A stretch of DNA of 64,000 nucleotides from Arenibacter echinorum. GTDB taxonomy: Bacteria; Bacteroidota; Bacteroidia; Flavobacteriales; Flavobacteriaceae. Positions within the stretch are counted from its first letter, which is position 1. Every line of letters starts with the position of its first letter. The stretch covers positions 498,495-562,494 of the forward strand of contig NZ_QLLN01000004.1 in assembly GCF_003259375.1 (NCBI RefSeq). The letters are read 5' to 3'. Below the pieces are notes generated by a model that worked only from the letters and a program-made list of their open reading frames with translations, did no database searches and was not told where the DNA came from. Shown in pieces: positions 1-64,000 of the stretch. The position numbers were made by a program, and so were the translations under genes.

Positions 1-438
1 GTTCCTAAATGCGTTGTAAGCATTGATCATTTCTACGGTGGACGCTTTGGTACCCACCCTATACTCCAAATTTCCCTTTGTTTTAAGAATATAGGTCTTA
101 AATACCTTTTGCCTGCTCTTAATCTGGGCCTTATCAAATGTTCCCGGATATGTAGATGCTTCCAGCGTTTTTTGTTTCTCGATCAAATCTTCAATGACCA
201 ATTCCAAATCCTGCCTATTCGCCACCCGATACAATGATTCAAAAGTAGTTTCCAATCCGTTGAACTCCTGCCATTCCTTTAAAATTGTCAGAGCCTGTTC
301 ATTGATTTCATTGGGCTTGGGGAGTGAATCTACACTGAAAAACTCCTCCACTTTTTCTTCAACGGCCGCAGTGCTTGCCTGCTGTTTACAAGATCCCAAC
401 AATATGAAAGCAATGAGGTAAAACAATATTCTTCCCAT
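1..438 (-). CDS. Lipoprotein of unknown function, C-terminus cut by window edge
   Basis: The minus-strand frame is open from an ATG at 438 to the window edge, giving 146 residues with no stop. The N-terminus MGRILFYLIAFILLGSCKQQ is a short lipoprotein signal peptide with a lipobox ending in GSC, so the mature protein should be anchored in a membrane. The rest is charged and mostly helical in character (many E, K, Q, L) with no motif I recognise. The gene is followed upstream by a strong hairpin at 540-580 that isolates it from the rimK-like gene. I cannot assign a function, and the partial length prevents a family call. Confidence 0.7.
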   Translation of the reverse strand, partial: MGRILFYLIAFILLGSCKQQASTAAVEEKVEEFFSVDSLPKPNEINEQALTILKEWQEFNGLETTFESLYRVANRQDLELVIEDLIEKQKTLEASTYPGTFDKAQIKSRQKVFKTYILKTKGNLEYRVGTKASTVEMINAYNAFRN

Positions 439-539
439 AGGGCGAAGGTACAAATTTTAATAAACGCTAGCTTTGGCAGCATTTAAATTTAACTAGGTTT
501 TAATTTAAGAATCAGTCCCAATCATTGGGTCAAATAGCC

Positions 540-580
540 AAATTGGGAAGGCATGAACATTGTCCACACCTTCCCAATTT
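540..580. terminator. Hairpin terminator between rimK-like gene and lipoprotein gene
   Basis: A perfect 12-bp inverted repeat (AAATTGGGAAGG at 540-551, its complement at 569-580) with a 17-nt loop lies just past the stop of the minus-strand gene ending at 607. A/T-rich flanks fit rho-independent termination. Confidence 0.7.
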
Positions 581-606
581 ATTCTATTTCCTATTAAAAC
601 TAGGGA

Positions 607-1983
607 CTAGGAATTAAATTTAATCTTACTCTCTATAGCCCTGATCATAATACTGGCAATATCCTTGCCGGTAGCATTTTCAATTCCCTCCAATCCAGGG
701 GACGAATTTACTTCAAGCAGCAAGGGGCCTTTATTGGAACGGATGATGTCCACACCGGCAACGGCGAGATTTAGTACTTTGGCCGCCTTTACGGCCAACT
801 TCCTTTCTTCGGATGTTATTCTTATTATGGATGCCTTCCCCCCTTGATGCAGGTTTGCACGGAATTCCCCTTTTTCGGCTTGGCGCTGTATGGAGGCCAC
901 TACTTTTCCGTTTACCACAAAACAACGGATATCCTGGCCGTTTGCTTCTTTTATGAACTCTTGTACCAAAATATTGGTCTGAACACTTTTAAAGGCGTTG
1001 ATAACACTTTCTGCGGCCTTGTTCGTTTCTGCCAAAACTACACCCTTACCTTGGGTACTTTCCAGCAATTTTATAATCAAGGGCGCACCGTTGACCATCC
1101 TGATAAGATCTTTGGTATCCATGGGAGATTTGGCAAATCCGGTAATGGGAATATGTATGTCATTTTTGGAAAAAAGCTGGGATGCAAACAATTTATCCCT
1201 GGACTGGGTTATGGCCTCTGCCGAATTTAAACAGTACACCCCAAGATTGTCGAATTGCCTTATCAAGGCACAACCGTAAAAGGTAACTGCAGGTTTTATT
1301 CTGGGTATAATGGCATCGAACTCATTTAATATGTTACCTCCCCTATATCTGATCTCCGGGGAATTGGCATCCAATTTCATATAGGCGTGCTCCACATTTA
1401 AAAACACCATATCATGACCCAAAGCCTCACCTGCCTCCATTATTCTCTTGTTGCTGTACAACAATGGATTACTGGCCAGCAATGCAATTTTAAGCCCTGT
1501 CTTTTCTTTAAAATGAGAGGCATATCTTTCATTTATTTCTGTTGCCGAGAATTCCCCCATATTAAAACTTATCGATGGGTTTACCACAAAACGTTCATTT
1601 AGAGCCTCCCTGCCCAAAAGCATACGGTATTCCATAGTATCCCTATTGGCCAAGGTGAGTTCTATTTCAAAAGTAAGACTGCCAACACGTACTGGGGTCT
1701 TTATCACAAAACGCTCCTCGGATATCCCTGAAGAACTCTTTACCGTTCTGCGGTCTACCAAACGGGCCTTGCAGTATATATTGATGCCCCTATTCTCCTG
1801 TAGGGGATTAACTTCGAACTTTACCCATTCGTGTGCCCCTTTGGTATACACTTTTATATTATTTGCCTGTATGGACGAGGTTTTTGCCCCGGAGTCTACC
1901 CTGGCCTTTATAGCAGGAATCTCCAAATCCTCAAATACACACCATTCCTCACTACCAATAATATCCAGGTCCTTATACTTCAT
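607..1983 (-). CDS. rimK: RimK-type ATP-grasp glutamate ligase fused to an N-terminal protease-like domain
   Basis: The 458-residue protein has two parts. Residues about 5-145 resemble the ATP-dependent zinc protease/RimB-type family (pepsin-like fold), with a conserved VDSGAK motif around Asp30. Residues about 160-458 are a RimK-family ATP-grasp ligase: a [13 protein letters not shown] segment, a glycine-rich QGKGV loop, the QEFI hinge and the C-terminal [11 protein letters not shown] metal-binding motif. RimK ligases add glutamate to ribosomal protein S6 or to small acceptors. The related free-standing RimB-type proteases trim such tails. Having both in one chain suggests one protein that can add and remove residues, which is inference. 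Standalone RimK is about 300 residues, so the extra length is the N-terminal domain. Confidence 0.85.
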
Positions 1984-2103
1984 TTCTGTATCTAAATTTC
2001 TTTTTAATTAACTGCAAAATAAAACACTTGACCCCTGGGAATCAAGAATAATTGATTATTAATTTAATAAATGACGTAAGGCTTTGTAAAACAATCCAGA
2101 AAA

Positions 2104-2520
2104 TCAGGACAAGAACATCTCTTTTTGTTTTTTGAAACATTTAAATTCTACCATGTGCCCATTGGGATCCTGAATAAAAAAGGACTTATGCTCGCCTATC
2201 TTGTCCTTTAAAAATACGACCTCGGTCGTAAGTTCATATTCCGACTTGGTTAATTTGGCATGCAAATTATTCCAAGTGCTTTCATCCACAATTACCCCAA
2301 AGTGGAAAGATGGCAACACTGTATCTTCAAACTTATAGGTCTTAAAGGTGAAATTAAAAATGCCGGCTTTGGTAAACGTAATCTGGTTCCCAAAGAGATT
2401 GATATCCAGCCATCGGGAAGAGTGCCTTCCCAATTCGGCACCGATGACGTCTACGTAGAAATCTTCTGTTTTGCTTATGCTTAAGCAGGGCAATGACATA
2501 TGGAAAGGTGCATTTTTCAT
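2104..2520 (-). CDS. VOC-family (glyoxalase/bleomycin resistance-like) protein
   Basis: The 138-residue protein shows the paired beta-alpha-beta-beta-beta pattern of the vicinal oxygen chelate fold: an N-terminal FHMSLPCLSISKTEDFYVD strand-helix and a C-terminal FFIQDPNGHMVEFK motif. The last carries the metal-ligand Glu typical of glyoxalase and dioxygenase members. His7 and Glu near residue 127 could bind a metal. The substrate cannot be predicted. The gene stands alone, separated from its neighbours by AT-rich spacers with CCCGA-type hairpins upstream. Confidence 0.8.
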   Translation of the reverse strand: MKNAPFHMSLPCLSISKTEDFYVDVIGAELGRHSSRWLDINLFGNQITFTKAGIFNFTFKTYKFEDTVLPSFHFGVIVDESTWNNLHAKLTKSEYELTTEVVFLKDKIGEHKSFFIQDPNGHMVEFKCFKKQKEMFLS

Positions 2521-2554
2521 CTGTTCATATTTAATTTTTAATAATTGAAGTCAT

Positions 2555-2618
2555 CCCGACACCTATCGGGTGCAATTCGCCATTAAACATCCATTCCCGA
2601 TAGTTATTCGGGTTTTTT
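2555..2618. repeat. Two CCCGAT/ATCGGG-type hairpins, the second with a T tract
   Basis: CCCGA-N6-TCGGG lies at 2555-2570 and CCCGATAGTTATTCGGG followed by six T at 2596-2618. The second has the form of a plus-strand terminator although both flanking genes are on the minus strand, so these are probably copies of a short dispersed flavobacterial hairpin repeat. Confidence 0.5.
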
Positions 2619-2694
2619 AAAAGAATTATTATGGCTAATTTCATATGGCTTTATAATGGTAATGATCCTTTAACTAAGGTAGTAAAAAGATCAA

Positions 2695-3480
2695 TTACAA
2701 TTTACTCCACAATCTAAATACAAAAAGATCCAAAACCTCTACCAAAATCAGGATAATAATGACCCACTCCAATCTACTGCTTTCCCTATGGTCCCAGATA
2801 TCTTTAAACAACTCCAGGTTTTCTTTAATGATCCCTAATTGCTCGTGTATATTTCTATACCTTATCTTTAGGTCGAACGTCTGTTTAAGTTCCAGGTTTA
2901 ACCTGTTCAGCTGCTCATTTTCCCAAGTACTGTCCGGCTCATCAAAAATATATAGGTTTTCCGATATCTGATTTTTAATATTCAGTACCTTCCCTATAAA
3001 CTGCTTGAGCCTAATTCCCGAAATATTTAGCTTACCCTTCTTTTCCAAATATTGGGTGTGTTCATTGGTCTCCTCCAATAGCTGTTGTGTAATTTCCGAA
3101 TATTGGTCCAATGCCACCGATTGCGAAGTATTCAACATTACCAATCTAATAAACTCGGCATCAAAACTGGGCAGGATTACTTTATCGAAAGCCACCTTTT
3201 GGTGGCCTTCGATTATTTCTACTTGTATTGTATCTGTAAATTGGGGAGCAATTTTCTCCTTGGTAATTGCGGATAGGGCATCTAGAATCTTCGCTTTTTC
3301 ATCCTCGGAATGATTAAAAAAGGATACTAGACCATATTGGAAGATATAGACGAATTTTTTTTCGCCGTTTTTCAAATAGAGCTCATCACTGTCCGAAAAC
3401 AATATTTTTAAAGGCAATTGAGATTTACATTGCCTTATATTGATCGAAGAAGCTATATGAACGGCAGCGACCTCAAACAT
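2695..3480 (-). CDS. DUF155 / RMND1-Sif2 family membrane protein
   Basis: This 261-residue protein matches what I know of the DUF155 (RMD1/Sif3/RMND1) family: an N-terminal alpha/beta region with FVYIFQYGLVSFFN, a helical middle (QLLEETNEHTQYLEKKGKL) and a single C-terminal membrane segment (WVIIILILVEVLDLFVF) near residues 240-256. Eukaryotic relatives act in mitochondrial translation or membrane organisation. The bacterial role is unknown. I chose the ATG at 3480 over a GTG at 3483. It is the last gene of the polyamine operon, 6 bp after the small acidic protein, which suggests co-expression. Confidence 0.75.
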   Translation of the reverse strand: MFEVAAVHIASSINIRQCKSQLPLKILFSDSDELYLKNGEKKFVYIFQYGLVSFFNHSEDEKAKILDALSAITKEKIAPQFTDTIQVEIIEGHQKVAFDKVILPSFDAEFIRLVMLNTSQSVALDQYSEITQQLLEETNEHTQYLEKKGKLNISGIRLKQFIGKVLNIKNQISENLYIFDEPDSTWENEQLNRLNLELKQTFDLKIRYRNIHEQLGIIKENLELFKDIWDHRESSRLEWVIIILILVEVLDLFVFRLWSKL

Positions 3481-3486
3481 CACAGG

Positions 3487-3801
3487 TTAATCATCGTCAT
3501 CATCTCCCTCCACTCCTTCCAGATCCACATCTGGAATGGCCTCTGGATCGTCATCGTCAAAATCCTCATAATCATCCTCATCGTAATTGGCCATAGTCTT
3601 TTCCAACTTGGCACTTATCTTGACAAGATATTTGGTGTCCTCGGTGGTTACCTCAACGGCCTCAATACGCTCCCCTTGCGCGTTCTTGAAGGAGATGATA
3701 TTAAGATCGTCGTACCCATCCGGATACTTCTCTACCAATAGTTTCAAAACTTCGGGAGTAAGTTTTTTAAAGTCAACAATAACTCTTTTTAAATTGTCCA
3801 T
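3487..3801 (-). CDS. Small protein with strongly acidic C-terminal tail
   Basis: This is a 104-residue protein. The first ~70 residues look like a compact alpha/beta domain (VDFKKLTPEVLKLLVEKYPDGY then two strands). The last ~35 are a tail dominated by Asp and Glu ending in a run of Asp. No enzyme motif is present. It sits 3 bp after the deoxyhypusine synthase-like gene and 6 bp before the DUF155 gene, so it is almost certainly translated from the same transcript. The acidic tail could bind polyamines, metal ions or basic protein surfaces. That is speculation based on charge and context. Confidence 0.75.
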   Translation of the reverse strand: MDNLKRVIVDFKKLTPEVLKLLVEKYPDGYDDLNIISFKNAQGERIEAVEVTTEDTKYLVKISAKLEKTMANYDEDDYEDFDDDDPEAIPDVDLEGVEGDDDDD

Positions 3802-3804
3802 ATA

Positions 3805-4782
3805 TTACATGTCTAATAGGTACGCAAAAATTAAGGGCGCAACAATGGTTGCATCACTTTCAATAATAAACTTAGGGGTGTTTATATCCAATTTCCCCCA
3901 AGTAATTTTCTCATTTGGCACTGCCCCGGAGTAGGAACCATAACTTGTGGTAGAGTCACTGATTTGGCAAAAATAACTCCAAAACGGTGTATCTGTCCTT
4001 TCAAGATCCTGGTACAACATGGGCACTACGCAAATTGGGAAATCTCCGGCAATTCCACCACCTATCTGAAAAAATCCGATTCCTTTTTCAGAATTGGCGG
4101 TATACCAATCTGCCAAAAAGGTCATATATTCAATCCCGGACTTCATGGTACTGGCCTTTAACTCACCTTTTACCACATAGGAGGCAAAGATATTCCCCAT
4201 GGTGCTGTCTTCCCAACCTGGGCAAACTATAGGTAAATTCTTCTCGGCCGCGGCATACATCCACGAATCCTTTAGATCTATCTCATAATATTCTTCCAAA
4301 ACTCCGGAAAGCAACAATTTGTACATAAACTCATGTGGCAAATATCTTTCCCCGGCGTCTTCAGCATTTTTCCAAATTTCAAAAATATGCTTTTGCAACC
4401 TTCGGAAGGCTTCGTGCTCCGGAATACAGGTATCCGTTACCCTATTTAGTCCTTTCTCCAACAGATCCCACTCGTCCTGAGGGGTTAGATCACGGTAATT
4501 GGGCACACGCTTGTAATGGGAGTGGGCTACCAGGTTCATGATATCCTCTTCCAAATTGGCCCCGGTGCAGGATATGATATGCACCTTGTCCTGACGGATA
4601 ACCTCAGCGAAAATCTTTCCCAGTTCTGCTGTACTCATGGCTCCCGCCAAAGAGACCAACATTTTGGAACCCTGCTTTAGTTGATCTTCATATCCTTTTG
4701 CGGCATCCACCAAAGCGGCCGCATTAAAATGTAAATAATACTTTTCAATAAAATTGGAAATCTCTCCTTTAGTCTTCGTCAT
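3805..4782 (-). CDS. Deoxyhypusine synthase-family protein (possible homospermidine synthase)
   Basis: The 325-residue protein belongs to the deoxyhypusine synthase family. NAD-site and core motifs are visible (MLVSLAGAMSTAELG, IISCTGANLEED), and near the C-terminus lies the motif GSYSGAVPNEKITWGKLD. Its WGK lysine corresponds to the catalytic lysine of the eukaryotic enzyme. Bacteria lack the eIF5A substrate, and related bacterial enzymes move aminobutyl groups between polyamines, for example to make homospermidine. Following speA and speB, it probably uses putrescine (inference). I chose the ATG at 4782 rather than 4830 because the family N-terminus starts there. The start overlaps the end of speB by 14 bp, indicating translational coupling. 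Confidence 0.85.
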   Translation of the reverse strand: MTKTKGEISNFIEKYYLHFNAAALVDAAKGYEDQLKQGSKMLVSLAGAMSTAELGKIFAEVIRQDKVHIISCTGANLEEDIMNLVAHSHYKRVPNYRDLTPQDEWDLLEKGLNRVTDTCIPEHEAFRRLQKHIFEIWKNAEDAGERYLPHEFMYKLLLSGVLEEYYEIDLKDSWMYAAAEKNLPIVCPGWEDSTMGNIFASYVVKGELKASTMKSGIEYMTFLADWYTANSEKGIGFFQIGGGIAGDFPICVVPMLYQDLERTDTPFWSYFCQISDSTTSYGSYSGAVPNEKITWGKLDINTPKFIIESDATIVAPLIFAYLLDM

Positions 4783-5713
4783 CGTCGAATTTTGAATTAT
4801 TGTTGCCTCCCACTTTGGAATCAACGTCATAAGTGTTGTCGTATTCGTCCTCTACGGCCTCACCCATAAATTTATAGCTAAGCATTTTGTAATATAATTT
4901 GGCTGCAAGGAAATCGGAAGTTTTATCCGCTTTATTGGGACAAAGTTCCACAATATCAAATCCTACAACATTTTTATCCTCGAACACCTGCTTTAGAAAC
5001 TCCAAGGTCTCATAGTAAAACAAGCCACCAGGTTCCGGGGTCCCCGTAGATGGCATAATGGACGGATCCAATGCATCCAAGTCAAAAGTTATGAAGACAT
5101 TGTCTGTCATAAGATCTATTACCTTATCCGTCCAATACTCATCGTTCACCATATCATGAGCGAAAAATGTTTTTTCTTCATCGATAAAGGTTTTTTCAAT
5201 GGCATCCATACTGCGTATCCCAACTTGGATAAGGTTAGTGGTCTGACTTGCCTCATGAACAGCACAGGCATGATTGAATTTACTGCCATTATATGATTTC
5301 CTAATATCTGCATGAGCGTCTATATGCAAAACGGTAAGGTTGTCAAAACACTCATTAAAGGCCCTAATGGTACCTATGGAAATTGAATGCTCGCCTCCGA
5401 AAAGGGTAACAAACTTATTCCGTTTAATATACTCTTTGGTTACCTTGTGTACCGCATTTACCATAGCCTCTGGAGAACTGTCCTCCTCTATGGCATTTGC
5501 CAAATATATCCCTTGCTGATAGACCTCCGTATCGGTTTCTATATCATACCATTCCATATTTTCCGATGCTTCCAAAAAAGCCTTTGGCCCCTTGTCAGCG
5601 CCTTTTCCCCAGGTACTGGTTCCATCATAAGGCACAGGTATCAAAACTACCTTAGCCTTTTCCAATTGCGCAAACTCGTCTGGTATGCCAGCGTAATTGT
5701 TAGTTGTGTTCAT
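4769..5713 (-). CDS. speB: Agmatinase (agmatine ureohydrolase)
   Basis: The 314-residue protein is a ureohydrolase, hydrolysing agmatine to putrescine and urea. The three manganese-binding signatures are intact: GGEHSIS, HIDAHADIR and FDLDALDPS, followed by the family motif STGTPEPGGL. Its position between arginine decarboxylase (20 bp upstream) and the deoxyhypusine synthase-like gene (14 bp overlap) supports agmatinase over arginase or formimidoylglutamase. The C-terminus carries an acidic extension (EDEYDNTYDVDSK and a final DDDED) beyond the usual family end, echoing the acidic tail of the small protein in the same operon. Confidence 0.92.
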   Translation of the reverse strand: MNTTNNYAGIPDEFAQLEKAKVVLIPVPYDGTSTWGKGADKGPKAFLEASENMEWYDIETDTEVYQQGIYLANAIEEDSSPEAMVNAVHKVTKEYIKRNKFVTLFGGEHSISIGTIRAFNECFDNLTVLHIDAHADIRKSYNGSKFNHACAVHEASQTTNLIQVGIRSMDAIEKTFIDEEKTFFAHDMVNDEYWTDKVIDLMTDNVFITFDLDALDPSIMPSTGTPEPGGLFYYETLEFLKQVFEDKNVVGFDIVELCPNKADKTSDFLAAKLYYKMLSYKFMGEAVEDEYDNTYDVDSKVGGNNNSKFDDDED

Positions 5714-5733
5714 TTGTTTAAAGTTTATTGATT

Positions 5734-7191
5734 TTAAAGGTCAGATTTAATTTGCTTCTCAGTGCTTTGGCCAACTTTGGCTTTGGCACTGGGTTTCATT
5801 TCATATCCCAAAATTTTAAGCAGGTCCTCTGCCTTTTGTTGTTCACTAAATAAATTGGTCGTTATATTTCCGTTTTCGTCCCTATCTATTAAAATATGTT
5901 TTGGATGAGGTATTAAACAGTGCTGCAACCCGCCATATCCTCCAATAGTTTCCTGATAGGCCCCTGTATTGAAAAATCCAATATACAGCGGTTTATCCTT
6001 TCTATACTTGGGCAAATAAATGGCATTCATGTTTTGCTCACTATTGTAATAATCATCACTATCGCAGGTTAGTCCACCCAACAATACCCGCTCATATTCA
6101 TCTTGCCAGCGGTTAATGGCCAACATAATAAAGCGTTTGTTAATGGCCCAGGTATCCGGCAATGTGGTTATGAAGGAGGAATCGATCATATTCCACTTTT
6201 CACGATCGTTCTGCTGCTTCTGATATAGTATTTCATAAATGGCCCCACCACTCTCACCTACCGTAAAACTTCCAAATTCGGTAAATATATTTGGCACTGC
6301 AACATCCGCTTCCTGACAGGCGATATTAATTTGGTTAATGATCTCATCTATCATGTATTGATAATCGTAATCAAAAGCCAAAGAGTTTTTTATGGGGAAA
6401 CCACCACCAATATTAAGACTGTCCAAGGATGGACAAATCTTTTTAAGCCTCACGTACACCTTTAAACACTTAACCAATTCGTTCCAATAATAGGCGTTGT
6501 CACGTATACCGGTATTAATGAAAAAGTGTAGCATTTTTAACTCTACCTTGTCATTGTCCTTAATTTGATTCTCATAAAAAGGTACAATATTTTTGTATCC
6601 GATCCCCAGTCGTGAGGTATAAAATTCGAATTTAGGCTCCTCCTCGGATGCAATTCTGATCCCAACTTTAAAAGTATCGTGGATAGCATCCGACAAAAGG
6701 TCTATTTCCTCGTAATTGTCGATAATAGGAATACAATTCTGGTGTCCCCCGTTTATCAGATTGGCTATATTGGTAATATATTGATCCCTTTTAAACCCGT
6801 TACATATGATATAGGTATTGTCCTTGATCTTACCCTTTTCCTTTAATTTTTCAACGATATTTATATCAAAGGCCGAAGAGGTCTCTATATGAATATCATT
6901 TTTTAAGGCCTCGTTCAGAACCGGTTTAAAATGGGAACTTTTGGTACAGTAGCAATAATGGTATTTTCCCTTGTAGTTATTTTTTTCCATGGCTATTTTA
7001 AACCACTCCTTTGCCTTGTTTATATTTTCGGAAATTTTAGGCAAATAGGTAAACTTCAAAGGACTACCGTATTCCTCCACCAAATCCATTAGTGGAATTC
7101 CATGGAACTTTAGGTTTTCACCCTCCAAAGTAAACTCCTCCTGTGGGAAATAGTAAGTTTGATCTATAAGATTAATGTACTTCGTGTTCAT
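5734..7191 (-). CDS. speA: Biosynthetic arginine decarboxylase (PLP fold III)
   Basis: This is a 485-residue PLP-dependent fold-III decarboxylase. The N-terminal TIM barrel contains the PLP lysine in YCTKSSHF (about Lys84). Later motifs are the phosphate-binding glycine-rich loop NIGGGFP and the C-terminal active-site segment GGLTCDSDD, whose Cys-Asp pair is the dimer-contributed catalytic element. It decarboxylates arginine to agmatine, the substrate of the next gene. Length is shorter than the ~630-residue E. coli enzyme and fits the compact flavobacterial form. It is the first gene of the polyamine operon, with a long AT-rich leader upstream. Confidence 0.9.
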   Translation of the reverse strand: MNTKYINLIDQTYYFPQEEFTLEGENLKFHGIPLMDLVEEYGSPLKFTYLPKISENINKAKEWFKIAMEKNNYKGKYHYCYCTKSSHFKPVLNEALKNDIHIETSSAFDINIVEKLKEKGKIKDNTYIICNGFKRDQYITNIANLINGGHQNCIPIIDNYEEIDLLSDAIHDTFKVGIRIASEEEPKFEFYTSRLGIGYKNIVPFYENQIKDNDKVELKMLHFFINTGIRDNAYYWNELVKCLKVYVRLKKICPSLDSLNIGGGFPIKNSLAFDYDYQYMIDEIINQINIACQEADVAVPNIFTEFGSFTVGESGGAIYEILYQKQQNDREKWNMIDSSFITTLPDTWAINKRFIMLAINRWQDEYERVLLGGLTCDSDDYYNSEQNMNAIYLPKYRKDKPLYIGFFNTGAYQETIGGYGGLQHCLIPHPKHILIDRDENGNITTNLFSEQQKAEDLLKILGYEMKPSAKAKVGQSTEKQIKSDL

Positions 7192-7653
7192 TTAAATAAA
7201 TATATGAATTGTAAATAAGTAAATAGCATCGCCAAATGCAAATAATATTAGTAATTATAACTAAATCGCTAAACAATTATCTGCTTTTCAGTGGTGGGTA
7301 TAAAAAAATAGTCGTGCTGACTGCACACGATAGAAGAAAAATTTGGAATACCAAGTAAATTTTGGCTACCTATACCTTTAAATTTCAGTTGCCTGAATCT
7401 TTCTGTTGCCAGAAGCCCAAATTTGTAAATATGGTTCATTGTACTCAACTAGATGCTAATATCAAGATAAAATTTAAGGCTAAATTGATGTGACAAATGA
7501 AAACAAAAAAAATGAAAAAACAAGCGTTTTGAAAAATTTTACGTTGAAGTAAAAAATGAATTCACCCAATGGTGAAAAATTAACTAAAAATTAAATTTAA
7601 ACCGTTGATTTTTAACCTTTTCTTGACTATTTTTAAATAAAAACCAGATAGTC
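7192..7653. other. Divergent AT-rich intergenic region
   Basis: These 460 bp separate the minus-strand speA operon from the plus-strand secreted protein gene. I see no open frame with coding character and no RNA gene. It must hold promoters for both directions, but I could not place a convincing -33/-7 pair. Confidence 0.5.
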
Positions 7654-8376
7654 ATGAAGCTTACAAAAATTAGTGTTTTTATTGGTCTTATTCTTTTCCT
7701 CTCTTTTTTTGATAAAATTACGGCCCAAATTCCGGCCAACGTATATCATTTTGAGGAAAAAAGCAAGGATGGAACCCTTCATCACGAGTTGAAATTGGAC
7801 GCGGATTATTATGTGCATACCATCTATAAGGAGTCCCCTGCAGAATTTATAAAAACGATGGGGGGCTACTACAAGACCTCGGGCAATAACCTAATGGTTG
7901 ATCTTGAATTTAATTCCAACCATAAAGAAGACAAAATTACCAGTTTAAATATACCCTATAAGCTAAAAAAAGGAAACTTGATTCTCGAAGGGGCCAAGCC
8001 CATGACTTTTACGCCCACTACTCTTGGCACCCAAGATCTTGACGGTAAATGGCTAATGAGCGGCCGGGTAACGGACCAGGGGGAAGAAAAAAGGGATACT
8101 TCCAGGCCAAGAAAGACTATGAAATATTTATTGAACGGACATTTTCAATGGATTGCATACAATACCGAGACCTTTGAGTTTTTTGGTAGCGGAGGCGGAA
8201 CCTACGACGCTACCAATGGTAAATACACAGAAAATATAGGCTACTTCTCCAGGGACAATTCCCGAGTGGGAGCTGCTTTATCTTTCAATTACGAATTAAA
8301 CGGCAAGGATTGGCACCATACCGGCAAAAGCAGTAAGGGCGACCCCTTAAATGAAATCTGGACAATACGGGACTAA
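7654..8376 (+). CDS. Secreted protein of unknown function
   Basis: This is a 240-residue protein with a clear Sec signal peptide (MKLTKISVFIGLILFLSFF, likely cleaved after TAQ near residue 25). The mature part alternates beta-strand-like segments (HHELKLDADYYVHTIY, MKYLLNGHFQWIAYN) with glycine-rich turns, suggesting a lipocalin-like or jelly-roll secreted domain. There is no lipobox and no recognised catalytic motif. It is monocistronic and ends before a strong hairpin at 8415-8466. I do not recognise the family with certainty. Confidence 0.75.
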   Translation: MKLTKISVFIGLILFLSFFDKITAQIPANVYHFEEKSKDGTLHHELKLDADYYVHTIYKESPAEFIKTMGGYYKTSGNNLMVDLEFNSNHKEDKITSLNIPYKLKKGNLILEGAKPMTFTPTTLGTQDLDGKWLMSGRVTDQGEEKRDTSRPRKTMKYLLNGHFQWIAYNTETFEFFGSGGGTYDATNGKYTENIGYFSRDNSRVGAALSFNYELNGKDWHHTGKSSKGDPLNEIWTIRD

Positions 8377-8414
8377 TTCTTAATCCTTTCCGCCCAAGAG
8401 TATATCATATAAAA

Positions 8415-8466
8415 AAGAGCAATCCGTATTCCGAAAGGTCTATTTTCCAAAATACAGATTGCTCTT
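8415..8466. terminator. Strong bidirectional hairpin terminator
   Basis: A 16-bp stem with one mismatch pairs 8415-8430 with 8451-8466 around a 20-nt loop, and A-rich sequence precedes it. It lies 38 bp past the stop of the secreted protein gene. Confidence 0.75.
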
Positions 8467-8575
8467 TACTCGATAATCGAGATTAAAATGCTCAGACGCT
8501 TGCGTCGAAATCTAAAATAAGGGTTCTTTCAATGCTTCGCGGGCTTGCTCCGAAGTAGTTTACTAAGCCGACTAA
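8467..8575. repeat. Cluster of small palindromes after the terminator
   Basis: CTCGATAATCGAG (8468-8480), GACGCTTGCGTC (8495-8506) and a CTTCG...CGAAG stem near 8535-8555 crowd into about 100 bp with higher GC than the surroundings. The look resembles the repeat beside tRNA-Arg at 13.5 kb, without clear identity. No coding potential is seen. Confidence 0.4.
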
Positions 8576-8590
8576 TAAAAACCTAAAAAA

Positions 8591-9100
8591 TTAGGCCACC
8601 TGAGCCCTTTTAATGTTTGTTTTTAAAGCACCAGTGATGGCAGTATTCCATTTTTCGGCTCGGACAAGTTCATAATCCTCCATGTAAATACTGTTGATGT
8701 CATAAAAATTAAGGGTCATAGTGGGCTTTTCATGGTCTAAAAAGCTGATCTCCAAATCCAATTTCTCCAATACGGTCTCCTTCTTATTCTTTGACCTTAT
8801 CTCATATGTTTTCTTTATGATTTTGGTTTTGGACACGTCATTAAGGTCAATATTTTCCAGCGCCACAACGCCATCAAATACTTTGGAAAAAACAAGCTTC
8901 TTATTGTTTGAATCCAGGGCGATGAACGAATTGCCCCAACTTTCCTTTAAATCGAATTTCAATTTTGATTCGATCATTATGTTTTTAATTTCTTTGGACA
9001 TTATTTTCAAATCCCCTTTTCCTGATTTATTAAGGATTACGAAAGGTATGATGGTGCAAAGCACCAATAAAGCTGATACCAACAACATTGATATATTCAT
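8591..9100 (-). CDS. Membrane-anchored protein of unknown function
   Basis: The 169-residue protein opens with a single hydrophobic segment (residues about 4-24, MLLVSALLVLCTIIPFVIL), followed by a soluble domain rich in beta strands (FDLKESWGNSFIALDSNNKKLVFSK, TMTLNFYDINSIYM). The topology suggests an N-terminal anchor with the domain on one side of the membrane. The soluble part alternates hydrophobic and charged residues like a small PH-like or beta-sandwich domain, which is only an impression. No lipobox and no known motif is visible. Confidence 0.65.
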   Translation of the reverse strand: MNISMLLVSALLVLCTIIPFVILNKSGKGDLKIMSKEIKNIMIESKLKFDLKESWGNSFIALDSNNKKLVFSKVFDGVVALENIDLNDVSKTKIIKKTYEIRSKNKKETVLEKLDLEISFLDHEKPTMTLNFYDINSIYMEDYELVRAEKWNTAITGALKTNIKRAQVA

Positions 9101-9220
9101 TGTGTATTTTTTAAATTATTCCATTTATTAATTACATCCCCACTTACCAAGTTTAATGTATGGCACGGGAAAATTTCCAAAATTGGTTATTCTGGAATTA
9201 CATATGATTAAAGGAAAAAT

Positions 9221-9595
9221 TTACAAAAAGGTGTGAAAGGGATAGATAATGGTAAGCGCGTCCAAACTAGCAATAATTTGGACCTCCCTTTTTAAGGACA
9301 TAAGCTCCTTTTCCTTGAGTACGGAGAGGCAACTTATAACATTGGGATAAAATAAATTGAGATTTGGCCTTAGTTCGTTGACCGTTGGCAATTTATAATT
9401 GCCTTCTGCCAGGAGCATGGTATGCCCAGAGTTCGGCATCTCGTAGGTTAAATGATGGTCCGTTTGGATCTCACCATTAACCCCGGCTTTAACTTCTTTG
9501 ACTTCCTTGGCGGTAGCCAACGAGACCTGGCCTATACCAAATAAGAGTATAAAAACCAGAAACCTCATAAAATGTAAGCACCTTGATACTTTCAT
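9221..9595 (-). CDS. Small secreted protein of unknown function
   Basis: The 124-residue frame starts with a plausible signal peptide (RFLVFILLFGIGQVSLATA) after a nine-residue lead. The ATG at codon 10 is an equally good start. The rest (TYEMPNSGHTMLLAEGNYKLPTVNELRPNLNLFYP) matches no family I know. It lies between an anchored unknown protein and moaC with no clear operon link. Coding status is likely because of the signal peptide, but moderate because of the small size. Confidence 0.5.
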   Translation of the reverse strand: MKVSRCLHFMRFLVFILLFGIGQVSLATAKEVKEVKAGVNGEIQTDHHLTYEMPNSGHTMLLAEGNYKLPTVNELRPNLNLFYPNVISCLSVLKEKELMSLKREVQIIASLDALTIIYPFHTFL

Positions 9596-9651
9596 ACCAC
9601 AAATATATATAGAGTTATTCTAAAATATTTGTTAAAAATTATAGGTGTGGA

Positions 9652-10083
9652 TTATTCATTTGTACCAATATCCGACTTACCCCCCGTTTTCCTCAACAAC
9701 CTAATATTTTGAATTTCAATGCCTTTGTCTATAGGCTTTAGCATATCGTACATATTTAGGGCCACTATACTTGCCCCATGCATGGCCTCTACTTCTACCC
9801 CGGTCTTGTAAATGGTCTTCACCGTAATCAATACCGTAATCTGCAGACCTTTTATGGAGTATGATATATCCGTGTATTCTATGGGCAAGGGATGACAGTC
9901 CGGCAATAGGTCCGCCGTCTTCTTTACTCCCAATAGCCCGGCAGCCTTGCTCATGGCGAAAACATCACCCTTGGGTACCGTGTTATTTTTTATGGCCAAT
10001 ATAGTATCCTCTGAACTTACTTGGACAATTGCTTGGGCAATTGCGGTGCGTAACGTAGCCTTTTTATGGGTAATATCTACCAT
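9652..10083 (-). CDS. moaC: Cyclic pyranopterin monophosphate synthase
   Basis: The 143-residue protein is MoaC, which converts the GTP-derived intermediate made by MoaA into cyclic pyranopterin monophosphate in molybdenum cofactor synthesis. Signature motifs are VFAMSKAAGLLGVKKTADLLPDCHPLPI and TGVEVEAMHGASIVALNMYDMLK. They include the catalytic Lys and the conserved Asp-Cys-His-Pro segment. Length is slightly shorter than the usual ~160 residues. It starts 2 bp after moaE, so the pair is translated together. No moaA, moaD or moeA occurs in the window. Confidence 0.92.
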   Translation of the reverse strand: MVDITHKKATLRTAIAQAIVQVSSEDTILAIKNNTVPKGDVFAMSKAAGLLGVKKTADLLPDCHPLPIEYTDISYSIKGLQITVLITVKTIYKTGVEVEAMHGASIVALNMYDMLKPIDKGIEIQNIRLLRKTGGKSDIGTNE

Positions 10084-10085
10084 TT

Positions 10086-10529
10086 TTATTTATTTACTTT
10101 CCATTGATAGGAATCATCCTTAAAAACTTCCTTACCAAAAATAGGAACCTGGTTTTTTATTTCCTCCACAACATGGTGTAAGGCCTCAAAAACTTCTTTT
10201 CGATGGGGCGAAGACACAAAAACAAACAGGCATATTTCTCCCGCGTTTACCCTTCCCAAACTGTGATATATATGCATACAGCTTAAGTTATATTTGGCAA
10301 AGGTAGCCTCCCTAATTTCATGAAACTTTATATTGGCCATTTCCTTATAGGCCGTATATTCTATTGCGGCCACTTCCTGCCCGTCAATTAGATCTGCCCG
10401 TACCTGGCCCAAAAAAATATCGTGGGCCCCAATCGTGGTTTTGGACTGGTGCTTTGCAATGGAATTGGCAATGAACTCCGGGCTTATTGCACCTTCTACA
10501 AATACATTTTTGATTTTGCTCTTTTCCAT
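10086..10529 (-). CDS. moaE: Molybdopterin synthase catalytic subunit
   Basis: This 147-residue MoaE (start ATG at 10529; an upstream TTG at 10553 would add 8 residues) is the large subunit that, with MoaD, puts two sulfurs into the pterin precursor. Motifs seen are GAHDIFLGQVRAD, IEYTAYKEMA, HSLGRVNAGEICLFVFVSSPHRKEVFEA and the C-terminal PIFGKEVFKDDSYQWKVN with its catalytic lysine. It precedes moaC by 2 bp. Immediately upstream (11 bp) lies the C-terminal end of a broken reading frame, so the operon may have lost its 5' part. Confidence 0.92.
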   Translation of the reverse strand: MEKSKIKNVFVEGAISPEFIANSIAKHQSKTTIGAHDIFLGQVRADLIDGQEVAAIEYTAYKEMANIKFHEIREATFAKYNLSCMHIYHSLGRVNAGEICLFVFVSSPHRKEVFEALHHVVEEIKNQVPIFGKEVFKDDSYQWKVNK

Positions 10530-10540
10530 AAGCAGTAAAT

Positions 10541-10807
10541 TTAAGAAAAACAACCCGTAGTAGTATCAATGGGCGACCTGAATCTACTCCTCAATACATT
10601 GGACAAATCCCTAGCTAATTCCAATCCTATGTGCGTAACCACAAACTCCATCTTATGTACAAACCAGGAGTTCATAGGACTAAGCCCTGGATTATCCTCT
10701 TTTCTATAATTGAGCTCTATACCTTGGACATCTTTGGGGTATCCAAATTTTGAGGAAAAAAGGAGGAAAGCCTTAACTCCTATAAACCTTGATATGCAAA
10801 TTATTCG
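10541..10807 (-). pseudogene. Possible C-terminal remnant of a gene upstream of moaE
   Basis: A minus-strand frame is open from just after a TGA at 10808-10810 down to a TAA at 10541-10543, about 88 codons, with no credible start before an internal ATG. The translated text (segments such as VKAFLLFSSKFGYPKDVQG and NSWFVHKMEFVVTHIGLEL) reads like a real protein end rather than random sequence. It ends only 11 bp before moaE, as an operon partner would. I do not recognise the family. It may be the leftover of a gene cut by the insertion of the 10.8-13.3 kb segment. Confidence 0.35.
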
Positions 10808-11010
10808 TCATCGTTTCATCAAAAAAAAGTATATGCCACAGGACCTCTTATTTGGTTAACCATTTTAGGAGGAAAATGATAAAAATCCTCATCTATTTCC
10901 CCTAAAACTACGTTTCAAGGACCCATGAGTAGACAAGAGCCGGAAAAGTGCCTACTAAAGCATTAGCCTAAGGCAAAAGACTTATATATTAACTACCGCT
11001 TAACAGGAGT

Positions 11011-12024
11011 TTAATTGTATGTTTTTAACTTTGAGACAATCTCAGAACCAATAATTTCTATTGACTTCATTAACATCTTATGGTCCGAAATGGCATCCAT
11101 TTGAAGTGTAATTTTTTCTAGACCTCCTAAAGCTTCACTATGCCGCCATATTTTATCAACTATTTCTTGAGGGTCGCCCACTAATAAAGCTCCATTTAAA
11201 CTATTTTGAGCATCAAATCCGGCTTTTGAAACCGGGGGGAAACCTCTTTCCTTACCTATTTTATCAAACATTTCCTTATAACTAGGGTAGAAATCTGAAA
11301 CGGCTTCTTGTTTAGTTTTCCCAATATATCCTATTGAGTGCATTCCCACTTTCAGCTCGCTTTGAGCAAATCCTGATTTTTTGCCGGCTTCTCTGTATAA
11401 ATCAACCAAAGGTCTAAAGCGATGGGTCTCTCCTCCAATAATTGCCACCATTAAAGGCAATCCCAGCCTACCTGCTCTTTCAAAAGAGGATGGTGTACCA
11501 CCCACTCCTACCCAAATAGGCAATTTGTCTTGTTTAGGACGAGGATAAATCGCTTGATTATTTAATGCAGGCCTGTATTTTCCTGACCAGTTGACCACTT
11601 CATTATCTCTAATTCTTAAAAGTAGATTTAGCTTTTCCTCAAATAGTTCGTTATAATCTTGAAGGTTTAATCCAAATAATGGATACGCATCGGTAAAAGA
11701 CCCTCTCCCTGCAACTATCTCGGCTCTTCCTCCTGAAAGCAGGTCTAAAGTAGCATAATTTTGAAATACCCGCACCGGGTCCGACGCGCTTAATACAGTA
11801 ACTGCACTACCTAATCTTATATTTTTGGTCTTGGCTGCCGCTGCGGCCAAGATCATAGACGGGGCGGAGTCCAAGAAGTCTTTTCGGTGATGTTCTCCTA
11901 TACCAAAAAAACTCAAACCTGCTTGGTCTGCTAGCTCTATTCTCTCCAACAGCTCTTGTAGCGCTTTAGAACCATCTTTGTGATTATTGGGCGATGCCGC
12001 AAAACTATCAATACCTATTTCCAT
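11011..12024 (-). CDS. LLM-class flavin-dependent oxidoreductase
   Basis: The 337-residue protein belongs to the bacterial luciferase-like monooxygenase superfamily. It has a TIM barrel with GIGEHHRKDFLDSAP near residues 41-55, IRLGSAVTVLSASDPVRVFQNYATLDLLSGGRAEIVAGRGSF and a C-terminal GDPQEIVDKI flavin-region motif. Such enzymes use reduced FMN or F420 to oxidise small molecules. The substrate is unknown. It lies in the short segment with DoxX and a Crp regulator. The sequence is slightly more AT-rich than the fucose genes, in line with a different history. Confidence 0.85.
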   Translation of the reverse strand: MEIGIDSFAASPNNHKDGSKALQELLERIELADQAGLSFFGIGEHHRKDFLDSAPSMILAAAAAKTKNIRLGSAVTVLSASDPVRVFQNYATLDLLSGGRAEIVAGRGSFTDAYPLFGLNLQDYNELFEEKLNLLLRIRDNEVVNWSGKYRPALNNQAIYPRPKQDKLPIWVGVGGTPSSFERAGRLGLPLMVAIIGGETHRFRPLVDLYREAGKKSGFAQSELKVGMHSIGYIGKTKQEAVSDFYPSYKEMFDKIGKERGFPPVSKAGFDAQNSLNGALLVGDPQEIVDKIWRHSEALGGLEKITLQMDAISDHKMLMKSIEIIGSEIVSKLKTYN

Positions 12025-12270
12025 ATTTTGCTATTTCTAAAACTATAATAAAACCTACACATTGAAACTACCTTTTACTTTAAGCAGTTCTTGCTATTTG
12101 CCGTCTGATAAAGATAATAAGACTAACAATACCAATAATTTATTCTACAATAGTTGCTTTTAATAGGGATTCAGTAGGTATTCCATCAACTAATTTAACG
12201 AGCACTCGAGAAAGTCCGATAGAGTGATAAACTAAACTTGATGGTGTATTAGAAAAGAACTATGCTCTTT

Positions 12271-12678
12271 TTACTTTGCTAGAATTGGTGTTTTTTTACT
12301 CCTTCCCCAAGTGATAAATAGGGCAAAAGCAAGTAACACAATGTTCATTCCTATAGCCGTAAATTCACCTCTTGAAACATGAAAAATAGCAGCTAACACC
12401 ATTATCACGGCAAGACCTATGGCTGCCCAAACAGTTAAAAAAGGTTTGAATCGAAAAATGGAAGGTATTAATAAACCTAAGCCCCCTAATACTTCACTTA
12501 TTCCAATAAAACGCACCAATCCTACAGGTGTGGATGTTACCCACGGAAGTGATTCTGCCAACGCATCCAAGGGTTGGGAAGCTTTCATTAATCCTGCCAT
12601 AATAAACATAGCGGCCAATATTCCTTGTGCAACCCACAATGCTATATGAATTGCTTTGTTCTTTTTATAATTTGTCAT
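12271..12678 (-). CDS. DoxX-like family membrane protein
   Basis: This protein has about 135 residues from the ATG at 12678; an upstream ATG at 12711 would add 11. It has four hydrophobic helices: ALWVAQGILAAMFIMAGLMK, VGLVRFIGISEVLGGLGLLI, FLTVWAAIGLAVIMVLAAIFHV and MNIVLLAFALFITW. The first helix carries the typical DoxX GLxK pattern and the second an E in the membrane. DoxX-like proteins are associated with thiol and redox stress in some bacteria, but most have no assigned role. The divergent distance to the Crp-type regulator (about 80 bp) makes it a likely regulatory target. Confidence 0.8.
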   Translation of the reverse strand: MTNYKKNKAIHIALWVAQGILAAMFIMAGLMKASQPLDALAESLPWVTSTPVGLVRFIGISEVLGGLGLLIPSIFRFKPFLTVWAAIGLAVIMVLAAIFHVSRGEFTAIGMNIVLLAFALFITWGRSKKTPILAK

Positions 12679-12758
12679 TTCTCTTTTATTTAATTGATGT
12701 ACAAAATTCAATCTTTTAGAGAACCTATGCCTTGATGTACATCAAGAAAAAAAAATGA

Positions 12759-13283
12759 CTATTTTCTATGGGAAAGTTCATTTCGAACACGACTCAATGC
12801 TTCGGGTGTAATACCTAAATAGGAGGCTATCATTTTTAAAGGAACCCTTTGAATAATGTTTGGATAGGTTTGAATAAAATGCTCATATCTATCTATGGCA
12901 TTAGAACTCATTAACATTATAATCCTAGCCTGCATTGTATTTAATCGTCTCAATAGAGCATCAATGTCCGGACCTCTTTCCATTAATTCCTCTTTGGAAG
13001 CCACTTCCAGGACAGCGTCTTCAATGACGTCTATATAAAGTTGACAAGGGGTGTTGGTCTCGCAAATGTCGGCTACCAACCAATTTTCAGGTCCAAACAT
13101 ATAAATATGTTCCTTGCCTTTATCATCAATAGTATAGCTACGCAGTAAACCACTTTCAACAATATACGCTTTGGTGTTTATGTCCCCCTTGCGTTGTAAA
13201 ATGTCTCCCTTTTTTACCGTTATTTTTTTCAATGGTAGTTCTATTTTTGGTCGGTCCAAAATGGCATAAGCCAATTTGATCAT
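12759..13283 (-). CDS. Crp/Fnr-family transcriptional regulator
   Basis: The 174-residue protein has an N-terminal cyclic-nucleotide-binding jelly roll (VKKGDILQRKGDINTKAYIVESGLLRSYTIDDKGKEHIYMFGPENWLV) and a short C-terminal helix-turn-helix (LKMIASYLGITPEALSRVRNEL). No cysteine cluster for Fe-S binding and no strict cAMP-binding signature is visible, so the effector is unknown. Flavobacterial proteins of this short type often control adjacent DoxX/oxidoreductase genes, and here both follow on the same strand, about 80 bp and further downstream. Confidence 0.85.
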   Translation of the reverse strand: MIKLAYAILDRPKIELPLKKITVKKGDILQRKGDINTKAYIVESGLLRSYTIDDKGKEHIYMFGPENWLVADICETNTPCQLYIDVIEDAVLEVASKEELMERGPDIDALLRRLNTMQARIIMLMSSNAIDRYEHFIQTYPNIIQRVPLKMIASYLGITPEALSRVRNELSHRK

Positions 13284-13544
13284 ATACCAGTAACTATATA
13301 TCTACTTTAGAATAACTAATCTAAGGGATTTTAAAGACTTTTAATAATAATTAATATAGAACATAAGAATATAGAACCCTGTTATAATCAAATAGCTCTA
13401 GCTATGATACATTACACAGTTCTTGCACATACGGCAAAAACTAAAATAGAAAAAAAAGATTATCTGAGAGCTTAAAAAAAGTAACTATAGCCTAAAGAAG
13501 TATTACAAAAAAAGTAAACGTATTACTTCTGCTCCACTAAGTTC
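13284..13544. other. AT-rich spacer between the Crp gene and the tRNA-linked repeat
   Basis: No open frame of note is seen on either strand. It presumably holds the promoter of the Crp-type gene at its left end. Confidence 0.4.
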
Positions 13545-13698
13545 AGGCTTCGATCCGAAAGCTATCGCTTTTTGTGCTGCGCACATTTGGTTCGTGACCT
13601 CACCAAGAATCACTTCGTCTCCGCTCAGCACAGGCTTCGATTCAAAAGCTATCGCTTTTGGTGCTGCGCACCTTTGGTTCGTGACCTCACCAAGAATC
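13545..13698. repeat. 87-bp-period direct repeat including the 3' end of tRNA-Arg
   Basis: The ~67-bp unit at 13545-13611 recurs at 13632-13698 with about six mismatches. Both contain GCTATCGCTTTT, GTGCTGCGCAC and a shared tail TTGGTTCGTGACCTCACCAA. The second copy runs into the real tRNA-Arg. The first carries a 17-nt duplicate of the tRNA 3' end at 13595-13611. Such duplicated tRNA ends are typical of attachment sites, but slippage or a degraded tandem tRNA is also possible. Confidence 0.75.
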
Positions 13699-13753
13699 GA
13701 ACTTGGATCTAAAGTTTAGGAAACTTCTATTCTATCCGTTGAACTATGAGGCC
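13682..13753 (-). tRNA. tRNA-Arg (anticodon CCT)
   Basis: Read on the minus strand, the 72-nt gene folds as a full cloverleaf: acceptor GGCCTCA paired with TGAGGTC, D stem GTTC/GAAT, anticodon stem GAAGT/ACTTT around the loop TTCCTAA (anticodon CCT, reading AGG), and T arm CCAAG-TTCGATT-CTTGG. The discriminator base is A and CCA is not encoded. Its 3' end is duplicated in the adjoining repeat. Confidence 0.95.
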
Positions 13754-14001
13754 ATTCGCAGTTCAATATTTAAAACCGCGGGTGCAAAAGTAAAATTTAT
13801 TTGATAAAAAAACTCGATACTTTATGGATAGTTTTTGAATAATTGCAATGGACTGCGATTTTTCGATGTCTTTTTACCTTAAAACAGCTCGAAAATCCAG
13901 TTTTTAAGCCTCAAAATGCCGCATTTACTCACCAATACCCCCATTTGTTAAAATGTCAAATTTATAACAGGAGTATGGAGATAATTTTTTACATTGCTTG
14001 C

Positions 14002-14013
14002 TTAAACGTTTAA
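14002..14013. promoter_or_regulatory. Perfect LacI-type operator upstream of the kinase-isomerase operon
   Basis: TTAAACGTTTAA is a perfect 12-bp palindrome with the central CG step typical of LacI/GalR-family sites. It lies 30 bp upstream of the FGGY kinase start. A LacI regulator is encoded at 23336-24349 at the end of the same block, so it is the natural candidate to bind here (inference). Confidence 0.6.
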
Positions 14014-14043
14014 ATTAATTTAAATAACTCATCCAAACCACTT

Positions 14044-15729
14044 ATGCAAAACCGGAAATATACCCTTGGGGTCGACTATGGAACGGATTCTGTAAGGACC
14101 ATGATAATAGATACCAGCAATGGTAAGATTATGGGTCAGGCAGTTGCCTTATACGAAAGATGGGGCAAAGGCATGTACTGCCAACCGGAAACCAATCAGT
14201 TTAGACAACATCCCTTGGATTACATTGATGGCCTAAAAAAAGCAGTTAAAGAGGCCATAGCTCCCCTTTCCCAGGAAGTCATAAACGGCATAGCCGCTAT
14301 TTCCGCTGCCACCACCGGCTCAACTCCCATAGCTATCAACCAGGAGGGTACCCCCTTGGCAATGCTACCTGGCTTTGAAGAAAATCCCCACGCCATGTTT
14401 ATCCTTTGGAAAGACCATACAGCCGTTGGGGAAGCGAAAGAAATCAACGAATTGGCACACCACGAAAATGGCATTGACTATACCAAATACAGTGGTGGGG
14501 AATATTCCTCGGAATGGTTTTGGGCCAAGATCCTACACACCCTGAGAGTTGATGAAACAGTTCGCCAAGCAGCCTATTCCTGGATAGAACACTGCGACTG
14601 GATTCCGGCCCTCCTTACAGGAAACACCGACCCCCTAAGTTTAAAAAGAAGCAGGTGCGCGGCAGGACACAAGGCCATGTGGCACCCCGACTGGGACGGG
14701 TTACCTCCCGACGCGTTTTGGACAGAACTGGACCCTCTATTGACCGGATTAAGGGATAGGTTATATGCCGATACCTACACTTCCGACCATGCCGTGGGCA
14801 TAATTTCCGAAGAATGGTCGCAAATACTGGGCCTGCCCAAGGATGTCATTATTGGCACCGGTTCTATTGACGCCCATATTGGGGCCATTGGCAGTGCCAT
14901 AAAACCATATCATATGGTAAAAGTGATTGGCACCTCTACCTGCGATATGATTGTTGCTCCCACCGAAGAAATAGGAAAAAAAGCCATCCGCGGCATCTGT
15001 GGACAGGTAGACGGATCCATAATTCCACATATGATAGGGCTGGAAGCCGGGCAATCTGCCTTCGGCGATCTTTATGCCTGGTATAGGGAATTGTTGCTGT
15101 GGCCCGCAAACAAAATTATTGGGGACAGCAACTTATTGGATAGGGAAACCAAATCAAAATTGTTGGAAGAAATGGCCGATGGCATCCTTACCGAATTGAC
15201 TTTGGCTGCCAGTAAAATAGAAATCGACACTTCTGGAATAATTGCGCTCGACTGGATGAACGGCAGGAGAACGCCGGACTCCAATCAAAATCTTAAAGGA
15301 GCCATACAAGGCCTTACCTTGGGAACTACGGCCCCACATATCTTTAGGGCCCTGGTAGAAGCTACGGCATTTGGTTCCAAAAAAATAGTAGAACAATTCC
15401 AAGCGGAGGGTGTCCGTATAGACGGTATTATCGCGATGGGCGGAGTGGCCCAAAAGTCCGAATTCGTAATGCAGATCCTGGCCGATGTACTCAACTTCCC
15501 CATTCGCATAATTAAATCGGAACAGACCTGTGCCCTTGGTGCTGCCATGGCAGCAGCGGTAGCCTCGGGAATCCACAACACCTTTCTTGAAGCACAAAAT
15601 GCTATGGGCAGCGGATTTCAAAAAGAATATTACCCCATCCCCGAAAATGCAAAAAAATATATGGAGCTATATGACAATTACAACGCATTGGGCCACTTTG
15701 TAGAAACCCAAGAATTAGAGAAAGCCTAA
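14044..15729 (+). CDS. FGGY-family sugar kinase, ribulokinase (AraB)-like; probable L-fuculokinase role
   Basis: The 561-residue protein is an FGGY carbohydrate kinase of ribulokinase length (E. coli AraB 566). It has the N-terminal ATPase fold motif LGVDYGTDSVRTMI, GIAAISAATTGSTPIAI, the ISEEWSQILGLP and GTGSIDAHIGAIGSA segments and the C-terminal GIIAMGGVAQKSEFVMQILADVLN FGGY signature. AraB phosphorylates L-ribulose and related ketoses. Here it precedes L-fucose isomerase by 33 bp, with no AraA or AraD in view, so L-fuculose is the most likely substrate (inference). A LacI-type operator lies 30 bp upstream of its start. Confidence 0.85.
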   Translation: MQNRKYTLGVDYGTDSVRTMIIDTSNGKIMGQAVALYERWGKGMYCQPETNQFRQHPLDYIDGLKKAVKEAIAPLSQEVINGIAAISAATTGSTPIAINQEGTPLAMLPGFEENPHAMFILWKDHTAVGEAKEINELAHHENGIDYTKYSGGEYSSEWFWAKILHTLRVDETVRQAAYSWIEHCDWIPALLTGNTDPLSLKRSRCAAGHKAMWHPDWDGLPPDAFWTELDPLLTGLRDRLYADTYTSDHAVGIISEEWSQILGLPKDVIIGTGSIDAHIGAIGSAIKPYHMVKVIGTSTCDMIVAPTEEIGKKAIRGICGQVDGSIIPHMIGLEAGQSAFGDLYAWYRELLLWPANKIIGDSNLLDRETKSKLLEEMADGILTELTLAASKIEIDTSGIIALDWMNGRRTPDSNQNLKGAIQGLTLGTTAPHIFRALVEATAFGSKKIVEQFQAEGVRIDGIIAMGGVAQKSEFVMQILADVLNFPIRIIKSEQTCALGAAMAAAVASGIHNTFLEAQNAMGSGFQKEYYPIPENAKKYMELYDNYNALGHFVETQELEKA

Positions 15730-15762
15730 AAAAATAATAATTAATACAAGAAAATTTAAGTA

Positions 15763-17544
15763 ATGCAAAACAAACACAACCATCTAGGAGCAATACCCAA
15801 AGTAGGGATAAGACCGGTAATCGATGCCCGTTTGGGCGGTATAAGGGAGTCATTGGAACAGACCACCATGGCCATGGCCCAACGAGTCGCCGATTTTCTT
15901 TCCAACAATCTAAGAAACTATAACGGAACAAAAGTAGAATGTGTCATTGCGGACACCACTATTGGACGCGTACCGGAAGCACAAAAATGTGAGGAAAAAT
16001 TTCTTAGAGAAGGGGTAGGACTTTCCATCACAGTAACGTCATGCTGGTGTTACGGAACGGAAACTATAGATATGAACCCCACGCGACCAAAAGCCATTTG
16101 GGGATTTAATGGTACGGAAAGACCAGGGGCAGTATACTTAGCGGCCGCCTTGGCCGGACATGCCCAAAAAGGGGTGCCTGCCTTTAGTATTTACGGAAAA
16201 GAAGTGCAGGACAGCGATGACGAGAACATCCCTGAAGATATTCAAAAACTGTTATTGCAATTTACCAAAGCCGGATTGGCGGTGGCCATGATGAACGGTA
16301 AATCGTACCTATCCATAGGTTCTGTTTCCATGGGGATAGCCGGTTCCATAGTCAATGAAAGTTTTTTCCAGGATTACTTAGGGATGCGCAACGAATATGT
16401 AGATATGAGCGAGGTAAACCGTAGAATGCAAAACGGCATATTTGATCCGGAAGAATTTAAAAAAGCATTAAAATGGACCAAGGAGAACTGCAAGGAAGGT
16501 AAAAATTACAATGCAATAGACCTACAGAAATCCAGGGAACGCATGGATGAAGAATGGGAAACCGTTGTTAAAATGACCTTGATTTCCAGAGATTTAATGA
16601 TCGGAAACCCCAAATTGGCCGAATTGGGCTTCGGAGAGGAAGCGCTAGGGCACGGCGCCATTGCAGCAGGATTCCAAGGGCAACGACAATGGAACGATTA
16701 TATGCCCAATGGCGATTTTATGGAAGCCATCCTAAACTCTTCCTTCGATTGGAGCGGAATTCGACCACCATTTATGATGGCCACCGAAAATGACAGTTTA
16801 AACGGCATCTCCATGTTATTTGGTTATCTATTGACCAACCAGGCACAGATGTTCTCCGATGTAAGAACCTTTTGGAGTCCAGCTTCCATAGAAAGGGTTA
16901 CTGGTCATAAGCTTAAGGGCAAAGCAGCCAATGGTATAATCCACTTGATCAATTCTGGATCTTCAACGTTGGACGGTACAGGACAACAAGAAATAAATGG
17001 GAAACCGGCTATGAAACCCTTCTGGGAGATTTCGGAATCAGAAGCTAAAAAATGCCTGGAAGCCACAGACTGGCCACCAGCTATGTACGAGTATTTTGGG
17101 GGAGGCGGATACTCCTCCCATTTTGTTACCAAAGGCGAAATGCCCGTAACCATGTGTAGGATCAATGTGGTAAAAGGATTGGGACCTGTAATGCAAATAG
17201 TGGAAGGATGGACGGTAGAACTACCTGAGGAAGTACATAAAACTTTAGATGAGAGGACCAATCCTACCTGGCCCACTACTTGGTTCGCACCGAGATTGAA
17301 CCAAGATCAAGCATTTAAGGATGTCTATAGCGTTATGAACAATTGGGGAGCCAATCACGGCGCTTTCAGTTATGGCCATTTTGGGGACGAAATAATAACA
17401 CTTTGTTCCATGCTCAGGATTCCGGTAAATATGCACAATGTTGAACCCGATCGTATTTTTAGACCAAAGGACTGGGCTTCGTTTGGCATGGATCAGGAAG
17501 CTGCCGATTACAGGGCATGTAAGAATTACGGCCCGCTTTATTAG
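15763..17544 (+). CDS. fucI: L-fucose isomerase
   Basis: The 593-residue protein matches E. coli FucI (591 residues) along its whole length. Near-identical blocks include IGIRPVID-type [61 protein letters not shown] and GANHG. The manganese ligands and catalytic residues are in place: Glu342 in ATENDSLNG, Asp366 in SDVRTFWSP and the His of WGANHG near residue 530. It interconverts L-fucose and L-fuculose (and can act on D-arabinose). It follows the AraB-like kinase by 33 bp in one operon. No fuculose-phosphate aldolase is in the window. Confidence 0.96.
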
Positions 17545-17635
17545 GCCTGTAAAAAGTTATTGGGACTTTATGGAACGACCATATTTTATATATTGAAGGA
17601 AATTAAAATTATGACCTCATCCTAAAACTAAACAT

Positions 17636-18823
17636 ATGATTACCAATAAAGGCACCTGGATTATTGCGCTGCTGTACTTTTTCTTGACTCTAAATCTTAA
17701 TGCCCAGCTGGCACAAGGATCGGTGAAACATGTAAAAGTTTATTATGAACCGGGCATGTTCGGTGGCTGGCCGGCCAATCATGGGGTGTGGAATTGGGGC
17801 AATGAGATTTTGGTTGGATTTTCCAAGGGTAATTACAAGGATATGGGCCCCGATCATCATAATTTCGACAAAGAAAATCCGGAGCTTCATGTGCTGGCAC
17901 GAAGTCTTGATGGGGGAGAAACTTGGAAGTTGGAAGACCCTGGAGCTATAGACGGTGATCTAATAGTTCCTGATAACGGAAGTTACCATGGGCTTATAAG
18001 AAAAGATGTCGAGGCCCCGGAATTTATTCCTGCCCAAAAAATTGACTTTAAAAATCCTAACTTAGCATTTACTGTGCGTATGACGGACCACCACGGTGCC
18101 GAATCACGAATTTGGTATTCCTACGACAGGGGACATGACTGGGAAGGACCGTATAACTTGCCCAATTTTAATACGCCTGGTATTGGAGCTCGGACCGACT
18201 ATATAATTGATGGTAAAAATGAATGTATGCTATTTCTTACTGCGGCCAAAGCCAACGGAAAAGAGGGTAGGGTTATGTGTGTGAAAACAGTTGATGGCGG
18301 TAAAAATTGGGACTTCGTTTCTTGGATCGGACCTGAACCAGAAGGATTTTCCATTATGCCGGCTTCCGTTAGAATATCCGATAAAGAAATTTTGGTAACT
18401 ACTCGAAGAAGGGAAGAATCAGGCCGATATATCGATGCCTACCTTTCCCAAGATAATGGGTTAACTTGGAACCCCCTGCCCAACCCAGTGGAAAATTGCG
18501 GACAGGGCAATCCGCCCGCCATGGTAAAAATGAAAGACGGAAGAATATGCCTGATATATGGATACAGGGCATTGGAGAAGGATATCAAAAACAAGCGGGA
18601 CAAAAGTGAGATCAGGGCAAAAATCAGTACAGACAATGGACGTACATGGAGCAAGGATTACGTGCTGCGCGATGACGGTTCGGGAAAAGACTTGGGCTAC
18701 CCACGGGTAGTACAACGCGCAGACGGCAAAATAGTAGCCCTCTATTATTTTATGGACAAGGAAACAGGTCCCGAACGCTTTATTGCGGCCACCATTTGGG
18801 ATCCTCCATCAATTGAAGAATAA
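17636..18823 (+). CDS. Secreted sialidase-fold (BNR/Asp-box) protein 1
   Basis: The 395-residue protein has a signal peptide ending near NLNAQ (residue 24) and a six-bladed propeller of the sialidase superfamily. Five Asp boxes are visible: SLDGGETW, SYDRGHDW, TVDGGKNW, SQDNGLTW and STDNGRTW. GH33 sialidases share this fold, but nothing in the locus handles sialic acid, so the substrate is open. It starts 91 bp after fucI and is the first of three related genes. A hydrolase or lyase on fucose- or uronate-containing glycans is a reasonable guess and no more. Confidence 0.8.
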   Translation: MITNKGTWIIALLYFFLTLNLNAQLAQGSVKHVKVYYEPGMFGGWPANHGVWNWGNEILVGFSKGNYKDMGPDHHNFDKENPELHVLARSLDGGETWKLEDPGAIDGDLIVPDNGSYHGLIRKDVEAPEFIPAQKIDFKNPNLAFTVRMTDHHGAESRIWYSYDRGHDWEGPYNLPNFNTPGIGARTDYIIDGKNECMLFLTAAKANGKEGRVMCVKTVDGGKNWDFVSWIGPEPEGFSIMPASVRISDKEILVTTRRREESGRYIDAYLSQDNGLTWNPLPNPVENCGQGNPPAMVKMKDGRICLIYGYRALEKDIKNKRDKSEIRAKISTDNGRTWSKDYVLRDDGSGKDLGYPRVVQRADGKIVALYYFMDKETGPERFIAATIWDPPSIEE

Positions 18824-18902
18824 AGTTCATTATTTTAAGCATACAAACTGAGTTATAAGTCCCCCATTTATTGATTGTCAAATAGGTAAAACAAAAATCA
18901 CC

Positions 18903-20063
18903 ATGAAAAGCATTTACTATTATCTAACAGTACTGACTTTTATCATTTTCTCCTGCAAGGATAAGGCAGAAAAAACCGCTCCGAACGAAGCGGTTAAAAG
19001 TGGCAACGACATCACCGGAAATTTTACCTTGCCTCCCTTGGCCCAACCAGGTCAAGGAGCCTATCTAAGTGGCGAGCTTATCTACCCCTTGGATAATAAA
19101 CCCACTCCGGAATGCCATGCCTCTACCATAGTGGAAACACCTACTGGGCTGGTGAGTGCATTTTTTGCGGGTACCCATGAAAAAAATCCCGATGTCGGGA
19201 TCCGGGTATCCAGAATGGTGGATGGTAAATGGACCTGGCCGGAAGAAGTGGTAAATGGGGTGCAAAACGACACATTGCGTTACCCCCTATGGAATCCGGT
19301 GCTATTTCAGCCCAAGGAAGGGCCACTCTTATTATTTTATAAAGAGGGACCGGACCCAAGGACTTGGTGGGGCATGTTAATAACCTCATCCGATGGCGGA
19401 AAAACATGGTCCAAACCGGAAAAAATGGGAACGGACGAAAAAATTGGCCACTTGCTGGGCCCCGTAAAGAACAAGCCTATACAGTTGGAAGACGGAACTA
19501 TCATTAGCCCTACTAGTACAGAAATTAAGTTGGAGGATGGCGATGTGGATTGGATGGTACATTTCGAAATAAGCAAGGACAATGGTAAGACCTGGGAGGT
19601 AGTAGGCCCCATTAACGACGGGAAGGAGTTTGATGCCATTCAGCCCAGCATCCTTACCTATCCCAATGGGAAAATGCAGGTATTGTGCAGAACAAGGCAA
19701 AATGTAATTTCCCAAAGCTGGTCAGAGGATCATGGCCAGACCTGGAGCAAAATGACGGCTACAGAGCTTCCAAACCCCAATTCGGGAACAGATGCTGTGA
19801 CCCTAAAAGACAACAGACAATTACTTATATACAATCACACCACAAAAGAGGGAGAAGAACCCAAGGGGAGAAATATGATCAATCTGGCGATATCCGATGA
19901 CGGCATCAATTGGAAGCCTGTAATGACCTTGGAAAATGTACCGGCCGAATCAGGATATTCATACCCTGCCATTATTCAAACAGCTGATGGCTTGGTTCAT
20001 ATCACCTATACCTATTTAAGGCAATCTGTAAAACATGTGGTAATAGACCCAAAGCAGTTGTAG
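18903..20063 (+). CDS. Sialidase-fold (BNR/Asp-box) lipoprotein 2
   Basis: This is a 386-residue lipoprotein (signal peptide with lipobox IIFSC, Cys18). The propeller carries the Asp boxes SSDGGKTW, SKDNGKTW and SEDHGQTW plus a degenerate SDDGINW. The N-terminal CHASTIVETPTGLVSAFFAGTHEKNPDVGI region is characteristic of a sialidase-like subgroup common in Bacteroidota polysaccharide loci, and probably includes active-site residues. It follows BNR protein 1 by 79 bp. Anchoring at the cell surface or periplasm would place it with the other glycan-processing enzymes. Activity cannot be fixed from sequence. Confidence 0.8.
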   Translation: MKSIYYYLTVLTFIIFSCKDKAEKTAPNEAVKSGNDITGNFTLPPLAQPGQGAYLSGELIYPLDNKPTPECHASTIVETPTGLVSAFFAGTHEKNPDVGIRVSRMVDGKWTWPEEVVNGVQNDTLRYPLWNPVLFQPKEGPLLLFYKEGPDPRTWWGMLITSSDGGKTWSKPEKMGTDEKIGHLLGPVKNKPIQLEDGTIISPTSTEIKLEDGDVDWMVHFEISKDNGKTWEVVGPINDGKEFDAIQPSILTYPNGKMQVLCRTRQNVISQSWSEDHGQTWSKMTATELPNPNSGTDAVTLKDNRQLLIYNHTTKEGEEPKGRNMINLAISDDGINWKPVMTLENVPAESGYSYPAIIQTADGLVHITYTYLRQSVKHVVIDPKQL

Positions 20064-20143
20064 TCTGTAAATAGTAATTGGTCCAAAGAACAACTGACAA
20101 GATATTTGTTATAAAGAACACTTATGACATCCAAAAGATAAGC

Positions 20144-21367
20144 ATGGAGAATTATAAAATATTTAAAAAGTGGCCGTCTATTGTTGTCATGTTGTTGATG
20201 TTCCTTATACCAATTACATTCTTTGGATGTAAAGAGGATAAAACCGAAGATTATCCGAATCCGGTTTCCAATCCCACATCTAATTTGATGCTGCAGGGAG
20301 AATGGCTCCATGATCCGCATAAAATAGATTTTGATAAACTGCCTAAAATCCCAGTGGAGCATGCAGTGGTAAGCGATGTTACCCCGGATGGGGTTAACCA
20401 ACACAATTATTTGGCCTATCATGACAATCGCTATTGGATAATGTGGAGCGATGGCCCAGGGGTTGAAGATAGAGTGGGTCAGGTAGTTAAATATTCCACC
20501 AGCACCGATGGTCTGCAATGGGACAAACCAAAATTCCTAACTACATATCCTGAAGGCTCTGGCCCAGAATCCCCCAATTACAACACTAGAACAGATCAGG
20601 GCCTCAGGTGGATTTCGAGAGGCTTTTGGGAATACAAAGGTGAATTTTTGGCATTGGCCTCATTGGACGAGGCCAAAGGCTTTTTTGGTCCAACCTTGGC
20701 CCTCCATGCCTTTAAATGGAACAAAGAATCAGAATCATGGGAGCACCATGGCATAGTTATGGAAAATGCAATCAATAATTTTCCGCCCAAGAAATTGCCT
20801 TCCGGCGAGTGGTTAATGTCGCGCAGGTCTTTTGATTATGTTGAAAGAGGGGTCGATTTTATGGTAGGAGCAGAAAACCGTTTTGACCAATGGGAAGTCT
20901 ACCCAGTTTTTGGAACAAGTACGCATCTGGAAGCGGAGGAACCCTACTGGTGGATCTTGCCCGACAATAAAAACCTGATGGCGCTTTTTAGGGATAATCG
21001 CAAAAGCGGGTACTTGTATCGCTCCTTTTCAACAGACAATGGTCGTACTTGGAGCTCACCTGTGCAAACCAACTTTCCGGATGCCCGATCCAAATTCCAC
21101 GGCCTACGGTTACAAGATGGAAGATATGTTCTTGTTTCCAATTCCAACTATAAAAAAAGGGACCCTTTAACCTTGGCTATAAGTGACGATGGCATGGTAT
21201 TTACCAAAATGGGGTACTTGGTCGGAGGTAGACACATAGATTACCCCCATGTGTTGGAGCATAATGGATATTTATTGATAGCCTTTGCCGGGGACGCCAA
21301 ACAGAAAATAGAAGTAGTGAAAGTGAAGGTGTCTGATTTGGATAAAATCATGAGGGACAACAAATAA
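20144..21367 (+). CDS. Sialidase-fold lipoprotein 3
   Basis: The 407-residue protein starts at the ATG at 20144, because that places a lipoprotein signal peptide (IVVMLLMFLIPITFFGC) at the N-terminus. The longer frame from 20078 would bury it. It has a beta-propeller pattern with weaker Asp boxes (STDGLQW, STDNGRTW, SDDGMVF) and the conserved LAYHDNRYWIMWSDGPG and ISRGFWEYKGEFLALASL segments. It is more divergent than its two neighbours and may belong to another sialidase-clan family. It begins 80 bp after BNR protein 2 and is followed by a 279-bp spacer that contains a palindrome. Confidence 0.75.
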   Translation: MENYKIFKKWPSIVVMLLMFLIPITFFGCKEDKTEDYPNPVSNPTSNLMLQGEWLHDPHKIDFDKLPKIPVEHAVVSDVTPDGVNQHNYLAYHDNRYWIMWSDGPGVEDRVGQVVKYSTSTDGLQWDKPKFLTTYPEGSGPESPNYNTRTDQGLRWISRGFWEYKGEFLALASLDEAKGFFGPTLALHAFKWNKESESWEHHGIVMENAINNFPPKKLPSGEWLMSRRSFDYVERGVDFMVGAENRFDQWEVYPVFGTSTHLEAEEPYWWILPDNKNLMALFRDNRKSGYLYRSFSTDNGRTWSSPVQTNFPDARSKFHGLRLQDGRYVLVSNSNYKKRDPLTLAISDDGMVFTKMGYLVGGRHIDYPHVLEHNGYLLIAFAGDAKQKIEVVKVKVSDLDKIMRDNK

Positions 21368-21467
21368 AATTCATCCTATAGTGTGCAATGTAATTTAAAT
21401 CTCCCTGAGAAGCATTCCCTCAAAATAAACCCACTTTCTTTTGAAATCACGAAATAATTAATTATCA

Positions 21468-21487
21468 TTGCTTAATCGATAAAGCAA
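21468..21487. promoter_or_regulatory. 20-bp near-perfect palindrome upstream of the SSS symporter
   Basis: TTGCTTAATCGATAAAGCAA is symmetric except for one base pair and has the central CG of LacI-type operators. It lies 159 bp before the symporter start. It differs from the TTAAACGTTTAA site at 14 kb outside the core, so it may be a second, weaker site or one for another regulator. Confidence 0.4.
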
Positions 21488-21646
21488 AAACTAATAGTCT
21501 AAAAATCAGTTTTGTTTCTTGAGACCTATTGATCTATTATTTTTACTATTAAAGTAAATTGAGGATTTTACAATTAACCAACACTTAAGTAGAGCGAATA
21601 TCCTACTTTTAGAGCTTATACCAAATAACCTAAATAGCCAACAATA

Positions 21647-23131
21647 ATGAACAGTTTAGATTTAATCGTATTCTTCATTTACATAGGAGGAATAGCCCTT
21701 TTCGGAGGTTCGTTTTTTAAGAAAAGTAGAACTTCCTCCTCCTACACCATGGGCAACAACGATATCCCGGGCTGGGTAGTTACCATGTCCATTTTTGCCA
21801 CCTTTGTGAGTAGCATAAGTTACCTGGCCCTTCCAGGAAATGCCTACCAATCCAATTGGAATGCCTTGGCTTTTAGCCTTTCCCTTCCCATTGCCTCCTT
21901 GATAGCAGTAAAATATTTTGTCCCCCTTTACAGAAAGATAAATAGTCCATCGGCCTACACCTATATGGAACAACGTTTCGGAGCCTGGGCGAGAATCTAT
22001 GTCTCCCTTTGCTATTTACTGACCCAATTGATGCGGATCGGGACCATTTTATACCTCCTGGCCCTTACCTTGAATGCCATTGTTGGTTGGGACATGATCA
22101 CCATAATTATATTTACAGGTCTGGTAGTATCCGTTTACTCCATGTTGGGCGGAATTACAGCGGTATTATGGACTGATGCCATACAGGGCATTATATTGAT
22201 CGTTGGTGCCGTGGTCTGTGTTGGCTTTATTCTCTTTAATATGCCAGAAGGTCCGGGACAAGTTTTCGAAATTGCTGCAGAGAATGATAAATTTGGGCTG
22301 GGAAGTTTCAGTCTAAGTTTAACTGAACCTACCTTTTGGGTGGTGCTTGTTTACGGTGTATTCATTAACCTACAGAATTACGGTATAGACCAAAATTATG
22401 TACAGCGCTATATGGCCTCGAAATCTGATAAAGAGGCCCAGAAATCAGCCTTGATCGGTGGACTGATCTATCTGCCCATTTCTGCCGTATTCCTTTTTAT
22501 AGGTACTTCTCTTTTTGCCTATTACCATTCCGCCGCTACCCTGCCCGTTGAGTTACAGGACATAAATAAGAGCGACAGTGTATTCCCTTATTTCATTGTA
22601 AATGCCCTGCCTGCAGGGATAACCGGACTAATGATCGCCTCTATCTTTGCGGCCGGAATGAGCACCATATCCACAAGTTTTAATAGTTCCGCAACCGTTT
22701 TTCTTACGGATTATTACAATAAATATTTTAAAAAGACGGCGTCCGACAAAGAAGGAATGCGCGTGCTCTATATTTCATCCGCTATCATTAGCGTAATCGG
22801 GATCGTTATTGCCATTGCTATGATCAATGTAAAAAGTGCCTTGGATGCATGGTGGAAACTCTCTTCAATTTTTAGCGGGGGCATGTTGGGACTTCTACTT
22901 TTGGGACTATTCTCCAAAACAAAAAATGTAAAAGGAGCCCTTGTAGGGGTATTGGTCGGTATTTTGGTCATTGTTTGGATGAGCCTATCCGGTACCATTT
23001 TCGGAGAGGATTCCCTTGGTGCTTCCTTCCACACCTATTTGACCATTGTATTTGGGACCGCTGCCATATTCATCGTGGGCTTCCTGATATCTATATTCAA
23101 TAAAAAAACCGATGAAATCTATGAAAATTAA
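21647..23131 (+). CDS. Sodium:solute symporter (SSS family)
   Basis: The 494-residue integral membrane protein has about 13 hydrophobic segments starting with DLIVFFIYIGGIALFGGSFF. SSS hallmarks are the WVVTMSIFATFVSSISYLALPG segment in the second helix region, GGITAVLWTDAIQGIILIVGA and the NYGIDQNYVQRYMASKSDKEAQKSA loop, which is strongly conserved in the family. It imports a sugar or related organic solute with Na+. In this block the likely cargo is a product of the BNR proteins or a fucose-type sugar. Its relation to the separate FucP transporter suggests different substrates. It has its own upstream spacer, so it may have its own promoter. Confidence 0.88.
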   Translation: MNSLDLIVFFIYIGGIALFGGSFFKKSRTSSSYTMGNNDIPGWVVTMSIFATFVSSISYLALPGNAYQSNWNALAFSLSLPIASLIAVKYFVPLYRKINSPSAYTYMEQRFGAWARIYVSLCYLLTQLMRIGTILYLLALTLNAIVGWDMITIIIFTGLVVSVYSMLGGITAVLWTDAIQGIILIVGAVVCVGFILFNMPEGPGQVFEIAAENDKFGLGSFSLSLTEPTFWVVLVYGVFINLQNYGIDQNYVQRYMASKSDKEAQKSALIGGLIYLPISAVFLFIGTSLFAYYHSAATLPVELQDINKSDSVFPYFIVNALPAGITGLMIASIFAAGMSTISTSFNSSATVFLTDYYNKYFKKTASDKEGMRVLYISSAIISVIGIVIAIAMINVKSALDAWWKLSSIFSGGMLGLLLLGLFSKTKNVKGALVGVLVGILVIVWMSLSGTIFGEDSLGASFHTYLTIVFGTAAIFIVGFLISIFNKKTDEIYEN

Positions 23132-23335
23132 ATAAGGAAGAAGCTTAATTGGGTTGAAAGGGCACAATAGGATTTTGTCTTCAAATACTAAATAATGACG
23201 AGTATCTCTGTTTAGTGTGAATTTCGTAATTTTAACATCTTGAAGATATTTACCTCTAAACCCTGTAACTTTCAGATTAACAACATATTACATACAAGAT
23301 TGGCATTAAACAGCCCATTTTAACCCAAGACGAAG

Positions 23336-24349
23336 ATGAAACCAAAAACATCATTAAAGGATATCGCAAAAATTGTTGGTGTTTCCATACCCTTGGTTTC
23401 ATATGTTCTTAGCAATAAAGGCAAGGAGAACAGGGTATCCGAAAAGACCGCAAAAAGAATAAGGGAGGTAGCCAAGGAATTGAACTATCATCCCAATTGG
23501 AATGCGAGAAGCCTTAAAACCAATAAAACGAGATCCATAGGAGTTATTGTCGCCGATATTTCCAACCCCTTCTTTTCCAATTTGGCCCGGACTATAGAGG
23601 ACGAAGCATTTTCCCAAGACTATACGGTAATATTTGGCTCCTCGGACGAAAAGGTAGAAAAATTCAACAAGGTTTTGGATTTTCTTAAAATGAGACAGGT
23701 CGATGGTTTTATCATCGCAGCCCCCGAAGGTTCCAAAGATATTATTGCCGATCTGGCAAAAGCAGGTATTCCCTTTGTTCTGATAGATAGATTCTTCAAT
23801 GATCTTAAAACCAATTACGTCACCGTAGACAATTTTAAGGCCTCTATGCAAGCTACCAATTATTTACTGGGAAAGGGAAATAAGAAAATTGGGGCAGTAC
23901 TTTACAACTCAACCTTGGACCACTACAAAGAAAGGCATCAGGGCTACGTAGAGGCTCTTAAACAGGCCGGCTTGCCCGTGGATACCGAATTGATAAAAAA
24001 AATTAATCACAGGTCCCTAAAAGCAGATATGAAAAGGGTCGTAAAAGAATTGGTACAGGATGCCGGAGTAGATGCCATCTATTTTCATACCAACACCTTG
24101 GCCGAGGAAGGATTAACGCAAATGTTGGGCTTGGACAGAAAAATACTTAAGAAGGTCGATGTGGTCGTATTTGATCAAAATTCGTCCTACAATTTCTTGG
24201 AAGACCCTATCCCCTATCTCCATCAACCTATAAAGGAAATTGGGCAAAAAGCATTGCGTATCCTTATAGATCAGATCCAGGAACCTACCCAGGAGCTGCA
24301 ACAGATATCTTTTGATGCCAGATTGGAAAGCAGCTCATTGGAACCCTAA
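23336..24349 (+). CDS. LacI-family transcriptional regulator
   Basis: The 337-residue protein has the N-terminal LacI helix-turn-helix and hinge (TSLKDIAKIVGVSIPLVSYVLSNKG, then NPNWNARSLKTNKT-type HPNWNARSLKTNKTRSIGVI) followed by a periplasmic-binding-like sugar domain (DISNPFFSNLA, VDGFIIAAPEG, YLHQPIKEIGQKAL). Such proteins respond to sugars or sugar phosphates. It closes the plus-strand block and probably controls it through the palindrome at 14002-14013. The coding end overlaps a perfect hairpin that serves as terminator. Confidence 0.92.
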   Translation: MKPKTSLKDIAKIVGVSIPLVSYVLSNKGKENRVSEKTAKRIREVAKELNYHPNWNARSLKTNKTRSIGVIVADISNPFFSNLARTIEDEAFSQDYTVIFGSSDEKVEKFNKVLDFLKMRQVDGFIIAAPEGSKDIIADLAKAGIPFVLIDRFFNDLKTNYVTVDNFKASMQATNYLLGKGNKKIGAVLYNSTLDHYKERHQGYVEALKQAGLPVDTELIKKINHRSLKADMKRVVKELVQDAGVDAIYFHTNTLAEEGLTQMLGLDRKILKKVDVVVFDQNSSYNFLEDPIPYLHQPIKEIGQKALRILIDQIQEPTQELQQISFDARLESSSLEP

Positions 24350-24368
24350 ATTCCTTTAGGGTTCCAAT
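24337..24368. terminator. Perfect 14-bp hairpin overlapping the lacI-type stop codon
   Basis: ATTGGAACCCTAAA (24337-24350) pairs perfectly with 24355-24368 over a 4-nt loop. The stop codon at 24347-24349 lies inside the stem. It separates the plus-strand block from the convergent minus-strand operon ending at 24408. A T tract is lacking. Confidence 0.7.
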
Positions 24369-24407
24369 GCCTACTAGTCCTATAAAACTCCTCAAAGAAA
24401 AGAACTC

Positions 24408-25568
24408 CTATGAAATAAGATGCTTTGGAAAGTCCTTTACGTCTTCACAACAAATCTGTTCCATTACCTGTTGTAGTTCTGTTTTTAAAAGTGAAATGGT
24501 ATGGTCACCACCTTTGGCGCCCAGTGCCGCTACCCCGTACATAAAGGAACGCCCCATAAAAGTAAATTCGGCACCACTGGCCATGGTCCTGGCGATATCC
24601 GGACCACCCCTTAGGCCACTGTCCATCATTACCTTTATTTGGTCACCGTATTTTGCAGCTATTCTTGTTAAAGGCTTTATGGTAGATTCACCAGCATCCA
24701 ATTGCCTACCCCCGTGATTGGAAACTATAATACCATCCAATCCGAGTTTAATGGCGCTTTCCGCATCAGCCTCATTCGCAACTCCCTTAATCACCAATTT
24801 GCCCTTCCACATATCCCTTATAGGTTTAATCTTCTCCTCATTTAATCTTCCGGAAAAGGTCTTGTCCATGAATTTGCCTAATTGTGCCAGATCCAAGCCT
24901 TTGGGCATATAAGGTTTAAGGGTTTCAAAGTTGGGCTGACCGTGTATTAGGGTCTGCATGGCCCAATTTGGCTTGCCCAATATCTGAAGTATATTCTTTA
25001 CCGACATTTTTGGGGGCATGGCCAATCCGTTGCGTACATCCCTAGGACGGAAACCGAAGGTAGGCACATCGCACAAAATAACCAGCACCGGACATTCCGC
25101 AGCTTCGGCCCTTTTAATAATGTCATCCCTTACGGCATCCTCTGTAGGATGATAAAGCTGAAACCAAGCCTTTCCCTCGGTAATCTCACTTATGCGTTCT
25201 ATACTACTGGTGGTTACCGTACTTAAAATAAACGGAATATTATGTTCAAAGGCCGATTTAGCCAATATTTCAGGGGCATTGGGCCACATTAATCCTTGGA
25301 GTCCCACTGGAGCAATTCCAAAAGGGGCATCATATACATGTCCGAACAATTCGGTCTTCATACTGGAACCGGTATGCTTGCTAAGGTAATAGGGCAATAA
25401 CTCTATATCCCTAATTTCAGCAGTATTCTTATGTAGGTTTACATCTTCATTACAGCCTCCATCCAAGTATTCAAAAGCGAACTTGGGAATCCTTTTTTGG
25501 GCTCTCTTCCTTAAATCTACAACGGATGGATACTTGCTGTTGATCTTTATTTCTTTTTTTTTCTCCAT
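24408..25568 (-). CDS. lldD: FMN-dependent alpha-hydroxy acid dehydrogenase (L-lactate dehydrogenase-like)
   Basis: The 386-residue TIM barrel is of the LldD/glycolate oxidase family. Visible motifs are FGIAPVGLQGLMWP, WFQLYHP, the KLVIKGVANEADAESAIKLGLDGIIVSNHGGRQLD segment with the catalytic His of SNHGGRQLD, and DSGLRGGPDIARTMASGAEFTFMGR for FMN phosphate. The family oxidises L-lactate or related 2-hydroxy acids. The non-phosphorylating fucose pathway ends in pyruvate and L-lactate, so this gene fits as its last step, feeding electrons to quinone. It is the promoter-distal gene of the minus-strand operon, 96 bp after the DUF6786-like gene. Confidence 0.85.
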   Translation of the reverse strand: MEKKKEIKINSKYPSVVDLRKRAQKRIPKFAFEYLDGGCNEDVNLHKNTAEIRDIELLPYYLSKHTGSSMKTELFGHVYDAPFGIAPVGLQGLMWPNAPEILAKSAFEHNIPFILSTVTTSSIERISEITEGKAWFQLYHPTEDAVRDDIIKRAEAAECPVLVILCDVPTFGFRPRDVRNGLAMPPKMSVKNILQILGKPNWAMQTLIHGQPNFETLKPYMPKGLDLAQLGKFMDKTFSGRLNEEKIKPIRDMWKGKLVIKGVANEADAESAIKLGLDGIIVSNHGGRQLDAGESTIKPLTRIAAKYGDQIKVMMDSGLRGGPDIARTMASGAEFTFMGRSFMYGVAALGAKGGDHTISLLKTELQQVMEQICCEDVKDFPKHLIS

Positions 25569-25664
25569 GGCATTTTAATCTGCAATTGTTCTTGAATATT
25601 TATCTTTTATTTTTCCCCTCCCCATCTATCTAATACAATCTAAAGGGAGGAGATATTTTATTTA

Positions 25665-26924
25665 TTATTCCCCAGATAATTCTTTAATGGACACCCCCAA
25701 AATTCCTTGAGCTAGCTTTTCCAACTCGTCCTCGTCACCTACAAAATGAAAAGTTTGGTGGATATGGCTACTGCTTTCATTGGCTTTTAGATCCATTGCA
25801 GGGGATGAACTTTCCAATTCATAGAATGGCCCTAAATCCCCACTATCGTTATAAGCATTTACCGCATCACCCGAATATGGAAACTCCTGTAACTCCCATA
25901 AAGAATTAACATAATCGGTAGCGCCTTCACGTAGACTAAATTTGGCAATGGTAAGTACTTTGCTCTTGGCATCGTAGCTTCCCATGACAGGCAGCGCCCT
26001 CTGGGGGGAAATTCCAATTTTACCACGCTCTTTACCGTCCGCCTTGAAGAATAGGACACTATCCCCGACCTGTAATCGCTCCTTTGGAATCTTCCCAAAA
26101 TAATCGTCCGTTACCTTCTTGCCCAAAATGTCCTCATCCCCTTTTTTAAAAGGTACAATTATGGTGGTATGGTCCGAGGAGTTGAACATGCTCAATATCC
26201 AAATAGACATTAAGCCTGTTTTCTTATCCCAATCTTCCGGTCCTATATTGGTCAAGTTGTTTTCAGAGGCAAATCCTACCATTTTTAGAGTTTCAGGAAT
26301 ATTGAGTCCAAGAATTTCAGCGGCATCTTCCTTGTCCAAAAGAGTAATATTCCTTTGCACGCGTAAATCGAAAGTAGTTCCGGTATAATTCACCAATTTC
26401 ATGTCCCTTTCAAAATACGCCTTATCTTCAGTTCTCCTCACCAAATTAAAGGCTTCGGTATCCAATTCCTGGGGTACGTACCAGTTGTCCAACTCGAAGT
26501 TGGAATCCTTTTCAAAGAAAAGGGAGTACTGTCCACCTTCAGGTCCCAACCAGAAACGCTCTTCACCCCCTGTGGGATTAAAGTGTTCTTTTATTTCTCC
26601 GGACTTAATGAGTTCATGGTTGATCCATCCAAAACTATGACCTTCGTCGCCAGAGGCCGTACTCGTCATAACACGGCCCTGAAGTTCCGGGGAAATCAAA
26701 ATGCTCGACTCCCCATTTTCCAGAACCACCATGTTTTTGTAGTGTTTGGACAAAAATTCCCTGTCATATCCAAATGACCCCATGGAAAATGCTACCTCAT
26801 CATTTGCCAAGGTATTTGCACTTTGTTCACTTTTAGTTTTACAACTCAAAGCACATAGGAGAGCACATAGCGCTATTGATCTTAGGACAGTTCCGGATCT
26901 AAAAATATTTACTATACTTTCCAT
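25665..26924 (-). CDS. DUF6786-like lipoprotein
   Basis: The protein has 419 residues from the ATG at 26924. I chose this start because it opens a lipoprotein signal peptide (SIALCALLCALSC). The longer frame from 27056 would overlap the mutarotase gene and hide it. From memory the motifs (GRVMTSTASGDEGHSFGWINHELI, GGEERFWLGPEGGQYSLFF) match DUF6786, a Bacteroidota family with a galactose-mutarotase-like beta-sandwich. No activity is known to me. It lies 38 bp after the mutarotase and 96 bp before lldD in the fucose operon, so a role in handling the free sugar in the periplasm is plausible (inference). Confidence 0.75.
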   Translation of the reverse strand: MESIVNIFRSGTVLRSIALCALLCALSCKTKSEQSANTLANDEVAFSMGSFGYDREFLSKHYKNMVVLENGESSILISPELQGRVMTSTASGDEGHSFGWINHELIKSGEIKEHFNPTGGEERFWLGPEGGQYSLFFEKDSNFELDNWYVPQELDTEAFNLVRRTEDKAYFERDMKLVNYTGTTFDLRVQRNITLLDKEDAAEILGLNIPETLKMVGFASENNLTNIGPEDWDKKTGLMSIWILSMFNSSDHTTIIVPFKKGDEDILGKKVTDDYFGKIPKERLQVGDSVLFFKADGKERGKIGISPQRALPVMGSYDAKSKVLTIAKFSLREGATDYVNSLWELQEFPYSGDAVNAYNDSGDLGPFYELESSSPAMDLKANESSSHIHQTFHFVGDEDELEKLAQGILGVSIKELSGE

Positions 26925-26962
26925 GCTCCTATCATTTAGTTTTTGCCTGTTGTTTTTGGTTT

Positions 26963-27292
26963 TTACAATTGAAAAACCTTTTCCATGAGCATCCATTTTT
27001 CCCCAGGTTTTGCAAATGGTAGTGCCTGTTGGTATTTCCACATCAATTCCTCCCACTTTTCGTTTTCGGGATACTTGGCATCAATCTTCGCCTTTTTTTC
27101 AAAGGAAAAACTGTCATCCGCATCAATGATCATAAACATACGGTTCCTCACCCTATATATTTCCATATCCTGTATACCGGACTCCCTAAGACTTTGAAGG
27201 ATCTCCGGCCATACTTCCTTATGGTAATCGTCATAAGCCTTTATCAACTCTGGATCATCCTTAAGATCCAATGCCAAACAATATCTTTTCAT
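26963..27292 (-). CDS. L-rhamnose mutarotase-family protein, probable L-fucose mutarotase
   Basis: The 109-residue protein is a ferredoxin-like dimer fold of the RhaM/DUF718 family: YDDYHKEVWPEILQSLRESGIQDMEIYRV with the conserved His and Glu, then MFMIIDADDSFSF and PFAKPGEKWMLMEKVFQL. RhaM interconverts the anomers of L-rhamnose. Family members in fucose loci act on L-fucose, and this one sits 56 bp after fucP, so L-fucose is the likely substrate. It would supply the anomer required by the dehydrogenase or isomerase. Confidence 0.85.
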   Translation of the reverse strand: MKRYCLALDLKDDPELIKAYDDYHKEVWPEILQSLRESGIQDMEIYRVRNRMFMIIDADDSFSFEKKAKIDAKYPENEKWEELMWKYQQALPFAKPGEKWMLMEKVFQL

Positions 27293-27348
27293 TACTTTAC
27301 ATTTTTTAGTTAATTATTAAAAACCACACAAAGGACCAATCCGATTCC

Positions 27349-28659
27349 TTAGGCCTGTAGTTCATACTTTTTAAATACACGCAATCCATACCATGCTATA
27401 TATACAAAACAAAGCGCTGGAAGGATGAAGGAAAAATTCACTTCGGTAGCACCCATAATTTGTATGTCGTTCACGGCATTGCCACCGGCATCAATGATCA
27501 TTCCTTGAAGCTTTGGCATTAGGGCCCCGCCTACAATTGCCATTACAAGACCGGCAGCACCAATCTTGGATTCCTCCTCATTAAGTCCATTCAAAGCAAT
27601 TCCGTAGATGGTAGGGAACATAAGGGACATAAAAAAGGTAATCCCTACCAAGCAGTACAAGCCTATTATACCTTCAATATAAATAGTACCAATACAGCAC
27701 AGCGTTGCAAAAACGGCAAAGTACATCAATAGTTTACCTGGGCTCATAAATCTCAGCATATAGGTGCCAATGGCCCTACCCACCAAGAACAGGATGAAGG
27801 CCGCGAACTGGTAATTGGCAGCATCCTCACTGGAAATCCCTATGGCCTCGGCATATTGATAAATATAGGTCCAGCACATAATCTGGGCACCAACGTAAAA
27901 TATTTGGGCCACAACACCAAGCACATATTTCTTGTTCTTGAACAAACCGTTAAACGTATCCCCCAAACTTGGAATACCACCTTCATCCTTGGCCTGTGGC
28001 ATTTTACTAATAACAATTAGAACAAAAACGGCTAGAATCACCAATCCCAGAATAACATAGGGGTCCCTAATCACCATTAGGTCCGTTGTCCTGATCAAGG
28101 CCTTTTGCGCCTCCTCCAAAGAGGAATAATCTGCTATATCATCCGACTGTAATTTTTTAAGAACAAATTGCTGTGCCACCAATAGGCCCAACAACAATCC
28201 CACTGGATTAAAGGCCTGGGCCAAATTTAAACGCTGCGTAGCCGTTTCTGGCGCTCCCATAGCCAAAATATAAGGGTTGGCAGTGGTTTCCAAAAATGCC
28301 AACCCAAAGGTAAGCACATAAAGTCCCAAGCAAAAGAACCAAAATTGTTCGGTTATGGCCGCAGGATAAAACAATAGAGCCCCTCCTGCATACAAGGCCA
28401 ATCCAATTAAAACCCCTACTTTATACGAGTATTTACGCACGAAAAGTGCAGCTGGCAACGCCATACAAAAGTAACCGCCATAAAACGCCATTTGTACCCA
28501 AGCAGCCTGGGAATTGGACAGTTCCAATACTTTTTTAAATGCCTGTACCATGGGATCGGTAACGGCATTTGCAAAACCCCAAAGGGCGAAAAGGGAGGTA
28601 ATCAAAATAAAGGGAATAAGCACCTTCTTAGATACTACTGGTGGTCTTTGGTCTTTCAT
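27349..28659 (-). CDS. fucP: L-fucose:H+ symporter (MFS)
   Basis: The 436-residue protein has 12 predicted transmembrane segments and is close in length to E. coli FucP (438). The family signatures are ITSLFALWGFANAVTDPMVQAFKKVLELSNSQAAWVQMAFYGGYF in the first two helices, AFLETTANPYILAMGAPETATQRLNLAQAFNPVG and the NGLNEEESKIGAAGLVMAIVGGALMPKLQG segment. Asn and Asp/Glu residues in the first and fourth helices fit the proton-coupled mechanism. It lies 66 bp after the SDR gene, in the middle of the fucose operon, and imports free L-fucose across the inner membrane. Confidence 0.93.
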   Translation of the reverse strand: MKDQRPPVVSKKVLIPFILITSLFALWGFANAVTDPMVQAFKKVLELSNSQAAWVQMAFYGGYFCMALPAALFVRKYSYKVGVLIGLALYAGGALLFYPAAITEQFWFFCLGLYVLTFGLAFLETTANPYILAMGAPETATQRLNLAQAFNPVGLLLGLLVAQQFVLKKLQSDDIADYSSLEEAQKALIRTTDLMVIRDPYVILGLVILAVFVLIVISKMPQAKDEGGIPSLGDTFNGLFKNKKYVLGVVAQIFYVGAQIMCWTYIYQYAEAIGISSEDAANYQFAAFILFLVGRAIGTYMLRFMSPGKLLMYFAVFATLCCIGTIYIEGIIGLYCLVGITFFMSLMFPTIYGIALNGLNEEESKIGAAGLVMAIVGGALMPKLQGMIIDAGGNAVNDIQIMGATEVNFSFILPALCFVYIAWYGLRVFKKYELQA

Positions 28660-28725
28660 TGAATTGTTGATTATTGTTAATTGATTATTATCTGGTTTAC
28701 CTTGTTGTTTATTATATTTAAGCGA

Positions 28726-29508
28726 TTAAGAAATTGACCTGTCCAAATGGGTATATCCGCCATCTACAAAGAGCAATTGCCCAGTGGTGTGACTAGACCT
28801 ATTGGAAAGCAAAAAGGCCACCGTACTTGCGATTTCCTCTGCCGTAGTCATTCTTTGTCCCAACGGAATTTTATCGGTGATGCTCTTTAATTTTTCTTCT
28901 GGATTGTCGAAGGTCTTTATCCATCGATCGTATAAAGGGGTATAACATTCGGCCACGATAACTGCATTGACCCTTATATTATATGGCAATAGTTCCACGG
29001 CCCATTCCCTTGTTATTGCATTGCGCCCTCCATTGGAAGCAGCATAGCCCGAAGTACCCCCTTGCCCGGTTACCGAGGTCTTGGATCCTATATTTACAAT
29101 AGATCCCTGGGTTTTCTTTAGTTCGGGCAACGCATAATGTGCCATTAAATAATAATGGGTAAGGTTTCGATTTATAGATCTTAGAAAATCTTCATAATTC
29201 CCATTTTCCAGCCCCACTCCGTCATTTATGCCGGCATTGTTTACCACACCATCAATCTTCCCATATTTTTCAACAGCAGTTTCCACTGCAAGTCTGCATT
29301 GTTCCGGATCTGTAAGTTCGGCCATTGAATAAGATGCTTTTCCACCATTGTTCTCAATATCGGCAACCACCTCCAACATACTATTTTCATCCCTTCCAAT
29401 AATAACGGGGATAGCGCCTTCGGCCGCCAAGATCATACTTATACCGTGCCCGATTCCTTTGGAACCTCCAGTTACTAAAATTACTTTATCCTTGAGTTGT
29501 AAATCCAT
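28726..29508 (-). CDS. Short-chain dehydrogenase, candidate L-fucose dehydrogenase, with altered YxxxK motif
   Basis: The 260-residue SDR has the NAD(P) motif TGGSKGIGHG, the NNAGIND segment, and a catalytic Ser in NIGSKTSV. The usual Tyr-x-x-x-Lys is Tyr-Ala-Ala-Ser-Asn: GYAASNGGRNA. The lysine is replaced by Asn, and I checked this codon (AAT) in the nucleotide sequence. The rest (VAECYTPLYDRWIKTFDN) follows an SDR subgroup found in fucose loci. I propose oxidation of L-fucose to fuconolactone, the first step of the non-phosphorylating path. The missing Lys may alter chemistry or be offset by another residue. It lies 11 bp after the propeller-GH29 gene. Confidence 0.8.
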   Translation of the reverse strand: MDLQLKDKVILVTGGSKGIGHGISMILAAEGAIPVIIGRDENSMLEVVADIENNGGKASYSMAELTDPEQCRLAVETAVEKYGKIDGVVNNAGINDGVGLENGNYEDFLRSINRNLTHYYLMAHYALPELKKTQGSIVNIGSKTSVTGQGGTSGYAASNGGRNAITREWAVELLPYNIRVNAVIVAECYTPLYDRWIKTFDNPEEKLKSITDKIPLGQRMTTAEEIASTVAFLLSNRSSHTTGQLLFVDGGYTHLDRSIS

Positions 29509-29519
29509 TTTGTTATTGT

Positions 29520-31904
29520 TTAAATTCCATTATCCTCAACAAAATAGGCGCTAAAATCCCTAATCTGCCATAAACCGTCCGAATCTATAATTTTTATTCG
29601 TAATCTACTTAATTTTACGGCATCAAATTTCTCAATTCTTTTATTCCCTATGCTCTCCCCATTGGCCAAAGTAATCCATTGACCACCTGAATACCCTTCA
29701 ATTTCATATTTTCTTATACGTTCGCCCATGGCAATGTCCTCCCGAATTATTACATGGTTCACTGCAAGGGATTCCTTAAACTTCAATTCCAGCACCTTTC
29801 CTTTGCCCCTTGTGGATGCCAAAGGATTAGAAAATCTTCTTTTTATCTCATCTCCCCATTCCTTTAAGCGCTGCACATCCGGCTCTGGAAGTAGTCCGTC
29901 CGGGTCAGGGGTAAGGCCCATTATCAAAGTGGCGTTTCTTCCAACCGATTTATAGTACATATCCATTAAATTATCCAAGGGAAATATATGGTCCTCATCC
30001 CCAGGCTCCCAAAACCATTCGTGTCGGCCGTTATATCCCCTTAATGGGGCATCGGCCATGGCAGGCACCCAATACTTGCCCTTGGCATCCCCTTCTTTCA
30101 ACAATTGAAAATTGTTTTCCGCTATATTCTTCTTGGCACTTTCTCCAGCTCCTGTAGCCCTGTATGGAAAGGTTGACCAATTGGGATAAGCAACTGTTCC
30201 CGATTCTGATCCTCCCCATCGGGCTTCTGCCAATTGCCCGTTATGATAGAACAAACAATTTGGTTGGTACTGCCTTACAATGGGCAAAACGTCCGGGGCA
30301 CCATTTTTCGGATGGTCAGCACCACCATCGAACCAAATTTCGAACAATTCCCCATAGTTGGTACATATTTCCTTGACCATACCCTCTACCATCTTATTGT
30401 ACCATTTTTGTCGATTTTTCTTAAAATCGCCCTCTCCATTTACTTTGAAGTCGTGTACCCCCAAAAATGAATTCCATCTAATCCCCAGATAAATGCCAGG
30501 TTTAATTCCATACTTTCTGCATGAGGCTACAAAATCTGCCACAACGTCCCCTTTTCCGTCCCTCCAATTTAGAGCCTTAACACTGTATGGGTTTACTTTG
30601 GATTGAAACAATGCAAAGCCAGTCTCATGGGTAGCCGTTAGAATGGCAAATTTGGCACCGGCATCCTTTGCAGCCTTTGCCCATTGATCGGTATCCAATT
30701 TTTCTGGATTAAAAATTTGATAGTCTTCTACCGGATCGATTCTATTGTTTCCCTGCCCATATTTTACCCCGTCAAACACATGCAGGTCATAATGAAACAC
30801 CACACCGAGCTCTGCCTCCTGCCAGGCCAATTGCCGCTTGTTGGGGACCGGGAGTTCATTCTCAATAATGGGTATGAAAACGGTATAGGATTCCTCCCCT
30901 TTCTTTACCGCTACGGACAATACTTTAGGTTGGCCGTTCTCATGATAAACAAAGGGACGTTCCATTCTATCCGGACCGATGACCGTACCATCTTCCAATA
31001 AAATTTCTTTATTCTTAAGAACAAACTCATTGGCCTTTTCCCAGTCGGTTCCATTCACCGAAGTCACCAAGCCAATATAATTATGGGCATGGAAAACGCC
31101 ATAGAACCTATTTCGATTTTCATCGTACCAAATAGACATATCTTCGGTGTCCATATAATCTATTACCGGTTTCTCCTGAATCTCAAAGGGGCCATCGGGA
31201 TGTTCCGAAACCCCTACCGCCTGGTTCCTGATAAATCTTTTTTCGTTGGGCTTATCTCCTTTTATGATCAAATAATATTTGCCATCCTTGCCCTTGTCAA
31301 TAGCGGGATTAACGGTAAGTGTGGCAATGGGTCCTGAGGGTTCCACCAAGGGTTTATCCATTCTCGTCCAGGGTCCGTTCAAGGAATTCGACACCGCCAC
31401 CCCCGTACGCTGGTTCGGACGCAATATCTTCCAATTGGGATGGGCATAACCTGTTTTGGCGGTTTCTACCAATTCCCCATCGGTATAATCCTTGCCACCC
31501 ATATTGGTCCCTATATAGTACAAATAATATTTACCTTCAAAATATTTGATTTTCGGGTTGTGCGCTGTTATGGCATCCCAGTTGCCCCGACCACTACCAC
31601 TTAGTGCAGTTTCCTTATACTTCCATGGTCCGGCCGGACTTTTACTAGTGGCATGGGCAATTTCAGAGTGCGTAAGCCATCCATGAAACCCGTATTGTTT
31701 TTTCCAGCGGGAATAAAATAGATGGTATTTGCCATCCCTTTCCTTGATTATGGAACTTCCCCAATTATAATAACCTTCTGTTTTATAAATGTTGTCACTG
31801 GACACTCTTCCGAAGTTATCGAATAAGTATAAGTCGTCTTCCCCATTTTGGGCAAATGCCGAAACAAAACAAAAGCAACACAGTACAAACAATCTTAACT
31901 TCAT
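29520..31904 (-). CDS. GH43/GH117-like propeller fused to GH29 alpha-L-fucosidase
   Basis: The 794-residue secreted protein has a signal peptide ending at FAQ (residue 19). Residues ~25-345 are a five-bladed propeller like GH43/GH117 (WGSSIIKERDGKYHLFYS, GNWDAITAHNP with Asp110, GPDRMERPFVY with Glu316). Residues ~358-695 are a GH29 barrel (WQEAELGVVFHYD, ATHETGFALF, and nucleophile Asp526 in EIWFDGGAD). Residues ~700-790 are a galactose-binding-like C-terminal domain. GH29 releases alpha-L-fucose. The propeller may cut a second linkage on the same chain. It follows the first sulfatase by 7 bp. This architecture is unfamiliar to me and is one of the most interesting genes of the window. Confidence 0.82.
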   Translation of the reverse strand: MKLRLFVLCCFCFVSAFAQNGEDDLYLFDNFGRVSSDNIYKTEGYYNWGSSIIKERDGKYHLFYSRWKKQYGFHGWLTHSEIAHATSKSPAGPWKYKETALSGSGRGNWDAITAHNPKIKYFEGKYYLYYIGTNMGGKDYTDGELVETAKTGYAHPNWKILRPNQRTGVAVSNSLNGPWTRMDKPLVEPSGPIATLTVNPAIDKGKDGKYYLIIKGDKPNEKRFIRNQAVGVSEHPDGPFEIQEKPVIDYMDTEDMSIWYDENRNRFYGVFHAHNYIGLVTSVNGTDWEKANEFVLKNKEILLEDGTVIGPDRMERPFVYHENGQPKVLSVAVKKGEESYTVFIPIIENELPVPNKRQLAWQEAELGVVFHYDLHVFDGVKYGQGNNRIDPVEDYQIFNPEKLDTDQWAKAAKDAGAKFAILTATHETGFALFQSKVNPYSVKALNWRDGKGDVVADFVASCRKYGIKPGIYLGIRWNSFLGVHDFKVNGEGDFKKNRQKWYNKMVEGMVKEICTNYGELFEIWFDGGADHPKNGAPDVLPIVRQYQPNCLFYHNGQLAEARWGGSESGTVAYPNWSTFPYRATGAGESAKKNIAENNFQLLKEGDAKGKYWVPAMADAPLRGYNGRHEWFWEPGDEDHIFPLDNLMDMYYKSVGRNATLIMGLTPDPDGLLPEPDVQRLKEWGDEIKRRFSNPLASTRGKGKVLELKFKESLAVNHVIIREDIAMGERIRKYEIEGYSGGQWITLANGESIGNKRIEKFDAVKLSRLRIKIIDSDGLWQIRDFSAYFVEDNGI

Positions 31905-31911
31905 ATTCCTT

Positions 31912-33471
31912 TTAGCTTTTGTAAGTATTTAAAATCATATCCGGATAGGCAATCTGTTCCCCTGTATCTTTTCTGGAAGGTATCTGGGCCTCCACTTTCC
32001 TTAAGTAATCCGATAATATCTTGGCCAACTCCCTTGCTTTTTCTGGCTGCTCTTTTACCAAATTCCTGGTTTCCCCAATATCCTCCTTGATATTGAACAA
32101 CTCCATACTACTGTCATTGTAGTAGTAAATAAATTTCCAGTCGCCCACCCTAGTGCTACTGGAAGCTCCGATTCCCGGTCCGGATGGCCCCCATTCATTG
32201 GGATAGTGCCAAAATAATGGTCTAGTAACACCACTAGTGTTCCCGGAAAGCGTTGGCAGAAAACTAACACCGTCTACCTTTTGTACCGTTTCATAGTTCT
32301 TAATGCCTGCCATTTCCAAAATGGTTGGGTAAAAATCTTCTATTATCACTTGCTGGTCTACCACCGAATTAGGTTTAATTTTCCCTGGCCACTTTACCAA
32401 CATTGGCTCGCGGATACCCCCTTCATGAGCTGAACCTTTTCCACTGCTCAAAGGTTTGTTATGGGTGTGTTTTTCCCCTCCCCTGGCCACAGCACTCAGT
32501 CCGCCGTTATCCGACATGAACAGGATAATAGTATTGTCCGAAATCTTTTTATTATCCAGATAATCCATTATATCGCCCAAACTCTTGTCCATTCCCTCTA
32601 CCAAAGCAGCGTATTTGGCCTCTGTGGAATCCAGACCTTTGTCATAATATTTCTGAACAAATCTGCGGTCGGCCATAATGGGCGTATGCACGGCATAATG
32701 GGCCATATACAAAAAGAAAGGTTTGTTTTTTTCCAAGGCAGCGTCCATGGCCAATTGCGCTTCTTGGGTAATGGCCTCCGTTAAAAATATATCCTTTCCA
32801 TAATATTTCTCCAATCCGGGAACAGCCCAAACTTTCCTTCCTTCCTTTCCATTTCCAAAATTCTCGGTTCCCAAATAACTCCCGGGAGCCCCTGCTGCGT
32901 GACCGGCTATATTTATTTCAAAACCAAGCTTCAAAGGGTCTTCCCCTGGGGTACCGATAGCTCCCAAATGCGCCTTTCCGGAATGTATGGTAACATAGCC
33001 CGCCTCCTTCAAAACTTGTGGCAGGGGCGTGGCATATACCGCCTTGTCTACCCCGGCAACCGGACTCAAACCATTTACGTTCCACTCTGGAAATTTTAGG
33101 GTTTTGTGGTTGGTTTCCATAGGCTGTAATTTGTCCTTGTACAATGTCCAGTTGGTAACCCTGTGTCTGGCCGCATTCATCCCTGTCATTAGACTTACCC
33201 TGGTCGGTGAACATACCGCCGTGGAATAGGCCTGGGTAAATTTCATTCCTTCCTTTGCCAAACGCTCCATATTTGGGGTGTGGTAGCGATCATTATATAG
33301 GGTTCTTTCACTCCAAAAAGGGACTGAAGTATCCTGCCAGCCCATATCATCCACGAAAAAAAGTACAATATTGGGGGTCGCGGGTACATCAACGCCTTTA
33401 GGAATCACTTTCTCCTTACAGCCTAATGCCAGAAGGGCAATACTTAAACACCACAATACATATCCTTTCAT
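31912..33471 (-). CDS. S1-family sulfatase lipoprotein (FGly-dependent)
   Basis: The 519-residue lipoprotein (lipobox LALGC, Cys18) is a type I sulfatase. Metal-binding NIVLFFVDDMGWQD (Asp41-Asp42) is followed by the formylglycine motif CSPTR at residues 87-91 in AVCSPTRVSLMTG. Further motifs are IHSGKAHLG, FLYMAHYAVHTP and FMSDNGGLS. Cys87 must be converted to formylglycine by a maturase, which is not encoded in the window. It probably removes sulfate esters from fucose units. It is 24 bp after the GH29 gene and 7 bp before the fused GH29 gene. Confidence 0.92.
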   Translation of the reverse strand: MKGYVLWCLSIALLALGCKEKVIPKGVDVPATPNIVLFFVDDMGWQDTSVPFWSERTLYNDRYHTPNMERLAKEGMKFTQAYSTAVCSPTRVSLMTGMNAARHRVTNWTLYKDKLQPMETNHKTLKFPEWNVNGLSPVAGVDKAVYATPLPQVLKEAGYVTIHSGKAHLGAIGTPGEDPLKLGFEINIAGHAAGAPGSYLGTENFGNGKEGRKVWAVPGLEKYYGKDIFLTEAITQEAQLAMDAALEKNKPFFLYMAHYAVHTPIMADRRFVQKYYDKGLDSTEAKYAALVEGMDKSLGDIMDYLDNKKISDNTIILFMSDNGGLSAVARGGEKHTHNKPLSSGKGSAHEGGIREPMLVKWPGKIKPNSVVDQQVIIEDFYPTILEMAGIKNYETVQKVDGVSFLPTLSGNTSGVTRPLFWHYPNEWGPSGPGIGASSSTRVGDWKFIYYYNDSSMELFNIKEDIGETRNLVKEQPEKARELAKILSDYLRKVEAQIPSRKDTGEQIAYPDMILNTYKS

Positions 33472-33495
33472 CTGTGTACTTTTTCCAACAATGGC

Positions 33496-34836
33496 CTAAT
33501 TACTTTCTATTATCGAGCCATCCTCGCGATATAGATCCACCTTACCATCTAGCATAACAGCCAGAACGGTCATGTTCTCGTCCAGAACATGTTCCGGCAA
33601 CTTTATATAATTGATTCCTGGGTAATGGCTCCAATAAATCTTGCCAATAACCTGATGTGAGAGCTTGGTTCCCTCGCCCACTACATAAATGCGGTTGATC
33701 TTATTTTTAAGTCCACGTATAACTACCTCCCCATTCGAATTGCCTTTTACGAACAAATAAAGGATGTTCTGGTCTTCCGATAAGGTAGTAGGGCCATAAA
33801 AATGTTCTTTTGGAATCCCGGACCGGGTACCGTAAATAGCTTCCTTGTGCTTGTTTGTCCACCTGCCCATACCTTCCAAGATGGCTACCTGCTCTTCTGG
33901 AATACTGCCATCTCCTTTGGGACCTATGTCCAACAACATATTGCCCCCATTACCTATGACATCGGCAAAAATTCCAATAATTTGGTCCGTAGTTTTGTAG
34001 TTGTGATCATTTTTTTGAAAACCCCAAGAATCGTTCATGGTAAGACATAATTCCCAATATTTGTTCTTGGGCCTGGTAATCGGCATCCCCTGTTCCGGAG
34101 TGGCGTAATCCCCTTGTTCCCTCAGTCTGGAATTCAAAATGGTATTGGGATTTTTGTCAAAAAGCATTTGCCTTACCTTAGGCACTTGCCATTCCTCCGA
34201 ATTGTGTTCCCAGTCCCCATCAAACCAATACAGATCGGGATTGTAATTATCCGAAAGTTCCTTTAACTGACCTTGATAGTAGTTTAGGAACTTGTTCCAC
34301 CGCTTAGGTTCTTCTGAAATTTTATATCTAATGGAATCCCTTGTAAAGTGGGTATAATCATGGTAGGACCAATCGGGCAACGAATAATAAATACCCACTT
34401 TTAAATTATTTTTTCGGAGTTCGGAGACAAAAGGGGTTAACACATCCTTGTTGGCCGCAGAACTTTTAACAGTATTAAAATCACCAAATTTAGTATCCCA
34501 AAGGGCAAAGCCTTCGTGATGTTTGGAAGTAATTACCGAATATTTGGCGCCACTGCGCTTTATCAGATCGGCCCAAGCTGTTGGGTCGTACTTTTTGGCG
34601 GTGAACCCCTTGGTTTGATTTACATAATCTTCATGTGAAATATAGCCATTGTAAAACGACCAGGATTCATCTATTCCATTTACGGAATATAAGCCCCAGT
34701 GGATAAAAATTCCAAGCTTGGCGTCCTTGAACCATTGCATCTTTTGTTCGTTCTGCAAAACGGTATCCACAACCTGTTCCTGGGCAAAATTTGTCGTAAT
34801 CGTCAATAAAAATAAAGAGGTAATAAGTTTCTTCAT
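33496..34836 (-). CDS. GH29 alpha-L-fucosidase
   Basis: This is a 446-residue secreted GH29 fucosidase with signal peptide ending near NFAQ (residue 18). Family motifs are FKDAKLGIFIHWGLYSVNG, SKHHEGFALWDT, DLYWFDGDWEH with the presumed nucleophile Asp206, and GNGGNMLLDIGPKGDGSIP. A short C-terminal beta domain follows, without a carbohydrate-binding module, so the length is that of a single-domain enzyme. It hydrolyses terminal alpha-L-fucose. It lies between an esterase (23 bp upstream) and the sulfatase (24 bp downstream), consistent with sequential stripping of a decorated fucan. Confidence 0.93.
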   Translation of the reverse strand: MKKLITSLFLLTITTNFAQEQVVDTVLQNEQKMQWFKDAKLGIFIHWGLYSVNGIDESWSFYNGYISHEDYVNQTKGFTAKKYDPTAWADLIKRSGAKYSVITSKHHEGFALWDTKFGDFNTVKSSAANKDVLTPFVSELRKNNLKVGIYYSLPDWSYHDYTHFTRDSIRYKISEEPKRWNKFLNYYQGQLKELSDNYNPDLYWFDGDWEHNSEEWQVPKVRQMLFDKNPNTILNSRLREQGDYATPEQGMPITRPKNKYWELCLTMNDSWGFQKNDHNYKTTDQIIGIFADVIGNGGNMLLDIGPKGDGSIPEEQVAILEGMGRWTNKHKEAIYGTRSGIPKEHFYGPTTLSEDQNILYLFVKGNSNGEVVIRGLKNKINRIYVVGEGTKLSHQVIGKIYWSHYPGINYIKLPEHVLDENMTVLAVMLDGKVDLYREDGSIIESN

Positions 34837-34859
34837 GTATAAAAAATATGTAATTTAAA

Positions 34860-36254
34860 TTATTTCAATTCCCAATTGTCCGTCCTAAAAGCGGAGGCAG
34901 GCAAGCCCTCTGAATTGAATAGATTGGGCAATGCCCCATTGGTAAAAGCAAACCGAACCGCTGCCGGTTTTTTTACTTTTGAACAGGACACTTCTACCGT
35001 ATTACCACTAATCTTGGCCTTGGCGGGATAAAATACCCCGTCCTCCGCGGCAATAAAAAATTCCCGTAGATCCTTGCCCTTTTGCATTAAACCCTTGTTG
35101 GCATGATCAAAACTGAGGATAATTTTTTTATTCTTAATTTCCTTTGACCTATATACAGGTCCTGAATATTCCAACCCATCCTTCCCATAGGTTTTACCCA
35201 AGGCCCAAAGTGCCAAACGATGTCCTACATCCTGTTTGTTAGTGGGATGTATGTTCTCCAGATTCCCGATATCATTGGTGACCACCATGCCCGTATTGTC
35301 CAAATTTTGCATGGTATACAATTGTGCGTCCCTTACATGTGCCGCATCAGTGTCCATGGGATCGTCATATTTATAAGGGGCTATCTGCACAAAATAAAAT
35401 GGCAGATCCTTGCCCCATTCTTCCCTCCAGGACTCGATCATCAAGGGAAAAGATTTGTAATAGGAAACAGGATTTACCCTATTGGATTCCCCTTGGTACC
35501 AAATACAACCCGCTATATTAAATTTAGTAATAGGGTGTATCATGGCATTGTAGGCCAAGCCCGGATTGCTGGGCCACCAAGCAACCTCATTCAATTTTTT
35601 CGCCGCTTCCGCTAAATGAGTATCCTCGGTTATCAATTCCTTTTTTAACCAAACTTCCACTGGCGTACCTCCCCAACTGGAGTTGATAATACCCACAGGA
35701 ACGTCCAAATTTTGATGTAGTTCCTTACCAAAAAAATAAGCCACAGAACTAAACTGGGCCATAGTTTCAGGAGTACAAACCTCCCATTTACCCTTTAGTT
35801 GGTCTTGGGGATGATCCGATATCTGCTGCGCCACCTGAAAGAAACGTATTTCAGGGAAATTGGCAGTTTTGATCTCTTCTTCCGCGTTGTCCAAACCATG
35901 TTTTGGAGTCCATTGCATATTGCTTTGTCCAGAACCCAACCAAACTTCCCCTATCAGTACATTTATCAACTCCAATTTCTCATGGCCTTCCACGATTACA
36001 CTGTAAGTGCCCCCAGCTTTGGGAGTAGGCAATTGCAGGGACCAAACTCCCTGAAAGGCCTTGGTCGTTACTTTTTCATTGTTCCAAGTCCCATATACGC
36101 TAATATCCTCGCTAGTACTTGTTGTCCATCCCCAAATGGTGACATTCGAATCTTGTTGCAGTACCATATTATCCGAAAGAATGGAAGGAAGCCAAATTTC
36201 TCCATAAGTATTGGCTACGGATAGCAGTAGCAGTAATCCTAAGAATTTTTTCAT
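34860..36254 (-). CDS. Sialate O-acetylesterase-family (SASA) carbohydrate esterase
   Basis: The 464-residue secreted protein has a signal peptide near residues 1-18 and the SASA/SGNH fold: the catalytic Ser in GEVWLGSGQSNMQW, GIINSSWGGTPVEVW, IWYQGESNRVNP and the His in IHPTNKQDVGHRLALW. It probably removes O-acetyl groups, which fits acetylated fucoidan. Similar proteins work on many acetylated sugars and the name sialate is historical. It lies 7 bp before the three-domain esterase and 23 bp after the GH29 gene in transcription order, forming an esterase pair. Confidence 0.9.
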   Translation of the reverse strand: MKKFLGLLLLLSVANTYGEIWLPSILSDNMVLQQDSNVTIWGWTTSTSEDISVYGTWNNEKVTTKAFQGVWSLQLPTPKAGGTYSVIVEGHEKLELINVLIGEVWLGSGQSNMQWTPKHGLDNAEEEIKTANFPEIRFFQVAQQISDHPQDQLKGKWEVCTPETMAQFSSVAYFFGKELHQNLDVPVGIINSSWGGTPVEVWLKKELITEDTHLAEAAKKLNEVAWWPSNPGLAYNAMIHPITKFNIAGCIWYQGESNRVNPVSYYKSFPLMIESWREEWGKDLPFYFVQIAPYKYDDPMDTDAAHVRDAQLYTMQNLDNTGMVVTNDIGNLENIHPTNKQDVGHRLALWALGKTYGKDGLEYSGPVYRSKEIKNKKIILSFDHANKGLMQKGKDLREFFIAAEDGVFYPAKAKISGNTVEVSCSKVKKPAAVRFAFTNGALPNLFNSEGLPASAFRTDNWELK

Positions 36255-36261
36255 ATTATTT

Positions 36262-38397
36262 CTATTTAGTGGCTATAAAATAATTATCTCTAATAAATTT
36301 TCCCCAAACCTTATATCCTTCGGGTAATAAATGTATGCCATCCTGTGAAAACAAATGGGATTTCAAAAATCCCTTTTCATTAGAAAATTCATTAATCAGA
36401 TTGTAATAGAATACATTTTTTTCATTTCCAAGATGCTTGATCAAGTCATGGATTTTATTGTATTTCTTCCTTCTATCCGAACTTGGATCCAAACCCGTTG
36501 GCAGGGGACCGAATAACATTATTTTTGTTCGGGCCGAAAATTTTTTCTTAGTCACCTCCAGTACCTTCCTTATGCCGTTGGCTATTTCGTCTGCACTGTT
36601 ATCCCCAAAATTGTTGACACCAATAGCCAGCACCACCATATTTGGCCGAGCGGCTTCATAGTTTCCATTATTTAAACGATACAAAATGTGTTGGGTACGG
36701 TCACCTGAAATTCCGGCACCGACCCAATTTAAATCTTTAAAATATAGTTCTGCAGCTTCTTTACCTGGGGCATAAGTGACATTAGGTCTATTTCCACCCC
36801 AACCTTGGGTAATGGAATTCCCAATAAGTAGTAGATCAATTTCTTTTGATGCTAGGCACAGGGAATCAATATCATTGGCCTGGGCCCACCAACCCTTTCC
36901 TTCCTTCCAACCCGCAGCCGATCTAAATTCGGCACTCGGGGCTGGAATTTGAGCAAAGTTCACCTTTTGATGGGTTGCGCTTAGAATAAAGTCGACAATC
37001 GGAGTTGGATTTTCCAAACTATGGGGATGATGTCCCACACCCTCCTTATAAATAACGCTAATTGTACCCCCATTAGCCTTAATTGCTTCTTCGAAAGGTT
37101 TTGTGTTCTCCTCAATGGGCACTACCTCATCGGCAGCACCACAAACATGCATCATGGGGAAGCCTCCCTGCGCAATCGATTTAATTTTATGGATAGGATT
37201 CCCTTTAAAATCGGCAATATCCTTTTCACTTTTTAAGCCGTATATTGTTTTGAATACCTCCCAATCCGCTGCGCTTCCCTTCCCCTTCCATAAACCGCCA
37301 GGCCAACTTTTTCCATCCAGAACAGGAGCATCGGCATACACACAGGCCACTTTTTCCGAATTTTTCTCGGCCCAATTATAAATAATCAGTCCTCCTCGAC
37401 TCATTCCTTCCAACACCACTTTTTTGGAGAGCCCGGCCTGGGTCATAAACCCATAAAAACGGTCCCATCGCTTCAACGCCTCAGGACCACCAAACAAATT
37501 GGCCACATCGCAATAAGCAATATGAAAGCCCCTTTCCAATAAGGCAATATCCGTTTGTGGTTCATGACCCCAAAAGCGTGCTCTCAATACCCATGGAGCT
37601 CCTGGAGCCACTTTTTTGGGCTTCACCACTTTGCATGTAATACCTTTATATTCAAAATCTGTGAGATCATAACCATAGAAATTTCCAGTTTCCAAAACTT
37701 TAACTTCCTTGGATTTTAGAATATCTATTTTTCCAATTTCATTTTGGATTACAGCTTCATATATTCTTTTGGCTATAACCGTCGCCCCAAGGGAGGAAGG
37801 GTGTATCTTATCGGGCAATAGTCCAGGTTGATCTATAAACAACTGGTAAAGATCCAACACCTCCGAATTTGTTTTATACGCGACAGTGCGGGTTATAGGG
37901 GTAATTTTATTTTTGATAACCTCATTCCAAATCCGCGTAGTATCGCTAGTAAATGCAGGAACTGGTAGCAAAAGAATTATTCTGGCATTCCTATTATCCT
38001 TTTTAAAGCTATTGATCAAGTCTATATAATCTCCCTCGAAATTGTCCAAATGAATCCGATTTGAAAGCTTACTATCATTGGTGCCCAATTTTATAAAAAC
38101 AACATCGGGCTTAAACTCCAGCGCATTGGAATAGGCCTCCGTTTCTATATAAGGTCTGTCCCCATTTTTTAAAAGGGTACTTCCGCTGACCCCAAAATTC
38201 CGTACCTGATATGTGTTCCCAAGCATGGACTGTAATTGTTCTGGGTAAGCATTTTTTTCCCTATTGGCCACTCCCGAACCATAGGTAATACTGTTTCCTA
38301 CGCAGGCAATTTTAATGGGGTCCTGAAAAGTGGTCCCCATGGATTCAGCTATTGAAAATAACCCTAAAATTAAAAGTATTAATTGCTTCCCAATCAT
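36262..38397 (-). CDS. Three-domain esterase: SGNH - alpha/beta hydrolase - SGNH
   Basis: The 711-residue secreted protein (signal peptide ending near SMGTTFQ, residue 25) joins three hydrolase modules. Residues ~28-215 are an SGNH hydrolase (GNSITYGSG, GTNDSK, DKIHPSSLGA). Residues ~230-475 are an alpha/beta hydrolase with nucleophile motif GMSRGG and a late His in GVGHHPHSL. Residues ~500-711 are a second SGNH domain (GNSITQGWG, GVNNFGD, DGIHLLPEGY). All three catalytic sets look intact. It may remove more than one kind of ester group from the same glycan. It sits 7 bp from the SASA esterase and 35 bp from the GH31 gene. Confidence 0.85.
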   Translation of the reverse strand: MIGKQLILLILGLFSIAESMGTTFQDPIKIACVGNSITYGSGVANREKNAYPEQLQSMLGNTYQVRNFGVSGSTLLKNGDRPYIETEAYSNALEFKPDVVFIKLGTNDSKLSNRIHLDNFEGDYIDLINSFKKDNRNARIILLLPVPAFTSDTTRIWNEVIKNKITPITRTVAYKTNSEVLDLYQLFIDQPGLLPDKIHPSSLGATVIAKRIYEAVIQNEIGKIDILKSKEVKVLETGNFYGYDLTDFEYKGITCKVVKPKKVAPGAPWVLRARFWGHEPQTDIALLERGFHIAYCDVANLFGGPEALKRWDRFYGFMTQAGLSKKVVLEGMSRGGLIIYNWAEKNSEKVACVYADAPVLDGKSWPGGLWKGKGSAADWEVFKTIYGLKSEKDIADFKGNPIHKIKSIAQGGFPMMHVCGAADEVVPIEENTKPFEEAIKANGGTISVIYKEGVGHHPHSLENPTPIVDFILSATHQKVNFAQIPAPSAEFRSAAGWKEGKGWWAQANDIDSLCLASKEIDLLLIGNSITQGWGGNRPNVTYAPGKEAAELYFKDLNWVGAGISGDRTQHILYRLNNGNYEAARPNMVVLAIGVNNFGDNSADEIANGIRKVLEVTKKKFSARTKIMLFGPLPTGLDPSSDRRKKYNKIHDLIKHLGNEKNVFYYNLINEFSNEKGFLKSHLFSQDGIHLLPEGYKVWGKFIRDNYFIATK

Positions 38398-38432
38398 ATA
38401 ATGCCGTTACCCACCGTATTTTTGGATGGATT

Positions 38433-40586
38433 TTATTTGGTTTTAAATTCCCAAGTCACCTTTTTGTTGTAGCCATATGGCTTCCCTTTTTCCGGGCTAC
38501 CTATTGTGCCAACAAGTTTTCCTTTCCGGTCTTTTTTTACTCCTATTTTGACATTGGAAAATTGTCCCTTCTCAAAATCAAAACTCAACCCATCATCATC
38601 GTAAAGTGTATATTCCCCTTCCTTTGTCCCGTAGTGACGAATAATCAGGTCTACCTTTTCACCCATTTTTGGAGCCTGTCTCTGGATTGGGCGCATAGGA
38701 ACAATACCCCCATCCCTAACAAATAGCGGTATTTTTTCTAATCCGGGAGTTACGGTAATTAGCTCGTTTTCCCCAACGAATTCCCCATTGTAGAAATCGA
38801 ACCATTTTCCTTTTGGAAGGATTACCTTTCTCTCATCTTCACCTTCGAACATGGGAGCCACCAAAATATTGTCGCCCATCATATACTGATCCTTTATTTC
38901 ACTTTTAATGGCTACTTTATAGGGATTGTCCGTGGAGTCCAGCTCCCCTTCCGCAACCTTTGGGTCATAAGAAAAGCCATCTACCAAGTTCATTGCCCTA
39001 AAGGGAGGCAAGCCCTCAAAATGATATTGGGAAAAAGTGGAATAAATATAAGGCAATAACTGCATCCTTAAATTGGCCACATCCCTGACAGCCTCTTCCA
39101 CCTCGGGAAAGGACCAAGGTTTGGTACCGTCCGCCCAAGCATTGAGCATGGCCATGGGAGAAAAGCAAACAGATTGCATTCTTCTTAACCACTCCTCGGC
39201 AGTTTTTGAAGCACGGACCTCAGGTGTCCAGAGCACGCCAATAAAGCTACTATTGACCAGGGCCGTTATAAAATCCTTGTGACTGTAGTAATCATTGTAA
39301 ATCACATAGGGCAGGGCACTGGCTCCAGCATTGGATGCCCTTACCAAACCATAGGTTCTCTGATTTTTTTCTTTGAACCATTTTGAGGTCATATCCTGAA
39401 TTAGAAGGCCATAAACCTGCCGCATTTGCTCCCCACTATAGCCAGAGGGAAATGTGGCTACATCCGGCCATACCCAGAAGTCAAAGCCATCAACCTCATC
39501 TATCTTGTACCCACTGACTCCTATATTCAAATGATTTTGAACAAAGTGTTCCTTAAAAATATCCCGGGTTTCGGGAAGCATCAAATCGGGCACAATTCCG
39601 TTCCACACCGTATGGGAAGCGGAAAGACCTTTTAATTTAGGATATAAGGAACCTACTGGGGACACATAGGGATTCAACCATAAATTGGTTCTTATCCCAT
39701 CTGCCAATAATTCGTTATTGAACTTTTTTGGATCTGGGAATCTTGTCTTGTCCCATTCAAAAGTACAGGGATAAGCCATACTATGCCAGCCTGGTTCCAC
39801 TCCAATAAAATCTAAAGGAAAATCGTGATCTTCAAACTCCTGGGCTTCCTTGGCAATATCATCCTGACTGTAAAGCGTAGGTACTCTCTGGGTAAATCCA
39901 AGACCCCATTTCGGAGGAATATAACCACCACCGTTATATAAATTATAGCGTTGTACGGCCTCCATTGGTTTAGACCCTCCATATACATAAACATCGGTTC
40001 CCTTGGCAGGTACCAAAATTTCTACGGCATCGGAATAGGGTTGCGCCTGCCATTGGGGATCAGTGTTCCTGTCCCTCAAAACCGGTTTGTCGTCGGCATC
40101 TACCCTGATACCCGTCCCGGCATAAACGGTAATATATCTGGCGGCGTCTATCAACACTCCATAGCCTTTGGAAGACACATAAAAAGGAACTGGGGCGTGC
40201 GTACGACCATCATCGCGACCCCCGTAATGATCCACATGCAATTGCATTATACGGCCTCTCTGATGTACTGTTTTAAAATTTAGACCCAAGCCATAAATTT
40301 GTTCTTCCCTGCTTAACGGAAATTGCAAATAGGTCTTCCCATCCATTATTTTTGTCTTGATCCTATCCTTTGGAAAAGGAAAATCGGCGGCGGGAAGCCT
40401 GTTTAGAGCCGTCACCTTGGGCTGTATATCCGCAGCGCTTAGCAAGCTTATATCCTCTGGCTCCCCAACACTGGCTTTCCAAATTCCATTTTCAATCTCG
40501 GTCCACTTCAATTCTTGCCCATTAGCACTAGGACAATACATCGAAAACAGGGCGCATAAAACGATGAAACGGAATTTGGAAATCAT
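38433..40586 (-). CDS. GH31 family glycoside hydrolase (alpha-xylosidase/glucosidase-like)
   Basis: The protein has 717 residues from the ATG at 40586, chosen because it opens the signal peptide FRFIVLCALFSMYC. The earlier in-frame ATG at 40673 overlaps the upstream gene. GH31 features are the N-terminal beta-sandwich, WGLGFTQRVPTLYSQDDIAKEAQEF, GVEPGWHSM and the catalytic GYKIDEVDG with nucleophile Asp363 (counted from this start). GH31 enzymes cleave alpha-glucose, alpha-xylose or alpha-galactose ends. In a fucan locus it could remove side-chain xylose or galactose, which is inference. It is 34 bp after the FAH-family gene. Confidence 0.9.
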   Translation of the reverse strand: MISKFRFIVLCALFSMYCPSANGQELKWTEIENGIWKASVGEPEDISLLSAADIQPKVTALNRLPAADFPFPKDRIKTKIMDGKTYLQFPLSREEQIYGLGLNFKTVHQRGRIMQLHVDHYGGRDDGRTHAPVPFYVSSKGYGVLIDAARYITVYAGTGIRVDADDKPVLRDRNTDPQWQAQPYSDAVEILVPAKGTDVYVYGGSKPMEAVQRYNLYNGGGYIPPKWGLGFTQRVPTLYSQDDIAKEAQEFEDHDFPLDFIGVEPGWHSMAYPCTFEWDKTRFPDPKKFNNELLADGIRTNLWLNPYVSPVGSLYPKLKGLSASHTVWNGIVPDLMLPETRDIFKEHFVQNHLNIGVSGYKIDEVDGFDFWVWPDVATFPSGYSGEQMRQVYGLLIQDMTSKWFKEKNQRTYGLVRASNAGASALPYVIYNDYYSHKDFITALVNSSFIGVLWTPEVRASKTAEEWLRRMQSVCFSPMAMLNAWADGTKPWSFPEVEEAVRDVANLRMQLLPYIYSTFSQYHFEGLPPFRAMNLVDGFSYDPKVAEGELDSTDNPYKVAIKSEIKDQYMMGDNILVAPMFEGEDERKVILPKGKWFDFYNGEFVGENELITVTPGLEKIPLFVRDGGIVPMRPIQRQAPKMGEKVDLIIRHYGTKEGEYTLYDDDGLSFDFEKGQFSNVKIGVKKDRKGKLVGTIGSPEKGKPYGYNKKVTWEFKTK

Positions 40587-40620
40587 GCCGGTTGGATTGG
40601 TTGGTTGGTTTAACTGCTTC

Positions 40621-41481
40621 TTATTTCCCGCTATAGGCCTTTGCCGTTTGCTTGGAACTACCAAGTCCCTCAATTCCCAATTCTACTACATCCCCAGCTT
40701 TTAAATATTTAGGAGGATTAAATCCTAATCCCACTCCAAAAGGAGTTCCTGTTGAAATAATATCACCTGGCAATAAGCTCATAAACTGACTGATATAGCT
40801 CACTACCTTTTGTACATTGAAGATAAAATCGGAAGTTGAGCTATCCTGTACTGTTTCCCCGTTTAATTTTAACCACAAGTGCAAATTGTTAGGGTCTTTT
40901 ATTTCATCTTTGGTGGCAATAAAAGGTCCTACAGGAGCAAAGGTGTCACAACTTTTTCCTTTTACCCATTGTCCTTCCCTTTCTATTTGAAATGCCCTTT
41001 CACTGTAGTCGTTGTGCAAGACGTAACCAGCAACATGATCCAAAGCGTCAGCCTCTGATACATAAGATGCCTTTTTCCCAATAACCACGGCCAACTCCAC
41101 TTCCCAATCGGTTTTTTCGCTTCCTTTTGGAATAACCACATCATCATTGGGACCAACGATTGCAGAGGTAGCCTTAAAGAACAATACAGGCTCCTTAGGT
41201 ACTGCCATTCCACTTTCTGCCGCGTGCTTAGCATAGTTAAGACCAACACAAACAATTTTTGATGGTCTCACCAATGGTGCGCCCAAACGTACGCTATTGT
41301 CCACTTTAGGACAACTGCTTTCATTTTTTGCCAACCAAGTTTTTAGCTGGGCCAGGCCATCCGTTCCAAAGAAATCTTCGTTGTAATCCCTTCCAAAGGC
41401 CGATACGTCCAATCGGGTACCATTTTCCAATTGCACTCCCGGTTTTTCCTTTCCTACTGCTCCAAATCTTATTAGTTTCAT
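40621..41481 (-). CDS. FAH-family hydrolase, probable 2,4-diketo-3-deoxy-L-fuconate hydrolase
   Basis: The 286-residue protein is a fumarylacetoacetate hydrolase-fold enzyme. The metal-binding signature CVGLNYAKHAAESG, PVLFFKATSAIVGPNDDVVIPKGSEKTDWEVELAVVIGK (Glu and Asp ligands) and GDIISTGTPFGVGLGF are all present. In the Xanthomonas-type fucose pathway a homolog cleaves 2,4-diketo-3-deoxy-L-fuconate to pyruvate and L-lactate. Its location inside the fucose locus, with L-fuconate dehydratase and two SDRs, supports that role. It lies between a sulfatase (92 bp upstream) and GH31 (34 bp downstream), an unusual mixing of catabolic and depolymerising genes in one operon. Confidence 0.85.
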   Translation of the reverse strand: MKLIRFGAVGKEKPGVQLENGTRLDVSAFGRDYNEDFFGTDGLAQLKTWLAKNESSCPKVDNSVRLGAPLVRPSKIVCVGLNYAKHAAESGMAVPKEPVLFFKATSAIVGPNDDVVIPKGSEKTDWEVELAVVIGKKASYVSEADALDHVAGYVLHNDYSERAFQIEREGQWVKGKSCDTFAPVGPFIATKDEIKDPNNLHLWLKLNGETVQDSSTSDFIFNVQKVVSYISQFMSLLPGDIISTGTPFGVGLGFNPPKYLKAGDVVELGIEGLGSSKQTAKAYSGK

Positions 41482-41573
41482 TTGTTTCTATTTATTGAAT
41501 TACTATTTATATAATTATTGTTTCAGGTTTCTAAAAATAAATGCTCAAATTAAACAATTTTCAAATATTCAAA

Positions 41574-43157
41574 TCAATTGTAAAATACCTTCAATTGTTT
41601 CCAATCCTTACTGCCATAACCTTCAGGCTCGTTCTTTTGCTTTTCGCCGACCCTACTTCTGCCATTTTCAATATAGGTGACCATTAGTCTGGTCAGGGCG
41701 CTTTCCACTTCATGGAACTGACCATAAACATTATTCTTCTCCTGGGGATCCTTACTTAGGTCGTACAGCTGAAATTTCGGAAGATCCCCAATCCCTTCCG
41801 AATTCGGTTTGGGATCGCTCCATCCACCCGACCCTGGGCAAAAAATCATTTTCCAATTATCCTTTCTTATGGCAAAACTCCCATTGATGGAATGATGCAC
41901 AGTAGCTTCCCGGAGATAATCTTTAGAAGTTGGATTGGTCAACAGCGGTAAAAAAGAAAAGCTATCCTCCCCTTCATCATCAGCCAATTCAGTCCCCACT
42001 ATATCTGCGCAGGTAGCCAACAAATCTGTTGTGCATATGGTCTTATCAGATTTGGAATCCGGCTTAATTTTGTTGGGCCATTTCACGATAAAAGGCACTC
42101 GATGTCCTCCTTCAAAAATATCTGCCTTATGGCCTCTTAAAATCCCGTTGGGACTATGCCCTTTGGCCAACATTTCATCAATCTTGGCTGCAGGGGAACA
42201 ACCATTATCGCTCGTAAAGATCACCATGGTATTATCTTCTATTCCTGCCTGCCTTATTACCTCGGTCAATTGTCCCATATACGCATCTATCATCATCATA
42301 AAATCCCCGTAAGGATTTAGATCACTTTTTCCCTTCCATTCCTCGGTTGGCAATATAGGCGTATGGGGTGAGGGCAAGGCCAGATACAAAAAGAATGGAG
42401 ATTTACCTTTTGCCTTTTCTTTGATGTAACCGAAGGATTTTCTAAAAAAGTTCGGGGTAACATCATCAAAATCAAAATCCCGGGCGGTAGGCCCCTTGCG
42501 CCACCAACCATATTTGGTCTTGCTTTCGGTAACGGTATCCGGCACCATGGTCGGCATACCGTTTTCCACGTACACATATGGCGCCATATCCAATGAACCA
42601 CAATGCCCATAGGAGTATTTAAACCCAAGGGTGTTGGGTGAATTCTTAACTTTTTTGGAGAAATCTATATTATCAAAATCCTCTGGATTCCAACCTTCAC
42701 CAGATTCTAAAGCGGGATTCTTAAGTGCCCAGTCCCACCCCAAATGCCATTTTCCAATGAATGCGGTTTCGTAGCCCTCTTTTTTAAGCAAGGAGGCCAC
42801 TGTAGTTCTGTTTTTAGGAATCAATGCCTTGGAATTTCCGGTAAGCACCGAACTTTTTAATGGACTTCTCCAATTATACCTTCCGGTAATAATTCCATAT
42901 CGGGTGGGGGTACAAACGGCAGAAGAGGTATGGGCATCCGTAAAAATCATTCCTGCGGATCCCATAGCATCCAGATTGGGAGTTTTTATTTTACCTTCTG
43001 GATTATAAATGGCTATATCACCATAACCTAGATCATCAGCCAAAACATAAATAATATTTGGACGCTTTTCCTCAATAGTGTTTGTTTTAACATTAATGCC
43101 ATAAATGGTTCCACCTATCAATACCGCAACAATAAAATACTTATACCAACCCTTCAT
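41574..43157 (-). CDS. S1-family sulfatase (FGly-dependent), second copy
   Basis: The 527-residue exported sulfatase has an N-terminal signal/anchor (YFIVAVLIGGTIYGI). The metal motif IIYVLADDLGYGD is followed by the formylglycine signature CTPTR at residues 82-86 (SAVCTPTRYGIITGRYNWR), then FIGKWHLGW, LALPSPHTPI and FTSDNGCSP. It is clearly a different subfamily from the sulfatase at 31.9-33.5 kb (CTPTR versus CSPTR and a longer insertion with KSFGYIKEKAKGKSPFFLYL). It presumably removes sulfate at another ring position. It lies 12 bp after the GH141-like gene. Confidence 0.92.
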   Translation of the reverse strand: MKGWYKYFIVAVLIGGTIYGINVKTNTIEEKRPNIIYVLADDLGYGDIAIYNPEGKIKTPNLDAMGSAGMIFTDAHTSSAVCTPTRYGIITGRYNWRSPLKSSVLTGNSKALIPKNRTTVASLLKKEGYETAFIGKWHLGWDWALKNPALESGEGWNPEDFDNIDFSKKVKNSPNTLGFKYSYGHCGSLDMAPYVYVENGMPTMVPDTVTESKTKYGWWRKGPTARDFDFDDVTPNFFRKSFGYIKEKAKGKSPFFLYLALPSPHTPILPTEEWKGKSDLNPYGDFMMMIDAYMGQLTEVIRQAGIEDNTMVIFTSDNGCSPAAKIDEMLAKGHSPNGILRGHKADIFEGGHRVPFIVKWPNKIKPDSKSDKTICTTDLLATCADIVGTELADDEGEDSFSFLPLLTNPTSKDYLREATVHHSINGSFAIRKDNWKMIFCPGSGGWSDPKPNSEGIGDLPKFQLYDLSKDPQEKNNVYGQFHEVESALTRLMVTYIENGRSRVGEKQKNEPEGYGSKDWKQLKVFYN

Positions 43158-43169
43158 AATTCTATTTCA

Positions 43170-45521
43170 TTATTTTTTAGTTGTCAATGATATCTGCTTT
43201 TCTTTTTGATTCCTAAATATAGTTAGATTCAATTTCCCTTTCCAATTATTATTTTGGTAAGTTTTCATTAAATCTGCTACCGTATTTATTTCATCACCTT
43301 CAGCGGATATTATAACATCCCCTACCTCAAGCGGGGAATTTCCTATAACAGTCTGTGGCTCTATGGCCAATATTAGAGCACCTGCTGTCTTGTTTAGACC
43401 AGAAGCCGACCTCTCGGCCATAGTGGCAATACTTTTTATTTGCGCACCCAGCCATTCTACCACTGCATCCTTTTCACTGCTATCACCAAAAAACATAGTG
43501 GGAATGGTAGGGGTTTTGGCCATGGACTTTAGCCTAGTATTGGTAACCCCAAAACTATCCATAGCAATGTTTTTAAACCCTATTTTAAAGGCGGGCGATT
43601 CCTCTTTTACCGTATAGTTCCCAAATTTGGCATCAACAAATAATACATCACCAAAAATGCTATTATTATCCACCCCCTTTTTTTGGGTTGCCATCAGCGT
43701 CGCCTCATCCGGAAATAAATTATAATCTACTTCCTTGCCCCAATCCTCTAATCTTATATCCTTGTGCTCGGTGAAAACGATATTGTGCTTAAAAACGTCC
43801 CCACTGTTCTTAAACCATACATGTGGATGAAAACCGTTATTTATCATAATGTTGTTTTCCACGGTGCGATAAAATCCTTCACGCAATTTAATACCACCAT
43901 TTAAACACAGATTGTTATAAATATGGTAATTGGAGGATCCGTCGTCCAGATCTATATCCCAGCCATGATCACAACGAAACCTATTATTTCTGATTACCGT
44001 AGTGTGGATGGCATCCAATTTGGGCATTTCCGGGTTGGCGGCCACTATTTCATTTAAAGTCTCACGATTAGGGTGCCAAAATCTGTCCCTTCCCCAAGAA
44101 TTAAAGGCCCCATGATCTCCAGATTCCAGTACGGTATTAAAAACATCATTGTATTCAATTATATGTCCGCCCCAAGTGCCATCCCCAATATTGATCCCGG
44201 CCCTGGGAACATCATATATACTGTTGTGACTTACCGTAATATCCATGGCCATGGCAATCTGTACCCCAGCTGTTTGCTTTTCCACCCTACCTATGCGATA
44301 AATTAGATTATTCTCCGCTACAGAATTACTGGGATATTTGTTTGATTTAGGTCCGGGAACAGTATCCATTTTCGCCAAAGGAACAAATTCCTCATACTGA
44401 AACGAAGGTGACCGCACCGCTTCGGGACTACCCACAAAACTGATGCCCGATGCCCCGCAATCGTGTATATGATTATCAGCAATGTTTAGCTCCCTATTGA
44501 AGTTACTTGCCAATATAGCATTACCTCCTAAATTGGTAAGTTCACAATTTCTAATTTGCACATTTTGTGTCCCTTCAAGAAAAAGGGCCGCCCCTCTATA
44601 AATGGTCCAATCGCTTCTTAGCAATGGCTCATACTTTTCCATAAAAGTGCGCTTGGCATGTTCAAATCGTATTCCGCTTATTTCTATATCCCTAACAGGA
44701 TTCTCCTCGGAGCCCACTATTTCCACCAAGTGTTTTTGTTGGACCCCTTCTACCAAGACATTGCCAATATCCGTCCCCTCGGTCGGCCAATAGAATAATT
44801 TATGGTCCCCATCCAAGAACCACTCTCCCGGGGCATCCAATTCTTCAAATACATTTTCTACCATACGGTACTTGGCATGCATTTTTGAGGGACGATTATT
44901 CTGATAGCCTCCTGCCAATATAAGCTCGCCATTTTCATCTACTCCTGTGGAAATATAGTGAAATCCACCCCACTCCCCGCTATGCATAGCATGCGCAATG
45001 GCTCCTTTGGGGTTGGTCCATGTTTTAACCCTTTCCGGCGCAATGGCATCCTCGGCATGACCCTGCCAGTGGCCTCCATTTTCATCATAATTGGGGTAAC
45101 GTGCCAATATTTGTTTATGTCCGTTAACAAAGAGCTGATCAAAACTGTCCTCTTTCTGTAATTGCGCCACCCAAATATGGTCATTGTACTTTTCCCATTT
45201 AGGGTTGAGCAATTTGGATCCCTTAACTACGGACTTGCCATCACCTTCCCCAATAAGATTTAAAGATCCAAGTTCCGGTGTTATCCTTATGGGATCGCTA
45301 ATCCTATATTCCCCTTCCATAAGATGAAGGGTCAGGGTATTTTTGTTGCCCTCCTTTCTCAGTTGGGCCACAGCGCTTATTGCTTCATTAATTGAACCAA
45401 AAACCAACTCCCCATTGTTATAGGCTTCTTTATTGGCTGTTATATAAATATCCGTGACTGTTGGTGAGCAACCAATCACGGATAGGGCAAATACAAAATA
45501 ATACAGTGCTTTCAGTTTCAT
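43170..45521 (-). CDS. GH141-like right-handed beta-helix lipoprotein with C-terminal PDZ domain
   Basis: The 783-residue lipoprotein (lipobox VIGC, Cys18) has a large beta-helix region with repeated short coils (VQIRNCELTNLGGNAILASNFN, NIADNHIHDCGASGISFVG). The N-terminal block FVNGHKQILARYPNYDENGG resembles GH141, a family that includes an alpha-L-fucosidase. Residues ~690-783 form a PDZ-like domain (ALILAIEPQTVIGNSPLEVGDVIISAEGDEINTVADLM). A PDZ on a surface glycosidase could dock another protein of the degradation complex. It lies between a GH29 gene (30 bp) and a sulfatase (12 bp). Family assignment is from motif memory, so moderate. Confidence 0.72.
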   Translation of the reverse strand: MKLKALYYFVFALSVIGCSPTVTDIYITANKEAYNNGELVFGSINEAISAVAQLRKEGNKNTLTLHLMEGEYRISDPIRITPELGSLNLIGEGDGKSVVKGSKLLNPKWEKYNDHIWVAQLQKEDSFDQLFVNGHKQILARYPNYDENGGHWQGHAEDAIAPERVKTWTNPKGAIAHAMHSGEWGGFHYISTGVDENGELILAGGYQNNRPSKMHAKYRMVENVFEELDAPGEWFLDGDHKLFYWPTEGTDIGNVLVEGVQQKHLVEIVGSEENPVRDIEISGIRFEHAKRTFMEKYEPLLRSDWTIYRGAALFLEGTQNVQIRNCELTNLGGNAILASNFNRELNIADNHIHDCGASGISFVGSPEAVRSPSFQYEEFVPLAKMDTVPGPKSNKYPSNSVAENNLIYRIGRVEKQTAGVQIAMAMDITVSHNSIYDVPRAGINIGDGTWGGHIIEYNDVFNTVLESGDHGAFNSWGRDRFWHPNRETLNEIVAANPEMPKLDAIHTTVIRNNRFRCDHGWDIDLDDGSSNYHIYNNLCLNGGIKLREGFYRTVENNIMINNGFHPHVWFKNSGDVFKHNIVFTEHKDIRLEDWGKEVDYNLFPDEATLMATQKKGVDNNSIFGDVLFVDAKFGNYTVKEESPAFKIGFKNIAMDSFGVTNTRLKSMAKTPTIPTMFFGDSSEKDAVVEWLGAQIKSIATMAERSASGLNKTAGALILAIEPQTVIGNSPLEVGDVIISAEGDEINTVADLMKTYQNNNWKGKLNLTIFRNQKEKQISLTTKK

Positions 45522-45551
45522 TAAATTTTAATAAGAATCGTATCTAGTCTG

Positions 45552-47795
45552 TTAATCCAATAAAAAATCCAATTCGGCAATGGCCGAAGTTTTGCCATTT
45601 CCGGCAATCACTTTAGATTCAATTCCGATATATCTGGCCTTGATCTTGGACTTGAACATATGGGTTCTGGTGGTTGGGTCGTTTATTAAGTTTCCAAACT
45701 GAAAATCTTCAACATTTTCCCAGGATTTTCCATCTGTACTTATTCTAACCACACCCCTTTCAATCATCCCTTCGGAAGAAGAAGTTTGTGGGGTGTAAGT
45801 AAATCCAGTTATGGCATATTCCTTTCCGAGGTCAATATTGATATAATTTTTTCTAGATTTATCAGCAGAGCTCCAGTAGGTTTCGGGATTACCATCAAAG
45901 GCGTTTATAGCAGCATGATCCCCCTCAAAACTATCCTCCCCTACAGGCTTCCAATCCTTTTTTACAATTCCGAAAAGCTCCGAAGTAACACTTCCCAATT
46001 TTCCATTTACCTCTGCTACCGCCTTAACCTCACCCGAAGGAATTATAAAAGATAAATTATAAATTTCTGAAGCTGTAGTAGGTTCGCTACCATCAGTAGA
46101 AAAACGAATGTTGTACCCCGAATTAATATTTCCTGCAATATCTTCCCCGTGCGGTTTCCAACCAAAGCTATCCTTTTTGGGAGATATGGTTACCGCCCCC
46201 TCTACCGATCTTTCAATACTGAGCTGCGGTGGCCTTGCCTTATAATAATGGGCGGATACGCTTGCAATAGCGGGGTGAAATCGGGATTCCAAGATTCTAA
46301 TGCGCAATTTTTGGGTAGTAACTTCGGGGAAACGCAAAATTCGTTTATAACCAATATTGGTAGCTGCAGCTATTTCTTTCCAAGTATTGTCCACCCAAGC
46401 GTCCAAGGCATGCTTTTCCACACGTTCACTATGAGTGTTTATAGCTTCCTGAATTGCCAACCTGTTTAAAGTGATCGGAGCATTGGTTTCAATAACCACC
46501 TCTTGGGCACCAGGACCCAAAAGTTCAAAACTTGCTAGGTCATTGCCCAAGATTCCCTTAGGACCCTTGGCACCAATCAACAAATTGGAACCATAGGTTT
46601 CGCTGATCCTTTGACCAACTTCTTCCAATACTGTTACATCGGTAGGTGAAAACTCACCATCCCTATTAGGTGGAATGTTGAGTAGGAAAGTAGAATTCCC
46701 CCCTACTGATCTTTCATAAATATCAAAAACATCGTCCGTACTACGTACTTTCTGGTCTTCATCATCCCTATAAAACCAGCCTTCTCGGATAGAAGTATTG
46801 GTTTCCGCCTGTTGGTAATGAAGAAATTTGCCCTTATAAAGGTCCTCCCTATTCCCTAAGGATTCATCGGTCAAATCTGCAAAGCTGTTCATTTGATCGG
46901 GGTCATCCTGATAGGGAATTACATTCCATTCCGTATCCCTGGTCTTGCCGGCTTCGTTACCGCACCAACGAATATCCTCTTTCCCAAAAATAACCGCCTT
47001 GGGGGCTAAAGCCCTTATCAATTCCTTCCAGGCCAAATAATTGTAGGTCTGACCACCTTTCCTTTTAGGATGGGCACCATCGAACCAAACTTCATGGATA
47101 GGTCCATACTCGGTAAGCAGCTCAAAGAGCTGGTTTAAAAAATATTCATTGTAATCGTCCACTCTAAAAGTGAAAGTTGTTTTGTTTTCAAAAGGCCTGC
47201 CTTCCACTTGCCTTGGAATGGTTCTTTCCGTATAGTCGCTTAAATTTCCATAAAGGCCATCCTTGTTTTCAATTTGGAACAGATCTGCCGGGGATAGGTA
47301 CACCCCTAATTTTAGCCCATATTTTTTACAGGATTCGGACAATTCCATGAGGACATCCCCTTTTCCATCTTTAAATGGTGAAGACATTATCCCGTGTTCT
47401 GTATAGCGGCTCTGCCACAATACAAAACCATCGTGATGCTTGGCGGTAAAAATCACCATTTTCATACCGGCATCCTTCATAGCCTTGCACCATTGATCCG
47501 TATCCAAATTCTGCAGGTCGAATATTTTAGGATCTTCCATCCCATTTCCCCATTCCATTCTGGTAAATGTATTGGGACCAAAATGAATGAAAGCTATAAA
47601 CTCGTTTTGTAGTGCCTCGTACTGATTAGCTGTAGGCACCACATGGGCCGCCTTGAGCAAAATGGAATCGTTACTGTCCGTATTTGTGACTTCAATAGTA
47701 TTGGACACCGGCAACACCAAAGCATTTGGCTCCGATTTTTGGGAACAGGCCGCCAAAAGAGATACCATGGCTACGTATTGAACTAATTTAATCAT
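45552..47795 (-). CDS. GH29 alpha-L-fucosidase with C-terminal F5/8-type carbohydrate-binding domain
   Basis: The protein has 747 residues from the ATG at 47795, chosen for the lipoprotein signal peptide (VAMVSLLAAC, Cys17). GH29 catalytic region at residues ~55-420: IHFGPNTFTRMEWGNG, FTAKHHDGFVLW, and nucleophile Asp239 in HEVWFDGAHPKR. C-terminal parts are a chitobiase-like beta domain (FSTDGSEPTTASEIYN) and an F5/8-type C (CBM32-like) domain (INAFDGNPETYWSSADKSRKNYINIDLGKEYAITGFTYTP). This is the first gene of the long minus-strand operon, after the terminator at 47857-47898, so its upstream region carries the operon promoter. Confidence 0.92.
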   Translation of the reverse strand: MIKLVQYVAMVSLLAACSQKSEPNALVLPVSNTIEVTNTDSNDSILLKAAHVVPTANQYEALQNEFIAFIHFGPNTFTRMEWGNGMEDPKIFDLQNLDTDQWCKAMKDAGMKMVIFTAKHHDGFVLWQSRYTEHGIMSSPFKDGKGDVLMELSESCKKYGLKLGVYLSPADLFQIENKDGLYGNLSDYTERTIPRQVEGRPFENKTTFTFRVDDYNEYFLNQLFELLTEYGPIHEVWFDGAHPKRKGGQTYNYLAWKELIRALAPKAVIFGKEDIRWCGNEAGKTRDTEWNVIPYQDDPDQMNSFADLTDESLGNREDLYKGKFLHYQQAETNTSIREGWFYRDDEDQKVRSTDDVFDIYERSVGGNSTFLLNIPPNRDGEFSPTDVTVLEEVGQRISETYGSNLLIGAKGPKGILGNDLASFELLGPGAQEVVIETNAPITLNRLAIQEAINTHSERVEKHALDAWVDNTWKEIAAATNIGYKRILRFPEVTTQKLRIRILESRFHPAIASVSAHYYKARPPQLSIERSVEGAVTISPKKDSFGWKPHGEDIAGNINSGYNIRFSTDGSEPTTASEIYNLSFIIPSGEVKAVAEVNGKLGSVTSELFGIVKKDWKPVGEDSFEGDHAAINAFDGNPETYWSSADKSRKNYINIDLGKEYAITGFTYTPQTSSSEGMIERGVVRISTDGKSWENVEDFQFGNLINDPTTRTHMFKSKIKARYIGIESKVIAGNGKTSAIAELDFLLD

Positions 47796-47856
47796 TGAGT
47801 AATATTTGTTTGAATATAATTCCAAATAATGCTGGAATTGGCGTTACTGGTTTCAT

Positions 47857-47898
47857 AAAATGGAACTAAAGCATCAAATTGACATTTAGTTCCATTTT
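47857..47898. terminator. 14-bp hairpin terminator separating the two minus-strand operons
   Basis: AAAATGGAACTAAA (47857-47870) pairs perfectly with 47885-47898, flanked by A and T tracts on both sides. It lies just past the stop of the SDR gene at 47933, before the start of the GH29 operon. Confidence 0.75.
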
Positions 47899-47932
47899 TA
47901 TATCGGCCCAAAAACAGATTTTTAGAGCAAAC

Positions 47933-48709
47933 CTATCCGTTTAATTTAATATAACCTCCATCAATAGGGAAATCGGTTCCTGTTATAAAGGAAGCCTCGT
48001 CCGAACAGAGATAAACTGCCAAGTTTGCCACTTCCTCAGGTTTGCCCATCCTTCCTATAGGTTGGGATTTGGATAATTTCTCGAACATTTCCGCTTCCTT
48101 ACCAGGGTAATTTTTATTAATAAATCCGTCAACAAAAGGCGTATGAATCCTGGCAGGGGAAATAGTATTGCAACGAATACCCTTATCCAAATAATCCTTT
48201 GCCACAGAATAACTCATAGTGAGCACCGCGCCCTTAGACATGGAGTAGGCAAATCTGTCCGAAATACCTACAGATGAGGCAATGGAAGCCATATTTAAAA
48301 TGACCCCACCTTTCTCCTTCATCTTGGATATAACGGCATGCATACAGTTATAGACCCCCTTAACATTTACATTGTAAATGCGATCCATATCGTCTACGGC
48401 CGTTCCTTCCAAATTTCCTACGTGGGCTATCCCGGCATTGTTCACCAAAATATTGATATACTTCTTGGCACTTATAGCGGAAATTATTTCGGCTACCTGT
48501 GCATTATTGGAAACATCACAAGCGTGAAAATTGGCCTTTCCGCCCTTGGCTTCTATTTCCCCCACAACACGTTCTCCATTTTCCGCATTAAATTCCAAAA
48601 TGTGCACATGGGCACCTTGGCCAGCAAACGCTTTGGAAATAGCTTCACCAATACCACTGGCACCACCGGTAACAACCGCTGTTTTGTTTTCTAGACTAAA
48701 AAGTGACAT
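47933..48709 (-). CDS. SDR, probable 2-keto-3-deoxy-L-fuconate dehydrogenase
   Basis: The 258-residue SDR has the intact catalytic set: TGGASGIGE cofactor motif, NNAGIAHVG, Ser in NMASIASSVG, and YSMSK Tyr-Lys. The C-terminal SPARIHTPFVDGFINKNYPGKEAEMFEKLSKSQPIGRMGKPEEVANLAVYLCSDEASFITGTDFPIDGGY block is characteristic, from memory, of Xanthomonas-type 2-keto-3-deoxy-L-fuconate dehydrogenases. It would make the diketo acid cleaved by the FAH-family enzyme. It lies 48 bp after fuconate dehydratase and ends before the terminator at 47857-47898. Compare with the other SDR at 28726, which has an altered motif. Confidence 0.88.
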   Translation of the reverse strand: MSLFSLENKTAVVTGGASGIGEAISKAFAGQGAHVHILEFNAENGERVVGEIEAKGGKANFHACDVSNNAQVAEIISAISAKKYINILVNNAGIAHVGNLEGTAVDDMDRIYNVNVKGVYNCMHAVISKMKEKGGVILNMASIASSVGISDRFAYSMSKGAVLTMSYSVAKDYLDKGIRCNTISPARIHTPFVDGFINKNYPGKEAEMFEKLSKSQPIGRMGKPEEVANLAVYLCSDEASFITGTDFPIDGGYIKLNG

Positions 48710-48757
48710 ATTATTCTTTAGATTAATTATCTTATTTACTATTATACTTTTTCACTA

Positions 48758-50080
48758 CTATTTGGCCATTACCTCATCCTTCCAAATTACACCATCCGGA
48801 AAACTATAGTCCTCCAAAGATTGCTCTTTCATAGTTATACTGTAACCGGGCATGGACGGCGGCATATAGGCCCCATTTCTTATTACCACAGGATCATAAA
48901 AATGTTCGTGCAAATGATCCACATATTCTATAATCCTATTCTCCAAGGAGCCGCTTATAGCAATATAATCTATCATAGATAGGTGTTGTACATATTCACA
49001 TAGTCCAACTCCCCCTGCGTGCGGACAAACAGGAATATTGAATTTTGCGGCCATTAAAAGGATGGCCAATATTTCATTTACCCCTCCTACCCTGCAGCTA
49101 TCGATCTGACAAATACCAATGGCGTTTGCCTGCATTAATTGTTTAAACACAACCCTGTTCTGACAGTGTTCTCCTGTCGCCACTTTTATAGGATGAACGG
49201 CTTTCGCAATTTTTGCATGGCCCAAAATATCGTCCGGACTTGTTGGCTCCTCAATCCACCATGGATCAAACTTTTTAAGCTCCGCCATATTGGCAATAGC
49301 CTCATCCACATCCCATTTCTGGTTGGCATCCATCATCAGTTTTAAGTCGGTACCGATCTCTTCCCTGATAATTCCTGCACGTCGCATATCATCCTTTAAA
49401 TCGGACCCAACTTTTATTTTCATATGTTTAAAACCAGAGGCCTTGGCTTCTTTGCAAAGTCTCCTCATTTTGTCATCCGAATAACCAAGCCATCCGGCAG
49501 ATGTCGTATATGCGGGATATCCATCCTTCAAAAGTTTGTCTATGCGCTCCTGCTTGGAGGCAGCCTTACCCTTAAGAAGCTCCAAGGCTTCCGCAGGCGT
49601 AATGGCATCCGTAATGTAAGTAAAATCTACACAGGAAATCAATTCTTCAGGTGTCATGTCCGCCAAAAGTTTCCACAAAGGTTTCTTTTCCACTTTGGCA
49701 TAAAGATCCCAAACGGCGTTGACCACAGCACCCGTAGCCAAATGAATAACACCTTTTTCAGGGCCCAACCAGCGCAATTGGCTGTCCCCAGTTATCATCT
49801 TCCAAAATGCCCCCATATTGGCAGTAAAACTCTCCAAAGATTTCCCCTTTACCAAGGGTGCCAATGAGTGGATGGCCGCAGCACATAATTCATTTCCCCT
49901 ACCAATGGTAAAGGTTAATCCGTGCCCCTCGAGTCCGTCTGGATGGTCGGTTTTTAGTATTACATAGGCCGCGGAATAGTCCGGATCCGGATTCATGGCA
50001 TCTGATCCATCCAACGACTTGCTCGTAGGAAATCGGACGTCTTTTACCAGAACATCCGTAATTATAATTTTGCTTTTCAT
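48758..50080 (-). CDS. fucD: L-fuconate dehydratase
   Basis: The 440-residue enolase-superfamily protein (mandelate racemase subgroup) matches the length of L-fuconate dehydratase (about 440). Visible features: FPTSKSLDGSDAMNPDPDYSAAYV N-terminal capping region, HMKIKVGSDL with the catalytic Lys, metal ligands in MMDANQKWD and WIEEPTSPDD, and the GEHCQNRV segment. It dehydrates L-fuconate to 2-keto-3-deoxy-L-fuconate. It is the promoter-proximal gene of an operon with the SDR and probably is expressed from the site at 50101-50131. Co-occurrence with fucI means two fucose routes exist side by side. Confidence 0.92.
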   Translation of the reverse strand: MKSKIIITDVLVKDVRFPTSKSLDGSDAMNPDPDYSAAYVILKTDHPDGLEGHGLTFTIGRGNELCAAAIHSLAPLVKGKSLESFTANMGAFWKMITGDSQLRWLGPEKGVIHLATGAVVNAVWDLYAKVEKKPLWKLLADMTPEELISCVDFTYITDAITPAEALELLKGKAASKQERIDKLLKDGYPAYTTSAGWLGYSDDKMRRLCKEAKASGFKHMKIKVGSDLKDDMRRAGIIREEIGTDLKLMMDANQKWDVDEAIANMAELKKFDPWWIEEPTSPDDILGHAKIAKAVHPIKVATGEHCQNRVVFKQLMQANAIGICQIDSCRVGGVNEILAILLMAAKFNIPVCPHAGGVGLCEYVQHLSMIDYIAISGSLENRIIEYVDHLHEHFYDPVVIRNGAYMPPSMPGYSITMKEQSLEDYSFPDGVIWKDEVMAK

Positions 50081-50100
50081 TATTTATAATATTAATAAAA

Positions 50101-50131
50101 CAAAACTAACTGCAAACCTTTTCTATAACAA
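50101..50131 (-). promoter_or_regulatory. Candidate Bacteroidota promoter for fucD
   Basis: On the minus strand TTG (50131-50129) and TAGTTTTG (50108-50101) are separated by 20 bp, close to the Bacteroidota TTG-N19-TAnnTTTG consensus, about 20 bp upstream of the fuconate dehydratase start. Confidence 0.45.
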
Positions 50132-50182
50132 CCACAAGAATCACGAATTTAGATACTTTTTTTGCCAATATTAAGATTATTA

Positions 50183-51049
50183 TCAATTTTGAGTATGAAG
50201 TTTAATATAATCGGATGGCGACATCCCAGTTATGGACTTAAAATGTCGGTTAAAATTTGAAATATTGTTAAACCCGGATTCATAGCACACCGGAGTAATG
50301 TTATTCTTATTCTCTATCAACAATTTACAGGCATAACCAATTCGTATTTCATTTAAATACCGGGTAAATGTTTTTCTGTGGATACGTTTAAAAAACCTAC
50401 TAAAGGCAGAAGGATTCATTTTGGCTATTTCCGCCACATCCTTGGAGCCGATAGGTTGATTAAAATTTTTAAAGACAAACTCATAAATTTCATCCAACCC
50501 TTTATTATCCGTCTTATTAAAGGAATTCAAAAATCCTGGACTTGACATCAACTGATACTCCTCATGATTTGCCAGTTTGTACAAAATCTCAACCAGCTTT
50601 ATAGTTTTTTCAAAAGGTTCATGGCTATGGAGTTTCTTAATTTTTTCGATAAGTTTAGCATCAATATTGGAAAACTTAACCCCTTGGGCAGCCCTTTTGA
50701 TCAATTGCAGTATTGGTTTCATTTCTATGGCATTTAGAAATTCCAACCCTAAAAAATCTTCCTTAAAATGTATGGCAATTGCCTCCGAGACCAAGCCCGA
50801 ATCAGCCTCAAAATAAACCTCGTCATTGAGCCACATATGTGGAAGGTTTTTACCGATCAAAACAAGATCCCCTTCGGAGAATTTCTCAATTCCATCCCCA
50901 ATAAAACGGGTCCCAGTACTTTTGGCAATGTAAACCAATTCCAATTCCGGGTGGTAATGCCAAATTTTTAAAAAATGGGAATACTTGTTATGTGTAACGG
51001 TAAAAGAACTGTTCTGTAAACTGGCCCTATTAAGAAGGTGTAATTTCAT
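50183..51049 (-). CDS. AraC-family transcriptional regulator (cupin-HTH)
   Basis: The 288-residue protein has an N-terminal cupin-like effector domain (HFLKIWHYHPELELVYIAKSTGTRFIGDG, with the HPELE motif) and a C-terminal AraC double helix-turn-helix (IGSKDVAEIAKMNPSAFSRFFKRIHRKTFTRYLNEIRIGYACKLL and NISNFNRHFKSITGMSPSDYIKL). It is encoded 102 bp upstream of fuconate dehydratase on the same strand and probably controls the oxidative fucose genes in response to a pathway sugar or acid (inference). Confidence 0.9.
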   Translation of the reverse strand: MKLHLLNRASLQNSSFTVTHNKYSHFLKIWHYHPELELVYIAKSTGTRFIGDGIEKFSEGDLVLIGKNLPHMWLNDEVYFEADSGLVSEAIAIHFKEDFLGLEFLNAIEMKPILQLIKRAAQGVKFSNIDAKLIEKIKKLHSHEPFEKTIKLVEILYKLANHEEYQLMSSPGFLNSFNKTDNKGLDEIYEFVFKNFNQPIGSKDVAEIAKMNPSAFSRFFKRIHRKTFTRYLNEIRIGYACKLLIENKNNITPVCYESGFNNISNFNRHFKSITGMSPSDYIKLHTQN

Positions 51050-51275
51050 AAAAAATAAATAACAAAAGACACAATTGAGATTTTAAATATACATCTTTTT
51101 TTATTCGGATAAGGAATTGGCAAAAAAAGTATTGCTAAATGTGTAATTTTTAGTTGAATTGAAAGAAATTACATCTTATTTTCGGACGTTAGCTAAAGAG
51201 GTTATTTTTTATAGTGGGAAATAACGTACCTTACATTGTTCTAAACAAAACTCAAATCATTTAATTGCTCACGAA

Positions 51276-51866
51276 ATGTCAGGAAAACCCTTAGACCAGT
51301 TGATTGCTTCCTTGATTAAAGGAAACAGGGCGGCATTCAAGACCATATTTGAACTGTATGAAAAAAGGTTGTACTATTTCATACATTCAATTACTAAGTC
51401 GGATTATGCCTCCGAGGAAATACTTCAAGAAGTGTTTATAAAGATTTGGACAAAAAAAGAAACCATTGATGTAAGACATTCTTTTGAGGCATTTCTTTTT
51501 ACTATTGCAAAAAATTCAACATACAACTATTTAAGGAGTATTGCCTGCCAAGAATCCTTAAAAAAGGAATACTATAAAAACATTAGTTCATTAAACGATG
51601 AAACGGAAAATAGTATTCTGCTTGCCGAATATGAAGATTTGGTAAACGATATCCTAGAAACTATTCCCACTCAAAAACGCAGCATTTTCATTTTGTCCAA
51701 ACAACATGGAAAAAGCAATGAGGAAATAGCAGATCTTTTGGGAATAACACAGAAAACAGTGAAAAACCATCTGTGGAAAACCTTGCAAATTATCAGGACA
51801 GAATTAAAACCTCATATGGCGGACACCATATATTTTTTTCTAACATTCCTCCTGATTACGGCATAA
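51276..51866 (+). CDS. ECF sigma factor (FecI-like, sigma-70 family)
   Basis: The 196-residue protein has sigma region 2 (NRAAFKTIFELYEKRLYYFIHSITKSDYASEEILQEVFIKIWTKKE) and region 4 (IPTQKRSIFILSKQHGKSNEEIADLLGITQKTVKNHLWKTLQ), as in the Bacteroidota ECF factors paired with FecR. It is the first gene of a four-gene unit with FecR, SusC and SusD. In this trans-envelope scheme, cargo binding to the SusC-type transporter relieves FecR and frees the sigma factor to transcribe the locus. The spacing to FecR is 100 bp. Confidence 0.93.
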   Translation: MSGKPLDQLIASLIKGNRAAFKTIFELYEKRLYYFIHSITKSDYASEEILQEVFIKIWTKKETIDVRHSFEAFLFTIAKNSTYNYLRSIACQESLKKEYYKNISSLNDETENSILLAEYEDLVNDILETIPTQKRSIFILSKQHGKSNEEIADLLGITQKTVKNHLWKTLQIIRTELKPHMADTIYFFLTFLLITA

Positions 51867-51966
51867 TTTATCTATTTCGTAAAAAAAACACATCTAATTT
51901 GGGACTTTTGCATTTTTGAGGTGTATTACTTATACAGCCCGTAATACGGCTAATAAAATACTTTAG

Positions 51967-53214
51967 ATGCACAACGAGAACAAATTGGATAAACTCTTCC
52001 AGAAATTGGTGGACAATAACATTTCCGAAAAGGAATTGGATTGTTTAATGGAGCTTATCAATAGTTCTGATCCAGATGAATTTAAAAACGGGATATTGGC
52101 CAAGCACTGGGAAAACGTAAAAACAGGAAACTTGGCCATTAAGAAAAGAATAAAAGGCGATTCCGAAGTTTTATTACAGAAGATTTTATACAAAATAGAG
52201 GACATTGAAAAGAAAAAAAAAGTTAAAACATTTTTTCCACAACCAAATATTGGATTTTGGTCAGGTATTGCAGCAACCTTCTTATTGCTCGTGGGGATTT
52301 ACTTTTACAATCAAAATACTGTAGAAATATCCAACACGCCAATTACCATTGAAAACGACCCGAATTCCGGGGTAATTACATTACAATTGAGCAATGGTAC
52401 TGTTGAAACCATTTCCGAGAACGGGGAGCGAAAAATTACCACTGCCCACGGCAATTTGGTTGCTTCACAGCAGGGCAACACTTTGAAATATGCTACCGCC
52501 GAAGCTGAAGATAAATTGGTGTACAACACCCTTAATATACCGTTTGGGCGACAATTCGACCTGGTTCTGTCCGATGGCACCAAAGTAAAATTGAATTCCG
52601 GAAGCTCCATCAAATATCCGGTCCGTTTCCTTAAGGGACAAGACAGGAAAGTCTTTTTAAAAGGTGAAGCATACTTTGACGTTACCACAGATAAGGCACA
52701 TCCTTTTATAGTAAATGCGGACGAAATGAACATAAGGGTTTTGGGTACTCAATTTAACCTCTCCTTCTATGCTGAAGATGAGGACATCAGTACCGTGTTG
52801 GTGGAAGGGGCCGTAGTCCTTTACAAGGAAGGAGCCGACGTAAATACAAATTCTTCCTCCCAACTGATACCAGGTCAACGGGCGGCATGGAACAAGGTCA
52901 ACAATACCATGACCATTAAAGAAGTGGATACAAACATTTACACGGCATGGAAAGACGGCTATCTTTTATTCAAGGCCTTACCTTTCTACACCATTAGATC
53001 AAAATTGGAACGTCATTTCAACATTACCATCGAAGATAGAAGCGGCCGATTGGCAAACCAAATATACACAGCTACATTTAGAAATGAGACAATTGAAGAA
53101 ATCTTGGAAGCTTTCAAAGAAGATACTCACTTTGAATATATACACGAAGGTTCCAAAATTACAATACTCGATACTAATATTAACTTAAAGAAGATGCCAA
53201 TGAAAACTAACTGA
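51967..53214 (+). CDS. FecR-family anti-sigma regulator
   Basis: The 415-residue protein has a cytosolic N-terminal helical part, one membrane segment (FWSGIAATFLLLVGIYFYN, ~residues 97-115), and a periplasmic FecR domain (RQFDLVLSDGTKVKLNSGSSIKYPVRFLKGQDRKVFLKGEAYFDVTTDKAHPFIV) followed by the DUF4974-like C-terminal half (LPFYTIRSKLERHFNITIEDRSG and IYTATFRNETIEEILEAF). It binds the ECF sigma factor and the STN domain of the SusC protein encoded 119 bp downstream. Confidence 0.93.
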   Translation: MHNENKLDKLFQKLVDNNISEKELDCLMELINSSDPDEFKNGILAKHWENVKTGNLAIKKRIKGDSEVLLQKILYKIEDIEKKKKVKTFFPQPNIGFWSGIAATFLLLVGIYFYNQNTVEISNTPITIENDPNSGVITLQLSNGTVETISENGERKITTAHGNLVASQQGNTLKYATAEAEDKLVYNTLNIPFGRQFDLVLSDGTKVKLNSGSSIKYPVRFLKGQDRKVFLKGEAYFDVTTDKAHPFIVNADEMNIRVLGTQFNLSFYAEDEDISTVLVEGAVVLYKEGADVNTNSSSQLIPGQRAAWNKVNNTMTIKEVDTNIYTAWKDGYLLFKALPFYTIRSKLERHFNITIEDRSGRLANQIYTATFRNETIEEILEAFKEDTHFEYIHEGSKITILDTNINLKKMPMKTN

Positions 53215-53333
53215 TAACATGAGCACTAGACGTATCACTTTTACAAAAAAACCGGAAAATGTTGGCGCATTCCCCGGCATAAGAAAGTGATATAAACAAA
53301 CGAAATGTTTAATCACCAAACCTTTACAAAAGT

Positions 53334-56300
53334 ATGAAAAAATTAAATTTAGTAGGGCCTTTCCATTCGGATTGGCTAAGCAAACATCATTTAAAGATGA
53401 AACTAACGACCTTATTATTAATAGTTTCTCTATTTAAAATTCAGGCCAATACCTATGGACAGAACACAAAAATCACATTAAACCTAAATAACGTAAGCGT
53501 TCAACAGGTTTTTGATGAAATAGAATCCCTTTCGGATTTTAGGTTTTTGTACAACCATGAAAAGGTGAATTTAAAGAGAACTGTTTCCGTAAATGTGAAG
53601 AAAGAACCTATTTCAAATATTCTGGACAGAATATTTGAAGCAACGGATGTTTATTTCACCGTTAAGAACAAGCAGATTATCTTAAATACTGGAAAATTGG
53701 ATAAATCCGTTGTTCCAATTAAGAATACTGTTGACCAAAATACCGTAAGCGGAACTATTTCCGATGCGGATGGCAACCCCTTACCTGGGGCAAACATAGT
53801 GGAAAAAGGAACTACCAATGGGGTTACTGCAGATTTTGACGGTAACTTTACACTTGATGTAGCCAATGAAAATGCAACCTTGGTGGTAAGCTATATTGGA
53901 TTTGCATCAAAAGAAGTGCCTCTTAATGGACAATCCTCTATTTCCGTTAGTTTGGAAGAGAGTGCTGCAGGATTGGATGAGGTAGTATTGATCGGATATG
54001 GTACTCAGAAGAAAAGTGACCTTACCGGTGCTGTGGGCTCTATTAAGTCCGAAGAATTGGCAGAAAGACCGGCAGCTTCCTTGAACCAGGCCATGGCCGG
54101 TAAGGTAGCAGGTGTAAACATAACTTCCGGATCTGGACGACCAGGTGGGAGAACTGTAGTACGAATCCGTGGTAACACCTCGGTAAGTATCGCCAATACA
54201 CCACTTTATGTAATAGACGGTGTAATCCTTAATGCGACCGGATTATCTAACGGTAGTACCCCAATAGATTATCTGAACCCTAATGATATAGCATCCATTG
54301 AAGTTTTAAAAGATGCTTCCGCGACTGCTATATACGGTGCCAGAGGTGCCAATGGTGTAATTTTAGTATCTACCAAAAAAGGAACCACTTCTGGTGAAAC
54401 CCGACTTAATTACGATGTGGATTTCAGTATAGGAACCTTACCTAAAAAGCTTGAACTGTTGAATTCGGAAGAGTTTCTTCGTGTTGAGGAAATTGCATAT
54501 GCCAATGCTGAAAAATTTGACCCGGAAGGATGGGCCGGTGGAAGATATACCGACCCTAGATTAAAAAGAACCGACCCTAGACTCTTTGATGCCAGTGGCA
54601 ACCCACTTTATGATACCGATTGGCAAGATGAAGCTATTAGGGACGCTATTACCCAAAATCACCAACTTTCATTTACAGGTGGTAACCAAAAATCCAATTT
54701 TGGACTGTTTATGGGTTTTAGAGATGAAGAAGGACTTATTGTGGAATCATGGCTGAAGCGCTATTCAGGTAGATTTACTTTGGATACGGAGGTTAACGAT
54801 TGGTTAAAAGTTGGGGGTAGCCTAAGCTACAATGACCAAGACGAAAAGCAAGTAGATCAACTTGGAGGTGGTGGTATCACCACAATGCGTCAAGTTTATG
54901 AGGCCCTACCTATTATACCGGTCCGTTATGAAGATGGCACTTGGGGATCTAACATACACTATCCTGGAATGGAAGGTGGCGGCAGCCCAGTGGCGGTTGC
55001 GAACGATCGTAGGTATTACCTCAAGACCCAGACAGTTTTGGGTAGCTTCTACGGCAATATTGAATTCAATAAAAACCTGGTATTACGAACTACCTTAGGA
55101 ACCAATATCATTAACCAAAGAAACGATTATTACGGAGGTAAGGACCTAAGATATATAGCCTTGCCCGATGGTGCCGCAAGTGTCTCAAACTCACGTTATA
55201 ATTCTTGGCAATTTGAAAACTATTTGACCTATAACAAAGATTTTGACAGCAATAATTCCTTAACGGCCATGGCAGGACTTTCCTGGCAACATGTTGATCA
55301 ATTCAGTTCACTGGCATCGACCCGAGGGTTTGCCGATGACTTTTATGGCTTTAACAACCTTGGTGCAGGGTCTAACCCCCAGACGCCAACTTCGAGCAAA
55401 ATTGCTTACGGGCTAAACTCATATTTTGGGCGTGTCAACTATAACTATATGAACAAATATTTGTTGACACTTACAGGTAGAGCAGACGGATCTTCTAAAT
55501 TTGGACCGGAAAATCAGTTTGCCTTTTTCCCATCAGCTGCATTGGCGTGGAGGGCTTCCGAAGAGGATTTTCTCTCGGCGAACGAAACCATTTCCAATCT
55601 TAAAATTAGAGCTAGTTACGGTACAACAGGTAACTCTGAATTACCAGCTTACCAAGGTTTAGCCGGCTTGTCCAATGGTTCGGTAATTTTTAATGGCGCC
55701 CGCTCCGCCTATACTGTCCCAGGTCGTATGGCCAATCCCGATTTGAAATGGGAAAAAACGGAACAGGTAGACGCCGGTGTTGAATTGGGTCTCTTTAATA
55801 ATCGTATAGGGTTGGAGATTGATCTTTACCGAAAGTTGACTTCAGATATGCTCCTTAATGCTCCGGTACCCTCTTCAAGTGGTTTTACCAATGTATTTAG
55901 AAACGTTGGGAGTTTGGAAAACAAGGGTATCGAAATTAATTTGAATACTGTCAATTTTGATAATGAACTTTTTGGATGGAGCAGTAACTTCAATATTTCA
56001 ATCAATAAAAACGAAGTAAAAGCTCTTTCAGGTGGTGCCGATATTTTCTTAGGGTCTACCTTGATCCGTGTTGGCGAACCCGTAGGTACTTTCTTTGGAT
56101 ATATTGATGAAGGTACATGGAATACCGATGAGGCAGCCCAGGCGGCCATCTACGATAGATTACCAGGTGACATCAAATACCGTGACCTTAACAATGATGG
56201 GGCCATCAATAGCGATGACCGTGCTATCATCGGAAAAGGTATTGCCGATGGTTTTGGAACTTTTTCAAACACCTTCACATATGGCAATCTTGAGCTACTG

Positions 56301-56741
56301 GTAGACTTGCAGTTTCAATATGGCAATAGTGTAATGTACCGTGACGAACACTCTGCTGAAGACCGTCAAACAATTGCCAATAGCTTTAAGACTGTACTTA
56401 ATGCCTGGACTCCGGACAATCAAGATACCGACATTGCACAGATAAGACCAATTGCTGCTGGATATGACACCAATAACGACTCTGGAAAGTTAAAGAATGG
56501 TTCCTTTTTAAGAGGAAGAAACTTGATGCTTTCCTATGTCTTCAAACCTGAATTGGTGGAGCGTTTACACTTGAATCGTCTAAGGGTATATACCTCGGTG
56601 CAGAACTTTTTTGTAGCAACGAAATATCCGGGATATGACCCTGAAAGTTCGAATGGAAGTCAAGCTTTCGATCAAGGATTCTCCCTTTACGATTATCCGA
56701 GACCTCGAACTTTTATGCTAGGATTAAATGTTGGACTATAA
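53334..56741 (+). CDS. SusC/RagA-type TonB-dependent receptor with N-terminal signalling (STN) domain
   Basis: The 1135-residue outer membrane protein has an N-terminal lead typical of STN-containing SusC homologs, then a signal peptide (TTLLLIVSLFKIQANTYGQ). It continues with the STN domain (residues ~45-120, NVSVQQVFDEIESLSDFRFLYNHEKVNL), a CarboxypepD_reg-like domain (~135-215, GTISDADGNPLPGANIVEKGTTNG), a TonB-box/plug (LDEVVLIGYG, DVASATIYGARGANGVILV-like text) and a 22-strand barrel to the end. It imports oligosaccharides across the outer membrane using TonB energy. The STN links it to the FecI/FecR pair upstream. susD follows 19 bp later. Confidence 0.95.
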   Translation: MKKLNLVGPFHSDWLSKHHLKMKLTTLLLIVSLFKIQANTYGQNTKITLNLNNVSVQQVFDEIESLSDFRFLYNHEKVNLKRTVSVNVKKEPISNILDRIFEATDVYFTVKNKQIILNTGKLDKSVVPIKNTVDQNTVSGTISDADGNPLPGANIVEKGTTNGVTADFDGNFTLDVANENATLVVSYIGFASKEVPLNGQSSISVSLEESAAGLDEVVLIGYGTQKKSDLTGAVGSIKSEELAERPAASLNQAMAGKVAGVNITSGSGRPGGRTVVRIRGNTSVSIANTPLYVIDGVILNATGLSNGSTPIDYLNPNDIASIEVLKDASATAIYGARGANGVILVSTKKGTTSGETRLNYDVDFSIGTLPKKLELLNSEEFLRVEEIAYANAEKFDPEGWAGGRYTDPRLKRTDPRLFDASGNPLYDTDWQDEAIRDAITQNHQLSFTGGNQKSNFGLFMGFRDEEGLIVESWLKRYSGRFTLDTEVNDWLKVGGSLSYNDQDEKQVDQLGGGGITTMRQVYEALPIIPVRYEDGTWGSNIHYPGMEGGGSPVAVANDRRYYLKTQTVLGSFYGNIEFNKNLVLRTTLGTNIINQRNDYYGGKDLRYIALPDGAASVSNSRYNSWQFENYLTYNKDFDSNNSLTAMAGLSWQHVDQFSSLASTRGFADDFYGFNNLGAGSNPQTPTSSKIAYGLNSYFGRVNYNYMNKYLLTLTGRADGSSKFGPENQFAFFPSAALAWRASEEDFLSANETISNLKIRASYGTTGNSELPAYQGLAGLSNGSVIFNGARSAYTVPGRMANPDLKWEKTEQVDAGVELGLFNNRIGLEIDLYRKLTSDMLLNAPVPSSSGFTNVFRNVGSLENKGIEINLNTVNFDNELFGWSSNFNISINKNEVKALSGGADIFLGSTLIRVGEPVGTFFGYIDEGTWNTDEAAQAAIYDRLPGDIKYRDLNNDGAINSDDRAIIGKGIADGFGTFSNTFTYGNLELLVDLQFQYGNSVMYRDEHSAEDRQTIANSFKTVLNAWTPDNQDTDIAQIRPIAAGYDTNNDSGKLKNGSFLRGRNLMLSYVFKPELVERLHLNRLRVYTSVQNFFVATKYPGYDPESSNGSQAFDQGFSLYDYPRPRTFMLGLNVGL

Positions 56742-56760
56742 CCATATAAAAGATAAAAAA

Positions 56761-58269
56761 ATGAAAATCTATAGAAACTTTATAAGAGCTATAGCCGTCG
56801 TAACCGCAATATCAAGTATAACGGCATGTAGTAATTTTTTGGATGAAGAAGATGAATCCAACTTTACAACCGACACTTACTTTACCACGGCTGCACATGC
56901 CCAGAGTGCCGTTAATGGTGCATATGAACCATTGATTTCAATTACCAACAGTGGTTTTGGTGGAGGTACATGGATGATGCTAGAATTTGCCACAGGTTTG
57001 GCTAACACCTCATTGGGACAGGCTACCAACATTTACTTGGTAAAGGATTTAATTAATAATTCGGACAATGGATATGGAAGCAGTTACTGGACCGGATATT
57101 ATTTAGGCATCTCTAGGGCCAACTTGGCAATTGAAAAAATCCCGGACATAAATATGGACGAAGCTCTTAAGCAAAAGTATTTGGCCGAAGCCAAATTCTT
57201 TAGAGCCTACTATTATTTTGGTTTGGTAAGAATGTTCGGAAACATTCCTATCATTACCAATTCGGTAGATTTGGGATCGGAGCAATTGTACCCTGAACAA
57301 TCCTCTCCTGAAGCGGTCTATGACTTAATTGTTAGCGATCTTACAGCAGCAGAAAGCGCTGGCCTTGCTTGGAGAGATCTAACTGGCAGAGTTTCTCTGG
57401 GAGCAGTTAAAACCTTATTGGCAGATGTATATTTGACCATGGCAGGCTACCCTCTCCAAAAAACAGAGAATTACGCGCTTGCCGCCGCCAAGGCTAAAGA
57501 GGTCATGGACTCGGACGAATTTGGTCTTTTTGACACCTATGACGAGTTGCATGACCCTGCCACCAAAAACACAGGGGAATACATCTTTATGACCCAATTC
57601 GCGGCAGGTATTCAAGATGGAAACTGGCAGCCAGGAATTTTGCCATATAACTTGGGAATTTCGGCCTATTCGGCACAAACCGGTGGTATCTTTTCAACGA
57701 ACGCCTTTGTGGACTCCTACGAGTTGGGAGACAAACGGGCGGAAGAAAAGCAATTCTATTTTAACAGCTATACTTTAGATTCCGATCGCAACACAAGTGT
57801 CAATCTTGGAGCCCCGTATATCTTCAAACATTTTGATATTGCAGCGCAAGAAGGAAGCGCACAATCCGATTTGAATTGGTGCCTATATCGCTATGCAGAT
57901 GTATTGCTTATGTATGCAGAAGCTGTGAACGAAGCCCAAAGCGGACCTACAACAGAGGCATATGATGCCGTAAATCTGGTCAGAGATCGTGCCGAACTTG
58001 TGGGCTTAACAGGTCTTTCACAAGATGCTTTTAGAGAAGCGGTACGAATAGAGCGTATTCATGAGTTGAGTTTTGAAAACAAGACCTGGTACGACATGGT
58101 AAGATGGAGAAAAGCGTATAACACTGAAACCAATGTATTGGAAGATTTTGTTGGCCATAACTTTTCTTACTTGCCAAATAAGGCACTAACGGCAAGGGAA
58201 CTTTTGTTTCCGATACCAACATCCGAAATGCAGAACAATCCTAATTTGACACAAAATACAGGATACTAA
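56761..58269 (+). CDS. SusD/RagB-type glycan-binding lipoprotein
   Basis: The protein has 502 residues from the ATG at 56761, which I prefer to 56728 because it gives a lipoprotein signal peptide (AIAVVTAISSITAC, Cys23). SusD features: helical TPR-like repeats (YFTTAAHAQSAVNGAYEPL, KYLAEAKFFRAYYYFGLVRMFGNIPI), APYIFKHFD and the C-terminal WCLYRYADVLLMYAEAVNEAQ, ELSFENKTWYDMVRW and LFPIPTSEMQNNPNLTQN. It forms the lid of the SusC pore and selects the substrate. The sugar specificity cannot be read from the sequence. It ends before a strong terminator at 58322. Confidence 0.95.
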   Translation: MKIYRNFIRAIAVVTAISSITACSNFLDEEDESNFTTDTYFTTAAHAQSAVNGAYEPLISITNSGFGGGTWMMLEFATGLANTSLGQATNIYLVKDLINNSDNGYGSSYWTGYYLGISRANLAIEKIPDINMDEALKQKYLAEAKFFRAYYYFGLVRMFGNIPIITNSVDLGSEQLYPEQSSPEAVYDLIVSDLTAAESAGLAWRDLTGRVSLGAVKTLLADVYLTMAGYPLQKTENYALAAAKAKEVMDSDEFGLFDTYDELHDPATKNTGEYIFMTQFAAGIQDGNWQPGILPYNLGISAYSAQTGGIFSTNAFVDSYELGDKRAEEKQFYFNSYTLDSDRNTSVNLGAPYIFKHFDIAAQEGSAQSDLNWCLYRYADVLLMYAEAVNEAQSGPTTEAYDAVNLVRDRAELVGLTGLSQDAFREAVRIERIHELSFENKTWYDMVRWRKAYNTETNVLEDFVGHNFSYLPNKALTARELLFPIPTSEMQNNPNLTQNTGY

Positions 58270-58321
58270 TTAATACACTTTTTTGAAAACCCAAAAGGTT
58301 CAATAAAAAAGGTAACTAAAC

Positions 58322-58358
58322 AAGACACGGGCAGGAAATTTCCACCCGTGTCTTTGTT
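58322..58358 (+). terminator. Terminator of the sigma-fecR-susC-susD unit
   Basis: AAGACACGGG (58322-58331) pairs with CCCGTGTCTT (58345-58354), followed by a T-rich run. It lies 52 bp past the susD stop. Confidence 0.75.
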
Positions 58359-58785
58359 TATTACACCTTATACGACCAAGGTTGAATTGTACTTTTATCA
58401 AGTAATTTAAATACCACCCGAACCCTTGGTAATGTTTGGCCAAACCCTACTTTATAGCCTTAAAACTACCCAATAGCCGGTATCTGCCCCAAACGTTATT
58501 TACTTCCCATAAGCTACGTTTTCATAGAATATATGCCTAAACCTTCTGAATTAAAAGTGGAGCTAGGCCTTAGGGCCCATAAAACCACTAATTGCATTAA
58601 ATAACCATTAAAATTGTTCTTCCTACTTTTTTCAAAATATATACCGCAAACAATCCAATAAAGCGAAAAATGCACAAAAAATACCAGTGTTTGTCAGGAA
58701 ATTGGTAGCTTAGAAGAGCCTAACCTCTTATCTTGCATAAGATTTCATTAATGATTTAATAAAATATTAGAGTTTTGATAATTTT
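58359..58785. other. AT-rich intergenic spacer after the susCD terminator
   Basis: No coding frame or RNA gene is apparent in about 430 bp. It contains no clear regulatory site that I could place. Confidence 0.4.
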
Positions 58786-58818
58786 CAGGTTCACTTCAAG
58801 TTCCTCTAAATGAACCTG
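58786..58818. repeat. Short inverted repeat
   Basis: CAGGTTCA (58786-58793) and TGAACCTG (58811-58818) form a perfect 8-bp stem over 17 nt. It could be a weak terminator or a regulator site. It is close to the second hairpin at 58844. Confidence 0.4.
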
Positions 58819-58843
58819 ATAAAATTGAGTTGAGTTAGTTTTG

Positions 58844-58880
58844 AAAAATCCGGACACCATATTGGTTCCGGATTTTTTTA
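58844..58880. terminator. Bidirectional terminator between susD and the AraC regulator
   Basis: AAAAATCCGGA (58844-58854) pairs with TCCGGATTTTT (58867-58877) over a 12-nt loop, with A and T tracts on the two sides. It lies 33 bp past the stop of the minus-strand regulator gene at 58913. Confidence 0.75.
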
Positions 58881-58912
58881 TTTGAAGTGGCGAGGGCTTA
58901 ATTTATGTTTGA

Positions 58913-59776
58913 TTAACCACTTTGCATACTGATATAAGATCTGGGTGTAGACCCCGTAAACTTTTTAAAAGTGGTAGCAAAATACTGGGAGGAACCAAAA
59001 CCCAAACCAAATGCCACTTCAGTAACAGAGCCGGAAGCCAACAGATCTATTTTGGCCTGTTCAATCTTGAGTCGGTTTACATACTCCCTCGGCGGCATCC
59101 CCGATTTCGATTTAAACCAAAATTTAAAATAGCCAACGGACATACCTGCTAAATTTGCCATTTCATCCACATAAATCATCCTATGTAGATTTTTATGTAT
59201 AAACCTGTCCAGTTCATCCAGCTTTAGGGACGGCGGACTTTGTTGAGGTTTATTGGAAAGTATAACGGTTTCCAACAATAATTGGGTAATCAACTGATCG
59301 ACCATTATCCTAGATAACAAGGAATTGGAATTCTCTAGTTGACCTATCAATTTTTCCAAAATAAATTTTAACTGAAATGAGCCCATGAAAATTTGTTGGG
59401 ATTTATCCAGAAGTGCACCTAGTAAAAAATCAGATTGATTATTGGGCATATTGCATAGTTTCCCTTTTGAACTGTCCACTAGCAATTGAATCCAAAATAA
59501 TTCTCCCTTATCTTCCGGAAATTCTCCCGTACTATGCGTGGTGTTTGGTGGTACCACAAAAATATCATTTCCATTAAGTTCATAAAATTGCTCGCCGATC
59601 TTATAGTGTTGTTGCCCCTTCATACAATAACAAATTTCCAAGGCTCCCATATGCTGATGGTTCTCAAGACCAGGTTTAACATGTTTATAACGATAATGTC
59701 CAAAGGCCAATCCCCTCTTAATCCCAAAGTCCTTTAAATTGAATACCCTTCTATCTTGATTATCAAAATCCTTCAT
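58913..59776 (-). CDS. AraC-family transcriptional regulator, second copy
   Basis: The 287-residue regulator has an N-terminal cupin domain (HQHMGALEICYCMKGQQHYKIGEQFYELNGNDIFVVPPNTTHSTG) and a C-terminal AraC helix-turn-helix (IYVDEMANLAGMSVGYFKFWFKSKSGMPPREYVNRLKIEQAKIDL and SSQYFATTFKKFTGSTPRSY). It diverges from the PhyH-type gene, 85 bp apart, and probably controls it. It is only distantly related to the AraC protein at 50.2 kb, so it likely senses another ligand. Confidence 0.9.
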   Translation of the reverse strand: MKDFDNQDRRVFNLKDFGIKRGLAFGHYRYKHVKPGLENHQHMGALEICYCMKGQQHYKIGEQFYELNGNDIFVVPPNTTHSTGEFPEDKGELFWIQLLVDSSKGKLCNMPNNQSDFLLGALLDKSQQIFMGSFQLKFILEKLIGQLENSNSLLSRIMVDQLITQLLLETVILSNKPQQSPPSLKLDELDRFIHKNLHRMIYVDEMANLAGMSVGYFKFWFKSKSGMPPREYVNRLKIEQAKIDLLASGSVTEVAFGLGFGSSQYFATTFKKFTGSTPRSYISMQSG

Positions 59777-59861
59777 AAAATGTATAAAAAAGTAATATAG
59801 TACAAAATTGAAAGATATTTATGTATTTTAACTACATCTTTGAAGCCTATAAAAAAGCGCC

Positions 59862-60590
59862 ATGGAAACCAAAAGATCAAAGTTCATGAAAGATGGATTT
59901 ATTAAAATAGATCCTTTAATCACGCCAGAGGAAGTGGACACCCTCAGGACCATATACGATAAATTGTTACAGGACAAAGTAAAAACTGCCCACCTAAGAA
60001 GTGATCTTGCCGGAGCGGAAAATAGTGCCGATAGAAAGGTGGAGCGTATTACCCAAATTATGAGACCCAGCACCATAGCACAGGAACTTATTAAAAATAG
60101 TGCTTATAAAAAAGCGGAACAATGGGCCAAAGATCTACTTGGCGAGGATATGGAACTGGATTTTGACATGATGATCAACAAGGCCCCAAATACCAATACC
60201 CCAACTCCCTGGCACCAAGACGCTGCCTATTGGATAGCTATGCCGGACAAAAGATCGGCTAGTTGTTGGATTGCGTTGGACAAGGTGTTTGAGGAAAACG
60301 GATGTATGTGGTTTATCCCTAAAACAGAAGGCAAACCCATTCTCCCCCACAAAAACCTACCCAATGGGGGAGCACTATATTGCGAAACCGACAGCACAAA
60401 GGCATTAAGTATTCCCTTAAATCCAGGTGGATGTACTTTTCATGATGGCTTTACGCTTCACTTTAGCCAAGGCAATACTACCGAAACTCAAAGAAGAGCC
60501 TTAATTTTAAACTTTAGACCCAAAAAAATGATCGAATTTGAGAGGGAACAAGGGGTAGATCATGTTGGGGAAAGAAAGCAGAGAAATTAA
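59862..60590 (+). CDS. PhyH-type Fe(II)/2-oxoglutarate dioxygenase-like protein
   Basis: This is a 242-residue protein of the phytanoyl-CoA dioxygenase family. The iron facial triad is present: HxD in PTPWHQDAAYW (His118, Asp120) and the distal His in FTLHFSQGN (His200), with the 2-oxoglutarate Arg in RRALILNF. The N-terminal GFIKIDPLITPEEVDTLRTIYDKLL is a typical family start. Substrates of bacterial members range from ectoine to modified sugars and are unknown here. It is divergent from the AraC regulator and 13 bp before the TIM-barrel gene, with which it forms an operon. Confidence 0.85.
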   Translation: METKRSKFMKDGFIKIDPLITPEEVDTLRTIYDKLLQDKVKTAHLRSDLAGAENSADRKVERITQIMRPSTIAQELIKNSAYKKAEQWAKDLLGEDMELDFDMMINKAPNTNTPTPWHQDAAYWIAMPDKRSASCWIALDKVFEENGCMWFIPKTEGKPILPHKNLPNGGALYCETDSTKALSIPLNPGGCTFHDGFTLHFSQGNTTETQRRALILNFRPKKMIEFEREQGVDHVGERKQRN

Positions 60591-60603
60591 AATAATACAA
60601 GGC

Positions 60604-61440
60604 ATGCAAATTAAATTCATATATCCACGCTGGGGAAGTTCTCAATTACCTTGGTCCGTTTTTTTAAACAAGATAAAAAAAGCGGGCTATCATGGCGTAG
60701 AAATAGATCTTCCCCTAGAAAGGGTTAAAAAGAATGAAATATGTTCCATGCTGAAGGATTTGGAACTGGATTTTGTGGCACAGCATTGGGAAACCCAGGA
60801 GGTAGATTTTACGAAGCATAAAGAACAGTACAAAAGGCATTTGTACAACCTTGTGGAAGCCAATCCCCTATTCGTGAATTCGCATACTGGGATGGACTTT
60901 TTTACACGCCACCAAAACTCAGCCCTAATTGAAACGGCCCAGGAAATACAATTGGAAACCGGGGTCACCATTACCCATGAAACCCATCGCTCGCGTTTTT
61001 CATTTGCCGCCCACGCCTGTTTACCCTATTTGGAGGAATATCCTTTTCTGAAACTAACTTCAGACCTGTCCCATTGGTGTTGCGTAGCCGAATCCTTATT
61101 GGAAAATCAGGCCTATGCGGTTCAAAAAGCCATTGAACACACCTATCATATTCATGCTAGGGTAGGGTCGGCCCAGAGTCCACAGGTCATAGACCCTAGG
61201 GATGGGAATTATAAAACTGAGTTGGATCTATTTACAGAATGGTGGGGTTTGATGATCAAAAAGGCCTTGGAAAAAAAACGCCCCTATTTAACCATCACCC
61301 CTGAATATGGCCCATACCCCTACTCCCTTTACAAATCCAATACTCAAATACCGCTTGGGGACCAATGGGAAATTAATAATTTTATCAAGAAACATCTTAC
61401 GGAATCCATCAAGCATATTCCTAAGATTATATGCCAATAG
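60604..61440 (+). CDS. Sugar phosphate isomerase/epimerase-like TIM-barrel protein
   Basis: The protein has 278 residues from the ATG at 60604; an upstream ATG at 60562 overlaps the PhyH gene. It resembles the xylose isomerase-like/AP endonuclease-2 superfamily: IKKAGYHGVEIDLPLER, LDFVAQHWE, FVNSHTGMDF, ITHETHRSRF with the metal Glu and His, LTSDLSHWCCVAES, HIHARVG and ITPEYGP. The metal-binding Glu, Asp-His and His are in the expected order. Likely a sugar isomerase, epimerase or related activity, substrate unknown. It starts 13 bp after the PhyH gene. Confidence 0.82.
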   Translation: MQIKFIYPRWGSSQLPWSVFLNKIKKAGYHGVEIDLPLERVKKNEICSMLKDLELDFVAQHWETQEVDFTKHKEQYKRHLYNLVEANPLFVNSHTGMDFFTRHQNSALIETAQEIQLETGVTITHETHRSRFSFAAHACLPYLEEYPFLKLTSDLSHWCCVAESLLENQAYAVQKAIEHTYHIHARVGSAQSPQVIDPRDGNYKTELDLFTEWWGLMIKKALEKKRPYLTITPEYGPYPYSLYKSNTQIPLGDQWEINNFIKKHLTESIKHIPKIICQ

Positions 61441-61820
61441 TTATTCCAAATATTCCTTACACTTTCAGATACCTTACCAAAAAGACGTCATTAAACCAAC
61501 AAATCAAGGCCAATTTGGTCACATTCATTATTAAGTCACTTCTATCCCAGATTTCATAACCCAAGGACTATTGCCAATATTCCGTTACTAAGCCTTTCGA
61601 AATCGCTATTTGTCGATATATTTATAGCCTCTTAACAAATAGTTAATATTTTTAATAATGCATAGAGTGGAATTTTTCACCTTAATACCAATAGTTACAA
61701 AATTTAAGAAGCTATTAGCCCGCGATGGCCAACCCACTGCTACAAGATCTCTGTTATAAAAATATACTTTTATTGAACCGTAAGAACCTAAAAAACACCA
61801 TAATTAAGATATAAATCCCA
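61441..61820. other. AT-rich spacer before the NPCBM-melibiase-like gene
   Basis: About 380 bp with no coding frame on either strand that looks real and no clear hairpin. It must hold the promoter for the gene at 61821. Confidence 0.4.
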
Positions 61821-64000
61821 ATGCAATACCTAAAAATATATTTACCGTTATTCTTGTTATTCTCTATGGCCTCCCGTTCTCAACACACGGTAAAAGGGAC
61901 AATGAGCCTTTCAGAATTGGATGTTGATAGACCAGAACAAGCATGGTGGCCTGCCCAAAAAGACAAGGCCATAAACGGATTACCTATACAAATAGGTGGT
62001 GAAACTTTTAAAAAGGGAATTGGAACCCTATCCGGAAGTAAGCTATTCTTCTTCTTGGGCGGCAAGAGCCAAAGATTTCGCACTCGAGTAGGAATACAGG
62101 ATAAGCAGGACTATCCACAGGATGTTGAATTCAATGCCCTAAGTGATGGCAATAAACTATTCTACTCCCAAAATAATGATGTCAAGACCTTTGTAGGGGT
62201 AGCCAATTCAGAGGAGAACATAGGCAAAGGCAGTGTAAAATTTATAATAAAGGGAGATGGCAAAGTATTGTGGCAAAGCAAAAGAATAAGCGGTGGAACC
62301 AAAGTCGTGGATGCTGATCTTGAACTCACAGGAATTCAAGTCTTGGAACTCGCCGTTGAGGATATGGGCGATGGTATCTCTGGCGACCATGCCGTCTGGG
62401 CCGAACCCACAATACATTACAGTAACTTCAAACCCCAGTTGGTAGACGCCGATTATTTCAATAAATTAAAAACCGTTGACGCCTCTTTTAATAAGCACAT
62501 AAAACCTTTAATACAAAAGTTGCCCCTTGGCCAAAAAGTATATGAACATGGGGTAAATACCGATTGGTTAATAACCAAAGTAGATCTGCCATCCCTTGTT
62601 TATAAACAGGCCAATGAAAAGGAGATTGTAATGTCCAACGGCTTGATCAGTAGAACTTTCCGACTTACTCCAAATTGTGCCACGGTCGAATTTAAAAACC
62701 TGGTGAATGGAGAATCGCTTTTGAGAGGGGTGAGCCCGGAGGCCATGCTTACCATAGACGGCCAGGAATATAACGTTGGTGGTTTGGACGGACAAATTGA
62801 ATACGGTTATTTAAAAGAGGAGTGGTTGGACCAAATGTGGAGTCCGGCCGGATCGTTTCAACTAACCGACTTTATTGTTCATGACATACAGGAACGTATC
62901 AAATGGCCCAACAAAAGATGGTCTTCACAACCCAAAACACCGACCAAAGGAAAACAAATTTCCTTTTCCTATGCCCATCCGGAATTTCCAGATTTGGAAG
63001 TGAAGGTACATTATGAAATCTATGATGGCGTTCCTTTGATCAGTAAATGGTTCACCATTGATAACCATGGAAATAAGTCCATTGTTCTGAATAATTTTAA
63101 GAGCGAACTTCTTGCCATGGTAGAGGCGGAAAGCGCTGTAGAAAAACAAAAAGAATGGGAAACTCCCAACATGCATGTGGAAAGCGATTTTGAGTTTCAT
63201 TCCATGTCCATGAAAAATGCGAATAAAGTAGTGCATTGGGAAAAAGATCCACGTTACACTTCGCAGGCCAGTTATTTATTATCCACGCCCTGTTTATTGG
63301 AATGTAAATTACCAATCGGACCCAATGAAACCATAACTCCAGGTACCAATTTTGAATCCTTCAGAATCTGGGAAATGCCTTTTGACAGTCACGACAGGCA
63401 GCGTAAAGGCCTTTATACCAATGCCATGTATAAGTTAATAGCCCCTTGGACTACTGAAAATCCCTTGTTTTTACACCTGACTACCACTGACGATGAAAAA
63501 GTAAAGGCCGCTATAGATCAATGCGTGGAAACAGGCTACGAAATGGTCATTTTAAGTTTTGGCAGCGGCTTGAATATGGAAGATCTATCCGATGCCAATA
63601 CAAGCAAATTCCGGGCCTTGGCAGACTACGCCCACTCCAGGGGCATAGAATTGGGTGGATATTCCTTGTTGTCCAGTAGGTGGATAAGTGAGGAAGTAGA
63701 CGTTATAAATCCTGAAACTGGTAAGAGGGGTGGCGTAATTCATGGTAGTTCGCCCTGCCTAAACAGCCAATGGGGAATAGATTATTTTGAAAAATTGAGG
63801 ACTTTCTTCGAAAAAACAGGTTTTGACCTTTTGGAACACGATGGTTCCTACCCGGGTCAATTATGTGCCTCCACAGCACATGTAGGCCATAGAGGGGTTG
63901 AAGATTCGCAATGGAAATCTTGGAAGCGAATTACCGATTTCTACAAATGGTGCAACGAAAAAGGAATTTCCCTAAATATCCCGGATTGGTATTATCTTAG
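61821..64000 (+). CDS. NPCBM-containing glycosidase, melibiase/clan GH-D-like, truncated by the window end
   Basis: The frame is open from the ATG at 61821 to the window end (726 residues, incomplete). Signal peptide: IYLPLFLLFSMASRSQ. Residues ~25-190 are an NPCBM-type carbohydrate-binding domain (KGIGTLSGSKLFFFLGGKSQRFRTRVGIQD, LELAVEDMGDGISGDHAVWAEPTI). A beta-sandwich follows, then a TIM barrel with GFDLLEHDGSYPG, where an Asp follows Glu-His and resembles the nucleophile region of alpha-galactosidase-type enzymes. The 5' spacer of 380 bp separates it from the PhyH-isomerase pair. I cannot fix family or substrate because the C-terminal part is outside the window. Confidence 0.72.
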   Translation, partial: MQYLKIYLPLFLLFSMASRSQHTVKGTMSLSELDVDRPEQAWWPAQKDKAINGLPIQIGGETFKKGIGTLSGSKLFFFLGGKSQRFRTRVGIQDKQDYPQDVEFNALSDGNKLFYSQNNDVKTFVGVANSEENIGKGSVKFIIKGDGKVLWQSKRISGGTKVVDADLELTGIQVLELAVEDMGDGISGDHAVWAEPTIHYSNFKPQLVDADYFNKLKTVDASFNKHIKPLIQKLPLGQKVYEHGVNTDWLITKVDLPSLVYKQANEKEIVMSNGLISRTFRLTPNCATVEFKNLVNGESLLRGVSPEAMLTIDGQEYNVGGLDGQIEYGYLKEEWLDQMWSPAGSFQLTDFIVHDIQERIKWPNKRWSSQPKTPTKGKQISFSYAHPEFPDLEVKVHYEIYDGVPLISKWFTIDNHGNKSIVLNNFKSELLAMVEAESAVEKQKEWETPNMHVESDFEFHSMSMKNANKVVHWEKDPRYTSQASYLLSTPCLLECKLPIGPNETITPGTNFESFRIWEMPFDSHDRQRKGLYTNAMYKLIAPWTTENPLFLHLTTTDDEKVKAAIDQCVETGYEMVILSFGSGLNMEDLSDANTSKFRALADYAHSRGIELGGYSLLSSRWISEEVDVINPETGKRGGVIHGSSPCLNSQWGIDYFEKLRTFFEKTGFDLLEHDGSYPGQLCASTAHVGHRGVEDSQWKSWKRITDFYKWCNEKGISLNIPDWYYL

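Follow-up and report, generated by a model that had tools for sequence, protein, structure and literature searches.

A propeller-GH29 gene in a fucose-type locus

The window, i.e., the whole stretch of 64,000 nucleotides of Arenibacter echinorum that was analysed, contains a reverse-strand fucose/sulfated-fucan operon (24408..50080) that encodes an FMN dehydrogenase, an MFS transporter, two SDRs, two S1 sulfatases, SASA, GDSL and GH31 proteins, an FAA hydrolase, a GH141-like protein, an MR_MLE protein and three GH29 proteins, including the one considered here. The window also contains genes for a fucose isomerase and an FGGY kinase (14044-17544, forward strand), a TonB receptor, SusD and two AraC-type regulators. 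We take this gene set to constitute a fucose or sulfated-fucan locus.

The gene of interest, an open reading frame at 29520-31904 on the reverse strand (as are all features of its product given below), codes for a protein of 794 residues, both halves of which score above their Pfam cut-offs: Glyco_hydro_43 (PF04616) at residues 94-220, with 35.4 bits against a cut-off of 32.2, and Alpha_L_fucos at residues 396-685, with 103.7 bits against 25.2. No NCBIfam model matched the protein at E<=0.001. An AlphaFold2 model of the full chain, computed from a 57-row alignment, displays two confident domains (pLDDT 91.2, pTM 0.89), and the propeller modelled by itself attains a pLDDT of 94.5. These matches and modelled domains bear out the proposal of the first-pass annotation that a GH43/GH117-like propeller is fused here to a GH29 fucosidase. 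The chain begins with a putative signal peptide (residues 1-19, 31848..31904), read by eye from the sequence (CFCFVSAFA followed by QN; pLDDT is low at residues 15-20), from which the protein is likely to be exported or periplasmic. It is followed by a five-bladed beta-propeller related to GH117 (residues 20-347, 30864..31847), the GH29 catalytic barrel (residues 348-694, 29823..30863) and a C-terminal beta-sandwich of the GH29 fold (residues 695-794, 29523..29822). Since the AlphaFold2 confidence remains high across the junction of propeller and GH29 (pLDDT 94-96 in the blocks covering residues 331-360), the model suggests that this is likely a rigid two-domain chain.

The neighbouring S1 sulfatase (31912..33471, reverse strand) is closest to 6uss and 7oza; the latter is BT3796, which is described as an S1_16 4S-Gal/GalNAc sulfatase (PMC11760155, PMC10154612).

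Catalytic residues of the two halves

The best solved homologue of the GH29 half in a sequence search is 3gza, presumably BT3798 (663 bits over residues 348-789), with 63% identity and a TM score of 0.97 normalised by the length of 3gza. The predicted nucleophile D526 (30327..30329) and acid/base E567 (30204..30206) are each present in all 54 GH29 rows. The latter aligns with Glu217 of 3ues, whose role is based on the title of entry 3uet, which names the mutant D172A/E217A; we assume this Glu acid/base to be of the subfamily B type. BT3798 is counted among the characterised GH29 enzymes (PMC6817895) and is named among those whose acid/base residue has been assigned (PMC7718225). With Alpha_L_fucos above its curated cut-off and both the Asp nucleophile and the Glu acid/base in place, the GH29 half is intact at its catalytic pair, as had been claimed for Asp526, and is predicted from its sequence to have alpha-L-fucosidase activity. 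The added galactose-binding-like module that had been proposed at the C-terminus is rejected: the last 100 residues align with 3gza to its C-terminus as part of the same GH29 fold, and no separate Pfam match was found there at E<=0.001. The window enzyme has the D526/E567 pair and the C-terminal beta-sandwich in common with the BT3798-like GH29 enzyme, but 3gza lacks a propeller, whereas the window GH29 carries one.

The DSSP strands of the full-length model can be read as five blades, with first strands at residues 45-54, 115-122, 198-204, 254-261 and 313-322, giving the window propeller the five-bladed fold of GH117. Its structural match is better to GH117 than to GH43, with 18-22% identity to the GH117 3,6-anhydro-alpha-L-galactosidases (PpGH117 4ak5/6/7, 3r4y, 3p2n, 4u6b/4u6d). 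In one account of PpGH117, mutation of any one of D90, E167, D245, H302 and E303 inactivates the enzyme, and His302 is the general acid (PMC11574756). When mapped by profile alignment (hhalign), none of these five essential residues is unchanged in the propeller: the general base Asp90 falls at W/G, with N47-W48-G49 replacing R-R-D; Glu254 takes the place of His302; and K118, N199 and D255 stand in for Glu167, Asp245 and Glu303, respectively. Asp320, the partner of His302, aligns with a Tyr beside a gap. As for the Asp/Asp/Glu catalytic triad of GH43, only the acid, E254 in blade IV, seems to be kept, as mapped indirectly by way of GH117. By these alignments, the point of interest is a GH117-fold propeller with a predicted active site that is not of the GH117 type.

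Conservation was assessed on 53 propeller rows, namely the 26 members of set A2, all matching Pfam GH43 at E<=0.01, and 27 added matches; seven rows duplicate another, and the counts given here use the 46 non-redundant ones. In blade I, W48 (31761..31763), which coincides with or adjoins the Asp90 position, is retained in 43 rows and gapped in the other three, and N199 of blade III (31308..31310) in 43, with D in the remaining three. D110, an acid before blade II (31575..31577), is found in 44, with one N and one gap; in a separate count, it is present in 45/45 close and 9/10 far rows. In blade IV, the E254-D255 pair (31140..31145), proposed as the general acid and its neighbour, is seen in 44 and 43 rows, respectively, and in blade V, E315 (30960..30962), a candidate base or nucleophile, in 43, with gaps in the other three. 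K215 (45), W109 (44), H115, N116 and R316 (43 each) and H61 (42) behave comparably. The first-pass annotation had credited the propeller with its own acidic residues Asp110 and Glu316: the former position is correct, and the conserved blade V Glu does exist, but it is E315, residue 316 being an Arg.

Nearly all departures are confined to three of the added rows, L131, L132 and one ORF of L113, the others being an Asn at 110 in L027, an Arg at 215 in L124 and a Tyr at 61 in one row. L131 and L132 resemble GH117 in having D at 199, H at 254 and E at 255, are gapped at 48 and 315 and have an Asp placed at position 51; they therefore act as an internal control that the alignment can detect the GH117 set when it is present. 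No acid occurs at positions 47-51 in any of the 26 rows of A2. Purifying selection is alike in both halves, with omega at 0.05-0.10 for the propeller and 0.04-0.12 for GH29 (ranges from 10 of 11 comparisons, dS being saturated in the eleventh).

Distribution and history of the fusion

A species-genome collection was scanned for exact matches to six peptide patterns of the window protein, and because of this exactness, the scan favours its close relatives. It matched 62 stretches, 57 of which code for relatives, yielding 53 loci, 12 from Arenibacter: the halves are fused in 27, encoded by separate ORFs in four, represented by the propeller only in 12 and by GH29 only in nine, with neither in one at the thresholds used. 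The lone propeller of L065 and the lone GH29 of L068 are both truncated where their contigs end and may belong to fusions. L034 and L069, two of the four separate-ORF loci, are frameshifted; here (L034:750-3206, L069:7932-10359) the propeller-GH29 gene is split into two or three frames, which may reflect sequencing error or decay.

Within the genus, 14 of 18 genomes have a match at E<=1e-60 and four have none; 11 of the matching genomes possess the fusion, two the propeller as a gene of its own (accompanied in one of them by separate GH29 genes located on other contigs) and one GH29 only. Across the family, where two candidates per genome were scored, 25 of 397 genomes match at 1e-120, 14 of them with the fusion, and in the survey of the phylum, matches at 1e-80 occur in 8 of 395 genomes. 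The relatives beyond the genus, among the 53 loci and in the family survey, rule out a curiosity restricted to Arenibacter. The architecture is recurrent, and in searches of the open-licence literature we found neither a published description of it nor, in that on GH117, GH29 and fucan degradation, a characterised enzyme possessing it, in agreement with the first-pass annotation, which knew of none.

On trees of 54 rows each, six label changes are needed for the propeller and three for GH29, counts that could fall because L034, L041 and L065, whose ORFs are broken or cut, are labelled with some uncertainty; judged from these trees, the fusion has probably undergone repeated gain or loss, or been transferred between lineages. 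A lone propeller occupies the corresponding position in both A. latericius and A. certesii, flanked by the sulfatase and the SDR gene, with a gap of 17 nt to the next gene. The genome of the window itself (G000) has two tandem stand-alone propeller paralogues, in frames of 364 and 442 aa, outside the window locus (C8:177409-179650).

A homologue of the neighbouring sulfatase at >=50% identity is present in 27 of the 53 loci, among which the 12 from Arenibacter are not independent cases: by class, in 15/27 fused, 3/4 separate, 6/12 propeller-only and 3/9 GH29-only loci. It was not seen in the examined stretch of 12 of the 27 fused loci and of half of the propeller-only ones, and the examined stretch of 4/12 propeller-only and 4/27 fused loci has neither an S1 gene nor another GH29 gene related to those of the window. 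By contrast, the genome of the window gave 34 sulfatase matches, of which none but the query reaches >=50% identity.

The propeller family has further fusion partners. In genome G417, an S1-type sulfatase is fused to a distant propeller member (L128:1498-3936, reverse strand) directly beside a propeller-GH29 gene. A propeller relative is combined with SASA and an Exo_endo_phos (endonuclease/exonuclease/phosphatase-type) domain in genome G480 (L112:1495-3951, reverse strand) and with SASA in Cyclobacterium jeungdonense (L051:7134-8906, forward strand); in both, the Pfam GH43 match is below the cut-off and the propeller was assigned with a profile made for this analysis or by BLAST.

Possible roles of the propeller

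The notion of two catalytic folds in one chain, advanced in the first-pass annotation, survives in part: the GH29 half is intact and the GH117/GH43-type propeller has conserved acids of its own, but it is devoid of the residues that define GH117 catalysis, and for this reason a second glycosidase activity is put forward here as a hypothesis. The exchange of the usual catalytic residues for another set, itself strictly conserved, suggests an uncharacterised activity beside the fucosidase. We lean, somewhat beyond even chances, towards a two-site secreted or periplasmic exo-enzyme of a sulfated-fucan locus, in which GH29 and a separate propeller hydrolase act in turn. The GH29 half would release alpha-L-fucose through the standard retaining mechanism, with Asp526 and Glu567, as its homology and residues indicate, and the propeller would be a separate hydrolase drawn from GH117/GH43 stock. 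Glu254 would probably fill the general-acid place of GH117 His302. As the GH117 base position is non-acidic in the propeller, the base may be another conserved carboxylate, E315, D110 or D255. K215, R166, R316, H61 and H115, which are conserved basic residues, would probably bind an L-galacto-configured sugar that is sulfated or carries some other anionic group. The adjacent S1 sulfatase might first remove a blocking sulfate, whereupon both halves would act on neighbouring linkages. Against this two-site reading speak the change of all five essential PpGH117 residues, the variety of fusion partners, which a binding module would explain as well, and the loci that lack the expected sulfatase and GH29 neighbours. 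More tentatively, and at rather less than even chances, the propeller could be the founding member of an undescribed GH family of the GH43/GH117 superfamily, with Glu254 as acid and E315 or D110 as base, which acts on sulfated L-fucose linkages and is modularly fused to the enzymes of the steps immediately preceding or following its own (GH29, S1 sulfatase, SASA esterase).

A precedent for the plan of a propeller plus a glycosidase is BT0996, a GH2 beta-glucuronidase joined to a GH137 beta-L-arabinofuranosidase, whose modules act in one chain (PMC9843283); it differs from the propeller-GH29 protein in its families, its linkages (RG-II pectin) and its domain partners.

Alternatively, the propeller might be a catalytically dead GH117/GH43 relative that binds or positions substrate for GH29, leaving a single activity. 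The loss of the GH117 base and Asp245 equivalents, the high conservation of W48, W67, W76 and W109, and the range of fusion partners (GH29, S1 sulfatase, SASA), of a kind often seen with binding modules, are all consistent with this. We nevertheless consider it unlikely, though worth weighing: not only aromatics but also four carboxylates as well as Lys and His rank among the most conserved positions, the constraint on the propeller (omega) resembles that on GH29, and the propeller is also encoded by stand-alone genes, both in the propeller-only loci (the contig-cut L065 included) and as the tandem paralogues. It is improbable that it is instead a metal-dependent esterase or deacetylase acting on fucan acyl groups, like the five-bladed N-acetylgalactosamine deacetylase of F. 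plautii. A canonical GH117 or GH43 enzyme, i.e., an anhydro-L-galactosidase or arabinofuranosidase with misaligned catalytic residues, agrees with the fold and profile similarity; yet this is contradicted at the residue level, as aligned, by the recovery of the GH117-like triplet in L131 and L132 and by the acid-free segment at 47-51 throughout A2, and GH117 is associated with an agar context, whereas the propeller occurs in a fucose context. We regard it as very improbable. The absence of the GH117 catalytic set and the fucose-type locus likewise make 3,6-anhydrogalactose an unlikely propeller substrate.

Many enzymes are required to break down fucoidan, and only a small number of exo-acting activities have been assigned. 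A recurrent, strictly conserved propeller with a replaced GH117 set, fused to a fucosidase, sulfatase or esterase, is a pointer to a step in the degradation of sulfated fucans that is as yet unassigned, and it lends itself to a compact mutagenesis study of the way in which catalytic residues can move to new sites in a propeller glycosidase.

Other products of the window are also of note. The GH141-like right-handed beta-helix protein (43170-45521, reverse strand) ends in a PDZ domain (residues 713-780), which is unusual at the C-terminus of an enzyme of this type. A 711-aa protein (36262-38397, reverse strand) matches PF13472 twice, in two GDSL lipase stretches, and has a weak Peptidase_S9-like segment, scoring below the cut-off, at residues 324-457; it is possibly a multi-esterase fusion. 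Adjoining the fucose isomerase are three consecutive BNR-repeat proteins (17636-21367, forward strand).
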